Numbered from the stretch's first letter, positions 1 through 41,291 are shown. The stretch: 41,291 nt of DNA from a virus (IMGVR_UViG_3300032050_000300:1-41291), one strand, 5' to 3'. The notes: generated by a model from the sequence alone, not told the origin. Numbers and translations are program-made.

Positions 1-107
1 TTGAACCTTTGATCTTCTTTTGATGCCGGGTATGGGTTCATGGCTTCCAACGCCTCCAGCGCTTGAATAAGCACATCACGTTTTACTTGCACTTGCTGTT
101 TAGTCAT
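1..107 (-). CDS. Hypothetical small phage protein, N-terminal part only
   Basis: This leftward reading frame begins with ATG at 107 and runs off the window after about 35 residues. The start follows a strong purine-rich ribosome site (AAGGGGGGAG) and overlaps the stop of the upstream gene as ATGA, so it belongs to the same translationally coupled operon. The visible sequence begins MTKQQVQVKRDVLIQALEAL, a basic then amphipathic helical start. Phage proteins of unknown function often begin this way. No domain can be named from the fragment. Confidence 0.6.
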   Translation of the reverse strand, partial: MTKQQVQVKRDVLIQALEALEAMNPYPASKEDQRF

Positions 108-286
108 TTCTCCCCCCTTGCGCGGATGGCTTCAGCGCAAGCATCGCCGTCTGCATGTGTCCATCCGTCACACACCCTCGCACACGCCTCACGCTCGGAC
201 TTCACCCTGATACGAACTTGCTCGATGATGGTATCGGCTTGCCACTCGGGAATCTCGGGGAACAGTTCCATGATCCAGTCTTTCAT
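104..286 (-). CDS. Small acidic phage protein with an EREACARVCD motif
   Basis: A 60-residue hypothetical protein. An upstream ATG in the same frame exists, but 286 is preferred: it follows AAGGAGAGA and overlaps the stop of the preceding gene as ATGA. The N-terminal half (MKDWIMELFPEIPEWQADTI) is acidic and aromatic. The C-terminal half has the pattern EREACARVCD, a short spacer, then AEAIRARGEK. The next gene (283-525) carries the same C-terminal pattern, so the two look like tandem paralogues. Short proteins with this ending are common among uncharacterised phage genes. No function is assigned. Confidence 0.7.
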   Translation of the reverse strand: MKDWIMELFPEIPEWQADTIIEQVRIRVKSEREACARVCDGWTHADGDACAEAIRARGEK

Positions 287-525
287 TTCTCTCTCCTTGC
301 GCGGATGGCGACGGCTGCATCCCATGCGTGAGTGTCACTGTCTCGCCCTCCAACTTCATCACACACCTTCGCACACGCCTCGCGCTCGGCGGCAGCGACA
401 AGGGCGGCGAAGCGGACGAGGTAATCAATCCCGAGATGCCAAACGGGAACATGCCAGTCTTCTAGGTCTTTTTCAACTCCTATCCCAGCCTCCCGCGCCA
501 TGCGGATGATGTCGTCTCGGTTCAT
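283..525 (-). CDS. Small phage protein, tandem paralogue with EREACAKVCD motif
   Basis: An 80-residue hypothetical protein starting at ATG 525 after AAAGGAGAAAG, coupled by ATGA overlaps on both sides. Its N-terminus (MNRDDIIRMAREAGIG) is helical and resembles the start of many small phage proteins. After an aromatic middle (DWHVPVWHLGIDYLVRFAAL) it ends with EREACAKVCDE, a variable acidic stretch and AAVAIRARREK, closely matching the C-terminus of the following gene. Two Cys five residues apart are shared by both, but a metal site cannot be shown. Function unknown. Confidence 0.75.
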   Translation of the reverse strand: MNRDDIIRMAREAGIGVEKDLEDWHVPVWHLGIDYLVRFAALVAAAEREACAKVCDEVGGRDSDTHAWDAAVAIRARREK

Positions 526-752
526 TTCTCTTTCTCCTTTAACTTGGCAAGAACTTCCCTGCCTTTGTCAGTCAGTCGGTCAACGGCAACAAGGTTGCCA
601 GCACGGTGAACGGTGGGGCCATTGCCAATCAGCCCTCGGGTACGAAGCGACCAGTACGTCATCCACGAACCGCGCTTGCTGTTGTACATCTTGAACCCCC
701 AGCCTTTCTCAAACATCTTCAGCATGAAGATTTGATGGGGTGATAGGTTCAT
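522..752 (-). CDS. Small basic protein, possibly winged-helix
   Basis: A 76-residue basic protein with start at 752, stop overlapping the next ATG (ATGA). Its layout is an N-terminal helix (SPHQIFMLKMFEKGWGF), a basic aromatic stretch (KRGSWMTYWSLRTRGLIGNG) and a C-terminal helix (LTDKGREVLAKLKEKEK). The pattern 'LRTRGLI...LTDKGREVL' is what one expects in a small winged-helix or MarR-type fold, so DNA binding is a reasonable guess but only that. It could contribute to regulation of this operon. No characterised homologue is recognised. Confidence 0.7.
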   Translation of the reverse strand: MNLSPHQIFMLKMFEKGWGFKMYNSKRGSWMTYWSLRTRGLIGNGPTVHRAGNLVAVDRLTDKGREVLAKLKEKEK

Positions 753-1015
753 TTGAGTTGAAGTGCGTTGTGGATTAGGCGCAGCACGTTGTCGATCATC
801 TCGTCGTACACGCCGGGATCAGTGTCCTTGATTACTTGCAGGACAATTTGTGCCTCACCCAGCACCTTCACATCCTCGTACCCGAGATCAACAACTTCCT
901 CGACCACATCCATCGCCACTGCGTACACCGCCTCATACAGTTTGGGATCGGTGATCGTGATGTTGTCCTTAATTGCTTTCTCGATGATTGCTTCTTTTCT
1001 CTCATCAGTAATCAT
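749..1015 (-). CDS. Hypothetical acidic helical phage protein
   Basis: An 88-residue acidic protein, almost entirely predicted helical and rich in Ile, Val, Asp and Glu (for example DVVEEVVDLGYEDVKVLGEA). The frame is open further upstream to 1153, but ATG 1015 is chosen because it overlaps the stop of the preceding gene as ATGA and follows a GAGGAAGAGGAAGA purine run. Its own stop overlaps the next start in the same way. No motif points to a function. Confidence 0.7.
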   Translation of the reverse strand: MITDERKEAIIEKAIKDNITITDPKLYEAVYAVAMDVVEEVVDLGYEDVKVLGEAQIVLQVIKDTDPGVYDEMIDNVLRLIHNALQLK

Positions 1016-1398
1016 GGTTCTTCCTCTTCCTCGTCGTATGTCCACTCGTCTGCGAGAACAGGCGCGTTGCGGAACAATTTGTAGTTGGCCCTGAAGTTGC
1101 GGCGCTGGTCGTCGGTCAAGTGAAGATCCTTGGGGGCAACATTGTCGAAGCATGCTTGGATCAACTTCTCGCGGAACCGCTCGGCGTCGAACTCCAGCCA
1201 GATGGCGTACGCGTCGATTCCGCTGCGCTTGGTATTAAAGAAAAAATTCATGGCCGATTGCGCGTCCTCATGCGGACGAACCGCCACCTTGCCAAGTAAC
1301 ACGGGAGCAATGCACGCGTCCTTCACTGCGTGCGCCACTACTGCGGTCAAGATACGTTTCTCGGCAATCGCGTTGGTACTCATAGTTACTGATGTCAT
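1012..1398 (-). CDS. Hypothetical phage protein with acidic tail
   Basis: A 128-residue protein. The start at 1398 follows GCGGAGAG and overlaps the stop of the upstream gene; a second in-frame ATG five codons later is a less likely start. The body is mixed alpha/beta with basic and aromatic residues (WLEFDAERFREKLIQACF) and ends in a run of five glutamates (EEEEEP). The glutamate run also supplies the purine-rich ribosome site of the next gene, a nice example of overlapping use. No recognised family. Confidence 0.7.
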   Translation of the reverse strand: MTSVTMSTNAIAEKRILTAVVAHAVKDACIAPVLLGKVAVRPHEDAQSAMNFFFNTKRSGIDAYAIWLEFDAERFREKLIQACFDNVAPKDLHLTDDQRRNFRANYKLFRNAPVLADEWTYDEEEEEP

Positions 1399-1556
1399 CG
1401 GTCTCTCCGCAGTTCCGCTTGTGCTTGTTGTGCGCGCTCGTACTTGGAGCGCGTAGTCAAGTTAATCTCTTTGAGAACCTTGGCAAACGCTTTGCATGGT
1501 TTGCACGTGCCGCATTTGTTGCCGCAAGGTTTGTACACAGTCGCTTCGTAATTCAT
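1395..1556 (-). CDS. Cys-rich mini-protein, possible zinc binder
   Basis: A 53-residue frame starting at ATG 1556 and ending at TGA 1395-1397, joined to both neighbours by ATGA overlaps. Near the N-terminus are four cysteines in the order C-x3-C-x2-C-x2-C (CGNKCGTCKPC, residues 11-21), followed by a charged, probably helical tail rich in Arg, Gln and Ala. Four closely spaced Cys suggest a small zinc or iron-sulfur site, though a short knuckle with this spacing is not a named family I recognise. Two other small Cys-containing proteins occur at 7532-7747 and 13542-13757. Confidence 0.6.
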   Translation of the reverse strand: MNYEATVYKPCGNKCGTCKPCKAFAKVLKEINLTTRSKYERAQQAQAELRRDR

Positions 1557-1810
1557 TCGATCACCTCTCGCCCTTCTATGCGGGCTTTGATTTCTTCGGC
1601 CATGGCCGCGTCCCGAATCTTTGACGGGTTTGTTTTCGCCATCACACGGATGGACACTGCGCAGTGCGTCTCGACGCCAGCCAGTGCTTCATCGACCTCC
1701 GGGCTCATGTCTGGGCCCAACGCTTCACGAAGAACTCGGAAGTCATGGATCAGTTGGGCAGCCACCTCAGCCATGTTTGCACGCGCTCGAACGTGCTTGG
1801 GACCTATCAT
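1553..1810 (-). CDS. Hypothetical helical phage protein
   Basis: An 85-residue, mainly helical protein starting MIGPKHVRARANMAEVAA. The frame is open to 1882, but ATG 1810 overlaps the stop of the gene 1807-1968 as ATGA and has AAGGA upstream, which decides the start. It has an acidic middle (LGPDMSPEVDEALAGVE) and a C-terminal helical segment (MAEEIKARIEGREVIE). No catalytic or binding motif is apparent. Confidence 0.65.
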   Translation of the reverse strand: MIGPKHVRARANMAEVAAQLIHDFRVLREALGPDMSPEVDEALAGVETHCAVSIRVMAKTNPSKIRDAAMAEEIKARIEGREVIE

Positions 1811-1968
1811 ACCGAGTCCTTTCGGCGCACCGGAGAAACCAAAATCCACTTGTCGCCAAGCACACGAACCGCCTTGACCCACTTGCGCATGTTGGAGCGG
1901 CTGGTCTGCGTTGGTACGCCAGCCACGAACCAGTTCTTACGGGCGCGGCGCAGCATTTCTGTTTTCAT
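1807..1968 (-). CDS. Small basic protein, first gene of a leftward operon
   Basis: A 53-residue, strongly basic protein beginning MKTEMLRRARKNWFVAGVPT. Near its N-terminus 'QTSRSNMRKWVKAV' reads like a short helix-turn-helix recognition segment. The start at 1968 has AAGGGA upstream, and a good promoter lies at 1981-2009. Its stop overlaps the next start (ATGA). Charge, size and position just after a promoter and an inverted repeat make a nucleic-acid-binding role plausible. This is inference only. Confidence 0.65.
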   Translation of the reverse strand: MKTEMLRRARKNWFVAGVPTQTSRSNMRKWVKAVRVLGDKWILVSPVRRKDSV

Positions 1969-1980
1969 CTGAGTCCCTTA

Positions 1981-2009
1981 AATTTACGTTGGTGAACGAT
2001 CGGAGTCAA
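1981..2009 (-). promoter_or_regulatory. Sigma70-type promoter for the 1968-to-1 operon
   Basis: On the minus strand TTGACT (2009-2004) and TAAATT (1986-1981) are separated by exactly 17 nt. This fits a host sigma70 promoter firing about 6-8 nt before the start codon at 1968. The inverted repeat IR1 abuts the -35 element on its upstream side. Confidence 0.6.
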
Positions 2010-2010
2010 C

Positions 2011-2040
2011 GCACAACCTGACGCGCTTGTCAGGTTGTGC
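2011..2040. repeat. Inverted repeat IR1 (type A/A), candidate operator
   Basis: A perfect 12-bp palindrome with a 6-nt spacer: GCACAACCTGAC, GCGCTT, GTCAGGTTGTGC. It lies in the short non-coding gap between genes 2048-2188 and 1807-1968, one base upstream of the promoter's -35 element. It has no T-tract on either strand, so it is unlikely to be an intrinsic terminator. It is one of seven related elements. Confidence 0.85.
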
Positions 2041-2047
2041 TCTCATG

Positions 2048-2188
2048 TTAGCGCTCGTGCTTGGGTGGCGCGGGTGGATGGTCAGCCAACCGCTCGTTGG
2101 TGCGAGGGTCGAGACCGAGGTGACGGCACAACAGATACAGTGTCGTCTCGATACGCTTCAGGCGGGCTTCGATGCTGTCGGGGTTCAT
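2048..2188 (-). CDS. Small phage protein, last gene of its operon
   Basis: A 46-residue protein starting at ATG 2188, which overlaps the stop of the preceding 216-residue gene (ATGA). It reads as an N-terminal amphipathic helix (MNPDSIEARLKRIETTLYLL), a CRHLGLDP turn and a proline-rich basic tail (DHPPAPPKHER). The helix has the heptad look of a short coiled coil, so it may oligomerise. Function unknown. Confidence 0.6.
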   Translation of the reverse strand: MNPDSIEARLKRIETTLYLLCRHLGLDPRTNERLADHPPAPPKHER

Positions 2189-2835
2189 GACTTGTTCATC
2201 CTTCGTAGTTTGGCTTCAACGGCAGCGGCAACAAGCTCGTTCACATATTCCTGTGAACCCACTCGGCTTGGCACTCGCTTGGGTATGGTGAGCTTGGAAA
2301 GATACTCGTTGGGGATAAGCACCTTCAGTTCGGGGTGCGCCGCACACGCGCCGCTGAGAGAACGATACCCCGCGAACACCAAGCGCAGACGGTGATACAC
2401 AGAGTCCCACTTCTTGCTAATTTCTACCCTCTTGGCGAAATCTTGATACCGGGCCTTGAGGATGGCTACCTCGTTGGCGTACTCCTGTTCGACTGGCAGA
2501 TGATCGTTCACCATTACACCTACGTCAGGCAAGCCGGAGACAACGTACGGCGGGAAATAAACAGCGGCTCCCTTGTTCAGTCTCAACCGGACGTGATCGG
2601 CGTTGTCAGCGTAAACAAACTTATAGTCGAACAAAGTGATACGCTTTTGCCACGTCAACGGCATGACCTCCTTGAGGTGGTAGTGCTCACCCCACATGAT
2701 GCGTTCGGCCAGCGGGGCAGCGTCGACGTGTACATCTGATTTGTCGAACTTATGCTCGGCGGTTTCCTCTCGGGCGTATGCGGTAAGCAAGTTGCTGGTG
2801 TCCGACCAGAACTGTTTAGTAAATAACACTGTCAT
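2185..2835 (-). CDS. Hypothetical phage protein, 216 residues
   Basis: A soluble mixed alpha/beta protein of 216 residues, starting at 2835 after an AGGAG site 9 nt upstream. It has no membrane segment or signal peptide. The C-terminal part is basic with helices (ELVAAAVEAKLRRMNKS). It directly follows the AAA+/VWA/DUF3150-like group (gap of 13 bp after 2849), so it may be the fourth member of that functional unit. The sequence does not match a family I can name. Confidence 0.75.
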   Translation of the reverse strand: MTVLFTKQFWSDTSNLLTAYAREETAEHKFDKSDVHVDAAPLAERIMWGEHYHLKEVMPLTWQKRITLFDYKFVYADNADHVRLRLNKGAAVYFPPYVVSGLPDVGVMVNDHLPVEQEYANEVAILKARYQDFAKRVEISKKWDSVYHRLRLVFAGYRSLSGACAAHPELKVLIPNEYLSKLTIPKRVPSRVGSQEYVNELVAAAVEAKLRRMNKS

Positions 2836-2848
2836 GGTTTACTCCTGA

Positions 2849-3715
2849 TCAGAAAAGACCGGCCATCTTGGACATGATCGCTTCGAGTTCGGACTGCGCC
2901 GTATTGCGCGCACCGATGTCCTCGCGCACCAAGTCAGGTGCGAGGGCGTACTTACCCACGTTGCGCTCGATGTCGGTCACCAGTGCCGACACCGTGGGGT
3001 CGTCCATGATGTTGAGTTTCTTGGCGCGCTCGACCATCTCCGTGATGTTGTTGAACAACGAGTCGTGGAAGAACGAACCATCGTGACCGATGGGCACGGC
3101 CAGCTTCTCGGCCGCCTTTTTGATTGGCTGAAGCAACTCGGACACGAGGTACTTAGTGATGCCCTCCTCGGCCTCGCGGATAGCGGAGTCGAGTGATGCA
3201 CGGTCGTCGTCGCTGATCTCCACGCGGAAGTCGTTGACCGTAGGCACAGGCAGGAACTTGAGCCCGATGTCGTACCGCGCACGGATGTCGGTGGGGTAGT
3301 CCTTCGGGTCGCCGAGGTGCTTGAGACGAGCGAGGTCTTGTGCAACAAGCGTGTCCCACTTGGGCGCGAGGTTGTCCACCTTGCGCTTGGCAACGGCGAT
3401 GAGTTCCCGCACTCCGGCAGTGAAGTCGAAGTACATGGCGCTCGGCAGCATACGCACGCCATCATCCAGCCACGGGGTCGTGCTGCGCTGAACGTACTTG
3501 TACACGTCGTTGAACGCAGCGTTGGTGTCCTTGACCTCGTAGCAGTCGAGGAACAGGCGCTTGTTGAACCGGCCTGCCTTGAGCACGCCGGACTCGGCCT
3601 CGATCTTGGTGGTCTGCACCGAGTCGTACGCATAGGGCTGGAACATACTGCGCTTCAAGCGCACGAGGATGGCACGTTCAGCGAGCGAAGGGATCTTGAT
3701 GTCATTGAGATTCAT
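2849..3715 (-). CDS. DUF3150-like protein of the AAA+/VWA cassette
   Basis: A 288-residue soluble, largely helical protein starting at ATG 3715 with GGAG upstream. The frame stays open far upstream to 4288, but that part lies antisense-in-frame over the VWA gene and inverted repeat IR2, and has no ribosome site. The N-terminus (LAERAILVRLKRSMFQPYAY), the conserved-looking 'GRFNKRLF' region and long charged helices recall DUF3150 proteins. In other phage and bacterial loci these sit beside CobS-like ATPases and VWA proteins, as here. Assignment is by context and general look, not by a search. A likely role is adaptor or substrate of the ATPase/VWA pair. Confidence 0.6.
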   Translation of the reverse strand: MNLNDIKIPSLAERAILVRLKRSMFQPYAYDSVQTTKIEAESGVLKAGRFNKRLFLDCYEVKDTNAAFNDVYKYVQRSTTPWLDDGVRMLPSAMYFDFTAGVRELIAVAKRKVDNLAPKWDTLVAQDLARLKHLGDPKDYPTDIRARYDIGLKFLPVPTVNDFRVEISDDDRASLDSAIREAEEGITKYLVSELLQPIKKAAEKLAVPIGHDGSFFHDSLFNNITEMVERAKKLNIMDDPTVSALVTDIERNVGKYALAPDLVREDIGARNTAQSELEAIMSKMAGLF

Positions 3716-3737
3716 GGTAAGTAACTCCGGTTGGTGT

Positions 3738-3767
3738 GTACATCCTGACGTGGTTGTCAGGATGTAC
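3738..3767. repeat. Inverted repeat IR2 (type B/B), candidate operator
   Basis: A perfect 12-bp palindrome with a 6-nt spacer: GTACATCCTGAC, GTGGTT, GTCAGGATGTAC. It sits in the gap between the VWA gene and the DUF3150-like gene, 22 bp before the start codon at 3715. Both arms differ from IR1 at the same symmetric positions, so symmetry is preserved. No clear -35/-10 pair is seen next to it. Confidence 0.85.
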
Positions 3768-3774
3768 GGGGTGA

Positions 3775-4953
3775 TTAAACTTTGAAGTGGACGGTCTCGC
3801 CCACGGCAGCAGGCGCAACTTTGTCGGTGGTGGACAGAACGATGCTCGGGGTGTTCACGCTGTCGGGCCATGGGGTGAGACCGTCGGTCAGGCACACGAT
3901 GCAGTCGAGGTCGGTCTCGTTCTTGTCGAACCACGCCCAACCCTCTCGCATGTCCGTACCTCCGCCACCCTTGGGGTCCCACTTGACGGGGAAGTCGTCG
4001 GGCTCGAAACGCTGCACACCGCACACCTCGCTGTCGACAGACAGCACGATGACTTCCTCGGGCATGCAGGTCTCGATGATGCGGTTGAAGTGTCCGTTGA
4101 ACGCGTCGGCCTCGCGCTGACCGATAGAGCCCGAGGTGTCGGCGATGAGTCCGATCTTGCCCATGCGCGGCTGCTTGTCGAGCGATGGCAGATAGATGCC
4201 TTGCCCCACGAAACGACGGTTGGGCCGCTTCCACGAGTAGTCGCTGGACACGAACGACTGCATGAACCGTTCGAGGATGGCATGCCACGGTGTCGGCGGG
4301 AAGATGATGTCCTTCAACACGCGCTGCATGTTTGCCGACAGTGCACCGACCATCTTGGCTGCGTTGGCTGCGCTGACCAGTTCACCACGCATCTGATCGC
4401 GCAGCGTCTCGGCCTCAACACCGATGGGCTCACCGTCCGGACAGGGCAACAAATCGTCGCCGATGCCGCCTACGTCGCCAGAGCGACCTATCATCTCCGA
4501 TGAGCCAGAGTCACCACCGGACCCACCGCCGCCACCTCCATCGTCCTCGGGCGGGTCGACGTACAACTGCTCCCACGTCATCTTCTCAGCACCGGCGTGC
4601 CGCTGCCCACCCTCGATGAACTCGCCGAGTCGCTCGGCGATGAGGGTCTCGTTGATCACCTTGTCCATGGCGATGTTGCACGCCCGCTGGTCTCGACCCT
4701 GCGCCGTACTCGGGTGACAGTGTAGGAACGCAACGTGCATTGCCTCATGCGCCAGCAGGAACACCACCTCGTCCACGCTGCGATCCTTGATGAACGTCGG
4801 GTTGATGTAGATGCGACCTCGCGCGTCGGCCCCTGCCGTCTTGGTCATGGTCTCGGTGAACGTGACCGGGCGCTGCAACGTGAGGTAGGCGAAGAAGGGT
4901 GCCTTGAGCACCATCTGGCTCATTGCCAGTTTGACCTTGGTTTCGTGGTTCAT
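3775..4953 (-). CDS. VWA-domain protein with HExxH metallopeptidase-like N-terminus
   Basis: A 392-residue protein of the DUF2201 type. The N-terminal domain has HEAMH at 69-73 followed by H78, the HExxH-x4-H pattern of a zinc peptidase-like fold. A Gly/Ser/Asp-rich linker (about 134-172) leads to a C-terminal VWA-like domain with the MIDAS residues D272-T-S274-G-S276, GGGGTD (T333) and TDG (D357). So it should bind a divalent metal at the MIDAS and probably zinc at the N-terminus. VWA proteins of this kind partner MoxR-family ATPases, and the ATPase gene ends 1 bp upstream. Start 4953 is set by this coupling; the open frame to 5049 lies inside the ATPase gene. The substrate is unknown. Confidence 0.85.
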   Translation of the reverse strand: MNHETKVKLAMSQMVLKAPFFAYLTLQRPVTFTETMTKTAGADARGRIYINPTFIKDRSVDEVVFLLAHEAMHVAFLHCHPSTAQGRDQRACNIAMDKVINETLIAERLGEFIEGGQRHAGAEKMTWEQLYVDPPEDDGGGGGGSGGDSGSSEMIGRSGDVGGIGDDLLPCPDGEPIGVEAETLRDQMRGELVSAANAAKMVGALSANMQRVLKDIIFPPTPWHAILERFMQSFVSSDYSWKRPNRRFVGQGIYLPSLDKQPRMGKIGLIADTSGSIGQREADAFNGHFNRIIETCMPEEVIVLSVDSEVCGVQRFEPDDFPVKWDPKGGGGTDMREGWAWFDKNETDLDCIVCLTDGLTPWPDSVNTPSIVLSTTDKVAPAAVGETVHFKV

Positions 4954-4954
4954 G

Positions 4955-5998
4955 TCAGACTCCGATGAATACTTGGGCGTTGTCGGGGTGCGCGGCCCAC
5001 GTGAGGAACGCAGCGGTGGCGGTGATCTCGGGTTTACGAACGTACGCACTACGCATGGTGAGCACCTCGTACTGCTTTTCTAGTCGACCCATGTACTCAA
5101 GCACAGCACCGATGTTCTGCTTGGTTGCGCGGTTAGCCATTGCACCGGCCATGGCGTACTTGGCTGCAAGGGAATCGGGAAGGGGAGAGGTACTCGGGGA
5201 CAGCAGGCAGGCGTCAGGGTTTGGCATCTCTGCCTCGACCCGACGGAACGCAGCGACCTCGGCCGCCGCACCCTCGCCAACGAACCCTTGGGCCAGCGTC
5301 ATGGTCAGATCCAAGGGCAGGTCGCCACCAGCAGCACGGGCGAACATCTCCCACGAACGCTCGGTGGGGTTCTCGCGCTTGTCCGCATCGAACGCGTTGA
5401 GCAGGTTTGGGCGGAACCCGAGGAACGACACGATCCACAGGGGCAGGCCCGCCTTGATCGCCCACGATTGCCAGCCTTTGAGGTCGGACTCCATGTCGAA
5501 GTGAGCAAGGCGATTCGCTGTGTGGCTAGGCATGCGGTTGGACGCTGCCTTGTCCGTCTGTCGGTTACCAGTGGCAACGATATGCACACCGGGGTGCAGC
5601 TTGAACTCGGCAATGCGACGGTCGAGGATCAGACCGTTGAGGGTGTTGAACATCATCGGCACTGCTTGGTTCAACTCGTCGATCACGAGCATTGCCTTGC
5701 CATGCCGCTCGGCCAGTTCGTTGATCCCCAGCAGGAATGCCGGGGTGATCCACTTGGTGCTGGTCTCGGTGACCATGGGCAGGCCAGTCAGATCCACCGG
5801 GTCGTGGTTCGAGGGTCGGAACATTCTGACCGGGCTGTCAGGATGTTCCATCGGCAGCATGCCCAGAGCCTTGGGCAGACCCTCGGTTGCGAGGTGAGAC
5901 TTGCCGCAACCCGGCGCGCCCCAGACCATGATGGCCTGAGTGGGGTTGTTCTTCAGGACGTGCGAAGCGAGCGAGATGATGCTGGCATAGTTTGCCAT
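4955..5998 (-). CDS. MoxR/CobS-like AAA+ ATPase
   Basis: A 347-residue single-domain AAA+ ATPase. The Walker A motif is GAPGCGKS (27-34), Walker B is MLVIDEL (103-109; D107, E108), and a sensor-1 asparagine lies in VATGNRQ (N145). These, with the compact N-terminal start and the neighbour encoding a VWA protein, point to the MoxR/CobS branch. Members assemble as hexameric rings that remodel or load metal into partners with help from VWA proteins. It is the first gene of the cassette, driven by a near-consensus promoter at 6057-6085, with GGAG 8 nt before ATG 5998. Inverted repeat IR3 lies within codons about 50-60. Phage-specific role unknown. Confidence 0.88.
   Translation of the reverse strand: MANYASIISLASHVLKNNPTQAIMVWGAPGCGKSHLATEGLPKALGMLPMEHPDSPVRMFRPSNHDPVDLTGLPMVTETSTKWITPAFLLGINELAERHGKAMLVIDELNQAVPMMFNTLNGLILDRRIAEFKLHPGVHIVATGNRQTDKAASNRMPSHTANRLAHFDMESDLKGWQSWAIKAGLPLWIVSFLGFRPNLLNAFDADKRENPTERSWEMFARAAGGDLPLDLTMTLAQGFVGEGAAAEVAAFRRVEAEMPNPDACLLSPSTSPLPDSLAAKYAMAGAMANRATKQNIGAVLEYMGRLEKQYEVLTMRSAYVRKPEITATAAFLTWAAHPDNAQVFIGV
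5818..5849. repeat. Inverted repeat IR3 (type B/B) inside the ATPase gene
   Basis: Arms GGAACATTCTGAC and GTCAGGATGTTCC around the 6-nt spacer CGGGCT form 13 bp with a single mismatch. It is the only family member inside a coding region, over codons about 50-60 of the AAA+ gene, roughly 150-180 bp after its start. Spacer length and CTGAC/GTCAG core match the intergenic copies. Confidence 0.7.
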
Positions 5999-6056
5999 TT
6001 GAATTACTCCGAGTGAATTACTAAGGCGTTGTCAGCGAACTGCGACAACAGACTAC

Positions 6057-6085
6057 ATTATGATACAAATCAATACACTTGTCAA
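6057..6085 (-). promoter_or_regulatory. Near-consensus sigma70 promoter of the AAA+/VWA operon
   Basis: On the minus strand a perfect TTGACA (6085-6080) and CATAAT (6062-6057) are 17 nt apart, giving a leader of about 50 nt before ATG 5998. The -35 region sits in the partial palindrome ACACTTG-T-CAAGTGT (6076-6090, plus strand). The upstream sequence AAACACACTTGACA is identical to that of the promoter at 7849-7877. Confidence 0.75.
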
Positions 6086-6091
6086 GTGTGT

Positions 6092-6928
6092 TTACTTCCT
6101 CCAGCGATCAACGGGGGGCAACTCCCCGAGCGGGATCTCCTTTTCAGTGAAGCAGTGGAACTCCTTGTAGACAAGGCGTTGTAGCTTTGCCTGCCATCTC
6201 CAGTCCAGCATGCGGACAGCCACCACGTTGTCGTTGGCGTACTTGTACCGCTGTGCACACAGCAGGCGCAGCAGGCGAGGGAACATCTCGACGTTGGTCG
6301 GGTCGTCGTGTACATCGCTCACTGCGTGGCGGGTCACGGCGTGCGGGGTGTCGCCGAGTAAGGCGGTCATGTCGTTACCGCTGAGTGCGTGCACTGCGGT
6401 CACCCACTGTGTGAACGGAACGAACTTCTCTCGCGCTGCCTTGGCCGCTCGTCGGTCTACGTGCAGGACGGTGTGTTTTGCCACGTTCACCAGTTCGCCG
6501 GGTGCGAGGACAAACTTAGGTGGTGCTCCTTCCGCTGTGCTGCGTACGAACGTGAGCCCACGGTCATAGCTATTGGCCTGAACCCACCCTTCATGACAGT
6601 GGAACCACAACGAGCCCCGGCGCATGGATGCGTACATGCCATAGGGGCACACTGCCGTGATGAACTCGCTGGAGGATTGGCTGTCGTACCGGGTGAGTAC
6701 CACCCGACCGTCGGGGTAGTAGGTCACAAGGTCCGTGCTGTGCAGGCGGGCAGCGATGCGCCCGTCGTCGTACTTGACGATGGTCTTGTTGCGGTTCGGC
6801 CGTCCGCCATCGTTGATGGCCCGGACGTTGGGGTCTCCCTTGCGCCACTGGTGGCCGCGATCCCACTGGATGCGGGCGGATTCATAACTGCCAAGCGTGG
6901 GCAGGTCTCGGGTGCTGATTGCGAACAT
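6092..6928 (-). CDS. Hypothetical phage protein, 278 residues
   Basis: A 278-residue soluble protein with start at 6928 after AAAGGAAA. The first half is rich in beta-type, charged stretches (YDDGRIAARLHSTDLVTYYP; VVLTRYDSQSSSEF), suggesting repeated short hairpins. The second half is more helical and basic. No catalytic motif is evident. It is the last gene of the operon starting at 7747 and lies just before the AAA+/VWA promoter. Inverted repeat IR4 is 19 bp upstream of its start. Function unknown. Confidence 0.75.
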   Translation of the reverse strand: MFAISTRDLPTLGSYESARIQWDRGHQWRKGDPNVRAINDGGRPNRNKTIVKYDDGRIAARLHSTDLVTYYPDGRVVLTRYDSQSSSEFITAVCPYGMYASMRRGSLWFHCHEGWVQANSYDRGLTFVRSTAEGAPPKFVLAPGELVNVAKHTVLHVDRRAAKAAREKFVPFTQWVTAVHALSGNDMTALLGDTPHAVTRHAVSDVHDDPTNVEMFPRLLRLLCAQRYKYANDNVVAVRMLDWRWQAKLQRLVYKEFHCFTEKEIPLGELPPVDRWRK

Positions 6929-6947
6929 GGTTTGTTTCCTTTGTTGT

Positions 6948-6977
6948 GCACAACCTGACGCGGATGTCAGGTTGTGC
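6948..6977. repeat. Inverted repeat IR4 (type A/A), candidate operator
   Basis: A perfect 12-bp palindrome with a 6-nt spacer: GCACAACCTGAC, GCGGAT, GTCAGGTTGTGC. The arms are identical to those of IR1 while the spacer differs. It lies between the small gene 6984-7058 and the start codon at 6928, within the leader of the 278-residue gene. Confidence 0.85.
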
Positions 6978-6983
6978 GGGGTT

Positions 6984-7058
6984 TCAGGTGTTGATCGCCA
7001 GCCACAGAGCCAGTGGCCAGAGGGCGATGCAGAGCCAGAGAATGATTCGGTCGATCAC
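6984..7058 (-). CDS. Probable 24-residue single-pass membrane peptide
   Basis: A tiny frame starting with GTG at 7058, which overlaps the stop of gene 7055-7309 as GTGA, with AAGGA 6 nt upstream. It encodes a basic/acidic N-cap (MIDR) followed by an almost uninterrupted hydrophobic segment rich in Leu, Trp, Ala and Ile (IILWLCIALWPLALWLA). That is long enough for one membrane helix. Size, coupling and a real ribosome site argue for translation. Phage peptides of this kind can act on host membrane enzymes or as holin-like factors, but no function is proven. Confidence 0.45.
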   Translation of the reverse strand: MIDRIILWLCIALWPLALWLAINT

Positions 7059-7309
7059 TTCGAGTCCTTGTTCGGGGTCAGTTTGGCAAGCAGGAAGTGC
7101 GAACCCGTGAAGGTCTGCACCTTGTGCTCGGTCTCTCGCATACGTCGGTACGCGTCGCGGTAACTGTTGGCCGCAGCCATGACGTCTTTGTCCGTTGCTT
7201 CAGGATGGCGCATCAGTTCGAGCGTCGTGCGCTCCATGCGCCGCAGGTTGTGGACGAGTCCATTCCACGCTAAAGCGACGACTTCCTTGCGTCGTTGGCT
7301 CATGGTCAC
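7055..7309 (-). CDS. Small basic helical phage protein
   Basis: An 84-residue basic protein. ATG 7309 overlaps the preceding stop (ATGA), which favours it over the ATG two codons later. It appears all-helical, with many Arg and Glu residues (RRMERTTLELMRHPEATDKD; YRDAYRRMRETEHKVQTF), like an antiparallel helical hairpin. No motif for enzymatic activity is seen. Confidence 0.7.
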   Translation of the reverse strand: MTMSQRRKEVVALAWNGLVHNLRRMERTTLELMRHPEATDKDVMAAANSYRDAYRRMRETEHKVQTFTGSHFLLAKLTPNKDSK

Positions 7310-7530
7310 AGTCCCTTGCTGCGCTTAATGCGGTAATCGTTGGCGTCGGGGTTCCACACCGACAAGATGACGCCATACGCGGCGTTCGGTTGGTTCCACG
7401 CGTCCTTGCCCGGATCGGCGTAGTTGTAGACTTTGGCGGCCTCGTATGCGCTGTCGCCAATGTACAAAATCGAGTTCATGCCGCACGGGGTAACAAGGGA
7501 CATCGCTCGGTCTACTCGGTATGTGTTCAT
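7306..7530 (-). CDS. Hypothetical small phage protein
   Basis: A 74-residue protein starting at 7530, one base after the stop of gene 7532-7747. It is rich in Tyr, Asn and Asp (YIGDSAYEAAKVYNYADPGK) and ends in a basic tail. The layout suggests a small alpha/beta domain. No recognised family. Confidence 0.7.
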   Translation of the reverse strand: MNTYRVDRAMSLVTPCGMNSILYIGDSAYEAAKVYNYADPGKDAWNQPNAAYGVILSVWNPDANDYRIKRSKGL

Positions 7531-7531
7531 G

Positions 7532-7747
7532 TCAGGTTGTCCTCTTGGGGTTGAGTTGGGCCAGCAGGGTGTAGTCAGTCACGTGGATGTAGTTGGATTT
7601 GTTAAGTGGCACAACACAGCGGGTCTTGGCCCGTTGCTTGGCCTGCGAGTCGCCACATGGCAGGCATGTGTGATAACCGAGTTCCCATCGGGCGGGGTCG
7701 ACGGGCGTCTCGTCGCCACGAAGTTGACAGGGACTGCAAAGCGGCAT
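7532..7747 (-). CDS. Small zinc-ribbon-like protein, first gene of operon
   Basis: A 71-residue protein with two CxxC pairs, CSPC (residues 4-7) and CLPC (28-31), about 20 residues apart. This is the usual spacing of a treble-clef or zinc-ribbon knuckle. ATG 7747 is chosen because GGAGA lies 8-10 nt upstream; the frame is open to 7843, but that stretch crosses inverted repeat IR5. It is the first gene after the promoter at 7849-7877. The remaining sequence is basic and soluble (QAKQRAKTRCVVPLNKSNYI). Zinc binding and a regulatory or scaffolding role are inferred. Confidence 0.7.
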   Translation of the reverse strand: MPLCSPCQLRGDETPVDPARWELGYHTCLPCGDSQAKQRAKTRCVVPLNKSNYIHVTDYTLLAQLNPKRTT

Positions 7748-7775
7748 TGCATGTTCTCCAGTAAGTGAGTTAACA

Positions 7776-7805
7776 GAACATTCTGACGGTGTTGTCAGGT
7801 TGTGC
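7776..7805. repeat. Inverted repeat IR5 (mixed type B/A), candidate operator
   Basis: Arms GAACATTCTGAC and GTCAGGTTGTGC around the 6-nt spacer GGTGTT. The right arm is identical to that of IR1 and IR4; the left arm resembles IR3. The palindrome is therefore imperfect, but the CTGAC-N6-GTCAG core is intact. It lies between the promoter 7849-7877 and the start codon at 7747, where a bound protein would block transcription or initiation. Confidence 0.75.
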
Positions 7806-7848
7806 GGGTCTTGCTGCGGGCCGTTCAACAGACGAACGACCACAACAT

Positions 7849-7877
7849 ATTATCGCAGATGTCAAGTGTCGTGTCAA
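7849..7877 (-). promoter_or_regulatory. Sigma70 promoter with duplicated -35 element
   Basis: On the minus strand TTGACA (7877-7872) and GATAAT (7854-7849) are 17 nt apart. TGTCAAGTGT occurs twice on the plus strand (7860-7869 and 7872-7881), so a second TTGACA lies within the spacer. The upstream AAACACACTTGACA matches the promoter at 6057-6085 exactly. It should drive the operon from 7747 to 6092, with a leader of about 95 nt containing IR5. Confidence 0.7.
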
Positions 7878-7995
7878 GTGTGTTTGCTTGTGTTTGTGGC
7901 GCTGTTCGTACCGTATTTGTAGTGTCTGTGCGACGAGCGAACTTTATTTGTGGGTCTGTGAGAGTCGTCTAGGTCGGGGCCGCCAGCGGGGCGGT

Positions 7996-8393
7996 TGTAA
8001 AGGGAAAAGAGTGGGTGTTAACTCGGTTTAATTTTACATTCTATTATTACAACACGGAAAAAAGAGGGGGGGAGTAACGCTGAAAAGTGGGGAAATGTAA
8101 GTTTACGATGACAAAGCCATACGCAACTATTTACAGGCTACACAAAAAACCACGAGATGGATTGCGCGTCCAACGCGCTCTCGGGTTTACAAGTCTGTCT
8201 TTTCCATTACCCGGTACATTAGAAAATAATCTTGTAAATTATGAATAATGCAAGTTGGTTAACCGTTGGCGTACACCAGTTCATAGCTTTATTTGTGGCG
8301 TAAACGCCCGTTGCCGGGTGCCTGTGGCGTGTGGCCGACCTATCATCAATCCCTGCAAAGCAGGGTTACAGTGTAAAGTTTACAGGGTTTACA
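7996..8393. repeat. Cluster of eight TGTAAA/TTTACA hexamers
   Basis: The hexamer TGTAAA or its complement occurs at 7996, 8033, 8130, 8186, 8233, 8372, 8379 and 8388. The 8372 and 8379 copies form the palindrome TGTAAA-G-TTTACA. A ninth copy is at 9407. About 0.2 would be expected by chance in 400 bp of random sequence. Spacing is irregular, so they are iteron-like rather than a tandem array. Confidence 0.6.
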
Positions 8394-8409
8394 TGAGCAA
8401 ACTAGGTTT

Positions 8410-8439
8410 GCACAGCCTGACCGATCGGTCAGAATGTAC
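8410..8439. repeat. Inverted repeat IR6 (mixed type A/B), candidate operator
   Basis: Arms GCACAGCCTGAC and GTCAGAATGTAC around the 6-nt palindromic spacer CGATCG, so the inner 16 bp CTGACCGATCGGTCAG is a perfect palindrome. It lies just past the terminator of gene 8488-9177 and at the edge of the hexamer cluster. Confidence 0.75.
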
Positions 8440-8444
8440 GGGCG

Positions 8445-8469
8445 AAAAAAAGCCCCGCCGAAGCGGGGC
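8445..8469 (-). terminator. Strong intrinsic terminator
   Basis: On the minus strand GCCCCGC, the tetraloop TTCG and GCGGGGC form a 7-bp GC-only stem (8469-8452) followed by seven T residues (8451-8445). This is a textbook rho-independent terminator with a stabilising UUCG loop. It lies 19 bp downstream of the stop of gene 8488-9177. Confidence 0.93.
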
Positions 8470-8487
8470 CGGTGTTGCAATGTCAGT

Positions 8488-9177
8488 TTACTTGGTCTTG
8501 CCTTTCGTCGGCTTGGCAATCTCGCCGGCCGCCTCAGTGAGGCGAGCCCATGCGCGAGCACGGGTGGCCGCATCGGCCGATCGAATTTCAACGGCCGCCT
8601 CGATCAGCGACAGGGTATCGTCATCGGCTTTCGATGCTAGTTCGCGGATAGCGTCCCTGCGCGGCTTTAGTGCTTCGGTTTTCTTCTTTTCGGCCGCCTT
8701 TTCTTCTTCTTTGCGCGCATTGATTTCGGCATCGACGGCTTGCCTGTACTCTTTCGCGGTTTCCTTGCTGACGTCGCCGGCCGCGATTTTTGCTCCGGCC
8801 GCTTCGCGCGCGGCTTTTATTTCCTCTACCGGCTTTCCCTTGAAAGGGTCGACCCGCGCAGACGAAACGCGTGCCGCGTTCGCGTTATCGGCTTTCGGCT
8901 TTTCGGCAGTGAGACCGGTTGCGAACCGTGACCAAGCCTTATCTATCGTATTGGCTTTCACGCCTTCACGCTGCGAGGCAAAACCAGCGCGCCATGAAAG
9001 GCGCGCAGCCTCCCATACGGTAAACGTCGGTTTTGCTCCCATGAGCCCGTCATAGAATTTCAAGACCGTATCGGTCGCACCATCGGCCAATGCATACACT
9101 GAGCCGGCATCGCTAGCGGTTTTCAATTCGATGCCAAACGCGCGAACGGGCGTGCTTTCGATTGCTTTGGTTTCCAT
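8488..9177 (-). CDS. Solitary Ala/Lys-rich coiled-coil phage protein
   Basis: A 229-residue protein with start at 9177 (AAAGG about 8 nt upstream). The frame is open to 9255, but that part covers the promoter. The N-terminal half looks globular (SVYALADGATDTVLKFYDGL; FTVWEAARLSWRAGFASQRE). Residues from about 110 are highly charged and Ala-rich, with a long probable coiled coil (EINARKEEEKAAEKKKTEAL) and a basic C-terminus (KPTKGKTK). It is a single-gene unit with its own promoter and terminator, unlike the other left-arm genes, which suggests early or high-level expression. The gene holds several CGGCCG sites. A DNA-associated role is possible but unproven. Confidence 0.75.
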   Translation of the reverse strand: METKAIESTPVRAFGIELKTASDAGSVYALADGATDTVLKFYDGLMGAKPTFTVWEAARLSWRAGFASQREGVKANTIDKAWSRFATGLTAEKPKADNANAARVSSARVDPFKGKPVEEIKAAREAAGAKIAAGDVSKETAKEYRQAVDAEINARKEEEKAAEKKKTEALKPRRDAIRELASKADDDTLSLIEAAVEIRSADAATRARAWARLTEAAGEIAKPTKGKTK

Positions 9178-9226
9178 CTTTTTGCCTTTGAATGATTGAA
9201 TGCGTGGCCAAAACGACCACATGCAT

Positions 9227-9255
9227 ATTAGACCACAATCAAGGCGACAATGCAA
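9227..9255 (-). promoter_or_regulatory. Probable sigma70-like promoter for 8488-9177
   Basis: On the minus strand TTGCAT (9255-9250) and TCTAAT (9232-9227) are 17 nt apart. The -10 is close to consensus and the -35 is weak. Inverted repeat IR7 lies 2 bp upstream of the -35, the same arrangement as IR1 and the 1981-2009 promoter. Confidence 0.5.
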
Positions 9256-9257
9256 GC

Positions 9258-9287
9258 GTACATTCCGACACGCGCGTCAGGTTGTGC
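9258..9287. repeat. Inverted repeat IR7 (mixed type B/A), candidate operator
   Basis: Arms GTACATTCCGAC and GTCAGGTTGTGC around the 6-nt spacer ACGCGC. The right arm is identical to IR1, IR4 and IR5; the left arm is type B with one change in the core. It is located immediately upstream of the leftward promoter at 9227-9255. Confidence 0.75.
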
Positions 9288-9344
9288 GACCTAGCCCATG
9301 CTGCCACGACCAACCCGACCCACCCCCCTGCCATGGGTCCAAGG

Positions 9345-9364
9345 CCCACCCCCGCCCCACCCCC
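9345..9364 (-). other. G-quadruplex-forming motif upstream of terminase genes
   Basis: The plus strand reads CCC-A-CCCCC-G-CCCC-A-CCCCC. On the minus strand this is four G-runs (5, 4, 5, 3) separated by single-base loops, the most stable class of intramolecular G-quadruplex motif. A further run of six C lies at 9323-9328. It sits in the non-coding gap before the small terminase gene, a position where packaging sites often lie. Confidence 0.7.
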
Positions 9365-9424
9365 GGCTTAGGTATGCCGTACATAACAAGGTCTCCAAAA
9401 CCTACATGTAAACCTAGTTAACAC

Positions 9425-9453
9425 TTGCTAATCGCCCCGCCCCTCGTTACCAT
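9425..9453 (+). promoter_or_regulatory. Promoter for the terminase/late operon, leaderless type
   Basis: TTGCTA (9425-9430) and TACCAT (9448-9453) are 17 nt apart, and the start codon of the small terminase gene begins exactly 6 nt after the -10 hexamer. No Shine-Dalgarno sequence precedes that ATG. Transcription would start at or next to the ATG. Confidence 0.55.
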
Positions 9454-9459
9454 CGAACC

Positions 9460-9975
9460 ATGACACAAGCATCCCAACTACTCAGCCTCGATCCCAAGCT
9501 CGTATTCGACTTGGCAGCGCAGGTCGACCCACCCCATGTGGTGGCCGCAAACTACGGACTCGACCCACAGTTCTTGGCCGAGATGCTGGAGATGCCGCAC
9601 GTCAAGCAGGCGATCCTCCAAAAGCGCAAGGAACTGAAAGACGTCAACTACGCTGTGGTGGCTAAGGCGCGGTTGATGGTCGAGGACTTGCTGCCGGATA
9701 TCTACCGTCGGGCCAAGAGCGAGAACGCCACACTTAGTGGTGTGCTGGAGGCGGCCAAGTTCCTTCGGACTGTTGGTGGGCTTGACAAGCTGGACGTGAA
9801 CACCGCCGTCCAAGAGAAGTTCTCCATCACGATCCAGTTCAGCAACGCGGCTCCCGGGTACGCGCCGTCGTCCGTCATTGACGTGGAAGCCCAAGAAGTG
9901 CTGCCGGCTCCGCCTGCCTTTCTACAGAAAGAAACGACGATGAATCTTTCTGACTTGGCGTACGACGAACCATGA
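9460..9975 (+). CDS. Probable small terminase subunit (TerS)
   Basis: A 171-residue protein directly before, and overlapping by ATGA, the large terminase gene, the standard place of TerS. TerS binds the packaging site on DNA and regulates TerL. The N-terminal 60 residues look helical with a helix-turn-helix-like part (VVAANYGLDPQFLAEMLEMP). The middle is a helical oligomerisation-type region with basic residues (KAREL-like KRKELKDVNYAVVAKAR), and the C-terminal tail is flexible and acidic (VLPAPPAFLQKETTMNLSDL). Assignment rests on position and architecture. There is no Shine-Dalgarno sequence, and a promoter lies 6 nt upstream. Confidence 0.75.
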   Translation: MTQASQLLSLDPKLVFDLAAQVDPPHVVAANYGLDPQFLAEMLEMPHVKQAILQKRKELKDVNYAVVAKARLMVEDLLPDIYRRAKSENATLSGVLEAAKFLRTVGGLDKLDVNTAVQEKFSITIQFSNAAPGYAPSSVIDVEAQEVLPAPPAFLQKETTMNLSDLAYDEP

Positions 9976-11372
9976 GTCTGCTGTACATCCCCGTACCAAG
10001 CACCGAACCGTTCATCCAAGCCGACAAGTTCTCAAACTTCATCGTGGGACCCGTTGGGTCGACCAAGACCACAGCCAGCCTGATGAAGATCGCCTACGAG
10101 GCGCAGCGAGTCAAAGCAGGGCGTGACGGTATCCGTAGAAGCCGGATCGCGGTGGTGCGAAACACCCGCCAGATGCTGTGGGACACGACGATCCCTGACT
10201 TTTTGAAGTGGTACCCGGACGGGCAGGCGGGCATCTTGGAGAAAACCAACTCCAAGTTCCTGCTCAAATTTGGCGACGTGCAGTGCGAAGTGCTGTTCCG
10301 GGGGCTGGATGACGCCAACGACGTGCGTCGGCTGTTGTCGCTTCAGTTGACATTCGGCATGCTCGACGAGTTCCGAGAGATCCACCCGGATATCTACAAC
10401 GCACTGACCGGCCGTCTGGGACGATACCCCGACAAGACGATGAACGGCGTGGGGGCGTGCGACGACTCTGGTAAGCAGATCCACAAAGTCTGGGGGGCGA
10501 CTAACCCACCTGACGCGGATACGTTCTGGGAGAACCTGCTGACCGAGCCGCCGAACAACATGCACGTCACGTTCCAGCCCAGTGGCAGAAGCCCGGAGGC
10601 TGACTGGGTGCAGCACCTCCCCGATGGGTACTACGAGAACCTGTGCGAAGGTAAAGACGAGGACTGGATCAGCGTCTACGTGGATGGTCAGTTCGGAGCG
10701 TCACTAGCGGGCAAGCCCGTGTTCAAAGCGTTCACAGCCGACACGCACGTCTCCAAGACCCCACTACAGCTTCTGTCTGGCGCGGGAGTGATCATCGGAG
10801 TGGACGCTGGCTTGAGCCCGGCGGCCGTGATCGGACAGGTCGACTACCAAGGACGAGTTATCGTCCACGACGCTCTGATCAGCGAGAGTATGGGCGCACT
10901 CCGGTTCATTCGGGAGAAACTCAAACCGCTATTGGCAAACAAGTACGCTGGGTATAAAGTAACCGTCGTGATCGACCCGGCGGCGCAGCAGCGGGCCCAG
11001 ACGGACGAGCGCACTGTGATGGATATGTTCAAAGCCGAAGGGTTCGCTATCAAGGCCGCGCGGACTAACGCAATTCCGGCTCGCATCGCTGCGGTTGACC
11101 AGTTCCTGACCCGTACGGTCGACGGGAAACCGGCGTTCTTGGTGAACAAAGAGTCTTGCCAGTCGCTGATCTCAGCCCTTCGCGGGCGGTACCGGTACAA
11201 AGTCAGCACTAAAGGTGACGTCGACGAGAGTCCTGAGAAAAACCACCCGTGGAGTGACGTGGCAGATGCCTGCCAATATCTCTGCCTGCACGCCGACAAC
11301 GGCAGCACACTGGGCTGGGCAACTCAACAAACTCGACGCGACGTCAAAAAAGTGAGTTACCATTACTCATGA
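9972..11372 (+). CDS. Large terminase subunit (TerL), ATPase-nuclease
   Basis: A 466-residue DNA-packaging motor. The ATPase domain has a deviant Walker A, GPVGSTKTT (26-34, K32), and Walker B FGMLDEF (D132, E133). The C-terminal RNase H-like nuclease shows the acidic residues D278 (IIGVDAG), D335 (VVIDPA) and D429 (WSDVADA). Length and domain order are normal for TerL. The start overlaps the TerS stop (ATGA). It docks on the portal protein encoded next and cuts concatemeric DNA. Confidence 0.95.
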   Translation: MSLLYIPVPSTEPFIQADKFSNFIVGPVGSTKTTASLMKIAYEAQRVKAGRDGIRRSRIAVVRNTRQMLWDTTIPDFLKWYPDGQAGILEKTNSKFLLKFGDVQCEVLFRGLDDANDVRRLLSLQLTFGMLDEFREIHPDIYNALTGRLGRYPDKTMNGVGACDDSGKQIHKVWGATNPPDADTFWENLLTEPPNNMHVTFQPSGRSPEADWVQHLPDGYYENLCEGKDEDWISVYVDGQFGASLAGKPVFKAFTADTHVSKTPLQLLSGAGVIIGVDAGLSPAAVIGQVDYQGRVIVHDALISESMGALRFIREKLKPLLANKYAGYKVTVVIDPAAQQRAQTDERTVMDMFKAEGFAIKAARTNAIPARIAAVDQFLTRTVDGKPAFLVNKESCQSLISALRGRYRYKVSTKGDVDESPEKNHPWSDVADACQYLCLHADNGSTLGWATQQTRRDVKKVSYHYS

Positions 11373-11395
11373 CGTTCTAGTACGTAAGGTATATT

Positions 11396-13531
11396 ATGCT
11401 TGGTCTCCCGTCCCCTGAGCAGACCGGCGGCAGTTCGCCAAATATGTCTATCGGCGGATTCCTGCCCGTAGCTAGTGCCGCCCAGTTGGCGGCGGAGGAG
11501 CGACGGCAAGCCGACATGGGCCAGCAGAGCGCCCCGATTCAAGGACTGGCAGGCCATGTCCGTTCCGTCTGGCAGATCTGCCGCACGGCGAAAGAACAGA
11601 CTGTCGAGCCACGGATGCTGGCTAACATGCGCGTCCGCCGGGGAGAGTACGACCCTGACGAGTTGGAGCGTATCCGTAAACAGGGCGGCAGCGAGATCTA
11701 TATGATGATCGGCTCGACCAAGTGTCGGGCAGCAGCTTCGTGGCTGCGAGACGTCGTTGTTGCGGTGCGGGAAGAAAAGCCGTGGACGATCATGCCCACG
11801 CCGATGCCCACCATGTCGCCGACGCTCATCGAGGAGGTCAAAGGGAAAGCCACGCAGATGCTGGCTCAGTACCTGATGACCACCGGCAACATGCCCGATG
11901 AAGGAACACTGCGCCAGATCATGACCCAGATGCGCGACGAGTTTGTCGTGCAGTTGCGTGAGGAGGCCGTGAAAAAGGCCGAGCGCATGGAGCAGAAAAT
12001 GGAGGACCAGCTTGTAGAGGGCGGGTTCCTTCAGGCGCTCAATGAGTTCGTGGATGACGTCACCACGTTCCCCACGGCGTTCCTTGCCGGGCCCGTCATT
12101 CGTCGCAAACCTCAGTTGCGGTGGGAGACTGACCCCGCGACCGGGCGCTGGGGGCCGGTGTTTGACGAGGCACTAGTTGAGGAGTGGGAGCGGGTTAGTC
12201 CGTTCGACGTCTACCCCCACCCCGCCATGACTAACGTCAACGACCCGTTGCCGCTGATTCGCAGGCACCGTCTTGCGCGCAGCCAGTTGACCGAACTGAT
12301 CGGCGTTGAGGGTTACGACGACAAAGCGATCCGTGCTGTGCTCGATGAGTACGGCCGTGGCGGTCTGCGTGAGTGGCTGATGGTGGATACGTCTCGGGCG
12401 CAGGTCGAGGGGCGCAATACCGTCTACGCGATGATGAACGCGGAAGCCACCATCGACGCCTTGCAGATGTACGGCCCGGTGAGCGGTCAGATGCTGCGCG
12501 ACTGGGGGATGGACGAGGCTCAGATCCCCGACGTTGCCAAGGAGTACCACGCAGAGATCTGGTTGATCGGCCACTGGGTGATCAAGGCCACGCTGAACTA
12601 CGATCCCTTGGGTCGTAAGCCGATGTACGGTTCTTCGTACGAGCGAGTTCCCGGCGTGTTCTGGGGCAACAGCGTAGTCGACCTCTGCGCCGACTCGCAG
12701 CGCATGTGCAATGCCGCAGCCCGGGCGCTCGCCAACAACATGGGCATTTCTTCGGGCCCGCAGGCGTACGTCAACGTCGATCGACTGCCCTCGGGCGAGG
12801 ACGTGACTGAGATGTACCCGTGGAAGATCTGGCAGGTTACCTCCGATCCCATGGGTGGCGGTGCTGATCCGGTCAAATTCTTCCAGCCGCAGAGCAACGC
12901 GCAGGAGTTGATGACCATTTTCCAGCACTTCTCCGTGCGCGCGGATGAGGATTCAGGTATTCCCCGCTACATGACGGGCGAGTCACCCTCGGGCGGCGCT
13001 GGCAGAACAGCTTCTGGCCTGTCCATGTTGCTTGGGAACGCGTCCAAGACCATCAAACAGGTGGTCGCAAACGTCGATATGGACATCATCAAGCCCATCA
13101 TTGAGCGTCTGTACGACCACAATATGCAGTTCTCGGACGATGAGGAACTCAAGGGCGATGTCCGCGTGGTTGCTCGCGGGGCTACCAGCATCATGCTGAA
13201 GGAATCGGCGCAGGTTCGGCGCAATGAGTTCCTCCAAATCGTGTCTAGTAACCCGGTTTTGAGCCAAATTGTGGGTATGGAAGGCATCGCAACCCTGCTC
13301 CGGGAGGCTGCTAAGACCCTAGATATGCCCAATGTGGACAAAATTGTCCCGAATCTGGACAAAGTTAAGCTCATGACCATGCTCCAGCAGAATCTGGCGG
13401 CTGTTCAGGCCCAAAACGGGCAACAGGGGGGCCCAAACACCCCTACACCAGCCACAGGACCGTCGGGATCGGGTCAATCGCTCGCAAATGGCGCTCCGAC
13501 AACCGATAATTTCACCCCCCAGCCCCAGTAA
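11396..13531 (+). CDS. Portal protein
   Basis: A 711-residue protein immediately after TerL and before the scaffold and capsid genes, in the size range of the large portals of short-tailed phages. Features include a helical charged region (about 150-215), the segment SPFDVYPHPAMTNVNDPLPL, and a helical stem/crown part. It ends in a Gln/Pro/Gly-rich flexible tail (from about 665). The dodecameric portal forms the DNA channel at one capsid vertex. The start at 11396 has AAGG 8 nt upstream, and the 23-bp gap after TerL is otherwise empty. Confidence 0.9.
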   Translation: MLGLPSPEQTGGSSPNMSIGGFLPVASAAQLAAEERRQADMGQQSAPIQGLAGHVRSVWQICRTAKEQTVEPRMLANMRVRRGEYDPDELERIRKQGGSEIYMMIGSTKCRAAASWLRDVVVAVREEKPWTIMPTPMPTMSPTLIEEVKGKATQMLAQYLMTTGNMPDEGTLRQIMTQMRDEFVVQLREEAVKKAERMEQKMEDQLVEGGFLQALNEFVDDVTTFPTAFLAGPVIRRKPQLRWETDPATGRWGPVFDEALVEEWERVSPFDVYPHPAMTNVNDPLPLIRRHRLARSQLTELIGVEGYDDKAIRAVLDEYGRGGLREWLMVDTSRAQVEGRNTVYAMMNAEATIDALQMYGPVSGQMLRDWGMDEAQIPDVAKEYHAEIWLIGHWVIKATLNYDPLGRKPMYGSSYERVPGVFWGNSVVDLCADSQRMCNAAARALANNMGISSGPQAYVNVDRLPSGEDVTEMYPWKIWQVTSDPMGGGADPVKFFQPQSNAQELMTIFQHFSVRADEDSGIPRYMTGESPSGGAGRTASGLSMLLGNASKTIKQVVANVDMDIIKPIIERLYDHNMQFSDDEELKGDVRVVARGATSIMLKESAQVRRNEFLQIVSSNPVLSQIVGMEGIATLLREAAKTLDMPNVDKIVPNLDKVKLMTMLQQNLAAVQAQNGQQGGPNTPTPATGPSGSGQSLANGAPTTDNFTPQPQ

Positions 13532-13541
13532 GGAGCGTTTC

Positions 13542-13757
13542 GTGAACAAAATGTCCAAGCCAAACCCCTTTAAGAACAAGGAAAGCAAGGCCGAGGAGCG
13601 TGCGGAGAAGCGCATGCCCCCGGCGGCCTACAAACGCGGTGAAATGGCAGAAAAAGGCGGCCGGTACATGAACGGCGGCGCTGTCAAAACGTGTGCAGGC
13701 TGCAAGTCGCCGGCGAAGTGCAAAGCCGCTGGCAAATGCCTTGCAAAAGGGCGTTGA
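13542..13757 (+). CDS. Small Lys-rich protein with C-terminal Cys cluster
   Basis: A 71-residue, strongly basic protein. The preferred start is GTG 13542, 7 nt after AAGGAG; an ATG three codons later is possible. An ATG at 13488 would overlap the portal gene and lacks a ribosome site. The N-terminal part is disordered and charged (KNKESKAEERAEKRMPPAAY). The C-terminus has four cysteines in CAGC-x6-C-x5-C (CAGCKSPAKCKAAGKC) among lysines. It may be a packaged or DNA-associated virion protein; function unknown. Confidence 0.7.
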   Translation: MNKMSKPNPFKNKESKAEERAEKRMPPAAYKRGEMAEKGGRYMNGGAVKTCAGCKSPAKCKAAGKCLAKGR

Positions 13758-13784
13758 CAAACCCGACCCGTTAGCCTGTACAAT
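13754..13784 (+). promoter_or_regulatory. Promoter with perfect -35, leaderless start
   Basis: A perfect TTGACA (13754-13759) and TACAAT (13779-13784) are 19 nt apart (or TGTACA at 17 nt). The ATG of the next gene follows TACAAT by exactly 6 nt and has no Shine-Dalgarno sequence. GTACATGCTGAC (13787-13798), spanning the start codon, matches the type B half-site of the left-arm inverted repeats at 11 of 12 positions, but has no second half. Confidence 0.6.
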
Positions 13785-13790
13785 AAGTAC

Positions 13791-14048
13791 ATGCTGACAA
13801 AACCGACCGACAAAGAAGTTCTGGCCCTAGCTAGACTCGCTCGGTCGGACGACGGCAAGGTTTTTATGGAGTACGCGGCGCGAGCGCTGATGGACGTGAA
13901 GGATCGCTTGGTATCGGCTGATGCTGAATCCACGATCCGCCGGTTTCAGGGACGCGCAGATGCACTCCAGAATTTGATTGAGGCGTTGGAGGAAGCTCCC
14001 GACCTCGTGGTTAAACTTGAGAGCCGAGCACGCAGCCGGCAAGGGTAA
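13791..14048 (+). CDS. Small helical protein between portal and scaffold
   Basis: An 85-residue, all-helical protein (KEVLALARLARSDDGKVFME; RRFQGRADALQNLIEALEEA). A small helical gene at this place is common in podovirus-like genomes and remains without assigned function. Translation appears leaderless: there is no Shine-Dalgarno sequence, and a -10 hexamer ends 6 nt before ATG. It may be expressed early or independently of the upstream late genes. Confidence 0.75.
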   Translation: MLTKPTDKEVLALARLARSDDGKVFMEYAARALMDVKDRLVSADAESTIRRFQGRADALQNLIEALEEAPDLVVKLESRARSRQG

Positions 14049-14051
14049 ATT

Positions 14052-15041
14052 ATGGGTCTCCCAGCACAAATTCAGGCGCAGCTAGACGCTGCCGACCAAC
14101 TCCACAAGCAGATGTTCCAGCCCCCGGCTGAGGACGCTACGGAAGTTGCAGAACAGCCTGAAACGACTGAAGCCCAGTCGGTATCCGAAGCACCGCAGCC
14201 AGAGCACGCGGTTGCGCCGAAGGAAGATGAGTTTGCTCAGTTGGAGCAGCGATACAAGTCGCTGCAAGGCATGTGGCAAAGCGCCAATGCCCGGTTGCAG
14301 AAGGCCGAATCTCAGAACGCTGAGTTGGTCGAAAAACTGCAAGCCGCAATCGAGCGTCTCGACGGAAGTTCCTCGGCAAAACCCAGCGAGCCGGCCACGT
14401 CGCAGTTGGTTACTGACAAAGACGCTGAAGCATTTGGCACCGATTTGATTGATCTGGCCCGGAGGATCGCCAAGGAACAGTTTGGCGAGCGCGAAAAGCT
14501 CCTGATGGGCAAGATCGAGGATCTGACGCAACGACTCACGGCTCAGGACCAACGACTTGGAACTGTGGCTCAAACCCAAGCACAGACCGCTCAGGAGCGG
14601 TTCTACGCGGCGCTGGACGGGCAACTGTCCACATGGGAAGCCATCCAAGCCACTCCTGAATGCCAGCAGTGGCTTCAGACCCGTGTCCCGGGAACCCGGG
14701 CGACGTGGAATGATGCTCTGTTGACTGCCGCTGAGGAGGTGGATGCGGCTCGTGCACTGGAAGTGTTCGAGACATTCCTCTCTGCCCACCCGCAGATGGA
14801 CCCGCGAAAGAAACCCGCGCCAGAACCGTCAAAGAAGGCCGAACTACAGCGTCAGGTTGCACCGTCGAAATCGGCGGCTGCTACTGCGACGCCTCAAGGC
14901 AAGCGGGTCTACTCGGCAGCGGAGTTTGCGGCAGAGATGGATCGGGTTGTACGGATGGGTAAAGCACGGCAGTACGATGATTCGGCGGCGCTTGAGAATG
15001 AACTCAATGCCGCGCTTGCTGAAGGGCGAGTAACCCCGTAA
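14052..15041 (+). CDS. Capsid scaffolding protein
   Basis: A 329-residue protein directly upstream of the coat gene. It is Gln/Glu/Ala-rich with long coiled-coil regions (LEQRYKSLQGMWQSANARLQ) and acidic, Pro-containing N-terminal low complexity. A basic-to-helical C-terminus (AAEFAAEMDRVVRMGKARQY) is the type of segment that binds coat protein. Scaffolds guide procapsid assembly and are lost before or during DNA packaging. AAGGG lies about 8 nt before ATG 14052. Family assignment is from position and architecture. Confidence 0.85.
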   Translation: MGLPAQIQAQLDAADQLHKQMFQPPAEDATEVAEQPETTEAQSVSEAPQPEHAVAPKEDEFAQLEQRYKSLQGMWQSANARLQKAESQNAELVEKLQAAIERLDGSSSAKPSEPATSQLVTDKDAEAFGTDLIDLARRIAKEQFGEREKLLMGKIEDLTQRLTAQDQRLGTVAQTQAQTAQERFYAALDGQLSTWEAIQATPECQQWLQTRVPGTRATWNDALLTAAEEVDAARALEVFETFLSAHPQMDPRKKPAPEPSKKAELQRQVAPSKSAAATATPQGKRVYSAAEFAAEMDRVVRMGKARQYDDSAALENELNAALAEGRVTP

Positions 15042-15068
15042 TGCGCGGCTCCGACTTAGGAGCCAATC

Positions 15069-16067
15069 ATGGCAACGATTACCCCAGCAACTACCTTCTC
15101 GACGTCCTCTAGCGGGACGTTCCCGAACGCCAACTTCACCACCAGCCCGACCTATTCGGGCACGTTCATCCCGACCATCTGGTCGGCCAAGATGAATGCA
15201 AAGTTCTATGCCGCCACCACCTTCGGTGACATCGCCAACACCAACTGGCAAGGCGACGTTCAGAACATGGGCGATAAGGTCATCATCAACAACATCCCGA
15301 CGCTGAACGTCTCGGATTACGTTGCTGGTACCGCGCTTACGTATCAGGTGCCGACTCCTGACACCATCGAACTGACGATCGACAAGGGCAAGTATTTCGC
15401 GTTCCAAGTGAACGATGTCCTTGAGTATCAGGCCAAGCCGAACCTGATGGAGATGTTCTCCACCGACGCCGGCAACCAACTGAAGATCTCGGTCGACACC
15501 GATTGCTGGCTGGCCGTGTTCAATCAGGCCGCTGCCGCCAACGTGGGTGCCACCGCCGGTGTCATCTCTGCTGGTTACAACATGGGTACGGACGCTTCTC
15601 CGGTCACCCTGAACGGCGGCAACATCCTGTCGTTCATCACCGGGATGGCTACCATCCTCGACGAGCAGAACATCCCCGAGACCGATCGTTGGCTCATCAT
15701 CACCCCCTACGAGCGTCAGCTTCTGATGAACTCCAACCTCGCGCAAGCTCAGTTCATGGGTGACAGCGAGTCGGTGCTTCGCAACGGCCGTATCGGGCGT
15801 ATCGACCGCTTCAACGTGTACCTGAGCAACCTGCTGCCCCGTGCAGCGGCCAACCAGAACTACACTGGCGGTGCTGATGCCGGTAAGGTCAAGCGGCACA
15901 CCATCCTTGCTGGTCACAAGACCGCGTTCACCTTCGCGTCGCAGATCAACAAGGTCGAGACCGTTCGCAACCCGAACGACTTCGGCGACTTTGTGCGCGG
16001 CCTGATGGTGTATGGTCGTAAGGCTGTCAAGGCTGAGGCGTTCACCACCGGCTACATCGCCGGCTGA
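15069..16067 (+). CDS. Major capsid protein (HK97-fold type)
   Basis: A 332-residue protein after the scaffold. The N-terminal arm is Thr/Ser-rich. The body has the mixed alpha/beta make-up of HK97-fold coats, for example a long helical segment (VNDVLEYQAKPNLMEMFSTD), 'ILDEQNIPETDRWLIITPYE' followed by an NSNLAQAQ stretch, and a C-terminal beta segment ending in YGRKAVKAEAFTTGYIAG. The 'P(E)xDRWLIITP' segment recurs in coat proteins of phages with this gene order. AGGAG lies upstream. The exact coat family cannot be decided without a search. Confidence 0.92.
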   Translation: MATITPATTFSTSSSGTFPNANFTTSPTYSGTFIPTIWSAKMNAKFYAATTFGDIANTNWQGDVQNMGDKVIINNIPTLNVSDYVAGTALTYQVPTPDTIELTIDKGKYFAFQVNDVLEYQAKPNLMEMFSTDAGNQLKISVDTDCWLAVFNQAAAANVGATAGVISAGYNMGTDASPVTLNGGNILSFITGMATILDEQNIPETDRWLIITPYERQLLMNSNLAQAQFMGDSESVLRNGRIGRIDRFNVYLSNLLPRAAANQNYTGGADAGKVKRHTILAGHKTAFTFASQINKVETVRNPNDFGDFVRGLMVYGRKAVKAEAFTTGYIAG

Positions 16068-16073
16068 TGGGTG

Positions 16074-16095
16074 GGGGAGGGGTAAAACCCTCCCC
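16074..16095 (+). terminator. Terminator-like hairpin after the coat gene
   Basis: GGGGAGGG and CCCTCCCC pair over 8 bp around a 6-nt loop (GTAAAA), directly after the coat-gene stop. No T-tract follows, so it could be a partial terminator, an RNA-processing site or an mRNA stabiliser that raises coat expression. Confidence 0.55.
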
Positions 16096-16120
16096 GCTCT
16101 CGCAACTCTAGGAGAACGCT

Positions 16121-16501
16121 ATGTCTTTCGGGCTTAGTTCAGTTAATGTCTCACAGCGAGGCGAATGGGCTGGTACTATTGTTGCCAACGTAGTTACGGG
16201 TATCACCGTAGCCGCTGGCAACAATAGTCAGGCTTTGGCTGTCGCGCTTACCGGCGAAATCAACGTCATCGGCACCAGCAGCGCCACTGCTTCTACCGGT
16301 GTTCGTCTGCCGGCCGGCGTGTACGCCGGTGATTCCGTGATCGTGTATAACGCTGGTGCCAACTCGACGGCGGTTTACCCCGCTACTGGCGGCGTCATCA
16401 ATGCACTGTCCCCCAATGCTGCGCTCGCCATGACGACGGGTCAGCGTGCTATGTTTGTCGCGGTTTCGCCGACGAACTGGGTTGCTTTAGTTAGCGCGTA
16501 A
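16121..16501 (+). CDS. Probable capsid decoration or head-associated protein
   Basis: A 126-residue protein made of small residues, Ala, Gly, Ser, Thr and Val, with alternating hydrophobic patterns (VYAGDSVIVYNAGANSTAVY; GVINALSPNAALAM). It is a likely beta-rich trimer-type fold. It lies between the coat and adaptor genes, flanked by two terminator-like hairpins, so it could be expressed at high level. The '...AGDSVIVYNAGANSTAVYP...ATGGVI' pattern is typical of short virion surface proteins in environmental phages. The role is inferred. Confidence 0.65.
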   Translation: MSFGLSSVNVSQRGEWAGTIVANVVTGITVAAGNNSQALAVALTGEINVIGTSSATASTGVRLPAGVYAGDSVIVYNAGANSTAVYPATGGVINALSPNAALAMTTGQRAMFVAVSPTNWVALVSA

Positions 16502-16507
16502 TGAGGT

Positions 16508-16526
16508 GCCCGGGTAACTCCCGGGC
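16508..16526 (+). terminator. Terminator-like hairpin
   Basis: GCCCGGG, loop TAACT and CCCGGGC form a perfect 7-bp stem just after the stop at 16501. It is followed by GCTTTC, a weak T-run. It may reduce read-through from the coat/decoration genes into the adaptor genes. Confidence 0.6.
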
Positions 16527-16543
16527 GCTTTCATGGGAGTGAT

Positions 16544-17215
16544 ATGGGTACCATCACCGCCGCGACACTAATCGACCGCGCCGCGTACTTGCTGGAGGAC
16601 ACGAGCAACGTCACGTGGGCTCGGGTCGAGCTTCTTGGCTGGCTCAACGAGGCGCAGTCTCAGGTCGTTTCGTTTTCCCCTGCGGCCAACGTCACGCGTG
16701 AGACCATCAGTTTGGTTTCCGGCACGTCGCAAGAACTTCCTGCGGCGGCATCCCTACTCATTGACGTACCTAGAAACGCCAACGGTCCTGCGATCCGTAT
16801 GGTGTCTCGTGAGCTTCTGGATGCGGGCCCCTACGATTGGTACACCGCACCCAGCACTGCGCAGGTTAAAAATTGCGTGTACGACATTGAGGACAGCCGT
16901 CGTTTCAGCGTGTTTCCGCCCAATACCGGGGCTGGTAGCGTTGTTGTTGTGTACGCCAAGCTCCCTTCTGTTCTCACCAACGAAAGCCAGACTCTTGAGA
17001 TTGAGGACGCGTACCAAGCTGCCGTTCTCAACTACATGATGTACCGTGCGTACAGCAAAGACACTGACTATGTGTCTGCTGATGGCAGCAAAGCCGCTTC
17101 GTACTACGGGGCGTTCAAAGATGCGTTGGCTGGCAAAGCCGCTGGAGATGCCGCGCTCAATCCGGCGCAAGGGCTTTCCCCCGCTAACCCTGCTGTGCAA
17201 GGTACGCTCAAATGA
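16544..17215 (+). CDS. Head-tail adaptor protein (DUF6682-like)
   Basis: A 223-residue protein. The N-terminus (MGTITAATLIDRAAYLLEDT) followed by 'RVELLGWLNEAQSQVVSFSP' matches the layout of the phage adaptor group called DUF6682, whose members lie behind the coat gene. The helical ends and 'IEDAYQAAVLNYMMYRAYSK-D' are also characteristic. The protein likely forms the ring under the portal. A GGGAG site precedes ATG 16544 and the stop overlaps the next start. Confidence 0.75.
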   Translation: MGTITAATLIDRAAYLLEDTSNVTWARVELLGWLNEAQSQVVSFSPAANVTRETISLVSGTSQELPAAASLLIDVPRNANGPAIRMVSRELLDAGPYDWYTAPSTAQVKNCVYDIEDSRRFSVFPPNTGAGSVVVVYAKLPSVLTNESQTLEIEDAYQAAVLNYMMYRAYSKDTDYVSADGSKAASYYGAFKDALAGKAAGDAALNPAQGLSPANPAVQGTLK

Positions 17216-17853
17216 CGATGCAGGACTACAGCAGTCTCGTGCGGGACGTCATCATGTACGCGCCGCACTGCCCCGAGCACGTGGCGCAGCACGCGGTGAA
17301 GCTGACGTGTATCGACTTTTGCCGCCGTACGCACTGGTGGAAGTACACCAGCGACCCGATGGATGTCGCAGCGGGCGAGGCTTCGTACCAAGTCGAAGTG
17401 CCTAACGGCACCGAGCCGATTTCGGTTGTGGCGGCGTGGTATAACGATTCTCCGCTATGGCCGATGGGTTTTTCGACCAAGAACCGTTTTCAGTTCAAGA
17501 ACCTTAGCAGCATGTCCGGGACGCCGCAGGCGTTTAGCCATGACAACGCTGCTGAAGTAGTTCTGAGCCCAGTGCCGAAAGACACTGATGCGGCCTCTCT
17601 AGTTCTTACCGTCGCCATCGCTCCTAAACGCACTGCCAACAGTGCAGACAGAGAGATGATGGAGCGGTATTTCGATGGTTTGGTGAGCGGAGCGCTTTCC
17701 CGCGTGTACGCAATCCCAAATCAGCCTTTCACTAGCCCCGATGCTTCTATGGCGCGCGAAAAAATGTACCGCGTCGAGGCAACGAAGGCTAAAATCGACG
17801 CTAACAAGGCACTAACGGTCGCCTCGTTGCGAGTTCAACCTCGGCACCCATAG
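17212..17853 (+). CDS. Second connector/tail-completion protein
   Basis: A 213-residue protein overlapping the adaptor gene by ATGA. It starts with a helical 'DYSSLVRDVIMYAPHCPEHV' and 'KLTCIDFCRRTHWWKYT', then has a beta-rich middle and a helical C-terminus. Proteins of this shape follow the adaptor in many podovirus-like genomes and act as connector or tail-nozzle parts. The role is inferred from position. Confidence 0.65.
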   Translation: MTMQDYSSLVRDVIMYAPHCPEHVAQHAVKLTCIDFCRRTHWWKYTSDPMDVAAGEASYQVEVPNGTEPISVVAAWYNDSPLWPMGFSTKNRFQFKNLSSMSGTPQAFSHDNAAEVVLSPVPKDTDAASLVLTVAIAPKRTANSADREMMERYFDGLVSGALSRVYAIPNQPFTSPDASMAREKMYRVEATKAKIDANKALTVASLRVQPRHP

Positions 17854-17861
17854 GAGCCATC

Positions 17862-18290
17862 ATGCCCGGTTTTTCCAAAGCCCTCGCGCAGCAAATTTTC
17901 GACGCCACGTTGGCGTCCTCACGCACTAGTCTGACCGCCAAGCCCGGCGTTTGGATGTCGCTGCACACCGCAGCACCGGACGATAATTCGGCCGGTAACG
18001 AGGCCACGTACTCTGGCTATGCTAGGGTCAACATTGCCTCCGTGATGACGTCCTCCACGACCGGTACTGCCCCTGAGCAGACCATCACGGCGACCAATAC
18101 TGCGGATATCAACTTTCCTGCGTCCACGGGCACGACCCAAACTGTTACTCACTGGGCTATCTGGTCTGACCAGAGTCTTGGAACCGGCGCATATTTGATG
18201 TACTCGGGGTCGCTGTCCTCAAGTCGCTCGGTTCAATCAGGTGACGTTGTGGTTATTCCCGCTAGTCAACTGTCCATCTCGCTGACCTAA
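17862..18290 (+). CDS. Virion protein, 'LHT' family, copy 1
   Basis: A 142-residue, Ser/Thr-rich protein. It shares an architecture with the next gene and, more distantly, with 39901-40305: N-terminal helix, a strand 'VWMSLHTAAPDD', 'YSGYARVNI', then a central 'INFPASTGTTQTVTHWAIW' and a C-terminal beta segment with 'YSGSLSSSRSVQSGDVVVIP'. This pattern is known from uncharacterised phage structural proteins and suggests a compact beta-sandwich. GGAGCC precedes ATG 17862. Confidence 0.7.
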   Translation: MPGFSKALAQQIFDATLASSRTSLTAKPGVWMSLHTAAPDDNSAGNEATYSGYARVNIASVMTSSTTGTAPEQTITATNTADINFPASTGTTQTVTHWAIWSDQSLGTGAYLMYSGSLSSSRSVQSGDVVVIPASQLSISLT

Positions 18291-18291
18291 A

Positions 18292-18723
18292 ATGGCCGGA
18301 CTATCCAAGTACCTAGCTCTTGGGCTGTTTAACAGCACGTTGAACCCCGTGCGGGAGTCTCTTGTTGCTCCTACGACTCTGTACTTGGCCCTTCATTCTG
18401 GCGCACCCAGCGACGCAACATACGGCACAGAAGCCGATTATGCTGGGTACGCTAGGCGGGCGCTAAACAGTTTGACAGCCGACGTTTCCGCCGAGACGGT
18501 TGACGGCAACGTCGACATTGTTGTGACGAACGGGTCCGCCGTTACGTTTCCAGCCTCGACAGGTGCTGCCGCACAGTTGATCACGAACTGGGCTATTTGG
18601 GACAGCGCCGTAAGGGGGGATGGCAACATCTTGTACTCCGGGGTGTTGTCCAGCGCTCGTTTGATTGGAACCGGTGACAGCGTTGTTGTTCCCGAAGGCA
18701 GCTTGGTTATCACGATCAAATGA
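18292..18723 (+). CDS. Virion protein, 'LHT'-type paralogue, copy 2
   Basis: A 143-residue protein starting one base after the stop of the previous gene. It aligns through its length with that protein: 'LYLALHSGAPSD', 'YAGYARRALN', 'VTFPASTGAAAQLITNWAIW', 'YSGVLSSARLIGTGDSVVVP'. The pair appears to be a tandem duplication that has diverged strongly. They may form a hetero-oligomer at the tail or decorate the head. Confidence 0.7.
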   Translation: MAGLSKYLALGLFNSTLNPVRESLVAPTTLYLALHSGAPSDATYGTEADYAGYARRALNSLTADVSAETVDGNVDIVVTNGSAVTFPASTGAAAQLITNWAIWDSAVRGDGNILYSGVLSSARLIGTGDSVVVPEGSLVITIK

Positions 18724-19682
18724 GCCAATACGGCGCCCACCATGGGCCTATTAACTCAGGTGCGATAAATCACTTATCGTTCCCTGCGACTGAGACCGGC
18801 CTCAGCGTAATTCAACTGCTCGGCACAGTTGAGATATCCGGCACCATCGGTGGTTCGCTGTACATTTTAAGAACTGCTTCTGCGGCAACTAATGCTGTAG
18901 CGTCGACTCCAAACATAGTTGCCAAAGCGCGGATGCAGCTTGGCGCTACCACAGCATGTTCCGCAGTAACGCAGGCAACTGCGCTATCAAAAATTCGTGT
19001 CACCGCCGTGCCTCAAGAAGTTCTGGCATGGCCTGAAGTGAGCGTTGGGCTTCGGTACCGTTTTTCTGCGCAGCAGCAGGCTTCTGCCGTCGTCAGTGCT
19101 GTTGCGTTCGCTAAGACGTTCAAGACCGCAGTTACCTCCGGGGCCGCCGTGCCGTTTGTATCGGCAGACACGAGGTTGCGTCGGTCTGCCAGTGTCGTGT
19201 GTTCCGCTACAACTAGCGCATTCGCCGGTCGCAAGCCGCAGCGATCTGCGTCGACCGTTGCTCAGGTTGTTTCGCAGGCGTCGGTCGCTTCGCGCATTAG
19301 TCCACATGCAGAGACCGTAGCTACTGCCGTATCGTCCGTATCGACGAGGGTTAATCTACGGCGGTCGGCCCTTACTACAGCCGCTGCGGTCACGTCAACT
19401 CCGACTCTTGTTCGCCTCAGACTGGCGTACCCAAACCCAGAGGTCGCCACCGCGTTTTGTTCCGAGATTGCTTTGCGTAGGCGGATGCCGTTAGTGGCTT
19501 TCGGCTTGGCTTTCGCAGAAAACGCGGCGTCGGCTGCAAGCAAATTTAGAATGTCGGCTACGACAGTAGCCGAAGCTGTTGCGTTCTCGGCGGCGGCTGA
19601 CTACGCGGTTGCGGCTCCCGCACCGGTTGAACGACTCATGATTGTTCCTGCGTCTGACCGGCGCATGGAGGTAACTCTGTGA
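18720..19682 (+). CDS. Ala/Ser/Val/Arg-rich 21-residue repeat protein
   Basis: A 320-residue protein overlapping both neighbours by 4 bp. From about residue 48 to 305 it consists of about 12 degenerate units of 20-22 residues with the pattern S-A-x-T-V-A-x-A-V-x-S-x5-R-x-R-R, for example SASTVAQVVSQASVASRISP and HAETVATAVSSVSTRVNLRR. Regular small/hydrophobic alternation with a basic turn suggests a solenoid or a fibrous trimer. It precedes the fibre adaptor and tail-fibre genes, so a tail part is likely. No named family is recognised. Confidence 0.7.
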   Translation: MSQYGAHHGPINSGAINHLSFPATETGLSVIQLLGTVEISGTIGGSLYILRTASAATNAVASTPNIVAKARMQLGATTACSAVTQATALSKIRVTAVPQEVLAWPEVSVGLRYRFSAQQQASAVVSAVAFAKTFKTAVTSGAAVPFVSADTRLRRSASVVCSATTSAFAGRKPQRSASTVAQVVSQASVASRISPHAETVATAVSSVSTRVNLRRSALTTAAAVTSTPTLVRLRLAYPNPEVATAFCSEIALRRRMPLVAFGLAFAENAASAASKFRMSATTVAEAVAFSAAADYAVAAPAPVERLMIVPASDRRMEVTL

Positions 19683-19990
19683 TTCTCGGCACTTTCTACA
19701 AGCAACCTGCGGAGTCACTCGACTATGATGTCGACTTCTCAGAGTTCCTCACCGACGGCGACACTTTGGTATCTTCTGGCAACCCGCCAGTACCATCTCC
19801 TTTGAGTGTTGCCGTTACTCCGACAGGGCTTACACTAGGCCCAACCTTCGTGATTGACAGCGGCACCACGATCAAGCAGTGGCTGTCCGGCGGTACCGAC
19901 GGGTTAAAGTACAAGATTACTCTTACGGCGACTTCCAACGCCGGGCGTATTAAACAAGTTGAGTTCGTTGTTCGTGTGAAGGATTACTGA
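19679..19990 (+). CDS. Small fibre-tail adaptor-like protein
   Basis: A 103-residue protein starting with GTG, which overlaps the previous stop (GTGA), with GGAGGT 6 nt upstream. It has the form YKQPAESLDYDVDFSEFLTD, a Pro/Gly linker, then an immunoglobulin-like strand pattern ending 'YKITLTATSNAGRIKQVEFV'. Small proteins with this ending commonly stand directly before a tail-fibre gene and are annotated as fibre-tail adaptors. It probably links the fibre encoded next to the tail. Confidence 0.65.
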   Translation: MILGTFYKQPAESLDYDVDFSEFLTDGDTLVSSGNPPVPSPLSVAVTPTGLTLGPTFVIDSGTTIKQWLSGGTDGLKYKITLTATSNAGRIKQVEFVVRVKDY

Positions 19991-19991
19991 C

Positions 19992-22900
19992 ATGACATTG
20001 CTGTTCAAGAACAACGCGAGCACGACGGTTTCCGGCGCGGTCAACACCACGCAAACTAGCATCAATGTCGCAAGCTCTACCGGGTTTCCCGTACCTTCTG
20101 CCGGCGACTATTTTTACGCTACGTTGTACGAGCTTTCCGGGAATCCGGCGGTCGAAGTAAACATCGAGATTATAAAAGTCACAGCCGTTTCTGGTACGGC
20201 TTGGACGATTGAGCGAGCGCAAGATGGTACGACGGCCAAGGCGCGCAACGGCACCACTACGTGCTACGCCGAAAATCGCTTTACTGCTGCATCCGCCGAG
20301 CAGCCTTTGCAGAAGGACAACAATCTTTCGGACTTGTCCAACGCGTCTACTGCTCGTACAAATCTTGGCCTTGGTACGATGGCTACGCAGGCCGCCAGTA
20401 GCGTAAACATTACCGGTGGAACCATCTCGGGCGTTACCCTGACGTCTCTGGACTCAGGTACTACGATTCAGGACAACGCGGATACAACGAAGCAGTTGAA
20501 GTTCGAGGTGTCTGGCATCGCCACCGGCAACACCAGAACGCTTACAGCGCCAAATGCTAGTGGGACGATCGCTCTTACTTCTGACTTGTCGTCCGGGTAT
20601 CAGCCGCTAGATTCTGATCTTACGGCAGTGGCCGGGCTCTCTGCCAACGGCTTGGTTGCGCGTACTGGCACTGGCACGGCTGCGGTCAGATCGCTCACTG
20701 CCCCAGTGGCTGGTATCACTGTCACCAACGGTGATGGGGTATCTGGCAATCCTACTATCGGTCTTGCCAACGACCTCGCGGGTGTTGAGGGGCTGACAGG
20801 CACCGGTTTTGTTCGCCGTACGGCTGCGGACACGTGGTCTGCATCGACGCTTGTGGACGCGGACATCCCGGGCGCGCTGACGGGTAAGAGCTACAACGGT
20901 CTGACGCTTACGTCCAACGCCACGGGGTTCTCCGTAGCCGGTGGAACTACGTCCAAGACTCTGACGCTCAACAACAGCCTCACGTTTGCAGGTACCGACG
21001 GGACCACAATCACCTTCCCGTCCACTACCGGGACGTTGGCGCTTAACAATCAGACTATGTTCCTTGGAACTACGTCTGTAGCTTTGAATCGCAGTTCAGC
21101 GTCGTTGACCCTTAACGGGGTAAATATCGACGGCTCGGCCGGGTCTGCAACTAGTGCTACTAGCGCTACGACCGCTACGAACCTTTCTGGCGGCAACGGC
21201 ACTACCCTTCTTGGGTCCGTACCGTATCAGTCGGGTGCCAGTACCACTACGTTGCTCGCCCCGAACACCACGACGACCAAACAGTTTTTTTCGCAAACGG
21301 GAAACGGCACTAACGGGGCCGCCCCTTCGTGGTCAGCGGTATCCAAGTCGGATGTCGGGCTCGGTAGCGTCGAGAACACGGCCGTGTCTACATGGGCTGG
21401 ATCTACGAGCCTTACCACACTAGGTACAGTTGCCACCGGCACGTGGAATGCCACGACCATCGGGATCGCAAAAGGCGGTACCGGGCAGGTCACAGCCTCC
21501 GCCGCGTTTAACGCACTGTCTCCGGTTACCACAACAGGCGATTTGATCTACGGCAGCGGTGTCAACACTAACGCTCGCCTCGCCGGCAATACGACCACGA
21601 CGAAGCAGTTCCTTTTGTCCACTGGGGACGGAACTAACGCCACCGCGCCCGCGTGGGGCAGCGTTGCCAACGGCGACATCCCAACGGCGCTCACGGGGAA
21701 AACGTACAACAGTTTGACTTTGGTCGCTGCCGCCACAGGGTTCACTATTGCCGGCGGCACAACCAGCAAAACGCTGACGATCAACAACACGCTGGCGCTG
21801 TCCGGTACGGACTCTTCGACGCTGAACATCGGCTCGGGCGGCACCCTCGGGTCTGCCGCCTACACTGCTTCTTCTGCGTACGCTCCTTCTGTCGGGTCCA
21901 CTACGATCGCTACGGTTGGGACTATCTCCGCCGGCACATGGCAGGGTAGTGCGATCGGTATTTCTTACGGCGGGACTGGTGCTACCAGTAAGGCCGCCGG
22001 TTTCAATGCGCTATCTCCAGTTACTACTCTTGGCGACTTGATCTACGGTAGCGGTGCAAACACCAACGCTCGCCTTGCTGGTAACACGACCACGGCGAAG
22101 CAGTTCCTTTCGTCCACTGGAGACGGAACGAATACCACGGCCCCCGCATGGGGCACACTCGCCAACGGGGATATCCCGACTTCGCTGACTGGCAAGACCT
22201 ACAACGGTCTGACTCTGACGGCCAACGCCACCGGTTTCTCCGTCGGCGGCGGCACAACCGCAAAAACGCTTCAGGTCAACAACAACCTGACGTTCTCTGG
22301 CATTGACGGCTCTACGCTGAATATCGGTAGTGGCGGAACTCTTGGTACGGCCGCGTATACGGCCAGCACTGCATACCAACCACTCGACGCTGACTTGACT
22401 GCGATCGCGACGCTCGCAGGCACGTCCGGTTTCCTAAAAAAGACCGCTGCGGACACATGGTCGCTGGACACAGGCACGTACCTCACAGGCAACCAAAGCA
22501 TTAGCCTGTCTGGCGACGCAACCGGATCTGGAACCACAAGCATTTCTGTTGCGCTTGCAGCTTCTGGTGTCACGGCTGGCACTTACCCGAAGGTTACAGT
22601 CGACGCTAAAGGCCGAGTTACTTCTGGTGCGTCCCTCGCGTCTGGCGATCTTCCGACGTACACCGGGTCTCTCACATCGACCCAAGTCACAACCGCGCTT
22701 GGGTTTACGCCGTATAGCAACGCCAATCCCAGTGGGTACATAACCGGCAACCAAAGCATCTCGGTCACCGGCGACGCGAGCGGCACGGGTGCTACCTCGA
22801 TCTCGCTGACCCTAGCTAACAGTGGCGCTACGGCCGGCACGTACAAGAGCGTGACGGTCGATGCCAAGGGGCGCGTGACCGGCGGAACCAACCCGACTAC

Positions 22901-23807
22901 ATTGGCCGGGTATGGAATCACTGATGCACAAGCGCTCGACGCCGATCTGACCGCAATTGCGGGATTGGCGGGCACCACTGGTTTCTTGAAGAAGACCGCA
23001 GCAAATACTTGGTCGCTCGACACCAACAGCTACTTGACCGGCAACCAAAGCATCACGGTCTCTGGCGACGCCACCGGCTCAGGCTCTACGGCAATTAGCC
23101 TCACGCTGGCCAACAGCGGCGCTACGGCCGGCACGTACAAAAGCGTGACGGTTGACGCCAAGGGTCGCGTAACCGGCGGGACGAACCCGACAACGCTGTC
23201 CGGGTATGGAATCACTGATGCACAAGCGCTTGATGCTGACCTAACCGCAATCGCCGGTCTGACCGGAACCTCCGGTTTTCTTAAAAAGACCGCCGCAGAC
23301 ACGTGGTCGTTGGACACGAGCACATACATCACCGGTTCGGGGAGTATCAGCGGTAATGCAGCCACTGCGACAACGGCGACTACCGCCAATGGGCTCGCAA
23401 CTGGGAACAACTACCAAGTCAACTCATTAGGCGTAGATACAGCGGCATCTGGGACTGCTGGAGAGATCCGCGCAACCAACAACGTCACTGCCTATTACTC
23501 TTCAGACCGTAGGCTCAAAGAAAACATTCGTGATATCCCCCGTGCAGTTGATGCTGTAGAAGCGATTGGCGGGAAGCTGTTTGACTGGACGGACAAATAC
23601 ATCGAGTCTAAGGGCGGTGCGGACGGCTACTTTGTACAGAAGTCTGACTTTGGTGTGGTGGCGCAGGATGTCCAAGCAGCCTTCCCGTTGGCAGTCCGTG
23701 AACGCGAAGATGGCACCTTGGCCGTGGATTACGAAAAACTCTGCGCACTAGCGTTTGCCGCTATTAAAGAACTCTCGGCTCGCGTGAAAGAACTGGAGGC
23801 CCGCTAA
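19992..23807 (+). CDS. Long tail fibre with self-cleaving S74 chaperone domain
   Basis: A 1271-residue fibre. It has an N-terminal attachment region, a long Gly/Ser/Thr-rich repetitive shaft, and a C-terminal Peptidase_S74 (endosialidase-type intramolecular chaperone) domain starting near residue 1168. The S74 dyad is visible in SDRRLK: S1171 and K1176, five residues apart as in studied members. Auto-cleavage before S1171 would leave a fibre of 1170 residues and a chaperone of about 101 residues. The shaft holds two 165-residue repeats (copies at about codons 506 and 671) and three 'LDADLTAIA...' units (798, 982, 1080). It is the probable receptor-binding protein. Confidence 0.93.
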   Translation: MTLLFKNNASTTVSGAVNTTQTSINVASSTGFPVPSAGDYFYATLYELSGNPAVEVNIEIIKVTAVSGTAWTIERAQDGTTAKARNGTTTCYAENRFTAASAEQPLQKDNNLSDLSNASTARTNLGLGTMATQAASSVNITGGTISGVTLTSLDSGTTIQDNADTTKQLKFEVSGIATGNTRTLTAPNASGTIALTSDLSSGYQPLDSDLTAVAGLSANGLVARTGTGTAAVRSLTAPVAGITVTNGDGVSGNPTIGLANDLAGVEGLTGTGFVRRTAADTWSASTLVDADIPGALTGKSYNGLTLTSNATGFSVAGGTTSKTLTLNNSLTFAGTDGTTITFPSTTGTLALNNQTMFLGTTSVALNRSSASLTLNGVNIDGSAGSATSATSATTATNLSGGNGTTLLGSVPYQSGASTTTLLAPNTTTTKQFFSQTGNGTNGAAPSWSAVSKSDVGLGSVENTAVSTWAGSTSLTTLGTVATGTWNATTIGIAKGGTGQVTASAAFNALSPVTTTGDLIYGSGVNTNARLAGNTTTTKQFLLSTGDGTNATAPAWGSVANGDIPTALTGKTYNSLTLVAAATGFTIAGGTTSKTLTINNTLALSGTDSSTLNIGSGGTLGSAAYTASSAYAPSVGSTTIATVGTISAGTWQGSAIGISYGGTGATSKAAGFNALSPVTTLGDLIYGSGANTNARLAGNTTTAKQFLSSTGDGTNTTAPAWGTLANGDIPTSLTGKTYNGLTLTANATGFSVGGGTTAKTLQVNNNLTFSGIDGSTLNIGSGGTLGTAAYTASTAYQPLDADLTAIATLAGTSGFLKKTAADTWSLDTGTYLTGNQSISLSGDATGSGTTSISVALAASGVTAGTYPKVTVDAKGRVTSGASLASGDLPTYTGSLTSTQVTTALGFTPYSNANPSGYITGNQSISVTGDASGTGATSISLTLANSGATAGTYKSVTVDAKGRVTGGTNPTTLAGYGITDAQALDADLTAIAGLAGTTGFLKKTAANTWSLDTNSYLTGNQSITVSGDATGSGSTAISLTLANSGATAGTYKSVTVDAKGRVTGGTNPTTLSGYGITDAQALDADLTAIAGLTGTSGFLKKTAADTWSLDTSTYITGSGSISGNAATATTATTANGLATGNNYQVNSLGVDTAASGTAGEIRATNNVTAYYSSDRRLKENIRDIPRAVDAVEAIGGKLFDWTDKYIESKGGADGYFVQKSDFGVVAQDVQAAFPLAVREREDGTLAVDYEKLCALAFAAIKELSARVKELEAR
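21507..22490 (+). repeat. Two-copy 495-bp tandem repeat in the fibre shaft
   Basis: Two copies (21507 and 22002 as matching points) both encode FNALSPVTT-x-GDLIYGSG, NARLAGNTTT-KQFL, STGDGTN, LTGKTYN-LTL and STLNIGSGGTLG at the same relative positions. The 495-bp spacing is a multiple of three, so recombination between them keeps the frame. Confidence 0.8.
22383..23330 (+). repeat. Three-unit repeat in the fibre shaft
   Basis: LDADLTAIA recurs at codons 798, 982 and 1080, each followed by GFLKKTAA-TWSLDT and a TGNQSI or similar segment. The second and third are 98 codons (294 bp) apart. TAGTYKSVTVDAKGRVTGGT occurs twice with nearly the same DNA. Confidence 0.8.
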
Positions 23808-24263
23808 ATGGCAGTTCTCCCGTCATCAGGTGCCCTGAGCATCAACGACATTGCCGGTGTAATGGGTGGTACAGCACCGCACAGCCTGAGCGAGTATTAC
23901 CGTGGCGGCGGGCTGGTGCCGAGTACAAAAACGGTTACTACAACCGAAGGGCCGTCTTACGCTATATCTGGAGCGGATTATTATTGGTCTTGGAATAATT
24001 TAAATGATTATGTTTTTATTTGGTGGGCCGACGTACGAGTATATCTCGGCTACTTAGGGGCCTCAACGGTAACGGTAACCATAGGAGACTACACGTACAC
24101 CCGAGGTACTATTCGGGTTACACTTTATTTAAAAAACCCTGAAAGAGAAGAATACCAAGGGGAAGTCTCCAGATCCAGTTCTACGACCGTAAACATCAAC
24201 GGCAGTGTCCCAACTTCCGGCCAAATCAGCATCAGCAACTTGTATGGCGCAGAAAAGCCATAA
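23808..24263 (+). CDS. Small virion protein with 'SLSEYYRGG...SNLYG' ends
   Basis: A 151-residue protein directly after the fibre. The start MAVLPSSGALSINDIAGVMG, then HSLSEYYRGGGLVP, and the ending SGQISISNLYGA are hallmarks of a phage structural family of unknown function often found near tail fibres. The middle is Tyr/Trp-rich and beta-like (YYWSWNNLNDYVFIWW). GGAGG in the end of the fibre gene serves as ribosome site. From about 23940 the base composition becomes visibly more AT-rich. Confidence 0.7.
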   Translation: MAVLPSSGALSINDIAGVMGGTAPHSLSEYYRGGGLVPSTKTVTTTEGPSYAISGADYYWSWNNLNDYVFIWWADVRVYLGYLGASTVTVTIGDYTYTRGTIRVTLYLKNPEREEYQGEVSRSSSTTVNINGSVPTSGQISISNLYGAEKP

Positions 24264-24277
24264 ATAGGACTATTAAC

Positions 24278-24646
24278 ATGCACACCCAATTTGATATAAC
24301 TGCTGTTAAAGCTGACCAGAATGGTAATGTAGTAATTATTGACTGGATTTTCACTGCCACTGAAGGTGTTGAAACATCAATTGGTGCGGGGTCTGCGATT
24401 CTTGATAGTAGCAGTACCTTGCCGGCCGCCTTGGGCAATACTAAAGAAGATCTTGTTGCGAAATTAGTAGAGCATCATGGTGGGCAGGCGTTTGTGGATG
24501 GTTTAACTCAAATCCATGCCAAAAACATAAACCTATTAAAGTTGAAGCGAACTGCCACTCCTGTCAACTACAGCTTTTTGGTACCTAATGCGCAGGCTGC
24601 AACGCAATCAACAGTTGCCGTACTTGAGCCGGTGAATCTCCCATGA
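24278..24646 (+). CDS. Hypothetical protein in the AT-richer accessory patch
   Basis: A 122-residue soluble protein with beta-rich N-terminus (FDITAVKADQNGNVVIIDWI) and helical middle (TKEDLVAKLVEHHGGQAFVD). It has AGGA upstream and overlaps the next start. Codons are clearly more AT-rich than in the capsid genes, suggesting separate origin. No function is recognised; the place just after the fibre region is typical of accessory genes. Confidence 0.65.
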   Translation: MHTQFDITAVKADQNGNVVIIDWIFTATEGVETSIGAGSAILDSSSTLPAALGNTKEDLVAKLVEHHGGQAFVDGLTQIHAKNINLLKLKRTATPVNYSFLVPNAQAATQSTVAVLEPVNLP

Positions 24647-25098
24647 ATTTCGTGCCTAAATCAGCTTTTGGTTGGGTAGTGTATTTCGGCCGGATGCAAG
24701 CGGGTCAGACGTGGCGCTGGCAAGTTCCTCAAGATACTCCGAGATCTCAAAATCCCAATATAAGCATTTGGTTATCTGGGCGTGTTGTAGCAACAAGAGA
24801 TAGCGACGGAGTGGTAACGTCAACGCGTGTGCCGGGTTGGTTTTCACAGGAACAACCAAACATTTCCGCCGGGGACTACACCCTGACTGCTACTGAGGAT
24901 ACTACTTGGGCTTGCATTACTGCCGGTACTAATAAAAACAAGTTGCCAGATGTATCTGCACTTAGACTTAATCCGGGGGATAGTTTTACAGGCGGCACTA
25001 AAGTATTGATCTGTTATCCGTACATAAAAGCAGTGAACGTACAGTCGGGTTTTCAAGCCACTGAACAAACCTACGGATTGGTATTTAATAATGTTTAA
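24643..25098 (+). CDS. Hypothetical protein, possibly virion-associated
   Basis: A 151-residue protein overlapping both neighbours. It is Trp/Gly/Thr-rich with alternating hydrophobic strands (GWVVYFGRMQAGQTWRWQVP; ISAGDYTLTATEDTTWACIT), so probably a beta-sandwich. It belongs to the AT-richer accessory patch between the fibre and lysis genes. No family is recognised. Confidence 0.6.
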   Translation: MNFVPKSAFGWVVYFGRMQAGQTWRWQVPQDTPRSQNPNISIWLSGRVVATRDSDGVVTSTRVPGWFSQEQPNISAGDYTLTATEDTTWACITAGTNKNKLPDVSALRLNPGDSFTGGTKVLICYPYIKAVNVQSGFQATEQTYGLVFNNV

Positions 25099-25807
25099 GC
25101 AGCAAATGTGGATGATCCCCGTAGCCCATATTGCAGGAGTGATTTCTTGCGCTATCGGGTTTGCGTGGCTTATTCAGGGAATTGCGCCTTGGTGGGTCGC
25201 GGTGTGGATTGCGGGGCATGTGTGCGGCAGCTTGGCAGTTTCTGTGGGCCTGCACAGGTACTTTACACACGGGTCTTTTGAAACCTCACAGTTCTGGCAT
25301 TGGGTGCTTGCTTTTTATTCTACGTTGACTGTGCAGGGCAGCGCTTTAGGGTGGGCTGCTGCCCATACCACCCATCATGTCCACGCGGACACCGACGGCG
25401 ATCCTCACCGTGTCGATCTGTCCTATCTGATCTACAAGCGGTACAGGGATGTGCCCATGGTAGGCTGGAGAGTGCGGCATCTGGTTAAAGACCCGGCGGT
25501 AGCTGTGACTCATAGGTACGGATTGTTGTTAATCTTGGGGTGGGCTGCGCTGTTGTTTACGCTTGGAGGGGTCGAGCTTCTGGTGTACGGATATTTAGCA
25601 CCATTGGGCACCACACATCTTGTGGGGGCCGTTCACCAAGTGACAACGCACCGGGGTGGGGTCGCCCGAGACCTACCGTGGCTTGAATGGCTTCTACCTG
25701 CTGCGGGGGAGTGGATGCACGGCCACCACCACGAGAACCCTCGAAACCCGCGCCTCGGCGGCCTCGATTACGGGTGGCTCTTTATAAGATTCATAACCCG
25801 AACATAA
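25091..25807 (+). CDS. Membrane fatty-acid desaturase (auxiliary metabolic gene)
   Basis: A 238-residue membrane di-iron enzyme. All three histidine boxes are present: HRYFTH (H55, H60), HTTHH (H92, H95, H96) followed by DTDGDPH (101-106), and HGHHH (H210, H212-H214) inside GEWMHGHHHENPRNPRLGG. Hydrophobic segments lie at about 9-30, 34-52, 70-90, 143-165 and 167-180. This matches delta-9-type acyl desaturases, which introduce a cis double bond into membrane acyl chains with oxygen and an electron donor. It is shorter than the usual 270-320 residues. The asparagine ligand expected four residues before H187 is replaced by Q183. It overlaps the previous gene by 8 bp, in a phage structural operon. 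Confidence 0.9.
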   Translation: MFKQQMWMIPVAHIAGVISCAIGFAWLIQGIAPWWVAVWIAGHVCGSLAVSVGLHRYFTHGSFETSQFWHWVLAFYSTLTVQGSALGWAAAHTTHHVHADTDGDPHRVDLSYLIYKRYRDVPMVGWRVRHLVKDPAVAVTHRYGLLLILGWAALLFTLGGVELLVYGYLAPLGTTHLVGAVHQVTTHRGGVARDLPWLEWLLPAAGEWMHGHHHENPRNPRLGGLDYGWLFIRFITRT

Positions 25808-25820
25808 ATTTTTAAGTGCC

Positions 25821-26282
25821 ATGTTCCCCAAACTTACCCCGGTGGTGCAGTTTCTGACTGCCTCGTTTGCCTTGTCAGTTGGCGGGTATACCGCTGGGGA
25901 TAAGTTTGGATGGTTTGACCGCAGCATCATTGAGTGGGCACCGGAGCACTTCAGCATCAAGGACGCCAAGGTTGGTGAGCCTGTGCAGGTAACGGTAGCT
26001 CGGATCAAGAAGCGCGACGACTGCTCGGTTGAAGGCTTCACCCCGACGGTGCGAGATGCTGCTGGTCTGATTCACGAAGCCACCCCCAGCATGTCGAAGT
26101 TCACCGGCCCCGCTGGCCCTGAGATTGACACCTTCACGTACATGCTGAAGATTTCGGACAAAGAGCCCGTAAATCCCGGAAAGGCCACCCTGCTGGCGAC
26201 CATCAAGTACAAGTGCCCAGAGGGTGAGCGGACAGTGACTTACCCTCGGCACAAGAACCTGACGTTTAATCTGAAAGGATAA
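25821..26282 (+). CDS. Membrane-anchored or secreted protein beside the holin
   Basis: A 153-residue protein with an N-terminal hydrophobic segment (LTPVVQFLTASFALSVGGYT) that could be a signal anchor. The exterior part is probably beta-rich (GEPVQVTVARIKKRDDCSVE...YKCPEGERTVTYP). Two cysteines could form a disulfide in the periplasm. It lies directly before the holin/endolysin pair, so an accessory lysis or envelope role is possible. Confidence 0.6.
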   Translation: MFPKLTPVVQFLTASFALSVGGYTAGDKFGWFDRSIIEWAPEHFSIKDAKVGEPVQVTVARIKKRDDCSVEGFTPTVRDAAGLIHEATPSMSKFTGPAGPEIDTFTYMLKISDKEPVNPGKATLLATIKYKCPEGERTVTYPRHKNLTFNLKG

Positions 26283-26284
26283 GC

Positions 26285-26764
26285 ATGCTGCCAATCGTCG
26301 CCTCTATCGTCTCTGGCCTGATCTCTAACGGCTTGCCTAAGATTGCCGACGCCGTGCTGGAAAAGGGCGTTGATTACGTCGAGAAAAAACTCGGGGTAGA
26401 ACTCAAGCCTGAAGAAGAAATGACGCAGGAGCATGTTGCTTCCTTGCGCGAACGGGCGATGCAGCACGCTGAGTTCATGGTGGAGCAGGAAGTTAAGGAT
26501 AAGGCTAACGCCCGAGATATGGCTAAACACGCCATGTCCTCCTCAGACTGGTTCGTGCGGCGGTTCACCTACTTCTTCATCAGCGGGTGGTCAATCTTTG
26601 CTATGGTGTACATTCCATACATCACCTTTGGCCCCATCCCGGCTGAAAACGTGCGGTTCGCTGATACCATCCTCGGCTTTATGCTGGGCACTGTGATGGC
26701 CTCGATGTTCTCGTTCTTGCTGGGTTCCTCCTTTGGCTCCCGTGTCAAGGATGAGAAGAAATGA
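26285..26764 (+). CDS. Holin of the 3TM (GTA-type) family
   Basis: A 159-residue protein with an N-terminal hydrophobic segment (about 1-20), a charged middle helix, and two C-terminal hydrophobic segments (about 96-113 and 126-147), ending in a basic tail. This resembles the 3TM holins (PF11351 type). It overlaps the endolysin gene by ATGA, the normal place for a holin. AAGGA lies 6 nt before ATG 26285. It should permeabilise the inner membrane at a set time. Confidence 0.8.
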   Translation: MLPIVASIVSGLISNGLPKIADAVLEKGVDYVEKKLGVELKPEEEMTQEHVASLRERAMQHAEFMVEQEVKDKANARDMAKHAMSSSDWFVRRFTYFFISGWSIFAMVYIPYITFGPIPAENVRFADTILGFMLGTVMASMFSFLLGSSFGSRVKDEKK

Positions 26765-27372
26765 TCGAGATTGCTCACCTTGTTGCCGTTGGCGTAAAGC
26801 CCGAGACTGCTGCTACGTGGCTCCCTGCTGTGCAGGCTGCTTGTGATCGGTTTGAGATCAACAACCCGAATCGAATTGCGGCGTTTCTCGCGCAGTGCGC
26901 TCACGAGTCAGGAGGCTTTAATCGGCTTCTTGAAAACCTGAACTACAGCGCCGAAGCGCTCATGCGCGTGTGGCCTAGTCGGTTTCCGTCGATGGAAGTA
27001 GCGATGCGATACCACCGCCAGCCGGAGAAGATCGCCAACAACGTCTATGGCAACCGGATGGGTAACGGCTCTGAGGCAAGCGGTGAAGGCTGGAAGTACC
27101 GGGGCCGGGGGCTGAAACAACTCACTGGCAAGTCAAACTACACAGCATGTAGCAAGGGGCTGGGCAAAGATCTTGTTGCTGAACCTGACTTGCTGCTTAC
27201 GCCTGAGTTTGCTGCGTTGTCTGCCGGATGGTTCTGGAAGTCCAACAACTGCTCTCCGATGGCCGACGCACGGGAATTTGAGTTGTTGACCAAACGCATC
27301 AACGGCGGTCTGATTGGACTTGCTGACCGTAAAAATCGGTACGAAAAAGCACTTGCTTGTTTCCCCGAGTAA
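26761..27372 (+). CDS. Endolysin, glycoside hydrolase family 19
   Basis: A 203-residue lysozyme/chitinase-like enzyme. The segment AAFLAQCAHESGGF carries the catalytic glutamate (E49), and WKYRGRGLKQLTGKSNY is the GH19 substrate-site signature. No signal peptide is seen, so export depends on the holin. GH19 endolysins cleave the glycan strands of peptidoglycan. The length is normal for the family. Confidence 0.92.
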   Translation: MIEIAHLVAVGVKPETAATWLPAVQAACDRFEINNPNRIAAFLAQCAHESGGFNRLLENLNYSAEALMRVWPSRFPSMEVAMRYHRQPEKIANNVYGNRMGNGSEASGEGWKYRGRGLKQLTGKSNYTACSKGLGKDLVAEPDLLLTPEFAALSAGWFWKSNNCSPMADAREFELLTKRINGGLIGLADRKNRYEKALACFPE

Positions 27373-27374
27373 CT

Positions 27375-27656
27375 ATGCCACTTCAAAACATGACCTCAGA
27401 CGAAGATTTCAAGCGGCTGGAATCCAAAGTTGACAAACTGACGGATGCAGTGATGCGGTTGGTGCTGATCGAAGAACGCCAATCGACGCAAGGCGAGCGA
27501 ATCGGTAAGATTGAAACCCATGTCGCCAGCCTGCAAACCGCGCACAACAAGACCGACAAGATGCTGCACATGTGGATCAATCGCGGCGTGGGCGTCTGGG
27601 TCGCGGTCGGCATCGTGTTTGCGCTTGTGCAGTTTGGATCGAAGTGGATGAAGTAA
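27375..27656 (+). CDS. XhlA-like coiled-coil/membrane lysis accessory protein
   Basis: A 93-residue protein with an N-terminal amphipathic coiled coil (FKRLESKVDKLTDAVMRLVL) and one C-terminal membrane segment (GVGVWVAVGIVFALVQFG) followed by a basic end. This is the layout of XhlA/haemolysin-type holin partners. The first ATG in frame after the endolysin stop (27375) is chosen; the frame opens earlier inside the endolysin gene. It may tether or assist the holin. Confidence 0.7.
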   Translation: MPLQNMTSDEDFKRLESKVDKLTDAVMRLVLIEERQSTQGERIGKIETHVASLQTAHNKTDKMLHMWINRGVGVWVAVGIVFALVQFGSKWMK

Positions 27657-27724
27657 TAAACTTTGATGACGATGAAAAGATTGTCCCTGCTGTCGCTGCG
27701 GCGCTAAAACGGTAACTCACTGCC

Positions 27725-29929
27725 ATGACGATCCTCTCCACCAAAGTGTTTAACGGCGAGGTCCCCCGGACACCGGCGGATAAATTGCCTGACGGCAAGG
27801 CTCAGTCCGCGATCAACTGCAACTTTGCGTACGGAGAGCTTCGCCCAATGGCGGCTCCGTTCCTGCTGACTACCCTCTCCAACCTTGCTAAGTCCGTATT
27901 CAGTCTGAACGGTCTGACGTTCTACTCGTGGCCGTATCGGACGAAAGCATGGAAAGGGCCCGTCATTGGGGATGCGTACAACCGCATGTACTACACCGCC
28001 CAGAATGGCGGTATGAGGGTGGCTAGTACCGTTTCGATGGTTAGCGAGGGCGGTGAACCGCCGGTGAGCTACAAGGCGGGTGTTCCTTCCGTAGAAGCCG
28101 CTCCGTCCTACACGCTGCTGGATAGAACCTCGCTGCCTGATTACCCAAACGCGATCATCAAGCTGTTCACATACTTCGAGAAGGACGGTAAAAAGTACGA
28201 GGAAAGCGAAACCACGTACACAACTGTTCGTCCGTTCACCGAGTTCACGTTCACTATCGCGGACCCCACAACACTGGCAACCGGCGAGTTGAGCGAGGCG
28301 CTTAGGTCGGTTCGTCTGGCGTCTCTGTCTGTTAACCAGACAGTTGACAACGGTGAATACTCATACCAAGTATCCAAAGCCACGCCGCTGGATGGTCAGA
28401 TCGCGGTGATCCAAGATTCTTCTACCGTTGTTGTAGGGTCGACGACGTTTACCGGTGTAGTGACTATTACCCCGACCGACGGCCCGGAGACTACGCCCGG
28501 GGCGTACCTGAATTACCGCGCAGCGCAGATCGGCGGATCGACACCGATAACTGCTACTCCCGCTGCAAGGGTGGATCTGATCGACGCGACGACGGGTACG
28601 ACAGTCTTTTCCCTGTCAGCGGCTAGTGGAGCGGAGTCATCCAGATCGGACGCCGTACCCGGAGGTGTTGAAGCCACGATGTCTAAGGCTGGCACTGGTT
28701 CAGGCACTTGGAAGTTGACGCTCAAGTATGGCGTCATGGAGGCACGGGCGTACGTCGTCACGATGGTGAACCAGTGGGGTGAGGAGTCCAAGCCGTCTCC
28801 TCCTGTTGTAGTTCAGCCAACGTATATGCAGTCGGTATCTGTGCAGTTTACTGCGCCTTCGTTTATTGACTACGCCCCCGGCAATAAGTTCCGTCTCTAC
28901 CGATCCACACCCGGAGGCTCGTATCTGTCGGTGACGGATACTCCGCAGACGTTCTCTACTACAACGTGGGCGTACAACGACACGTCCATCAACGTCAAGA
29001 GCACGGATGCCGTGCTTGAGACTATCGGCTGGGATCTTCCTCCTGTGAACTTGCAGGGGCTGACGTTGATGCCCAATGGGTTTTTCGCCGGTTTCTTTGG
29101 CGACACGATGTACTTCAGCGAGCCGTATCGCCCGTGGGCGTGGCCGTACAGCATGACGTTCCCCGTGAACCTCGTTGGTATGCGGTCGCTTGAGAACTCA
29201 CTGGTCGTGACTACGGTGTCGTACCCGTATCTTGTCAGTGGCGTCCACCCGGACGCGATGACCCAATCCAAACTGTCCGAGTCGCAAGCCGGTGTTTCTG
29301 ATCACGGCATGTGCGTCGTAGGGAACACGGTCGCGTACATCTCAAATGACGGGCTGGCGATCATCAATGGGTTTAACGTAGACCTCAATACGAGCCAGCA
29401 GCTTTGGACCCGTGAGGCATGGCGTGACCGGTACGGTTCGCTTCTGTCCAGTCTTGAGTTGGCTTACCACGATGGTTCTCTAGTCTGTGGAACATCGACC
29501 GCCGGCAAGATGTGGGAGATCCGGCTCGACCCGGAAGGCGGCGGGAACCTGACTCAACTCGGGAATACTTTTACGTCCGACGCGCTGTACGTTTTACCTG
29601 CGTCTGACCAGTTGTATCTGGTCCAAGGGCGCAATTTGATGCAGTACAAGGGCGCTGGAACTACGCCGTTGTACGAGTGGTGGAGTAAGGACTACATTCT
29701 CCCTAAGCCGTCGTCGTTCACAGTCGGGTACATTGACTGTTCAGGACCGGTTACCGTCACTCTCTACGCGGACGGCGTTCAACGCTTTCAAGGCGCGTAC
29801 ATCGGTCGCACGTATTTCAGAATACCCTCTGGCTCGAAAGCGCTTCGTTGGTCGTACAAACTGAACGGGACGGGCAGAGTCAAAGAAATTTCGTTTGCCG
29901 AGCGCCGGCAGGAGTTGCGTGGTGTCTGA
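27725..29929 (+). CDS. Large virion protein, probably tail component
   Basis: A 734-residue soluble protein. It starts MTILSTKVFNGEVPRTPADK and has long beta-rich stretches, including fibronectin-like segments (YVVTMVNQWGEESKPSPPVV). The second half has repeated 'VGNTVAYISNDGLAIINGFN'-type strands that resemble a propeller. Proteins with this start are frequent in environmental podovirus-like genomes as structural proteins. It stands between lysis and tail-tip-like genes, so a tail or hub part is probable. Confidence 0.7.
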   Translation: MTILSTKVFNGEVPRTPADKLPDGKAQSAINCNFAYGELRPMAAPFLLTTLSNLAKSVFSLNGLTFYSWPYRTKAWKGPVIGDAYNRMYYTAQNGGMRVASTVSMVSEGGEPPVSYKAGVPSVEAAPSYTLLDRTSLPDYPNAIIKLFTYFEKDGKKYEESETTYTTVRPFTEFTFTIADPTTLATGELSEALRSVRLASLSVNQTVDNGEYSYQVSKATPLDGQIAVIQDSSTVVVGSTTFTGVVTITPTDGPETTPGAYLNYRAAQIGGSTPITATPAARVDLIDATTGTTVFSLSAASGAESSRSDAVPGGVEATMSKAGTGSGTWKLTLKYGVMEARAYVVTMVNQWGEESKPSPPVVVQPTYMQSVSVQFTAPSFIDYAPGNKFRLYRSTPGGSYLSVTDTPQTFSTTTWAYNDTSINVKSTDAVLETIGWDLPPVNLQGLTLMPNGFFAGFFGDTMYFSEPYRPWAWPYSMTFPVNLVGMRSLENSLVVTTVSYPYLVSGVHPDAMTQSKLSESQAGVSDHGMCVVGNTVAYISNDGLAIINGFNVDLNTSQQLWTREAWRDRYGSLLSSLELAYHDGSLVCGTSTAGKMWEIRLDPEGGGNLTQLGNTFTSDALYVLPASDQLYLVQGRNLMQYKGAGTTPLYEWWSKDYILPKPSSFTVGYIDCSGPVTVTLYADGVQRFQGAYIGRTYFRIPSGSKALRWSYKLNGTGRVKEISFAERRQELRGV

Positions 29930-31415
29930 TTCGCGTTATACCGCCAGCATTCCGCCGCTACACACGGTTAAGGACAACGATGTCCGCCGCGTGTTGGAGG
30001 CGCTTGTCAGCGGGTGGCGTGCTAGAAACGGTGATCTAAAGCCAGAGTCTGACGAGCGATTTATCACCAAGGGTGAGTTGCAGTCGCTGATTGACGCGAG
30101 CAACGCGGGCTACTTCGCGCATGGGGCCGAAGGCTACAACCTGATCAAAAAAATCACCGCGACAGACGACTTGCTTGAGCGCATGCAGCGTTTGCTTGAG
30201 CAGGTTCGTAGCAGTGATCTTTTTGAGGTCCTGAGCACGCGGATAAAGTTGGTTGATGATAGGTATAGCGTCGAGATTCTCGGTCTGCAAGAAGAACTTG
30301 ACGTAGCGAGTCAGCAGATTCTTGATATAGAAAACGGCGTCACTGACATAGCGATCGTGACTGACGCCGGCACTACGACGATTCGTGGGCTGAAAGATAC
30401 AGTCTACGACCCGAACAGCGGCCTTGCTTCGGCGCAAGCTGCAATAGGCGAGATCAATAGGGTTAGCACTACCAGTACATCTGCGATCGCTCGGCAGGTA
30501 GCTTCTGTAGTGGCTCAGGTCAACGACCCCAATACAGGTTTGCCACTGGCTAATGCCAACATCACGGCGATCAACGATGTTCGTGCCGAGTCAAATTCGG
30601 CGAATGCACGGGCACTGGCCGGCGTTCAAGCGACGATCACAGATCCAGACACGGGGCTTGAAGCGGCGCATGCCAGCATCGTAGAACTCAACGACGTTTC
30701 GGCCGACTCAAATTCGGCGAATGCGCGGTTCCTGTTTTCCGTGAACGCCACAACGGGGCAGAAGAACAAGGTCTTTTTCCAAGAGGACGCACCGACTAGC
30801 ACCGCGCAGTACGCGCTCAGAGTTAACGACATTTGGTTCAACTCAGGGAATAAAAACCGCCCTTCCATGTGGGACGGATCGCAATGGGTTGACGCGGCTG
30901 ATGCTCGCATCAACGATACGCAGGCGCTGATTACTGAAGAACGAAACGTCAGGACCAACTCGGACAACGCACTTGCTTCAGCGGTTAACACGTTGTGGTC
31001 CACCGTCGGAGATAACAGCGCGCTTGTACAGAGCGGAGCGGAAGGCATCGTCAACAACGTCGGCGCTGTTGCAACACGTTGGGATCAAGTTCAGACTGCG
31101 ATCACCGACCCGGACACAGGGTTGCCGATTAGCTCCGCTGCTATCCGCGAAGAAGCCACGGTAACTGCGGACAAGGTTGGAACACTGGAAGGCCAATACA
31201 CAGTCAAGATCGACCTGAACGGATACGTCTCCGGCTTCGGTCTCGCCAGCACAGCCAGCAACGCTTCGCCCACGTCCGATTTCATCGTACGGGCAGACAC
31301 GTTTTCCATCGTCAACCCCAGTGGCAATGAGTCCACTGTGGTCATGACTAACAATCGTTTAGTGGTTTACGACGAAGGCGGCCGTGCGCGGGTAATACTT
31401 GGAAACCTGTCCTGA
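29922..31415 (+). CDS. Tail-tip/fibre protein with lambda-J-like (DUF1983) C-terminus
   Basis: A 497-residue protein. The preferred start is GTG 29922, 7 nt after AGGAG; an ATG at 29895 has no ribosome site. The middle is helical with repeats containing DPNTGL/DPDTGL and SNSANAR (at least four and two copies). The C-terminal 100 residues (IDLNGYVSGFGLAS..., DFIVRADTFSIVNP) match the DUF1983 domain at the end of the lambda J central fibre. It likely forms a trimeric fibre. This domain usually belongs to long-tailed phages. Confidence 0.75.
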   Translation: MSDSRYTASIPPLHTVKDNDVRRVLEALVSGWRARNGDLKPESDERFITKGELQSLIDASNAGYFAHGAEGYNLIKKITATDDLLERMQRLLEQVRSSDLFEVLSTRIKLVDDRYSVEILGLQEELDVASQQILDIENGVTDIAIVTDAGTTTIRGLKDTVYDPNSGLASAQAAIGEINRVSTTSTSAIARQVASVVAQVNDPNTGLPLANANITAINDVRAESNSANARALAGVQATITDPDTGLEAAHASIVELNDVSADSNSANARFLFSVNATTGQKNKVFFQEDAPTSTAQYALRVNDIWFNSGNKNRPSMWDGSQWVDAADARINDTQALITEERNVRTNSDNALASAVNTLWSTVGDNSALVQSGAEGIVNNVGAVATRWDQVQTAITDPDTGLPISSAAIREEATVTADKVGTLEGQYTVKIDLNGYVSGFGLASTASNASPTSDFIVRADTFSIVNPSGNESTVVMTNNRLVVYDEGGRARVILGNLS

Positions 31416-31696
31416 TGAGCTACGGCCTCGGCGTGTACACCGACCAAGGTGTAACGAGTTATTCGTCGGACGACGTGACGTGGAACCAAGTTGATTTTTT
31501 CTTTGTGCCCGGCGGCGGGTACATACAGAACAACTACCCTGTTCTCAGCGGCCGTGAGGTACTGGTGGTACAGATCATGATCGACGCTCCTCCACTTGAC
31601 CGCCGCGCGATCGCGCACAGCATCGACGTAGCCTCCACACTGGTTACTGCATCAGGCGGGTCCGAGAACGCCTACATCTTGGTGCTGATGCGATGA
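31415..31696 (+). CDS. Small virion protein downstream of the J-like gene
   Basis: A 93-residue protein whose ATG shares one base with the previous stop (TGATG). It has a Tyr/Val/Asp-rich start (MSYGLGVYTDQGVTSYSSDD) and a beta-like pattern. Small proteins with such starts often follow DUF1983 fibres and are thought to be virion parts. Function unknown. Confidence 0.6.
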   Translation: MSYGLGVYTDQGVTSYSSDDVTWNQVDFFFVPGGGYIQNNYPVLSGREVLVVQIMIDAPPLDRRAIAHSIDVASTLVTASGGSENAYILVLMR

Positions 31697-32268
31697 GTTG
31701 GGGATTCCTTGCCACTAACGCTACCGGACAAGTTCTTGTCTCCAGCGAGACTCGTAATCTGCACTTCGTCGGCAAGGCTACGTATGACCGGACCATCAAT
31801 CAGTTTGATGGGTATGGCGGTTTGCGCCACTGGGCTTTTCGTATCACATGCAACGTCACACCCGTTCCTTTTTTCACTATGCCTACCGAGGACTATTACG
31901 CAGTAGCGGCGGTGCGTACCACGGGGCCAGAAGTATGGGAGATCGAGGTTATTCGTAGCGGCACTGGCAACTCTGTTCCCGAGGTGTACGTTTTTGCAGA
32001 TCCTCGCGGCATTGCTCGATCCCCCGATACTAATTATGGGATGCTTGTGTTGCGTGACGACGGTACGCCATCATTTGATAGCAGGTTCAAGCCTCTTGTG
32101 ATTACTGGCGGTACGAACGTCGCCCCACCGGCTAATCCGCTTACCAACCCGGTGACGTTTGTCACGGCCAAGTATTGCGAGGGCACACACGTCACGCCAG
32201 CACCGCCAGCACCTCCAACTGAAGTTATAGATCTACCAACGAGCAGCACTGACAACGCAGGGGCGTGA
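31693..32268 (+). CDS. Virion protein, beta-rich, Pro-rich tail
   Basis: A 191-residue protein overlapping the previous stop by ATGA. The first 150 residues are beta-rich (MSWGFLATNATGQVLVSSET). The C-terminal 40 residues are low in complexity (TPAPPAPPTEVIDLPTSSTD). MSWG-type starts with 'ATNATGQVLVSSET' are seen in small tail-associated phage proteins. The role is inferred. Confidence 0.6.
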   Translation: MSWGFLATNATGQVLVSSETRNLHFVGKATYDRTINQFDGYGGLRHWAFRITCNVTPVPFFTMPTEDYYAVAAVRTTGPEVWEIEVIRSGTGNSVPEVYVFADPRGIARSPDTNYGMLVLRDDGTPSFDSRFKPLVITGGTNVAPPANPLTNPVTFVTAKYCEGTHVTPAPPAPPTEVIDLPTSSTDNAGA

Positions 32269-32708
32269 TCATGACTGAACTCCAAGCCAAGTTTGCCCCC
32301 GATTCGGAGCAGCCGTTTCCGTTCCCATTTGCGGGCACCAAGCCAATTTATTTTTATCCGTCACTGGCGCAGTCCCAGCGGGAGTACACGTTCTATGAAT
32401 ACGAAGAAGAATGCGACGGCCTCAGTGATCCTTATGGTGGGTGCATAGGCATTCAGCGCGAGTACCGATGGCGAAGCAGCTACTGGGCGTTCTACCGATC
32501 TGGGGTAAAACGGGTAGGGGACTCGTTGCAGTGCGGGTGGATAACTGTTCAGTATGGTTGTAACTGGGACTACCAAAAAGACAAGGCGTTCCTCGGAATC
32601 GGGATTGGTGGTGACTCGGGCCAAGGCGGTACATGGCCGTATAGCAATGAGACGTTGAACTTACGGGCTACTGCGGTTATCTCGGCGGACGGAACTCGTT
32701 ATGATTAA
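32265..32708 (+). CDS. Hypothetical virion protein, aromatic-rich
   Basis: A 147-residue protein with GTG 32265 (GTGA overlap) or ATG 32271 as start; AGGGG upstream serves both. It is rich in Tyr, Trp and Gly, with four Cys in the region 50-107 (EECDGLSDPYGGCIGI; LQCGWITVQYGCNW) that may form disulfides. The order of genes suggests a tail-associated protein. Confidence 0.55.
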   Translation: MIMTELQAKFAPDSEQPFPFPFAGTKPIYFYPSLAQSQREYTFYEYEEECDGLSDPYGGCIGIQREYRWRSSYWAFYRSGVKRVGDSLQCGWITVQYGCNWDYQKDKAFLGIGIGGDSGQGGTWPYSNETLNLRATAVISADGTRYD

Positions 32709-32898
32709 GCCGTTCGACATCATCAACACGCGGGCGGAGCCAGATGGTTTAGGTGTTGTGTATCGCGTAGCCAAGCGAGTGCAGGAGCCCAGTGTTTCTA
32801 AGACGGTAGTCATGGAAGGTTATCTGCTGATCCCGCACGGTGAGAATGTAGATGCCGGGGTCTACTCAAGGCTCAAACACATGGGACTTGTAGAATGA
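32701..32898 (+). CDS. Hypothetical small phage protein
   Basis: A 65-residue protein overlapping both neighbours by several bases. It is mixed alpha/beta (MIKPFDIINTRAEPDGLGVV; VMEGYLLIPHGENVDAGVYS). Sizes and overlaps suggest a real coupled gene. No function is recognised. Confidence 0.6.
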   Translation: MIKPFDIINTRAEPDGLGVVYRVAKRVQEPSVSKTVVMEGYLLIPHGENVDAGVYSRLKHMGLVE

Positions 32899-33521
32899 GT
32901 TACGTCGAACGCATGCTCACCGACGGTGATGAGCGGCTTACGTTCAATACCGACGCTCCAGAGTTTGGCCCTGCGGTTGAAGCGCTTCGTCAGCAGTTCG
33001 GCTCACTGGATACGACTAACTGGCACTCAATTACGTCGCCGCAGTACAGCACGGTGTATAACGACGACATTGTGTCTGTGGTATTCAAGGTCGCACCGCC
33101 GTATGTAGACCACTTGGACCCTGCGGCGTTCAGCCGGAAGTTCTTTACCCGGCGCGGCTGGGTGTACGACAAGGTTTACACGTTTACCTCACCTTCTGCG
33201 AACATGCTGCCCATTCCTACGGGTGGGGTTGCGTTGGGTCTTGGCCGTCTAGTAAGCGTGTACGGGCAGCCGGGCGACGATGACTTTGAGCACTTTAAGT
33301 GCTTGTACTTCATGCACCAAGATCATTCCGCCGTCGAAGCGTGGGCGGAACGGCCTCTACCTAGCGGAAAATACTCGACGTTCTACGCGGCGACGTTCGA
33401 TACTGAGAATGGCAACACGATGCTCAGGATGAAAACGTACTGTTACGATGAACAAGGGCCACTATCCGACTGGGACGTGTACTGGATGAGGCACGCAAAG
33501 AAGCGCGGTGTAGATATATAG
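32895..33521 (+). CDS. Hypothetical protein, possibly virion
   Basis: A 208-residue soluble protein starting with ATGA overlap at 32895. It is aromatic and mixed alpha/beta, with several His/Asp-containing segments (YVDHLDPAAFSRKFFTRRGW; FEHFKCLYFMHQDHSAVEAW). It is the last gene before an independent promoter-like element at 33543. No family is recognised. Confidence 0.65.
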   Translation: MSYVERMLTDGDERLTFNTDAPEFGPAVEALRQQFGSLDTTNWHSITSPQYSTVYNDDIVSVVFKVAPPYVDHLDPAAFSRKFFTRRGWVYDKVYTFTSPSANMLPIPTGGVALGLGRLVSVYGQPGDDDFEHFKCLYFMHQDHSAVEAWAERPLPSGKYSTFYAATFDTENGNTMLRMKTYCYDEQGPLSDWDVYWMRHAKKRGVDI

Positions 33522-33542
33522 CGCAGACAGGCTAACAGTAGG

Positions 33543-33548
33543 TACAAT
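33543..33548 (+). promoter_or_regulatory. -10-like hexamer of a leaderless start
   Basis: TACAAT ends 6 nt before ATG 33555, as at 13791. There is no Shine-Dalgarno sequence in the 33-bp gap. No good -35 is visible (AGCGCA at 17 nt), so activity may need an activator. GGCTAAC upstream is the complement of GTTAGCC found upstream of the -10 at 13779. Confidence 0.4.
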
Positions 33549-33554
33549 CAGCGT

Positions 33555-34025
33555 ATGACGTCAGACAACTTCTTTCTAACCGTAAGCCGTGGCGACCAGA
33601 GCGCGGCTGACTTCCTGTCCCTAATTTTTGACATCGCCCACGTCTGGGACGACCTAATCGACAAAGACGTCGACGTGGCGGACGATGTTGTCGACCGCAC
33701 GTTCTTTAACCTGCTCGTCGCGCTTCCCCGTAACCCGTTCTACGCCAAGCACTTCGACCTGCTCAACCCGCTAGTCATTTCCGGGATGAACAACTGGCAC
33801 GTAGCCAACGAGCTTGAGAAGTCGGACAATGAGGAAGATCTGAAGATCGCGTACATTTCCCGTAGTGGGTACGTTGATCTGGTCACGCAGGTTGCTTTCC
33901 TCATTGGCGGCGCGGCGTGGGTTCGGGAAGCCGGGCCAGCAATTCGACGTTTTGTTCATCAAGAAGGCTGGCAGGCGTACCTTGACAGCCTGAAGAAACC
34001 TGCTCCTGAGCAGGAAGGAGAATAA
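33555..34025 (+). CDS. Hypothetical all-helical acidic protein
   Basis: A 156-residue protein, predicted all-helical. It contains FDIAHVWDDLIDKDVDVADD, which looks like the first Asp-rich motif (DDxxD) of class I isoprenoid synthases. The protein is far too short for such an enzyme (usually 280 or more) and no second motif is clear. The adjacent genes encode internal virion proteins. It may be a chaperone or minor virion protein. The start lacks a ribosome site but has a -10-like hexamer 6 nt upstream. Confidence 0.7.
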   Translation: MTSDNFFLTVSRGDQSAADFLSLIFDIAHVWDDLIDKDVDVADDVVDRTFFNLLVALPRNPFYAKHFDLLNPLVISGMNNWHVANELEKSDNEEDLKIAYISRSGYVDLVTQVAFLIGGAAWVREAGPAIRRFVHQEGWQAYLDSLKKPAPEQEGE

Positions 34026-34027
34026 CC

Positions 34028-35389
34028 ATGTGCGGTGGCGGCGGTGGCGGACAGCGCGGGCTTGAGGAAGAAGAACGAGCCCTATTGCGCATGCAGACCC
34101 GGGTGGCAGAGCAAGGAATTGCTGGCCGAGATCAGGCTATGGCCGGGTATCGTGACTTCATGCGGCGTGGCCGCGAGATGGGTTCTGCGGCTAACCAAGA
34201 CAGGGAAGCCGGGCGAGTCATGGAGGACGCATACGCGGCCTACGGCAACGCCAACAGAATGCAGGATGCTCGACTAGCCAGTATGGGTGTCAACCCGGCC
34301 GATGCCCGCTTCTCCCGAGGACGTGATACCGGCGGCGTAGGAATGGCTGCGCAGGCGGCATCGGGTGCCAACCAAGCTCGTCGCGGCGCTCGCGCTGAAT
34401 CTCTGCAACTGGAAGGCGCAGGCTTGGCCGGTCTGGGCGGGTTCGATCCCACGGGCGCTTTGAGCAGTATGGGCAGCACGATCGGCAACGCCCAGCGTAC
34501 TAACGCCATGGCGGATGCTTCTACGGCTCAGGGTTGGGGGCAGCTTGGTCAGGCCGGTATGTACGGCCTGAAGAACGCCGGCGAGATCGAAAAAGGGGCC
34601 AAAACTGTTGCTGGTTGGTTCGCCGCAGATGGAGGCATGGTTCCATCCTACGCTGAAGGCGGCGAAGTCATGGGCCTGCCCGGGTATGCCAATGGCGGCA
34701 ACGTGTACGACACGGCCTTTAACCAAGTGGGTCAAGCACGTTCGCAAGTTGCTCGCGGCCCCGCACCGCAGCAGCAAAGCGCGATGGACCCGATGACGGC
34801 AACCAAACTAGCCAAGGCTGCGGTTGATAAGGCGTCGAGTAGCTCACTGGGCTACTCCTCGGCTGTTCCGGGCTTGAGTTCTTCCGCTCCGGGTTCGCAG
34901 GCCGCGATGCTCGCTGAACAGACCGGTGCGTTCGGTGCTGAAGGTTTGGCCTCGACCGCCGCTGCCGGAGAAGCTGCCGCTGGTGCCGCTGGTGCTGAAG
35001 CCGCTCTTGGTGCCGCTGGTGCTGAAGCCGCTGGTGCTGGTCTCGCCACTGGTGCTGCGGGCGCTTCTGCTGCGCTCGGCGCTGCTGTTCCTATCCTTGG
35101 TCTGGGCATGCTGGCTGCGGGCTTGTTTGGGCGTAAGGACGGTGGCCCGATCCCCCGCGCCGCGTCTCGCCCCGGCATTGGCCGCAAGCAAGTGGCGGGC
35201 AAGGCTCAGAACTCTAAGGGCGGTAAAGTGTCGGGCCCCGGCGGACCCAAAGATGACATGGTAATGGCTCGCCTCTCCCCCGGCGAGTACGTCCTGCCTG
35301 TTGGCGCTGTGAAGAAGTACGGTCTTGACCGACTGGAAAAAATGCGTCAAGAAGGTCTTGCATTTGAACGCCAACGCAACATCACGTAA
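34028..35389 (+). CDS. Internal virion (ejection-type) protein, Gly/Ala-rich
   Basis: A 453-residue protein after AAGGAG. The N-terminus MCGGGGGGQRGLEEEERALL is followed by helical charged regions, then a Gly/Ala-rich low-complexity segment (about 310-360) with a hydrophobic stretch. The C-terminal part, GGPKDDMVMARLSPGEYVLP-VGAVKKYG, is a motif seen in many phage internal or tape-measure-like proteins. Proteins of this place and make-up are usually ejected with DNA in podoviruses. Confidence 0.7.
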   Translation: MCGGGGGGQRGLEEEERALLRMQTRVAEQGIAGRDQAMAGYRDFMRRGREMGSAANQDREAGRVMEDAYAAYGNANRMQDARLASMGVNPADARFSRGRDTGGVGMAAQAASGANQARRGARAESLQLEGAGLAGLGGFDPTGALSSMGSTIGNAQRTNAMADASTAQGWGQLGQAGMYGLKNAGEIEKGAKTVAGWFAADGGMVPSYAEGGEVMGLPGYANGGNVYDTAFNQVGQARSQVARGPAPQQQSAMDPMTATKLAKAAVDKASSSSLGYSSAVPGLSSSAPGSQAAMLAEQTGAFGAEGLASTAAAGEAAAGAAGAEAALGAAGAEAAGAGLATGAAGASAALGAAVPILGLGMLAAGLFGRKDGGPIPRAASRPGIGRKQVAGKAQNSKGGKVSGPGGPKDDMVMARLSPGEYVLPVGAVKKYGLDRLEKMRQEGLAFERQRNIT

Positions 35390-35400
35390 GGACTCACTAG

Positions 35401-35634
35401 ATGAACGCTCAAGATCTCATTACCAAACATGGCGCTGAACAAGTTGGTGGTCGGCTGATCGCCGTCGTCAATGGCAAGCGCGAGTACATCGCTGACCTTT
35501 TGGATAATGGGTACACGCTCACCTACCACGGGCAAGTGCTCATGCAAGCAATGGAAGAAGCCGCTGCCAAACCGAAGCGCCGCAGCAAGAAAGACGACGA
35601 GTTGAGCGACCTGCTCAACGGCGTCGAGGAATAA
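35401..35634 (+). CDS. Hypothetical small protein between virion genes
   Basis: A 77-residue protein with AAGGA 9 nt upstream. It has a folded N-terminal half (VGGRLIAVVNGKREYIADLL) and a charged C-terminal tail (KPKRRSKKDDELSDLLNGVE). It could be a chaperone or minor component for the flanking internal virion proteins. Function unknown. Confidence 0.65.
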   Translation: MNAQDLITKHGAEQVGGRLIAVVNGKREYIADLLDNGYTLTYHGQVLMQAMEEAAAKPKRRSKKDDELSDLLNGVEE

Positions 35635-35651
35635 TCGTTTAGGGGTCTGAC

Positions 35652-37235
35652 ATGGCCGGCATTGCCAATATCGGTTCGTTCGCCAGCGGTCTCATGCGAG
35701 GCCATCTTACTGCTACTGAGGAGCAGCGCCGGGAGGAAGATCAGGCTTTTCTGAAAGAGCAGCGCGGCCAGACCCGAGACGAGTGGAATCGTGCCGAGGC
35801 TATTCGGCGAGGGATTGCGGCACTACCCCAAGTCGGCAGTCAGCAGACACGACGAGTCAAAGATCCTCAAGCCATCATGGACACTGGTGATGAAAACCAG
35901 TTCATGGATGAGGCGTACTCGTACACGCCAGAAATGCGTCAGCAGGCTTTGGCCGGTCTGTACCGTCAGTACGGTCGGGAGGACTTGGCGGGAGGGGCGG
36001 AGGACAGGGGGTATTCTCTGTTCAAGCAGGGTCGTGAACGAGGACAGATAGAGCGAGTTGACACCGCTCTTTCAAATCGAGCCCAACACCTTAAAGACCT
36101 AAAGGAGCTTGGACTAGCCGGGTACGCGGAAAAGCACGGTAGGTCGTTCAACGGAGATCTGTGGGGGGGTCCTAAATTCGCCGGCCATACGGTGTCATTC
36201 GCCAGCACGCCTAAAGGGCAGATGGTCTACATGCACGATCCATCTGGGAATGTCTCCGGCAAAATGCCCTACACCGAAGCGTCCGTACTGGAGTTCATCA
36301 ATTCGCTCACAGACGCCGAACTTTCTGCTGCCTCGCCGGAGATGTATTCGCAAGTCGCCACTCGCGGCATTCAGCGGGGCCAGCTTGGTGCGCAGCAGAC
36401 GACCGCTGCAGCGGCGATGCGTAACGCTCAGGCAAATGAGGATTATCGCAATTGGATGCAAGGCCGACCCACGTACCAGCAGTCCGGGGACGGTACGATT
36501 CTTCAGTTTGGACCTAGTGGCAACTTACTTGGCACGTTTGGCAGGCCAAGGCCCTTGCCCGGAAGTGGCGGTCGTCAGCTATCTCCAGATGCGGTCAAAG
36601 AACTCAACGTTGCCGCTGCCGCAGTGGACGCCGCAAAAACGCCACAGGAACGACTGGCGGCCCAACAGAAGTTCTCTAATCTGTACACCATTGCAATGAC
36701 CTCCTTGGGCAAAGTTATGAAACCCGGCGAGGTTAAGGGCCTATACCCCGGCACGGCTGACCAAGATCCGCAGTTAGCGGCTTTGGACACGCAAGCGCAG
36801 CAGTTGCTCGCCAAGATGACCGGCGATAACTATGGAGCTACGCAGGATGCTTTGAAAGATATCGAAAGACAGCGTAGCGTAGTTATGCTCAAGCGGCAGA
36901 TCTCTGGGTTGACCCCCGAGGAACGAGTGCCGGAGGCCAGTAACTTACTCAAACAAGGCGCTACCCCAGAAGTTCTACAGCAACTTGGGTTCACGCAGGA
37001 AGAAGTGCGCGCGGCCCGCAAGTACAGACCTGCCGCCCAGCCGGGTGCAGCTACGGCGACCAATCCAACCGCGAAACCGCCGAAAACAGGTGATACCAGA
37101 GTAAGCAGCCTGTCTGCTGAAGAAGCTGGCATGCCCGTAGGAGACAGGATTGGCTTAGGGCTCCAGCGTGCACGTGGAGAATCAACCACTGGTACAGACA
37201 CAAGATCGGTCACCGAGCGTTTGTTTGGTCGGTAA
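35652..37235 (+). CDS. Internal virion (ejection-type) protein
   Basis: A 527-residue, Gln/Ala/Arg-rich protein. The N-terminus MAGIANIGSFASGLMRGHLT is followed by a charged coiled-coil-like region (TATEEQRREEDQAFLKEQRG). The rest is helical and polar with flexible Pro/Thr stretches near the C-terminus. The pattern fits the second of the internal proteins of podoviruses. AGGGG precedes ATG 35652. Confidence 0.65.
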   Translation: MAGIANIGSFASGLMRGHLTATEEQRREEDQAFLKEQRGQTRDEWNRAEAIRRGIAALPQVGSQQTRRVKDPQAIMDTGDENQFMDEAYSYTPEMRQQALAGLYRQYGREDLAGGAEDRGYSLFKQGRERGQIERVDTALSNRAQHLKDLKELGLAGYAEKHGRSFNGDLWGGPKFAGHTVSFASTPKGQMVYMHDPSGNVSGKMPYTEASVLEFINSLTDAELSAASPEMYSQVATRGIQRGQLGAQQTTAAAAMRNAQANEDYRNWMQGRPTYQQSGDGTILQFGPSGNLLGTFGRPRPLPGSGGRQLSPDAVKELNVAAAAVDAAKTPQERLAAQQKFSNLYTIAMTSLGKVMKPGEVKGLYPGTADQDPQLAALDTQAQQLLAKMTGDNYGATQDALKDIERQRSVVMLKRQISGLTPEERVPEASNLLKQGATPEVLQQLGFTQEEVRAARKYRPAAQPGAATATNPTAKPPKTGDTRVSSLSAEEAGMPVGDRIGLGLQRARGESTTGTDTRSVTERLFGR

Positions 37236-37245
37236 GGAGTGACGA

Positions 37246-39507
37246 ATGCCGCTTGACCTAACTGGTATCGACGTCGCGGGCATCAATTCTTTATTCCCGC
37301 AAAAGCCCAAGCGCAATCCGGTAGTAGCCGGGTTGTCGTCCGGTATCGACCAGTTGCAAGGTCTAGGGTACAACGCGTTGGCTGCCGGCGCAGATGCTCT
37401 TAAACTGGAAAGAGGGCGCGACTGGCTACTTGAGAGAGCCGCGAGAAACGAAGCCGAAGCCTACGCCAGTGGGCGTCCTGACCTTGAGATGGTCGAGGAC
37501 CAAGATCTCAGCACGGCGCTTCCGTTTGCGGCGTACCAGATTGCCAAGCAGGTTCCACAGATCGGTGCAGCACTTGGTATTGGTGCATTGACCGGCGGTG
37601 CTGGAATGGTTCCCATGGGCTTGGCTCGTGGTGCTGCTTCGCTCCCGGCGGTTGTAGGTGGCGGCGGCCTTCGCGCCGGGGCTGACTTCGCGGCTCGTCG
37701 TGCGGCCCTCCAAGCGGGGGAACGCTTCGCACAGAACCTAACTGGAGGTGCCGTTCTCGGTGCCGGCATGGGCGTCGGCGATATGTACGGCGAGTCGGTG
37801 GAAGCCGGTGATCCGTCGCCTTACAAAGCGTTTGCTGCTTCTCCGTTGTACGCGCTCGCTGAGGGCCTTCCCACTGCGGTACTGGGCAACACACTAGCCC
37901 GAGGTGCTTTTTCTGGTGGCCTCGGCACCCGGATGGCAAAGGCAGGGGCGGTCAACGCCGGAGCCGGCTCGCTGAGTGAACTGGCGCAAGAAGAACTGGT
38001 CATGGGGTTCAACCCCAACCTGACCCCGGAAGAAGTTGCTTCCCGCCGCCTGAACGCTGCCGTGATCGGCGGCTTGGCCGAAGGTACGTTTGGTTCATTG
38101 GGCGGCTTGCGTAGACCCCCGCAGCCCGTGAATCTGCTGCCCGGTGCCAATCCGGGGGTTGAGACGCAACAGTATCCGTTGGCTCTTGTGGGTGAGCGTG
38201 GGCTCGCCACTGGCGCTCCTCCCAATCTGGGATCAGTGCCGCCATACATTGAGCCTACTCGTATTGATCCGCTGGCTCCGTTCCAACCTTCGCTTCCTGC
38301 GCCGGTGACGCCTGTTGGATCTCAGAACTACGACCCGAACGTCATGTACGTGACGCCGGGCGGCACCGTTGGGCCCATGAGCGCCTTGAGTGGGTTGCAG
38401 CCGGATCTGTTTGGCGGACCTGATGTGCCGTACGGCATGGGCCCAGTAGCTACGGCAGAAACGCCTCTTGCTCCTACGCCGGACACGCAGACGCTCGATA
38501 TGTTCGAGCAAGACCCGACGGCGTTAGTTCGCACTGAGTACGGACTTCAGCAGATTCGCGCCGCGCTGCGCAATGCCAACGGCGGCAAGGCGAACGATGA
38601 GTTCTTACGGTACGTCGCCGACTTTTCTCGCGCGATAGAGCAAGGCCCTGATGCTGTCGATGCGTTGATAGAGAAATACAGCGGAGGCTACAAAGATGCG
38701 AACGGCAAGAAACGAAAGTCTCGTCTGACTCAAGAGGTCGGCGTAGTCTCTCGCCAGATGGCGCAGGACTTCCAGTCGCGCATGACTAACGCAATGGCGG
38801 CTCGCGGACTAAACCTAGCTCGTCCGGGTTCAGTTACTGGGGCGATCCCGCAGTCGGGAGCGACTGAACAGCAAATGCGGGAAGGTAACCAAGCCCGGGC
38901 GGAACAGGAACGTATTGCCGCCGACGCCGCACGCGCGCAAGCTCAAGTTATCGACGAGCAGGAAACCCGCGCCATTGAGGCAATGATTCAGGACGAGACG
39001 GACCTGCGCGCGATGGAAAGTCAGATTCCAGAGCGTCAGGAAAAACTCAGCCCCGGCGGTCAGCGTCGCCTGTTCACCAACCAAGAAATGGGCAGGGTCA
39101 TCCCCAATGCGGCCCCGCAGCCTGAGCCTGCGGTCGAACTTGACCAGACGGGCCAGCGCAAGTTGTTTGATTCATTGGGCAGGCCGGTTACGCAACCGAA
39201 AGCCAAGAAAGCGGAACCTGCACAAAAGGAGCCTCAACGTGCCGTTCAAGAGCCAAGCGCAGCGCCGGTATCTCCACGCAAAGGAGCCCGAGGTGGCAAA
39301 CCGGTGGGAGAAGAAGTACCCGGTCAAGGGCAAACTGCCGGAGAAGGTGAAACCAAGCCCAAAAAGCCCCGCAAAGCCAAGGTAAAAGCCAAAGTAGGCG
39401 AGCAGGAAGTTGAGCTTGAGGTGGATAACGTCGATGAGAAGATCACAGCGATGCGCGCTGACATCGACAAGTTCAAAAGTTTTGTCGCCTGCCTTCGTAG
39501 GAAGTAA
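37246..39507 (+). CDS. Large internal virion protein with membrane-active N-half
   Basis: A 753-residue protein after AAGGAG. Residues about 90-290 contain Ala/Gly-rich amphipathic to hydrophobic segments (IGAALGIGALTGGAGMVPMG; TGGAVLGAGMGVGDMYGESV), as expected of proteins that form a channel through the host envelope during DNA ejection. The middle is Pro-rich. Residues about 530-600 are charged and helical. The last 120 residues include a basic linker. In many related gene orders the last ejection protein is much longer, so truncation is possible. A small gene is nested out of frame at 39239-39385. Confidence 0.7.
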   Translation: MPLDLTGIDVAGINSLFPQKPKRNPVVAGLSSGIDQLQGLGYNALAAGADALKLERGRDWLLERAARNEAEAYASGRPDLEMVEDQDLSTALPFAAYQIAKQVPQIGAALGIGALTGGAGMVPMGLARGAASLPAVVGGGGLRAGADFAARRAALQAGERFAQNLTGGAVLGAGMGVGDMYGESVEAGDPSPYKAFAASPLYALAEGLPTAVLGNTLARGAFSGGLGTRMAKAGAVNAGAGSLSELAQEELVMGFNPNLTPEEVASRRLNAAVIGGLAEGTFGSLGGLRRPPQPVNLLPGANPGVETQQYPLALVGERGLATGAPPNLGSVPPYIEPTRIDPLAPFQPSLPAPVTPVGSQNYDPNVMYVTPGGTVGPMSALSGLQPDLFGGPDVPYGMGPVATAETPLAPTPDTQTLDMFEQDPTALVRTEYGLQQIRAALRNANGGKANDEFLRYVADFSRAIEQGPDAVDALIEKYSGGYKDANGKKRKSRLTQEVGVVSRQMAQDFQSRMTNAMAARGLNLARPGSVTGAIPQSGATEQQMREGNQARAEQERIAADAARAQAQVIDEQETRAIEAMIQDETDLRAMESQIPERQEKLSPGGQRRLFTNQEMGRVIPNAAPQPEPAVELDQTGQRKLFDSLGRPVTQPKAKKAEPAQKEPQRAVQEPSAAPVSPRKGARGGKPVGEEVPGQGQTAGEGETKPKKPRKAKVKAKVGEQEVELEVDNVDEKITAMRADIDKFKSFVACLRRK
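39239..39385 (+). CDS. Nested small protein, 'KSQAQRRYLHAKEPE' family
   Basis: A 48-residue frame inside the 753-residue gene, in another frame. GTG 39239 follows AAAAGGAG by 7 nt, an ideal ribosome site. The product, PFKSQAQRRYLHAKEPEVAN then RWEKKYP and a Lys/Pro-rich tail, matches the pattern K-S-x-A-Q-x-R-x3-A-x2-P-E-x-A-x2-W seen in many short, uncharacterised phage proteins. In this stretch the host frame encodes a low-complexity linker, which could tolerate overlap. This is a strong candidate for a real overlapping gene. Confidence 0.65.
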   Translation: MPFKSQAQRRYLHAKEPEVANRWEKKYPVKGKLPEKVKPSPKSPAKPR

Positions 39508-39510
39508 ACT
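39482..39510 (+). promoter_or_regulatory. Leaderless-type promoter before 39517
   Basis: TTGTCG (39482-39487) and TAAACT (39505-39510) are 17 nt apart, and ATG 39517 follows the -10 by exactly 6 nt. The nearest purine run (GGAAG) is about 12 nt upstream, too far for a good ribosome site. The elements lie at the very end of the preceding gene. Confidence 0.45.
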
Positions 39511-39516
39511 AGCACC

Positions 39517-39891
39517 ATGGCGTCCAAGGCAGATAATGACGAGGCTCTGAAAGCACTTGCGTTGCGCATGGGTGCTTCTGTTCGCTTGTCGAACGGCGAG
39601 ACTTTTAACGCATCAGGAACCCGCGACTCGCGTCGCCCTGCCCAAGTCGTCGACGTCCGTCCGCCTGCGACGGACGAGGTACTGCAAAAGATCGTCGAGC
39701 TACTGGCTAAGCAGCAGGCTCCTAACGTCGTAGTCCCGGAGATGCCACCGCCGCAGGTCGTGGTAGAAGCTCCACAAATCACCGTGCAGCCTGCTCCAGT
39801 TCCGAAGGTTGTGCCCACGAGCTGGAAGTTCACGTTCGAGCGTAACGAGAGCGGTACGATCCGTTCGATCACCGCTACCCCAACCCTGTAA
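39517..39891 (+). CDS. Hypothetical Pro/Val-rich virion-like protein
   Basis: A 124-residue protein. The N-terminal half is charged and polar; residues about 50-100 hold a Pro/Val-rich segment (PNVVVPEMPPPQVVVEAPQI); the C-terminal strand pattern is WKFTFERNESGTIRSITATP. This ending is seen in short phage proteins of unknown role. Translation appears leaderless. Confidence 0.65.
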   Translation: MASKADNDEALKALALRMGASVRLSNGETFNASGTRDSRRPAQVVDVRPPATDEVLQKIVELLAKQQAPNVVVPEMPPPQVVVEAPQITVQPAPVPKVVPTSWKFTFERNESGTIRSITATPTL

Positions 39892-39900
39892 GGAACCGCC

Positions 39901-40305
39901 ATGGCTAACGCCATCTACCCACTGTACAAGCAAGCTCTGCTTGACGCCTCCGCCAACGTCGACCTTAATGACGGTACGGTCAAAGTCGCACTGGTTGACA
40001 CCGGCACATACACCTACAGCGCGGCGCATGAATTTCTTACTTCGCTGACCGGCGTGGTCGGTACCGCCCAGACCATCGGCAATACAACTGTCGCGAACGG
40101 TTTGTTCGATGGAGACAACGTAACTTTCACCGCCGTGCCCGGCACCACTTCGGTCGAGGCTTTGGTGATCTATATTGATACTGGCACTGCCGGCACCTCG
40201 CGGCTGGTGGCGTACATCGACACTTCAGTAACGGGCCTCCCCGTCACTACCAACGGTGGCGACATCAGCATTACGTGGAATGCGTCCGGCATCTTCCAGT
40301 TGTAA
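39901..40305 (+). CDS. Virion protein, compact beta-rich type
   Basis: A 134-residue protein after AAGGAA. It reads MANAIYPLYKQALLDASANV, 'VKVALVDTGTYTYSAAHEFL', a central beta region and 'ALVIYIDTGTAGTSRLVAYI'. The order (N-terminal helix, strand with VKVAL, conserved Tyr, beta C-terminus) resembles the two 'LHT' proteins at 17862 and 18292. Proteins with this start are widespread phage structural proteins of unknown role. Confidence 0.7.
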   Translation: MANAIYPLYKQALLDASANVDLNDGTVKVALVDTGTYTYSAAHEFLTSLTGVVGTAQTIGNTTVANGLFDGDNVTFTAVPGTTSVEALVIYIDTGTAGTSRLVAYIDTSVTGLPVTTNGGDISITWNASGIFQL

Positions 40306-40316
40306 GGGACTGAACC

Positions 40317-40988
40317 GTGGCAGATAACGTACCAATCACAGCCGGAACTGGCACCGACATTGCCACCGACGAAGTCACGACGACTGGCGAGCACATTCAG
40401 CTTTTCAAACTGGCGGTCAGTGCTGATGGCAGCAGGGTGCTGGTGCCTGCGGATGCCAGTAACGGCATGCTGGTCGATGTCAGCCGGGTTCAGGGTCAGG
40501 TGCAGATCGGCGACGGCACCAATGCCGTCAGCGTCGATACGTCAGGTGCTGACGCAGAGACCAATGCGATCAGTCAGTTGCACACGCAGGCAAGGCTATA
40601 CGGATTCAACGGCACGACATGGGATCGTATCCGCAGCAGTGTATCGACATGGAAAACACATCAGGCCACTACAGCCCTTACAGGGTTTTCGCTTTGGCAA
40701 CCTTCTACTGTCGATAAGTCACTCGTAATTACATCGGTTCAAATCCAGTCTGGTGGCACAAACTCTGGCACTTGCATTTTGTGGTTTGGGGACTCTGCCG
40801 ATAACACCTACACACGGGGCACTGATCCAGCAATCTTTGACGGCGAGTTCGTTCCGAGCGCAACAAACAAGCCCGGCGTGATTATGTCCTTCCCGACCCC
40901 GATCCGTGGTCCTGTTGGTGAGTATTTGCGTATAACGACGACTGGAGCACAGACGGTAACGATCACTGTCTGGGGCTATGAGATCTGA
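40317..40988 (+). CDS. Surface virion protein (decoration/receptor type)
   Basis: A 223-residue protein with GTG start at 40317 after AAGGGA. The N-terminus (MADNVPITAGTGTDIATDEV, then HIQLFKLAVSADGS) is typical of phage structural proteins annotated as decoration or surface proteins. The C-terminal 120 residues form a beta-rich domain (SLVITSVQIQSGGTNSGTCI). It has a one-base overlap with the next gene (TGATG). Confidence 0.7.
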   Translation: MADNVPITAGTGTDIATDEVTTTGEHIQLFKLAVSADGSRVLVPADASNGMLVDVSRVQGQVQIGDGTNAVSVDTSGADAETNAISQLHTQARLYGFNGTTWDRIRSSVSTWKTHQATTALTGFSLWQPSTVDKSLVITSVQIQSGGTNSGTCILWFGDSADNTYTRGTDPAIFDGEFVPSATNKPGVIMSFPTPIRGPVGEYLRITTTGAQTVTITVWGYEI

Positions 40989-41291
40989 TGGCGACCAACT
41001 TTTTCCTGCGATCGCTTACATCATCTGTGGGTGGCGCAGGTGACCGTCTTGCCAGTCAGATGCGCGGTCGTGGTGCGGTCACTGCCTTTACGACAGCAAC
41101 TGCTGGCGGCACCGATATTCAGGTCACGGCAACTGCTGGCGGTCAGCCACTTCAATGGTTCACTGAACCGATTACGCAACAGGTGACGATACCGGCTACT
41201 GCGAGCCAAGTAACACCCAACATTCGCGGTTCTGAGAGTGTTGGCACGGTAAACGCTGGTGCAGCTATCACGATTGACCGATGCGACAACT
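40988..41291 (+). CDS. Virion protein, N-terminal part only
   Basis: A frame starting at ATG 40988, sharing one base with the preceding stop, and open to the end of the window (101 residues visible). It starts MATNFFLRSLTSSVGGAGDR and continues Ala/Thr/Gly-rich with beta-like strands (TTATAGGTDIQVTATAGGQP; QQVTIPATASQVTPNIRGSE). This is probably another surface or tail protein. The end is outside the window. Confidence 0.7.
   Translation, partial: MATNFFLRSLTSSVGGAGDRLASQMRGRGAVTAFTTATAGGTDIQVTATAGGQPLQWFTEPITQQVTIPATASQVTPNIRGSESVGTVNAGAAITIDRCDN

Follow-up and report, generated by a model that had tools for sequence, protein, structure and literature searches.

A family of 30-bp inverted repeats occurs seven times in the window, i.e., the whole stretch of DNA analysed here (IMGVR_UViG_3300032050_000300:1-41291, a virus sequence 41,291 bases long, whose phage, an uncultured one, is called phage 1 below). 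In each repeat, a 12-bp arm stands on either side of a 6-bp spacer (12-6-12). Together with g8488, a gene located among them, these sites look like a previously undescribed gene-control switch, with a putative regulator and its landing sites. In the explanation that we favour, and to which we give about an even chance, the elements would be the binding sites of a dimeric DNA-binding protein of the phage, most likely the g8488 product, which would repress the early genes and its own gene.

Exactly seven matches to the core CTGAC-N6-GTCAG, with at most one mismatch, were found in the window (Table 1), where 1.85 ± 1.27 are expected and where none of 100 shuffled sequences reaches seven. With a weight matrix, these sites score between 34.4 and 38.9 bits and the next best position of the window 5.9 bits. 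Among the coordinates given in an earlier note on this DNA, six are right (2011, 3738, 6948, 7776, 8410, and 9258) and the third, 5818, has to be moved to 5819. Its sorting of the arms into two types, A and B, combined as AA, BB, or AB, also stands, except for site 5819, which carries a GAACAT(T/C)CTGAC variant. The location of this same site within the MoxR coding sequence had been overlooked.

Table 1. Dyad sites of the window and features of the candidate regulator gene g8488
Feature	Position	Strand	Context
Dyad site, arms AA	2011..2040	-	42 nt before the ATG of gene 1807-1968; adjoins the -35 of TTGACT-17-TAAATT
Dyad site, arms BB	3738..3767	-	Between the VWA gene and g2849; 22 nt before the ATG at 3715
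Dyad site in the MoxR coding sequence (E-H-P-D-S-P-V-R-M-F)	5819..5848	-	Codons replaced, none inserted, compared with the homologue of G002
Dyad site, arms AA	6948..6977	-	19 nt before the ATG of gene 6092-6928
Dyad site, mixed arms	7776..7805	-	Preceded by promoter TTGACA-17-GATAAT (7877-7849); ATG of gene 7532-7747 28 nt further on
Dyad site, mixed arms	8410..8439	-	Directly downstream of the g8488 terminator (8470-8451)
Dyad site, mixed arms, one core change	9258..9287	-	Adjoins the -35 that serves g8488, whose ATG is 80 nt away
g8488, 229 aa, without known family; candidate regulator	8488..9177	-	Sites on both sides in all three phages
g8488 promoter TTGCAT-17-TCTAAT	9227..9255	-	Read by eye
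Intrinsic terminator after g8488	8451..8470	-	

A second record, IMGVR_UViG_3300008258_000001 (61,497 bases), corresponds to the same phage in the opposite orientation, being 100% identical over the aligned stretches. The right end of the window (34,983-41,291) matches the far end of this contig, which implies that the map closes into a circle of about 61.6 kb. The motif search over the complete genome, as proposed in the earlier note, added only one site, degenerate and overlooked until now, which scores 25.0 bits and belongs to the coding sequence of the DNA polymerase, some 3.3 kb to the left of the window (L027:4168). The flanking genome segments score at background or yield unrelated repeats and, with the weight matrix, no further site above 6.5 bits occurs in the ~61.6-kb genome. 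All the phage-1 sites fall within 12.6 kb of the leftward arm, which is non-structural, and the claim that none lies in the rightward genes holds at the scale of this genome. The phage-1 proteins scanned match polymerase, primase, helicase, head, tail, and endolysin families. No integrase family is among the matches listed for them (for PHROGs, 25 of 73 families), and this phage is therefore likely to be virulent.

The same geometry is found in two relatives, likewise uncultured, G002 (IMGVR_UViG_3300022744_000037; TerL 77% and MoxR 58% identical to phage 1) and G004 (IMGVR_UViG_3300034053_000021; MoxR 35% and polymerase 34% identical), a TerL matching that of phage 1 not being found in the latter. 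Using an unsupervised search for five dyads, seven dyads were identified in each of them; geometry and placement are kept and the letters have diverged. The dyad score reaches 171.7 for phage 1 (left 12 kb of the window), 128.3 for G002, and 151.0 for G004 (first 13 kb), against 68.6 ± 5.6 (maximum 82.7) for 60 Markov shuffles of G002 and 72 to 89 for the next four segments of G004. In G002, other gap lengths also give high scores, because of low-complexity repeats. No 12-6-12 family of this kind was found in more than 200 segments of relatives collected through TerL, primase, and helicase searches; for the more than 200 segments of TerL and primase relatives, the median score is 70, the higher ones corresponding to tandem or low-complexity repeats. 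A looser pattern scan of viral contigs returned seven others with one site each, as expected by chance.

Two regions of the window were noted apart from the sites themselves. The first one (7840-8410), between a promoter and site 8410, comprises about 570 bp without assigned gene and contains repeated GTTTACA/TGTAAAC words, similar words being present beside the G002 counterpart of site 8410; it is a possible replication origin. The second one (3775-5998) encodes a pair formed by a MoxR-like ATPase and a VWA/metallopeptidase-like protein (DUF2201), which is conserved beside TerL in many relatives.

Over the three phages, the 21 sites carry 21 different spacers, all of 6 bp. The cores used by tyrosine recombinases have arms of 11–13 bp and a spacer of 6–8 bp, and the 12-6-12 sites resemble them in size. 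It is nevertheless hardly conceivable that the elements are core sites of a site-specific recombinase, or copies of a mobile palindromic repeat. Indeed, spacers that differ at every site would block the exchange, and the matches listed for the scanned phage-1 proteins comprise no integrase family. The mobile palindrome is ruled out by the MoxR site of phage 1, which replaces homologous codons and is not an insertion.

The placement of the sites follows a plan common to all three phages, i.e., four leader sites, one promoter site, one downstream or gene-end site, and one coding site. Twelve of the 21 sites are located 1–42 nt upstream of early start codons, the leader sites lying at 42, 22, 19, and 28 nt from the start in phage 1; at 2, 28, 1, and 3 nt in G002; and at 39, 22, 35, and 33 nt in G004. 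In each phage, one site adjoins the -35 of the g8488-type promoter (80 nt before the ATG in phage 1, 78 in G002, and 81 in G004) and one is found downstream of g8488 or its homologue, overlapping the gene end in G004. The earlier note had rightly seen that two phage-1 sites abut a -35 and that another separates a promoter from its first gene; the former are 9258 (then TTGCAT-17-TCTAAT) and 2011 (then TTGACT-17-TAAATT), and the latter is 7776 (promoter TTGACA-17-GATAAT). Sites recur at corresponding genes: g8488 in the three phages; gene 6092-6928 in phage 1 and G002, the G002 counterpart of site 6948 being 1 nt before the ATG of the homologous gene; and MoxR in G002 and G004. All 21 sites serve leftward genes, and some occupy the gap between two successive genes of an operon. 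Three of the G002 sites stop 1–3 nt short of the ATG, and their downstream arms carry AAGGA, which resembles a Shine-Dalgarno (SD) sequence. As these sites touch the ribosome-binding region, some of them may have a translational role.

The consensus of the 42 half-sites is GGACAWYCTGAC, and the 12-bp half-site of phage 1 is GNACANNCTGAC. Positions A3, C4, and C12 are invariant in 42/42 half-sites and A11 is conserved in 41. When the half-sites were re-paired at random, the number of matched arm positions was as observed (P = 0.32, 0.65, and 0.69 for the three phages). The arms hence vary independently within the sites, which argues for a recognition of DNA half-sites, presumably by a protein dimer, and against an RNA hairpin, in line with what the earlier note had claimed. 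Some features would suit hairpins in early mRNA leaders, acting as a translational operator or a processing site: sites 2011, 3738, and 6948 form perfect 12-bp stems, many sites lie 19–42 nt before a start, and an SD-like AAGGA is carried by the downstream arm of the start-touching G002 sites. We judge this very improbable. Indeed, as the main reading, the RNA hairpin is ruled out by the half-site shuffling and by the absence of an Rfam match; moreover, in site 997 of G002 barely half of the positions pair, and the sites adjoining the g8488 promoter lie upstream of the g8488 transcript.

The 21 sites are also asymmetric relative to transcription (P = 0.0015), the coding strand carrying an A at the first two spacer positions in 13/21 and 12/21 sites, and on the other side in only 4 and 4. 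This directionality has to be considered, together with the placement, when asking whether the sites serve a DNA-organising, partitioning, or packaging protein (centromere-like, N15-type), gene starts being favoured merely because they are non-coding. Several dispersed copies in one arm, and a g8488 product predicted to be helical with a long C-terminal helix, would fit such a function. We consider it decidedly unlikely, given the proximity of 12 sites to starts, the three sites adjoining the -35 of a g8488-type promoter, and the orientation relative to transcription. Neither a ParA nor an integrase family is among the matches listed for the scanned proteins (for PHROGs, 25 of 73 families), and no Pfam match of ParA/ParB type was obtained in the scanned phage-1 proteins.

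The candidate g8488, which the earlier note had not named, stands alone among the tested proteins that the three site-bearing phages share, in that no homologue of it was detected in the site-free relatives; this co-occurrence profile is made of three site-bearing genomes. No homologue was found in Rollin, RHph_TM27A (49 kb covered), BcepC6B, or nine TerL relatives, and the phage and plasmid collections searched with g8488 and its homologues gave no match. This co-occurrence with the sites constitutes a strong association, and not a proof of binding. The promoters of the g8488 homologues, read by eye, are arranged alike (TTGACA-17-TTTAAT for G002, TTGACA-17-CATAAT for G004). The protein diverges fast, with 30% identity among homologues, and has no family, PDB-sequence, or fold match, and no significant structure match in PDB or BFVD. 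Its AlphaFold model, of modest confidence (pLDDT 69.9), comprises an N-terminal helical region and a long C-terminal helix; in view of such a model and of the lack of family or fold match, a helix-turn-helix (HTH) motif is only presumed. An extra half-site, GACATGCTAAC, was also observed at G002 L011 122-134, overlapping the -35 and the spacer of the g8488-homologue promoter.

The sites could also be operators of another phage regulator, encoded by an Xre-like gene or a Crp-like winged-HTH (wHTH) gene of the far left arm, g8488 being merely one of the regulated genes. Both genes give weak HTH matches, the CTGAC-N6-GTCAG core has the 5-6-5 layout of Crp-type sites, and regulators often control many genes. 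We find this rather unlikely: the Xre-like gene has a homologue in G002 and none in G004 (at E ≤ 1e-3), for the Crp-like wHTH gene, both relatives lack a credible homologue, and neither gene is flanked by sites. A 530-aa G002 protein with at least two HTH-like stretches (L011 1610-3202), whose gene itself contains a dyad, was rejected as the binder, no homologue existing in phage 1 or G004. A host transcription factor, whose operators the phages would exploit, is quite improbable too. A host clade common to the three phages is conceivable, but the exact phage-1 half-site pair gives only three single matches, in unrelated species, among 84,980 species genomes, which makes a host operator unlikely; besides, the half-site consensus drifts between phages, and the presence of sites on both sides of g8488 in every phage would be left unexplained. 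The operator family of a phage regulator announced in the earlier note is supported by the conserved geometry and placement, the restriction to the leftward arm, and the lack of a host family, the binding being what we infer from the sequences.

If the g8488 product is this regulator, each of its monomers would read one 12-bp half-site, and the fixed 6-bp spacer would set the inner blocks 11 bp apart, i.e., one helical turn, as is usual for an HTH dimer. The site adjoining the -35 of g8488 suggests autoregulation: the protein would control its own strong promoter through this site and would act at further sites just upstream of selected early, leftward gene starts. Sites within operons and within coding DNA cannot all serve to activate a promoter, so that repression, or a roadblock, would be the simplest common action, also in view of the sites downstream of g8488. 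RNA polymerase would be blocked at promoters and, in a stoperator-like manner, during elongation, so that early expression would be limited or timed. More tentatively, and with clearly more doubt than confidence, g8488 could found a new regulator family with an unknown DNA-binding fold; in virulent, podovirus-like phages, it would control early genes by means of directional 12-6-12 dyads placed at the starts of genes. Such a stoperator-like control of elongation would have arisen independently of that of mycobacteriophages, and the regulator would co-diverge with its sites.

Two known systems come close. In Cluster K mycobacteriophages, ESAS are imperfect inverted repeats located just upstream of non-structural gene starts, with 17-bp arms and a spacer of 4–13 bp, usually accompanied by the 13-bp SAS GGGATAGGAGCCC; their letters drift between subclusters, and they are conserved by gene family (PMC3203893, PMC12699233). 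The sites described here share the imperfect inverted symmetry, the drift of the letters, the conservation by gene family, and the location before non-structural starts (12/21 sites, 1–42 nt), and differ by their 12-bp arms, their constant 6-bp spacer (21/21 sites), the site adjoining a -35, and the co-occurring candidate regulator; SAS GGGATAGGAGCCC was not found within 100 nt downstream of any site. The stoperators of Cluster A temperate phages (L5 Rep) are 13-bp asymmetric monomer sites of an HTH repressor, numerous in short intergenic spaces and promoters, oriented with transcription, and present at the regulator gene, regulator and motif diverging together (PMC6550527, PMC9283540). Like them, our sites are dispersed, often not promoter-associated, located in short intergenic gaps, and in one orientation relative to transcription (all leftward genes; same asymmetry test); one of them lies at the gene of the candidate regulator, which diverges along with the motif. 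Unlike them, they are 30-bp quasi-palindromes with a weak asymmetry, no integrase is among the matches listed, and g8488 matches no known family. As these defining features fail (17-bp arms, variable spacer, and SAS on one side; a 13-bp asymmetric site on the other), the sites would work like ESAS or stoperators and are not members of either. The earlier statement that no described phage operator has this layout is to be qualified: both systems are comparably placed, and the 12-6-12 dyad layout differs from both.

Other dyads were met in related phages. The cultured relative Rhizobium phage RHph_TM27A (L221, MN988461, 1-49000), which has the same MoxR/VWA/polymerase/helicase set as phage 1, contains GTTACC-N6-GGTAAC in 15 exact and 20 one-mismatch copies (0 and 0.1 in shuffled sequences). 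These dyads are likewise dispersed, with a 6-bp spacer, and often lie 2–6 bp before starts; on the other hand, their 6-bp arms differ, the ~35 copies in 49 kb extend into structural genes, and no g8488 homologue accompanies them. Many carry GAGGT in the right arm, and they apparently form a separate dispersed family. As this phage has its own dyad family, dyads that are dispersed and spaced by 6 bp may be more frequent among such phages than has been recognised. In G004 (L209), exact TTGTGA-N6-TCACAA dyads, of Crp-like layout, were seen at 5211, 7005, and 9718, two of the three heading near-identical duplicated leaders that end in AGGAGATTGAAATG. Close to the start of its record, Pseudomonas phage Rollin (L113 1-500) presents four palindromes that are almost perfect, with the form AAAAGGTAG-N-AAGTTACTACCTTTT or a variant of it.

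The start-associated repeats of Cluster K have been known since 2011 without known binder or function. The present analysis describes a similar case in phages unrelated to these. It offers a single candidate regulator, three regulator/site pairs that have diverged from one another, and a promoter arrangement whose conservation suggests autoregulation, which makes binding, specificity, and mode of action directly testable. It points to a global layer of early-gene control in phages without sign of lysogeny genes.
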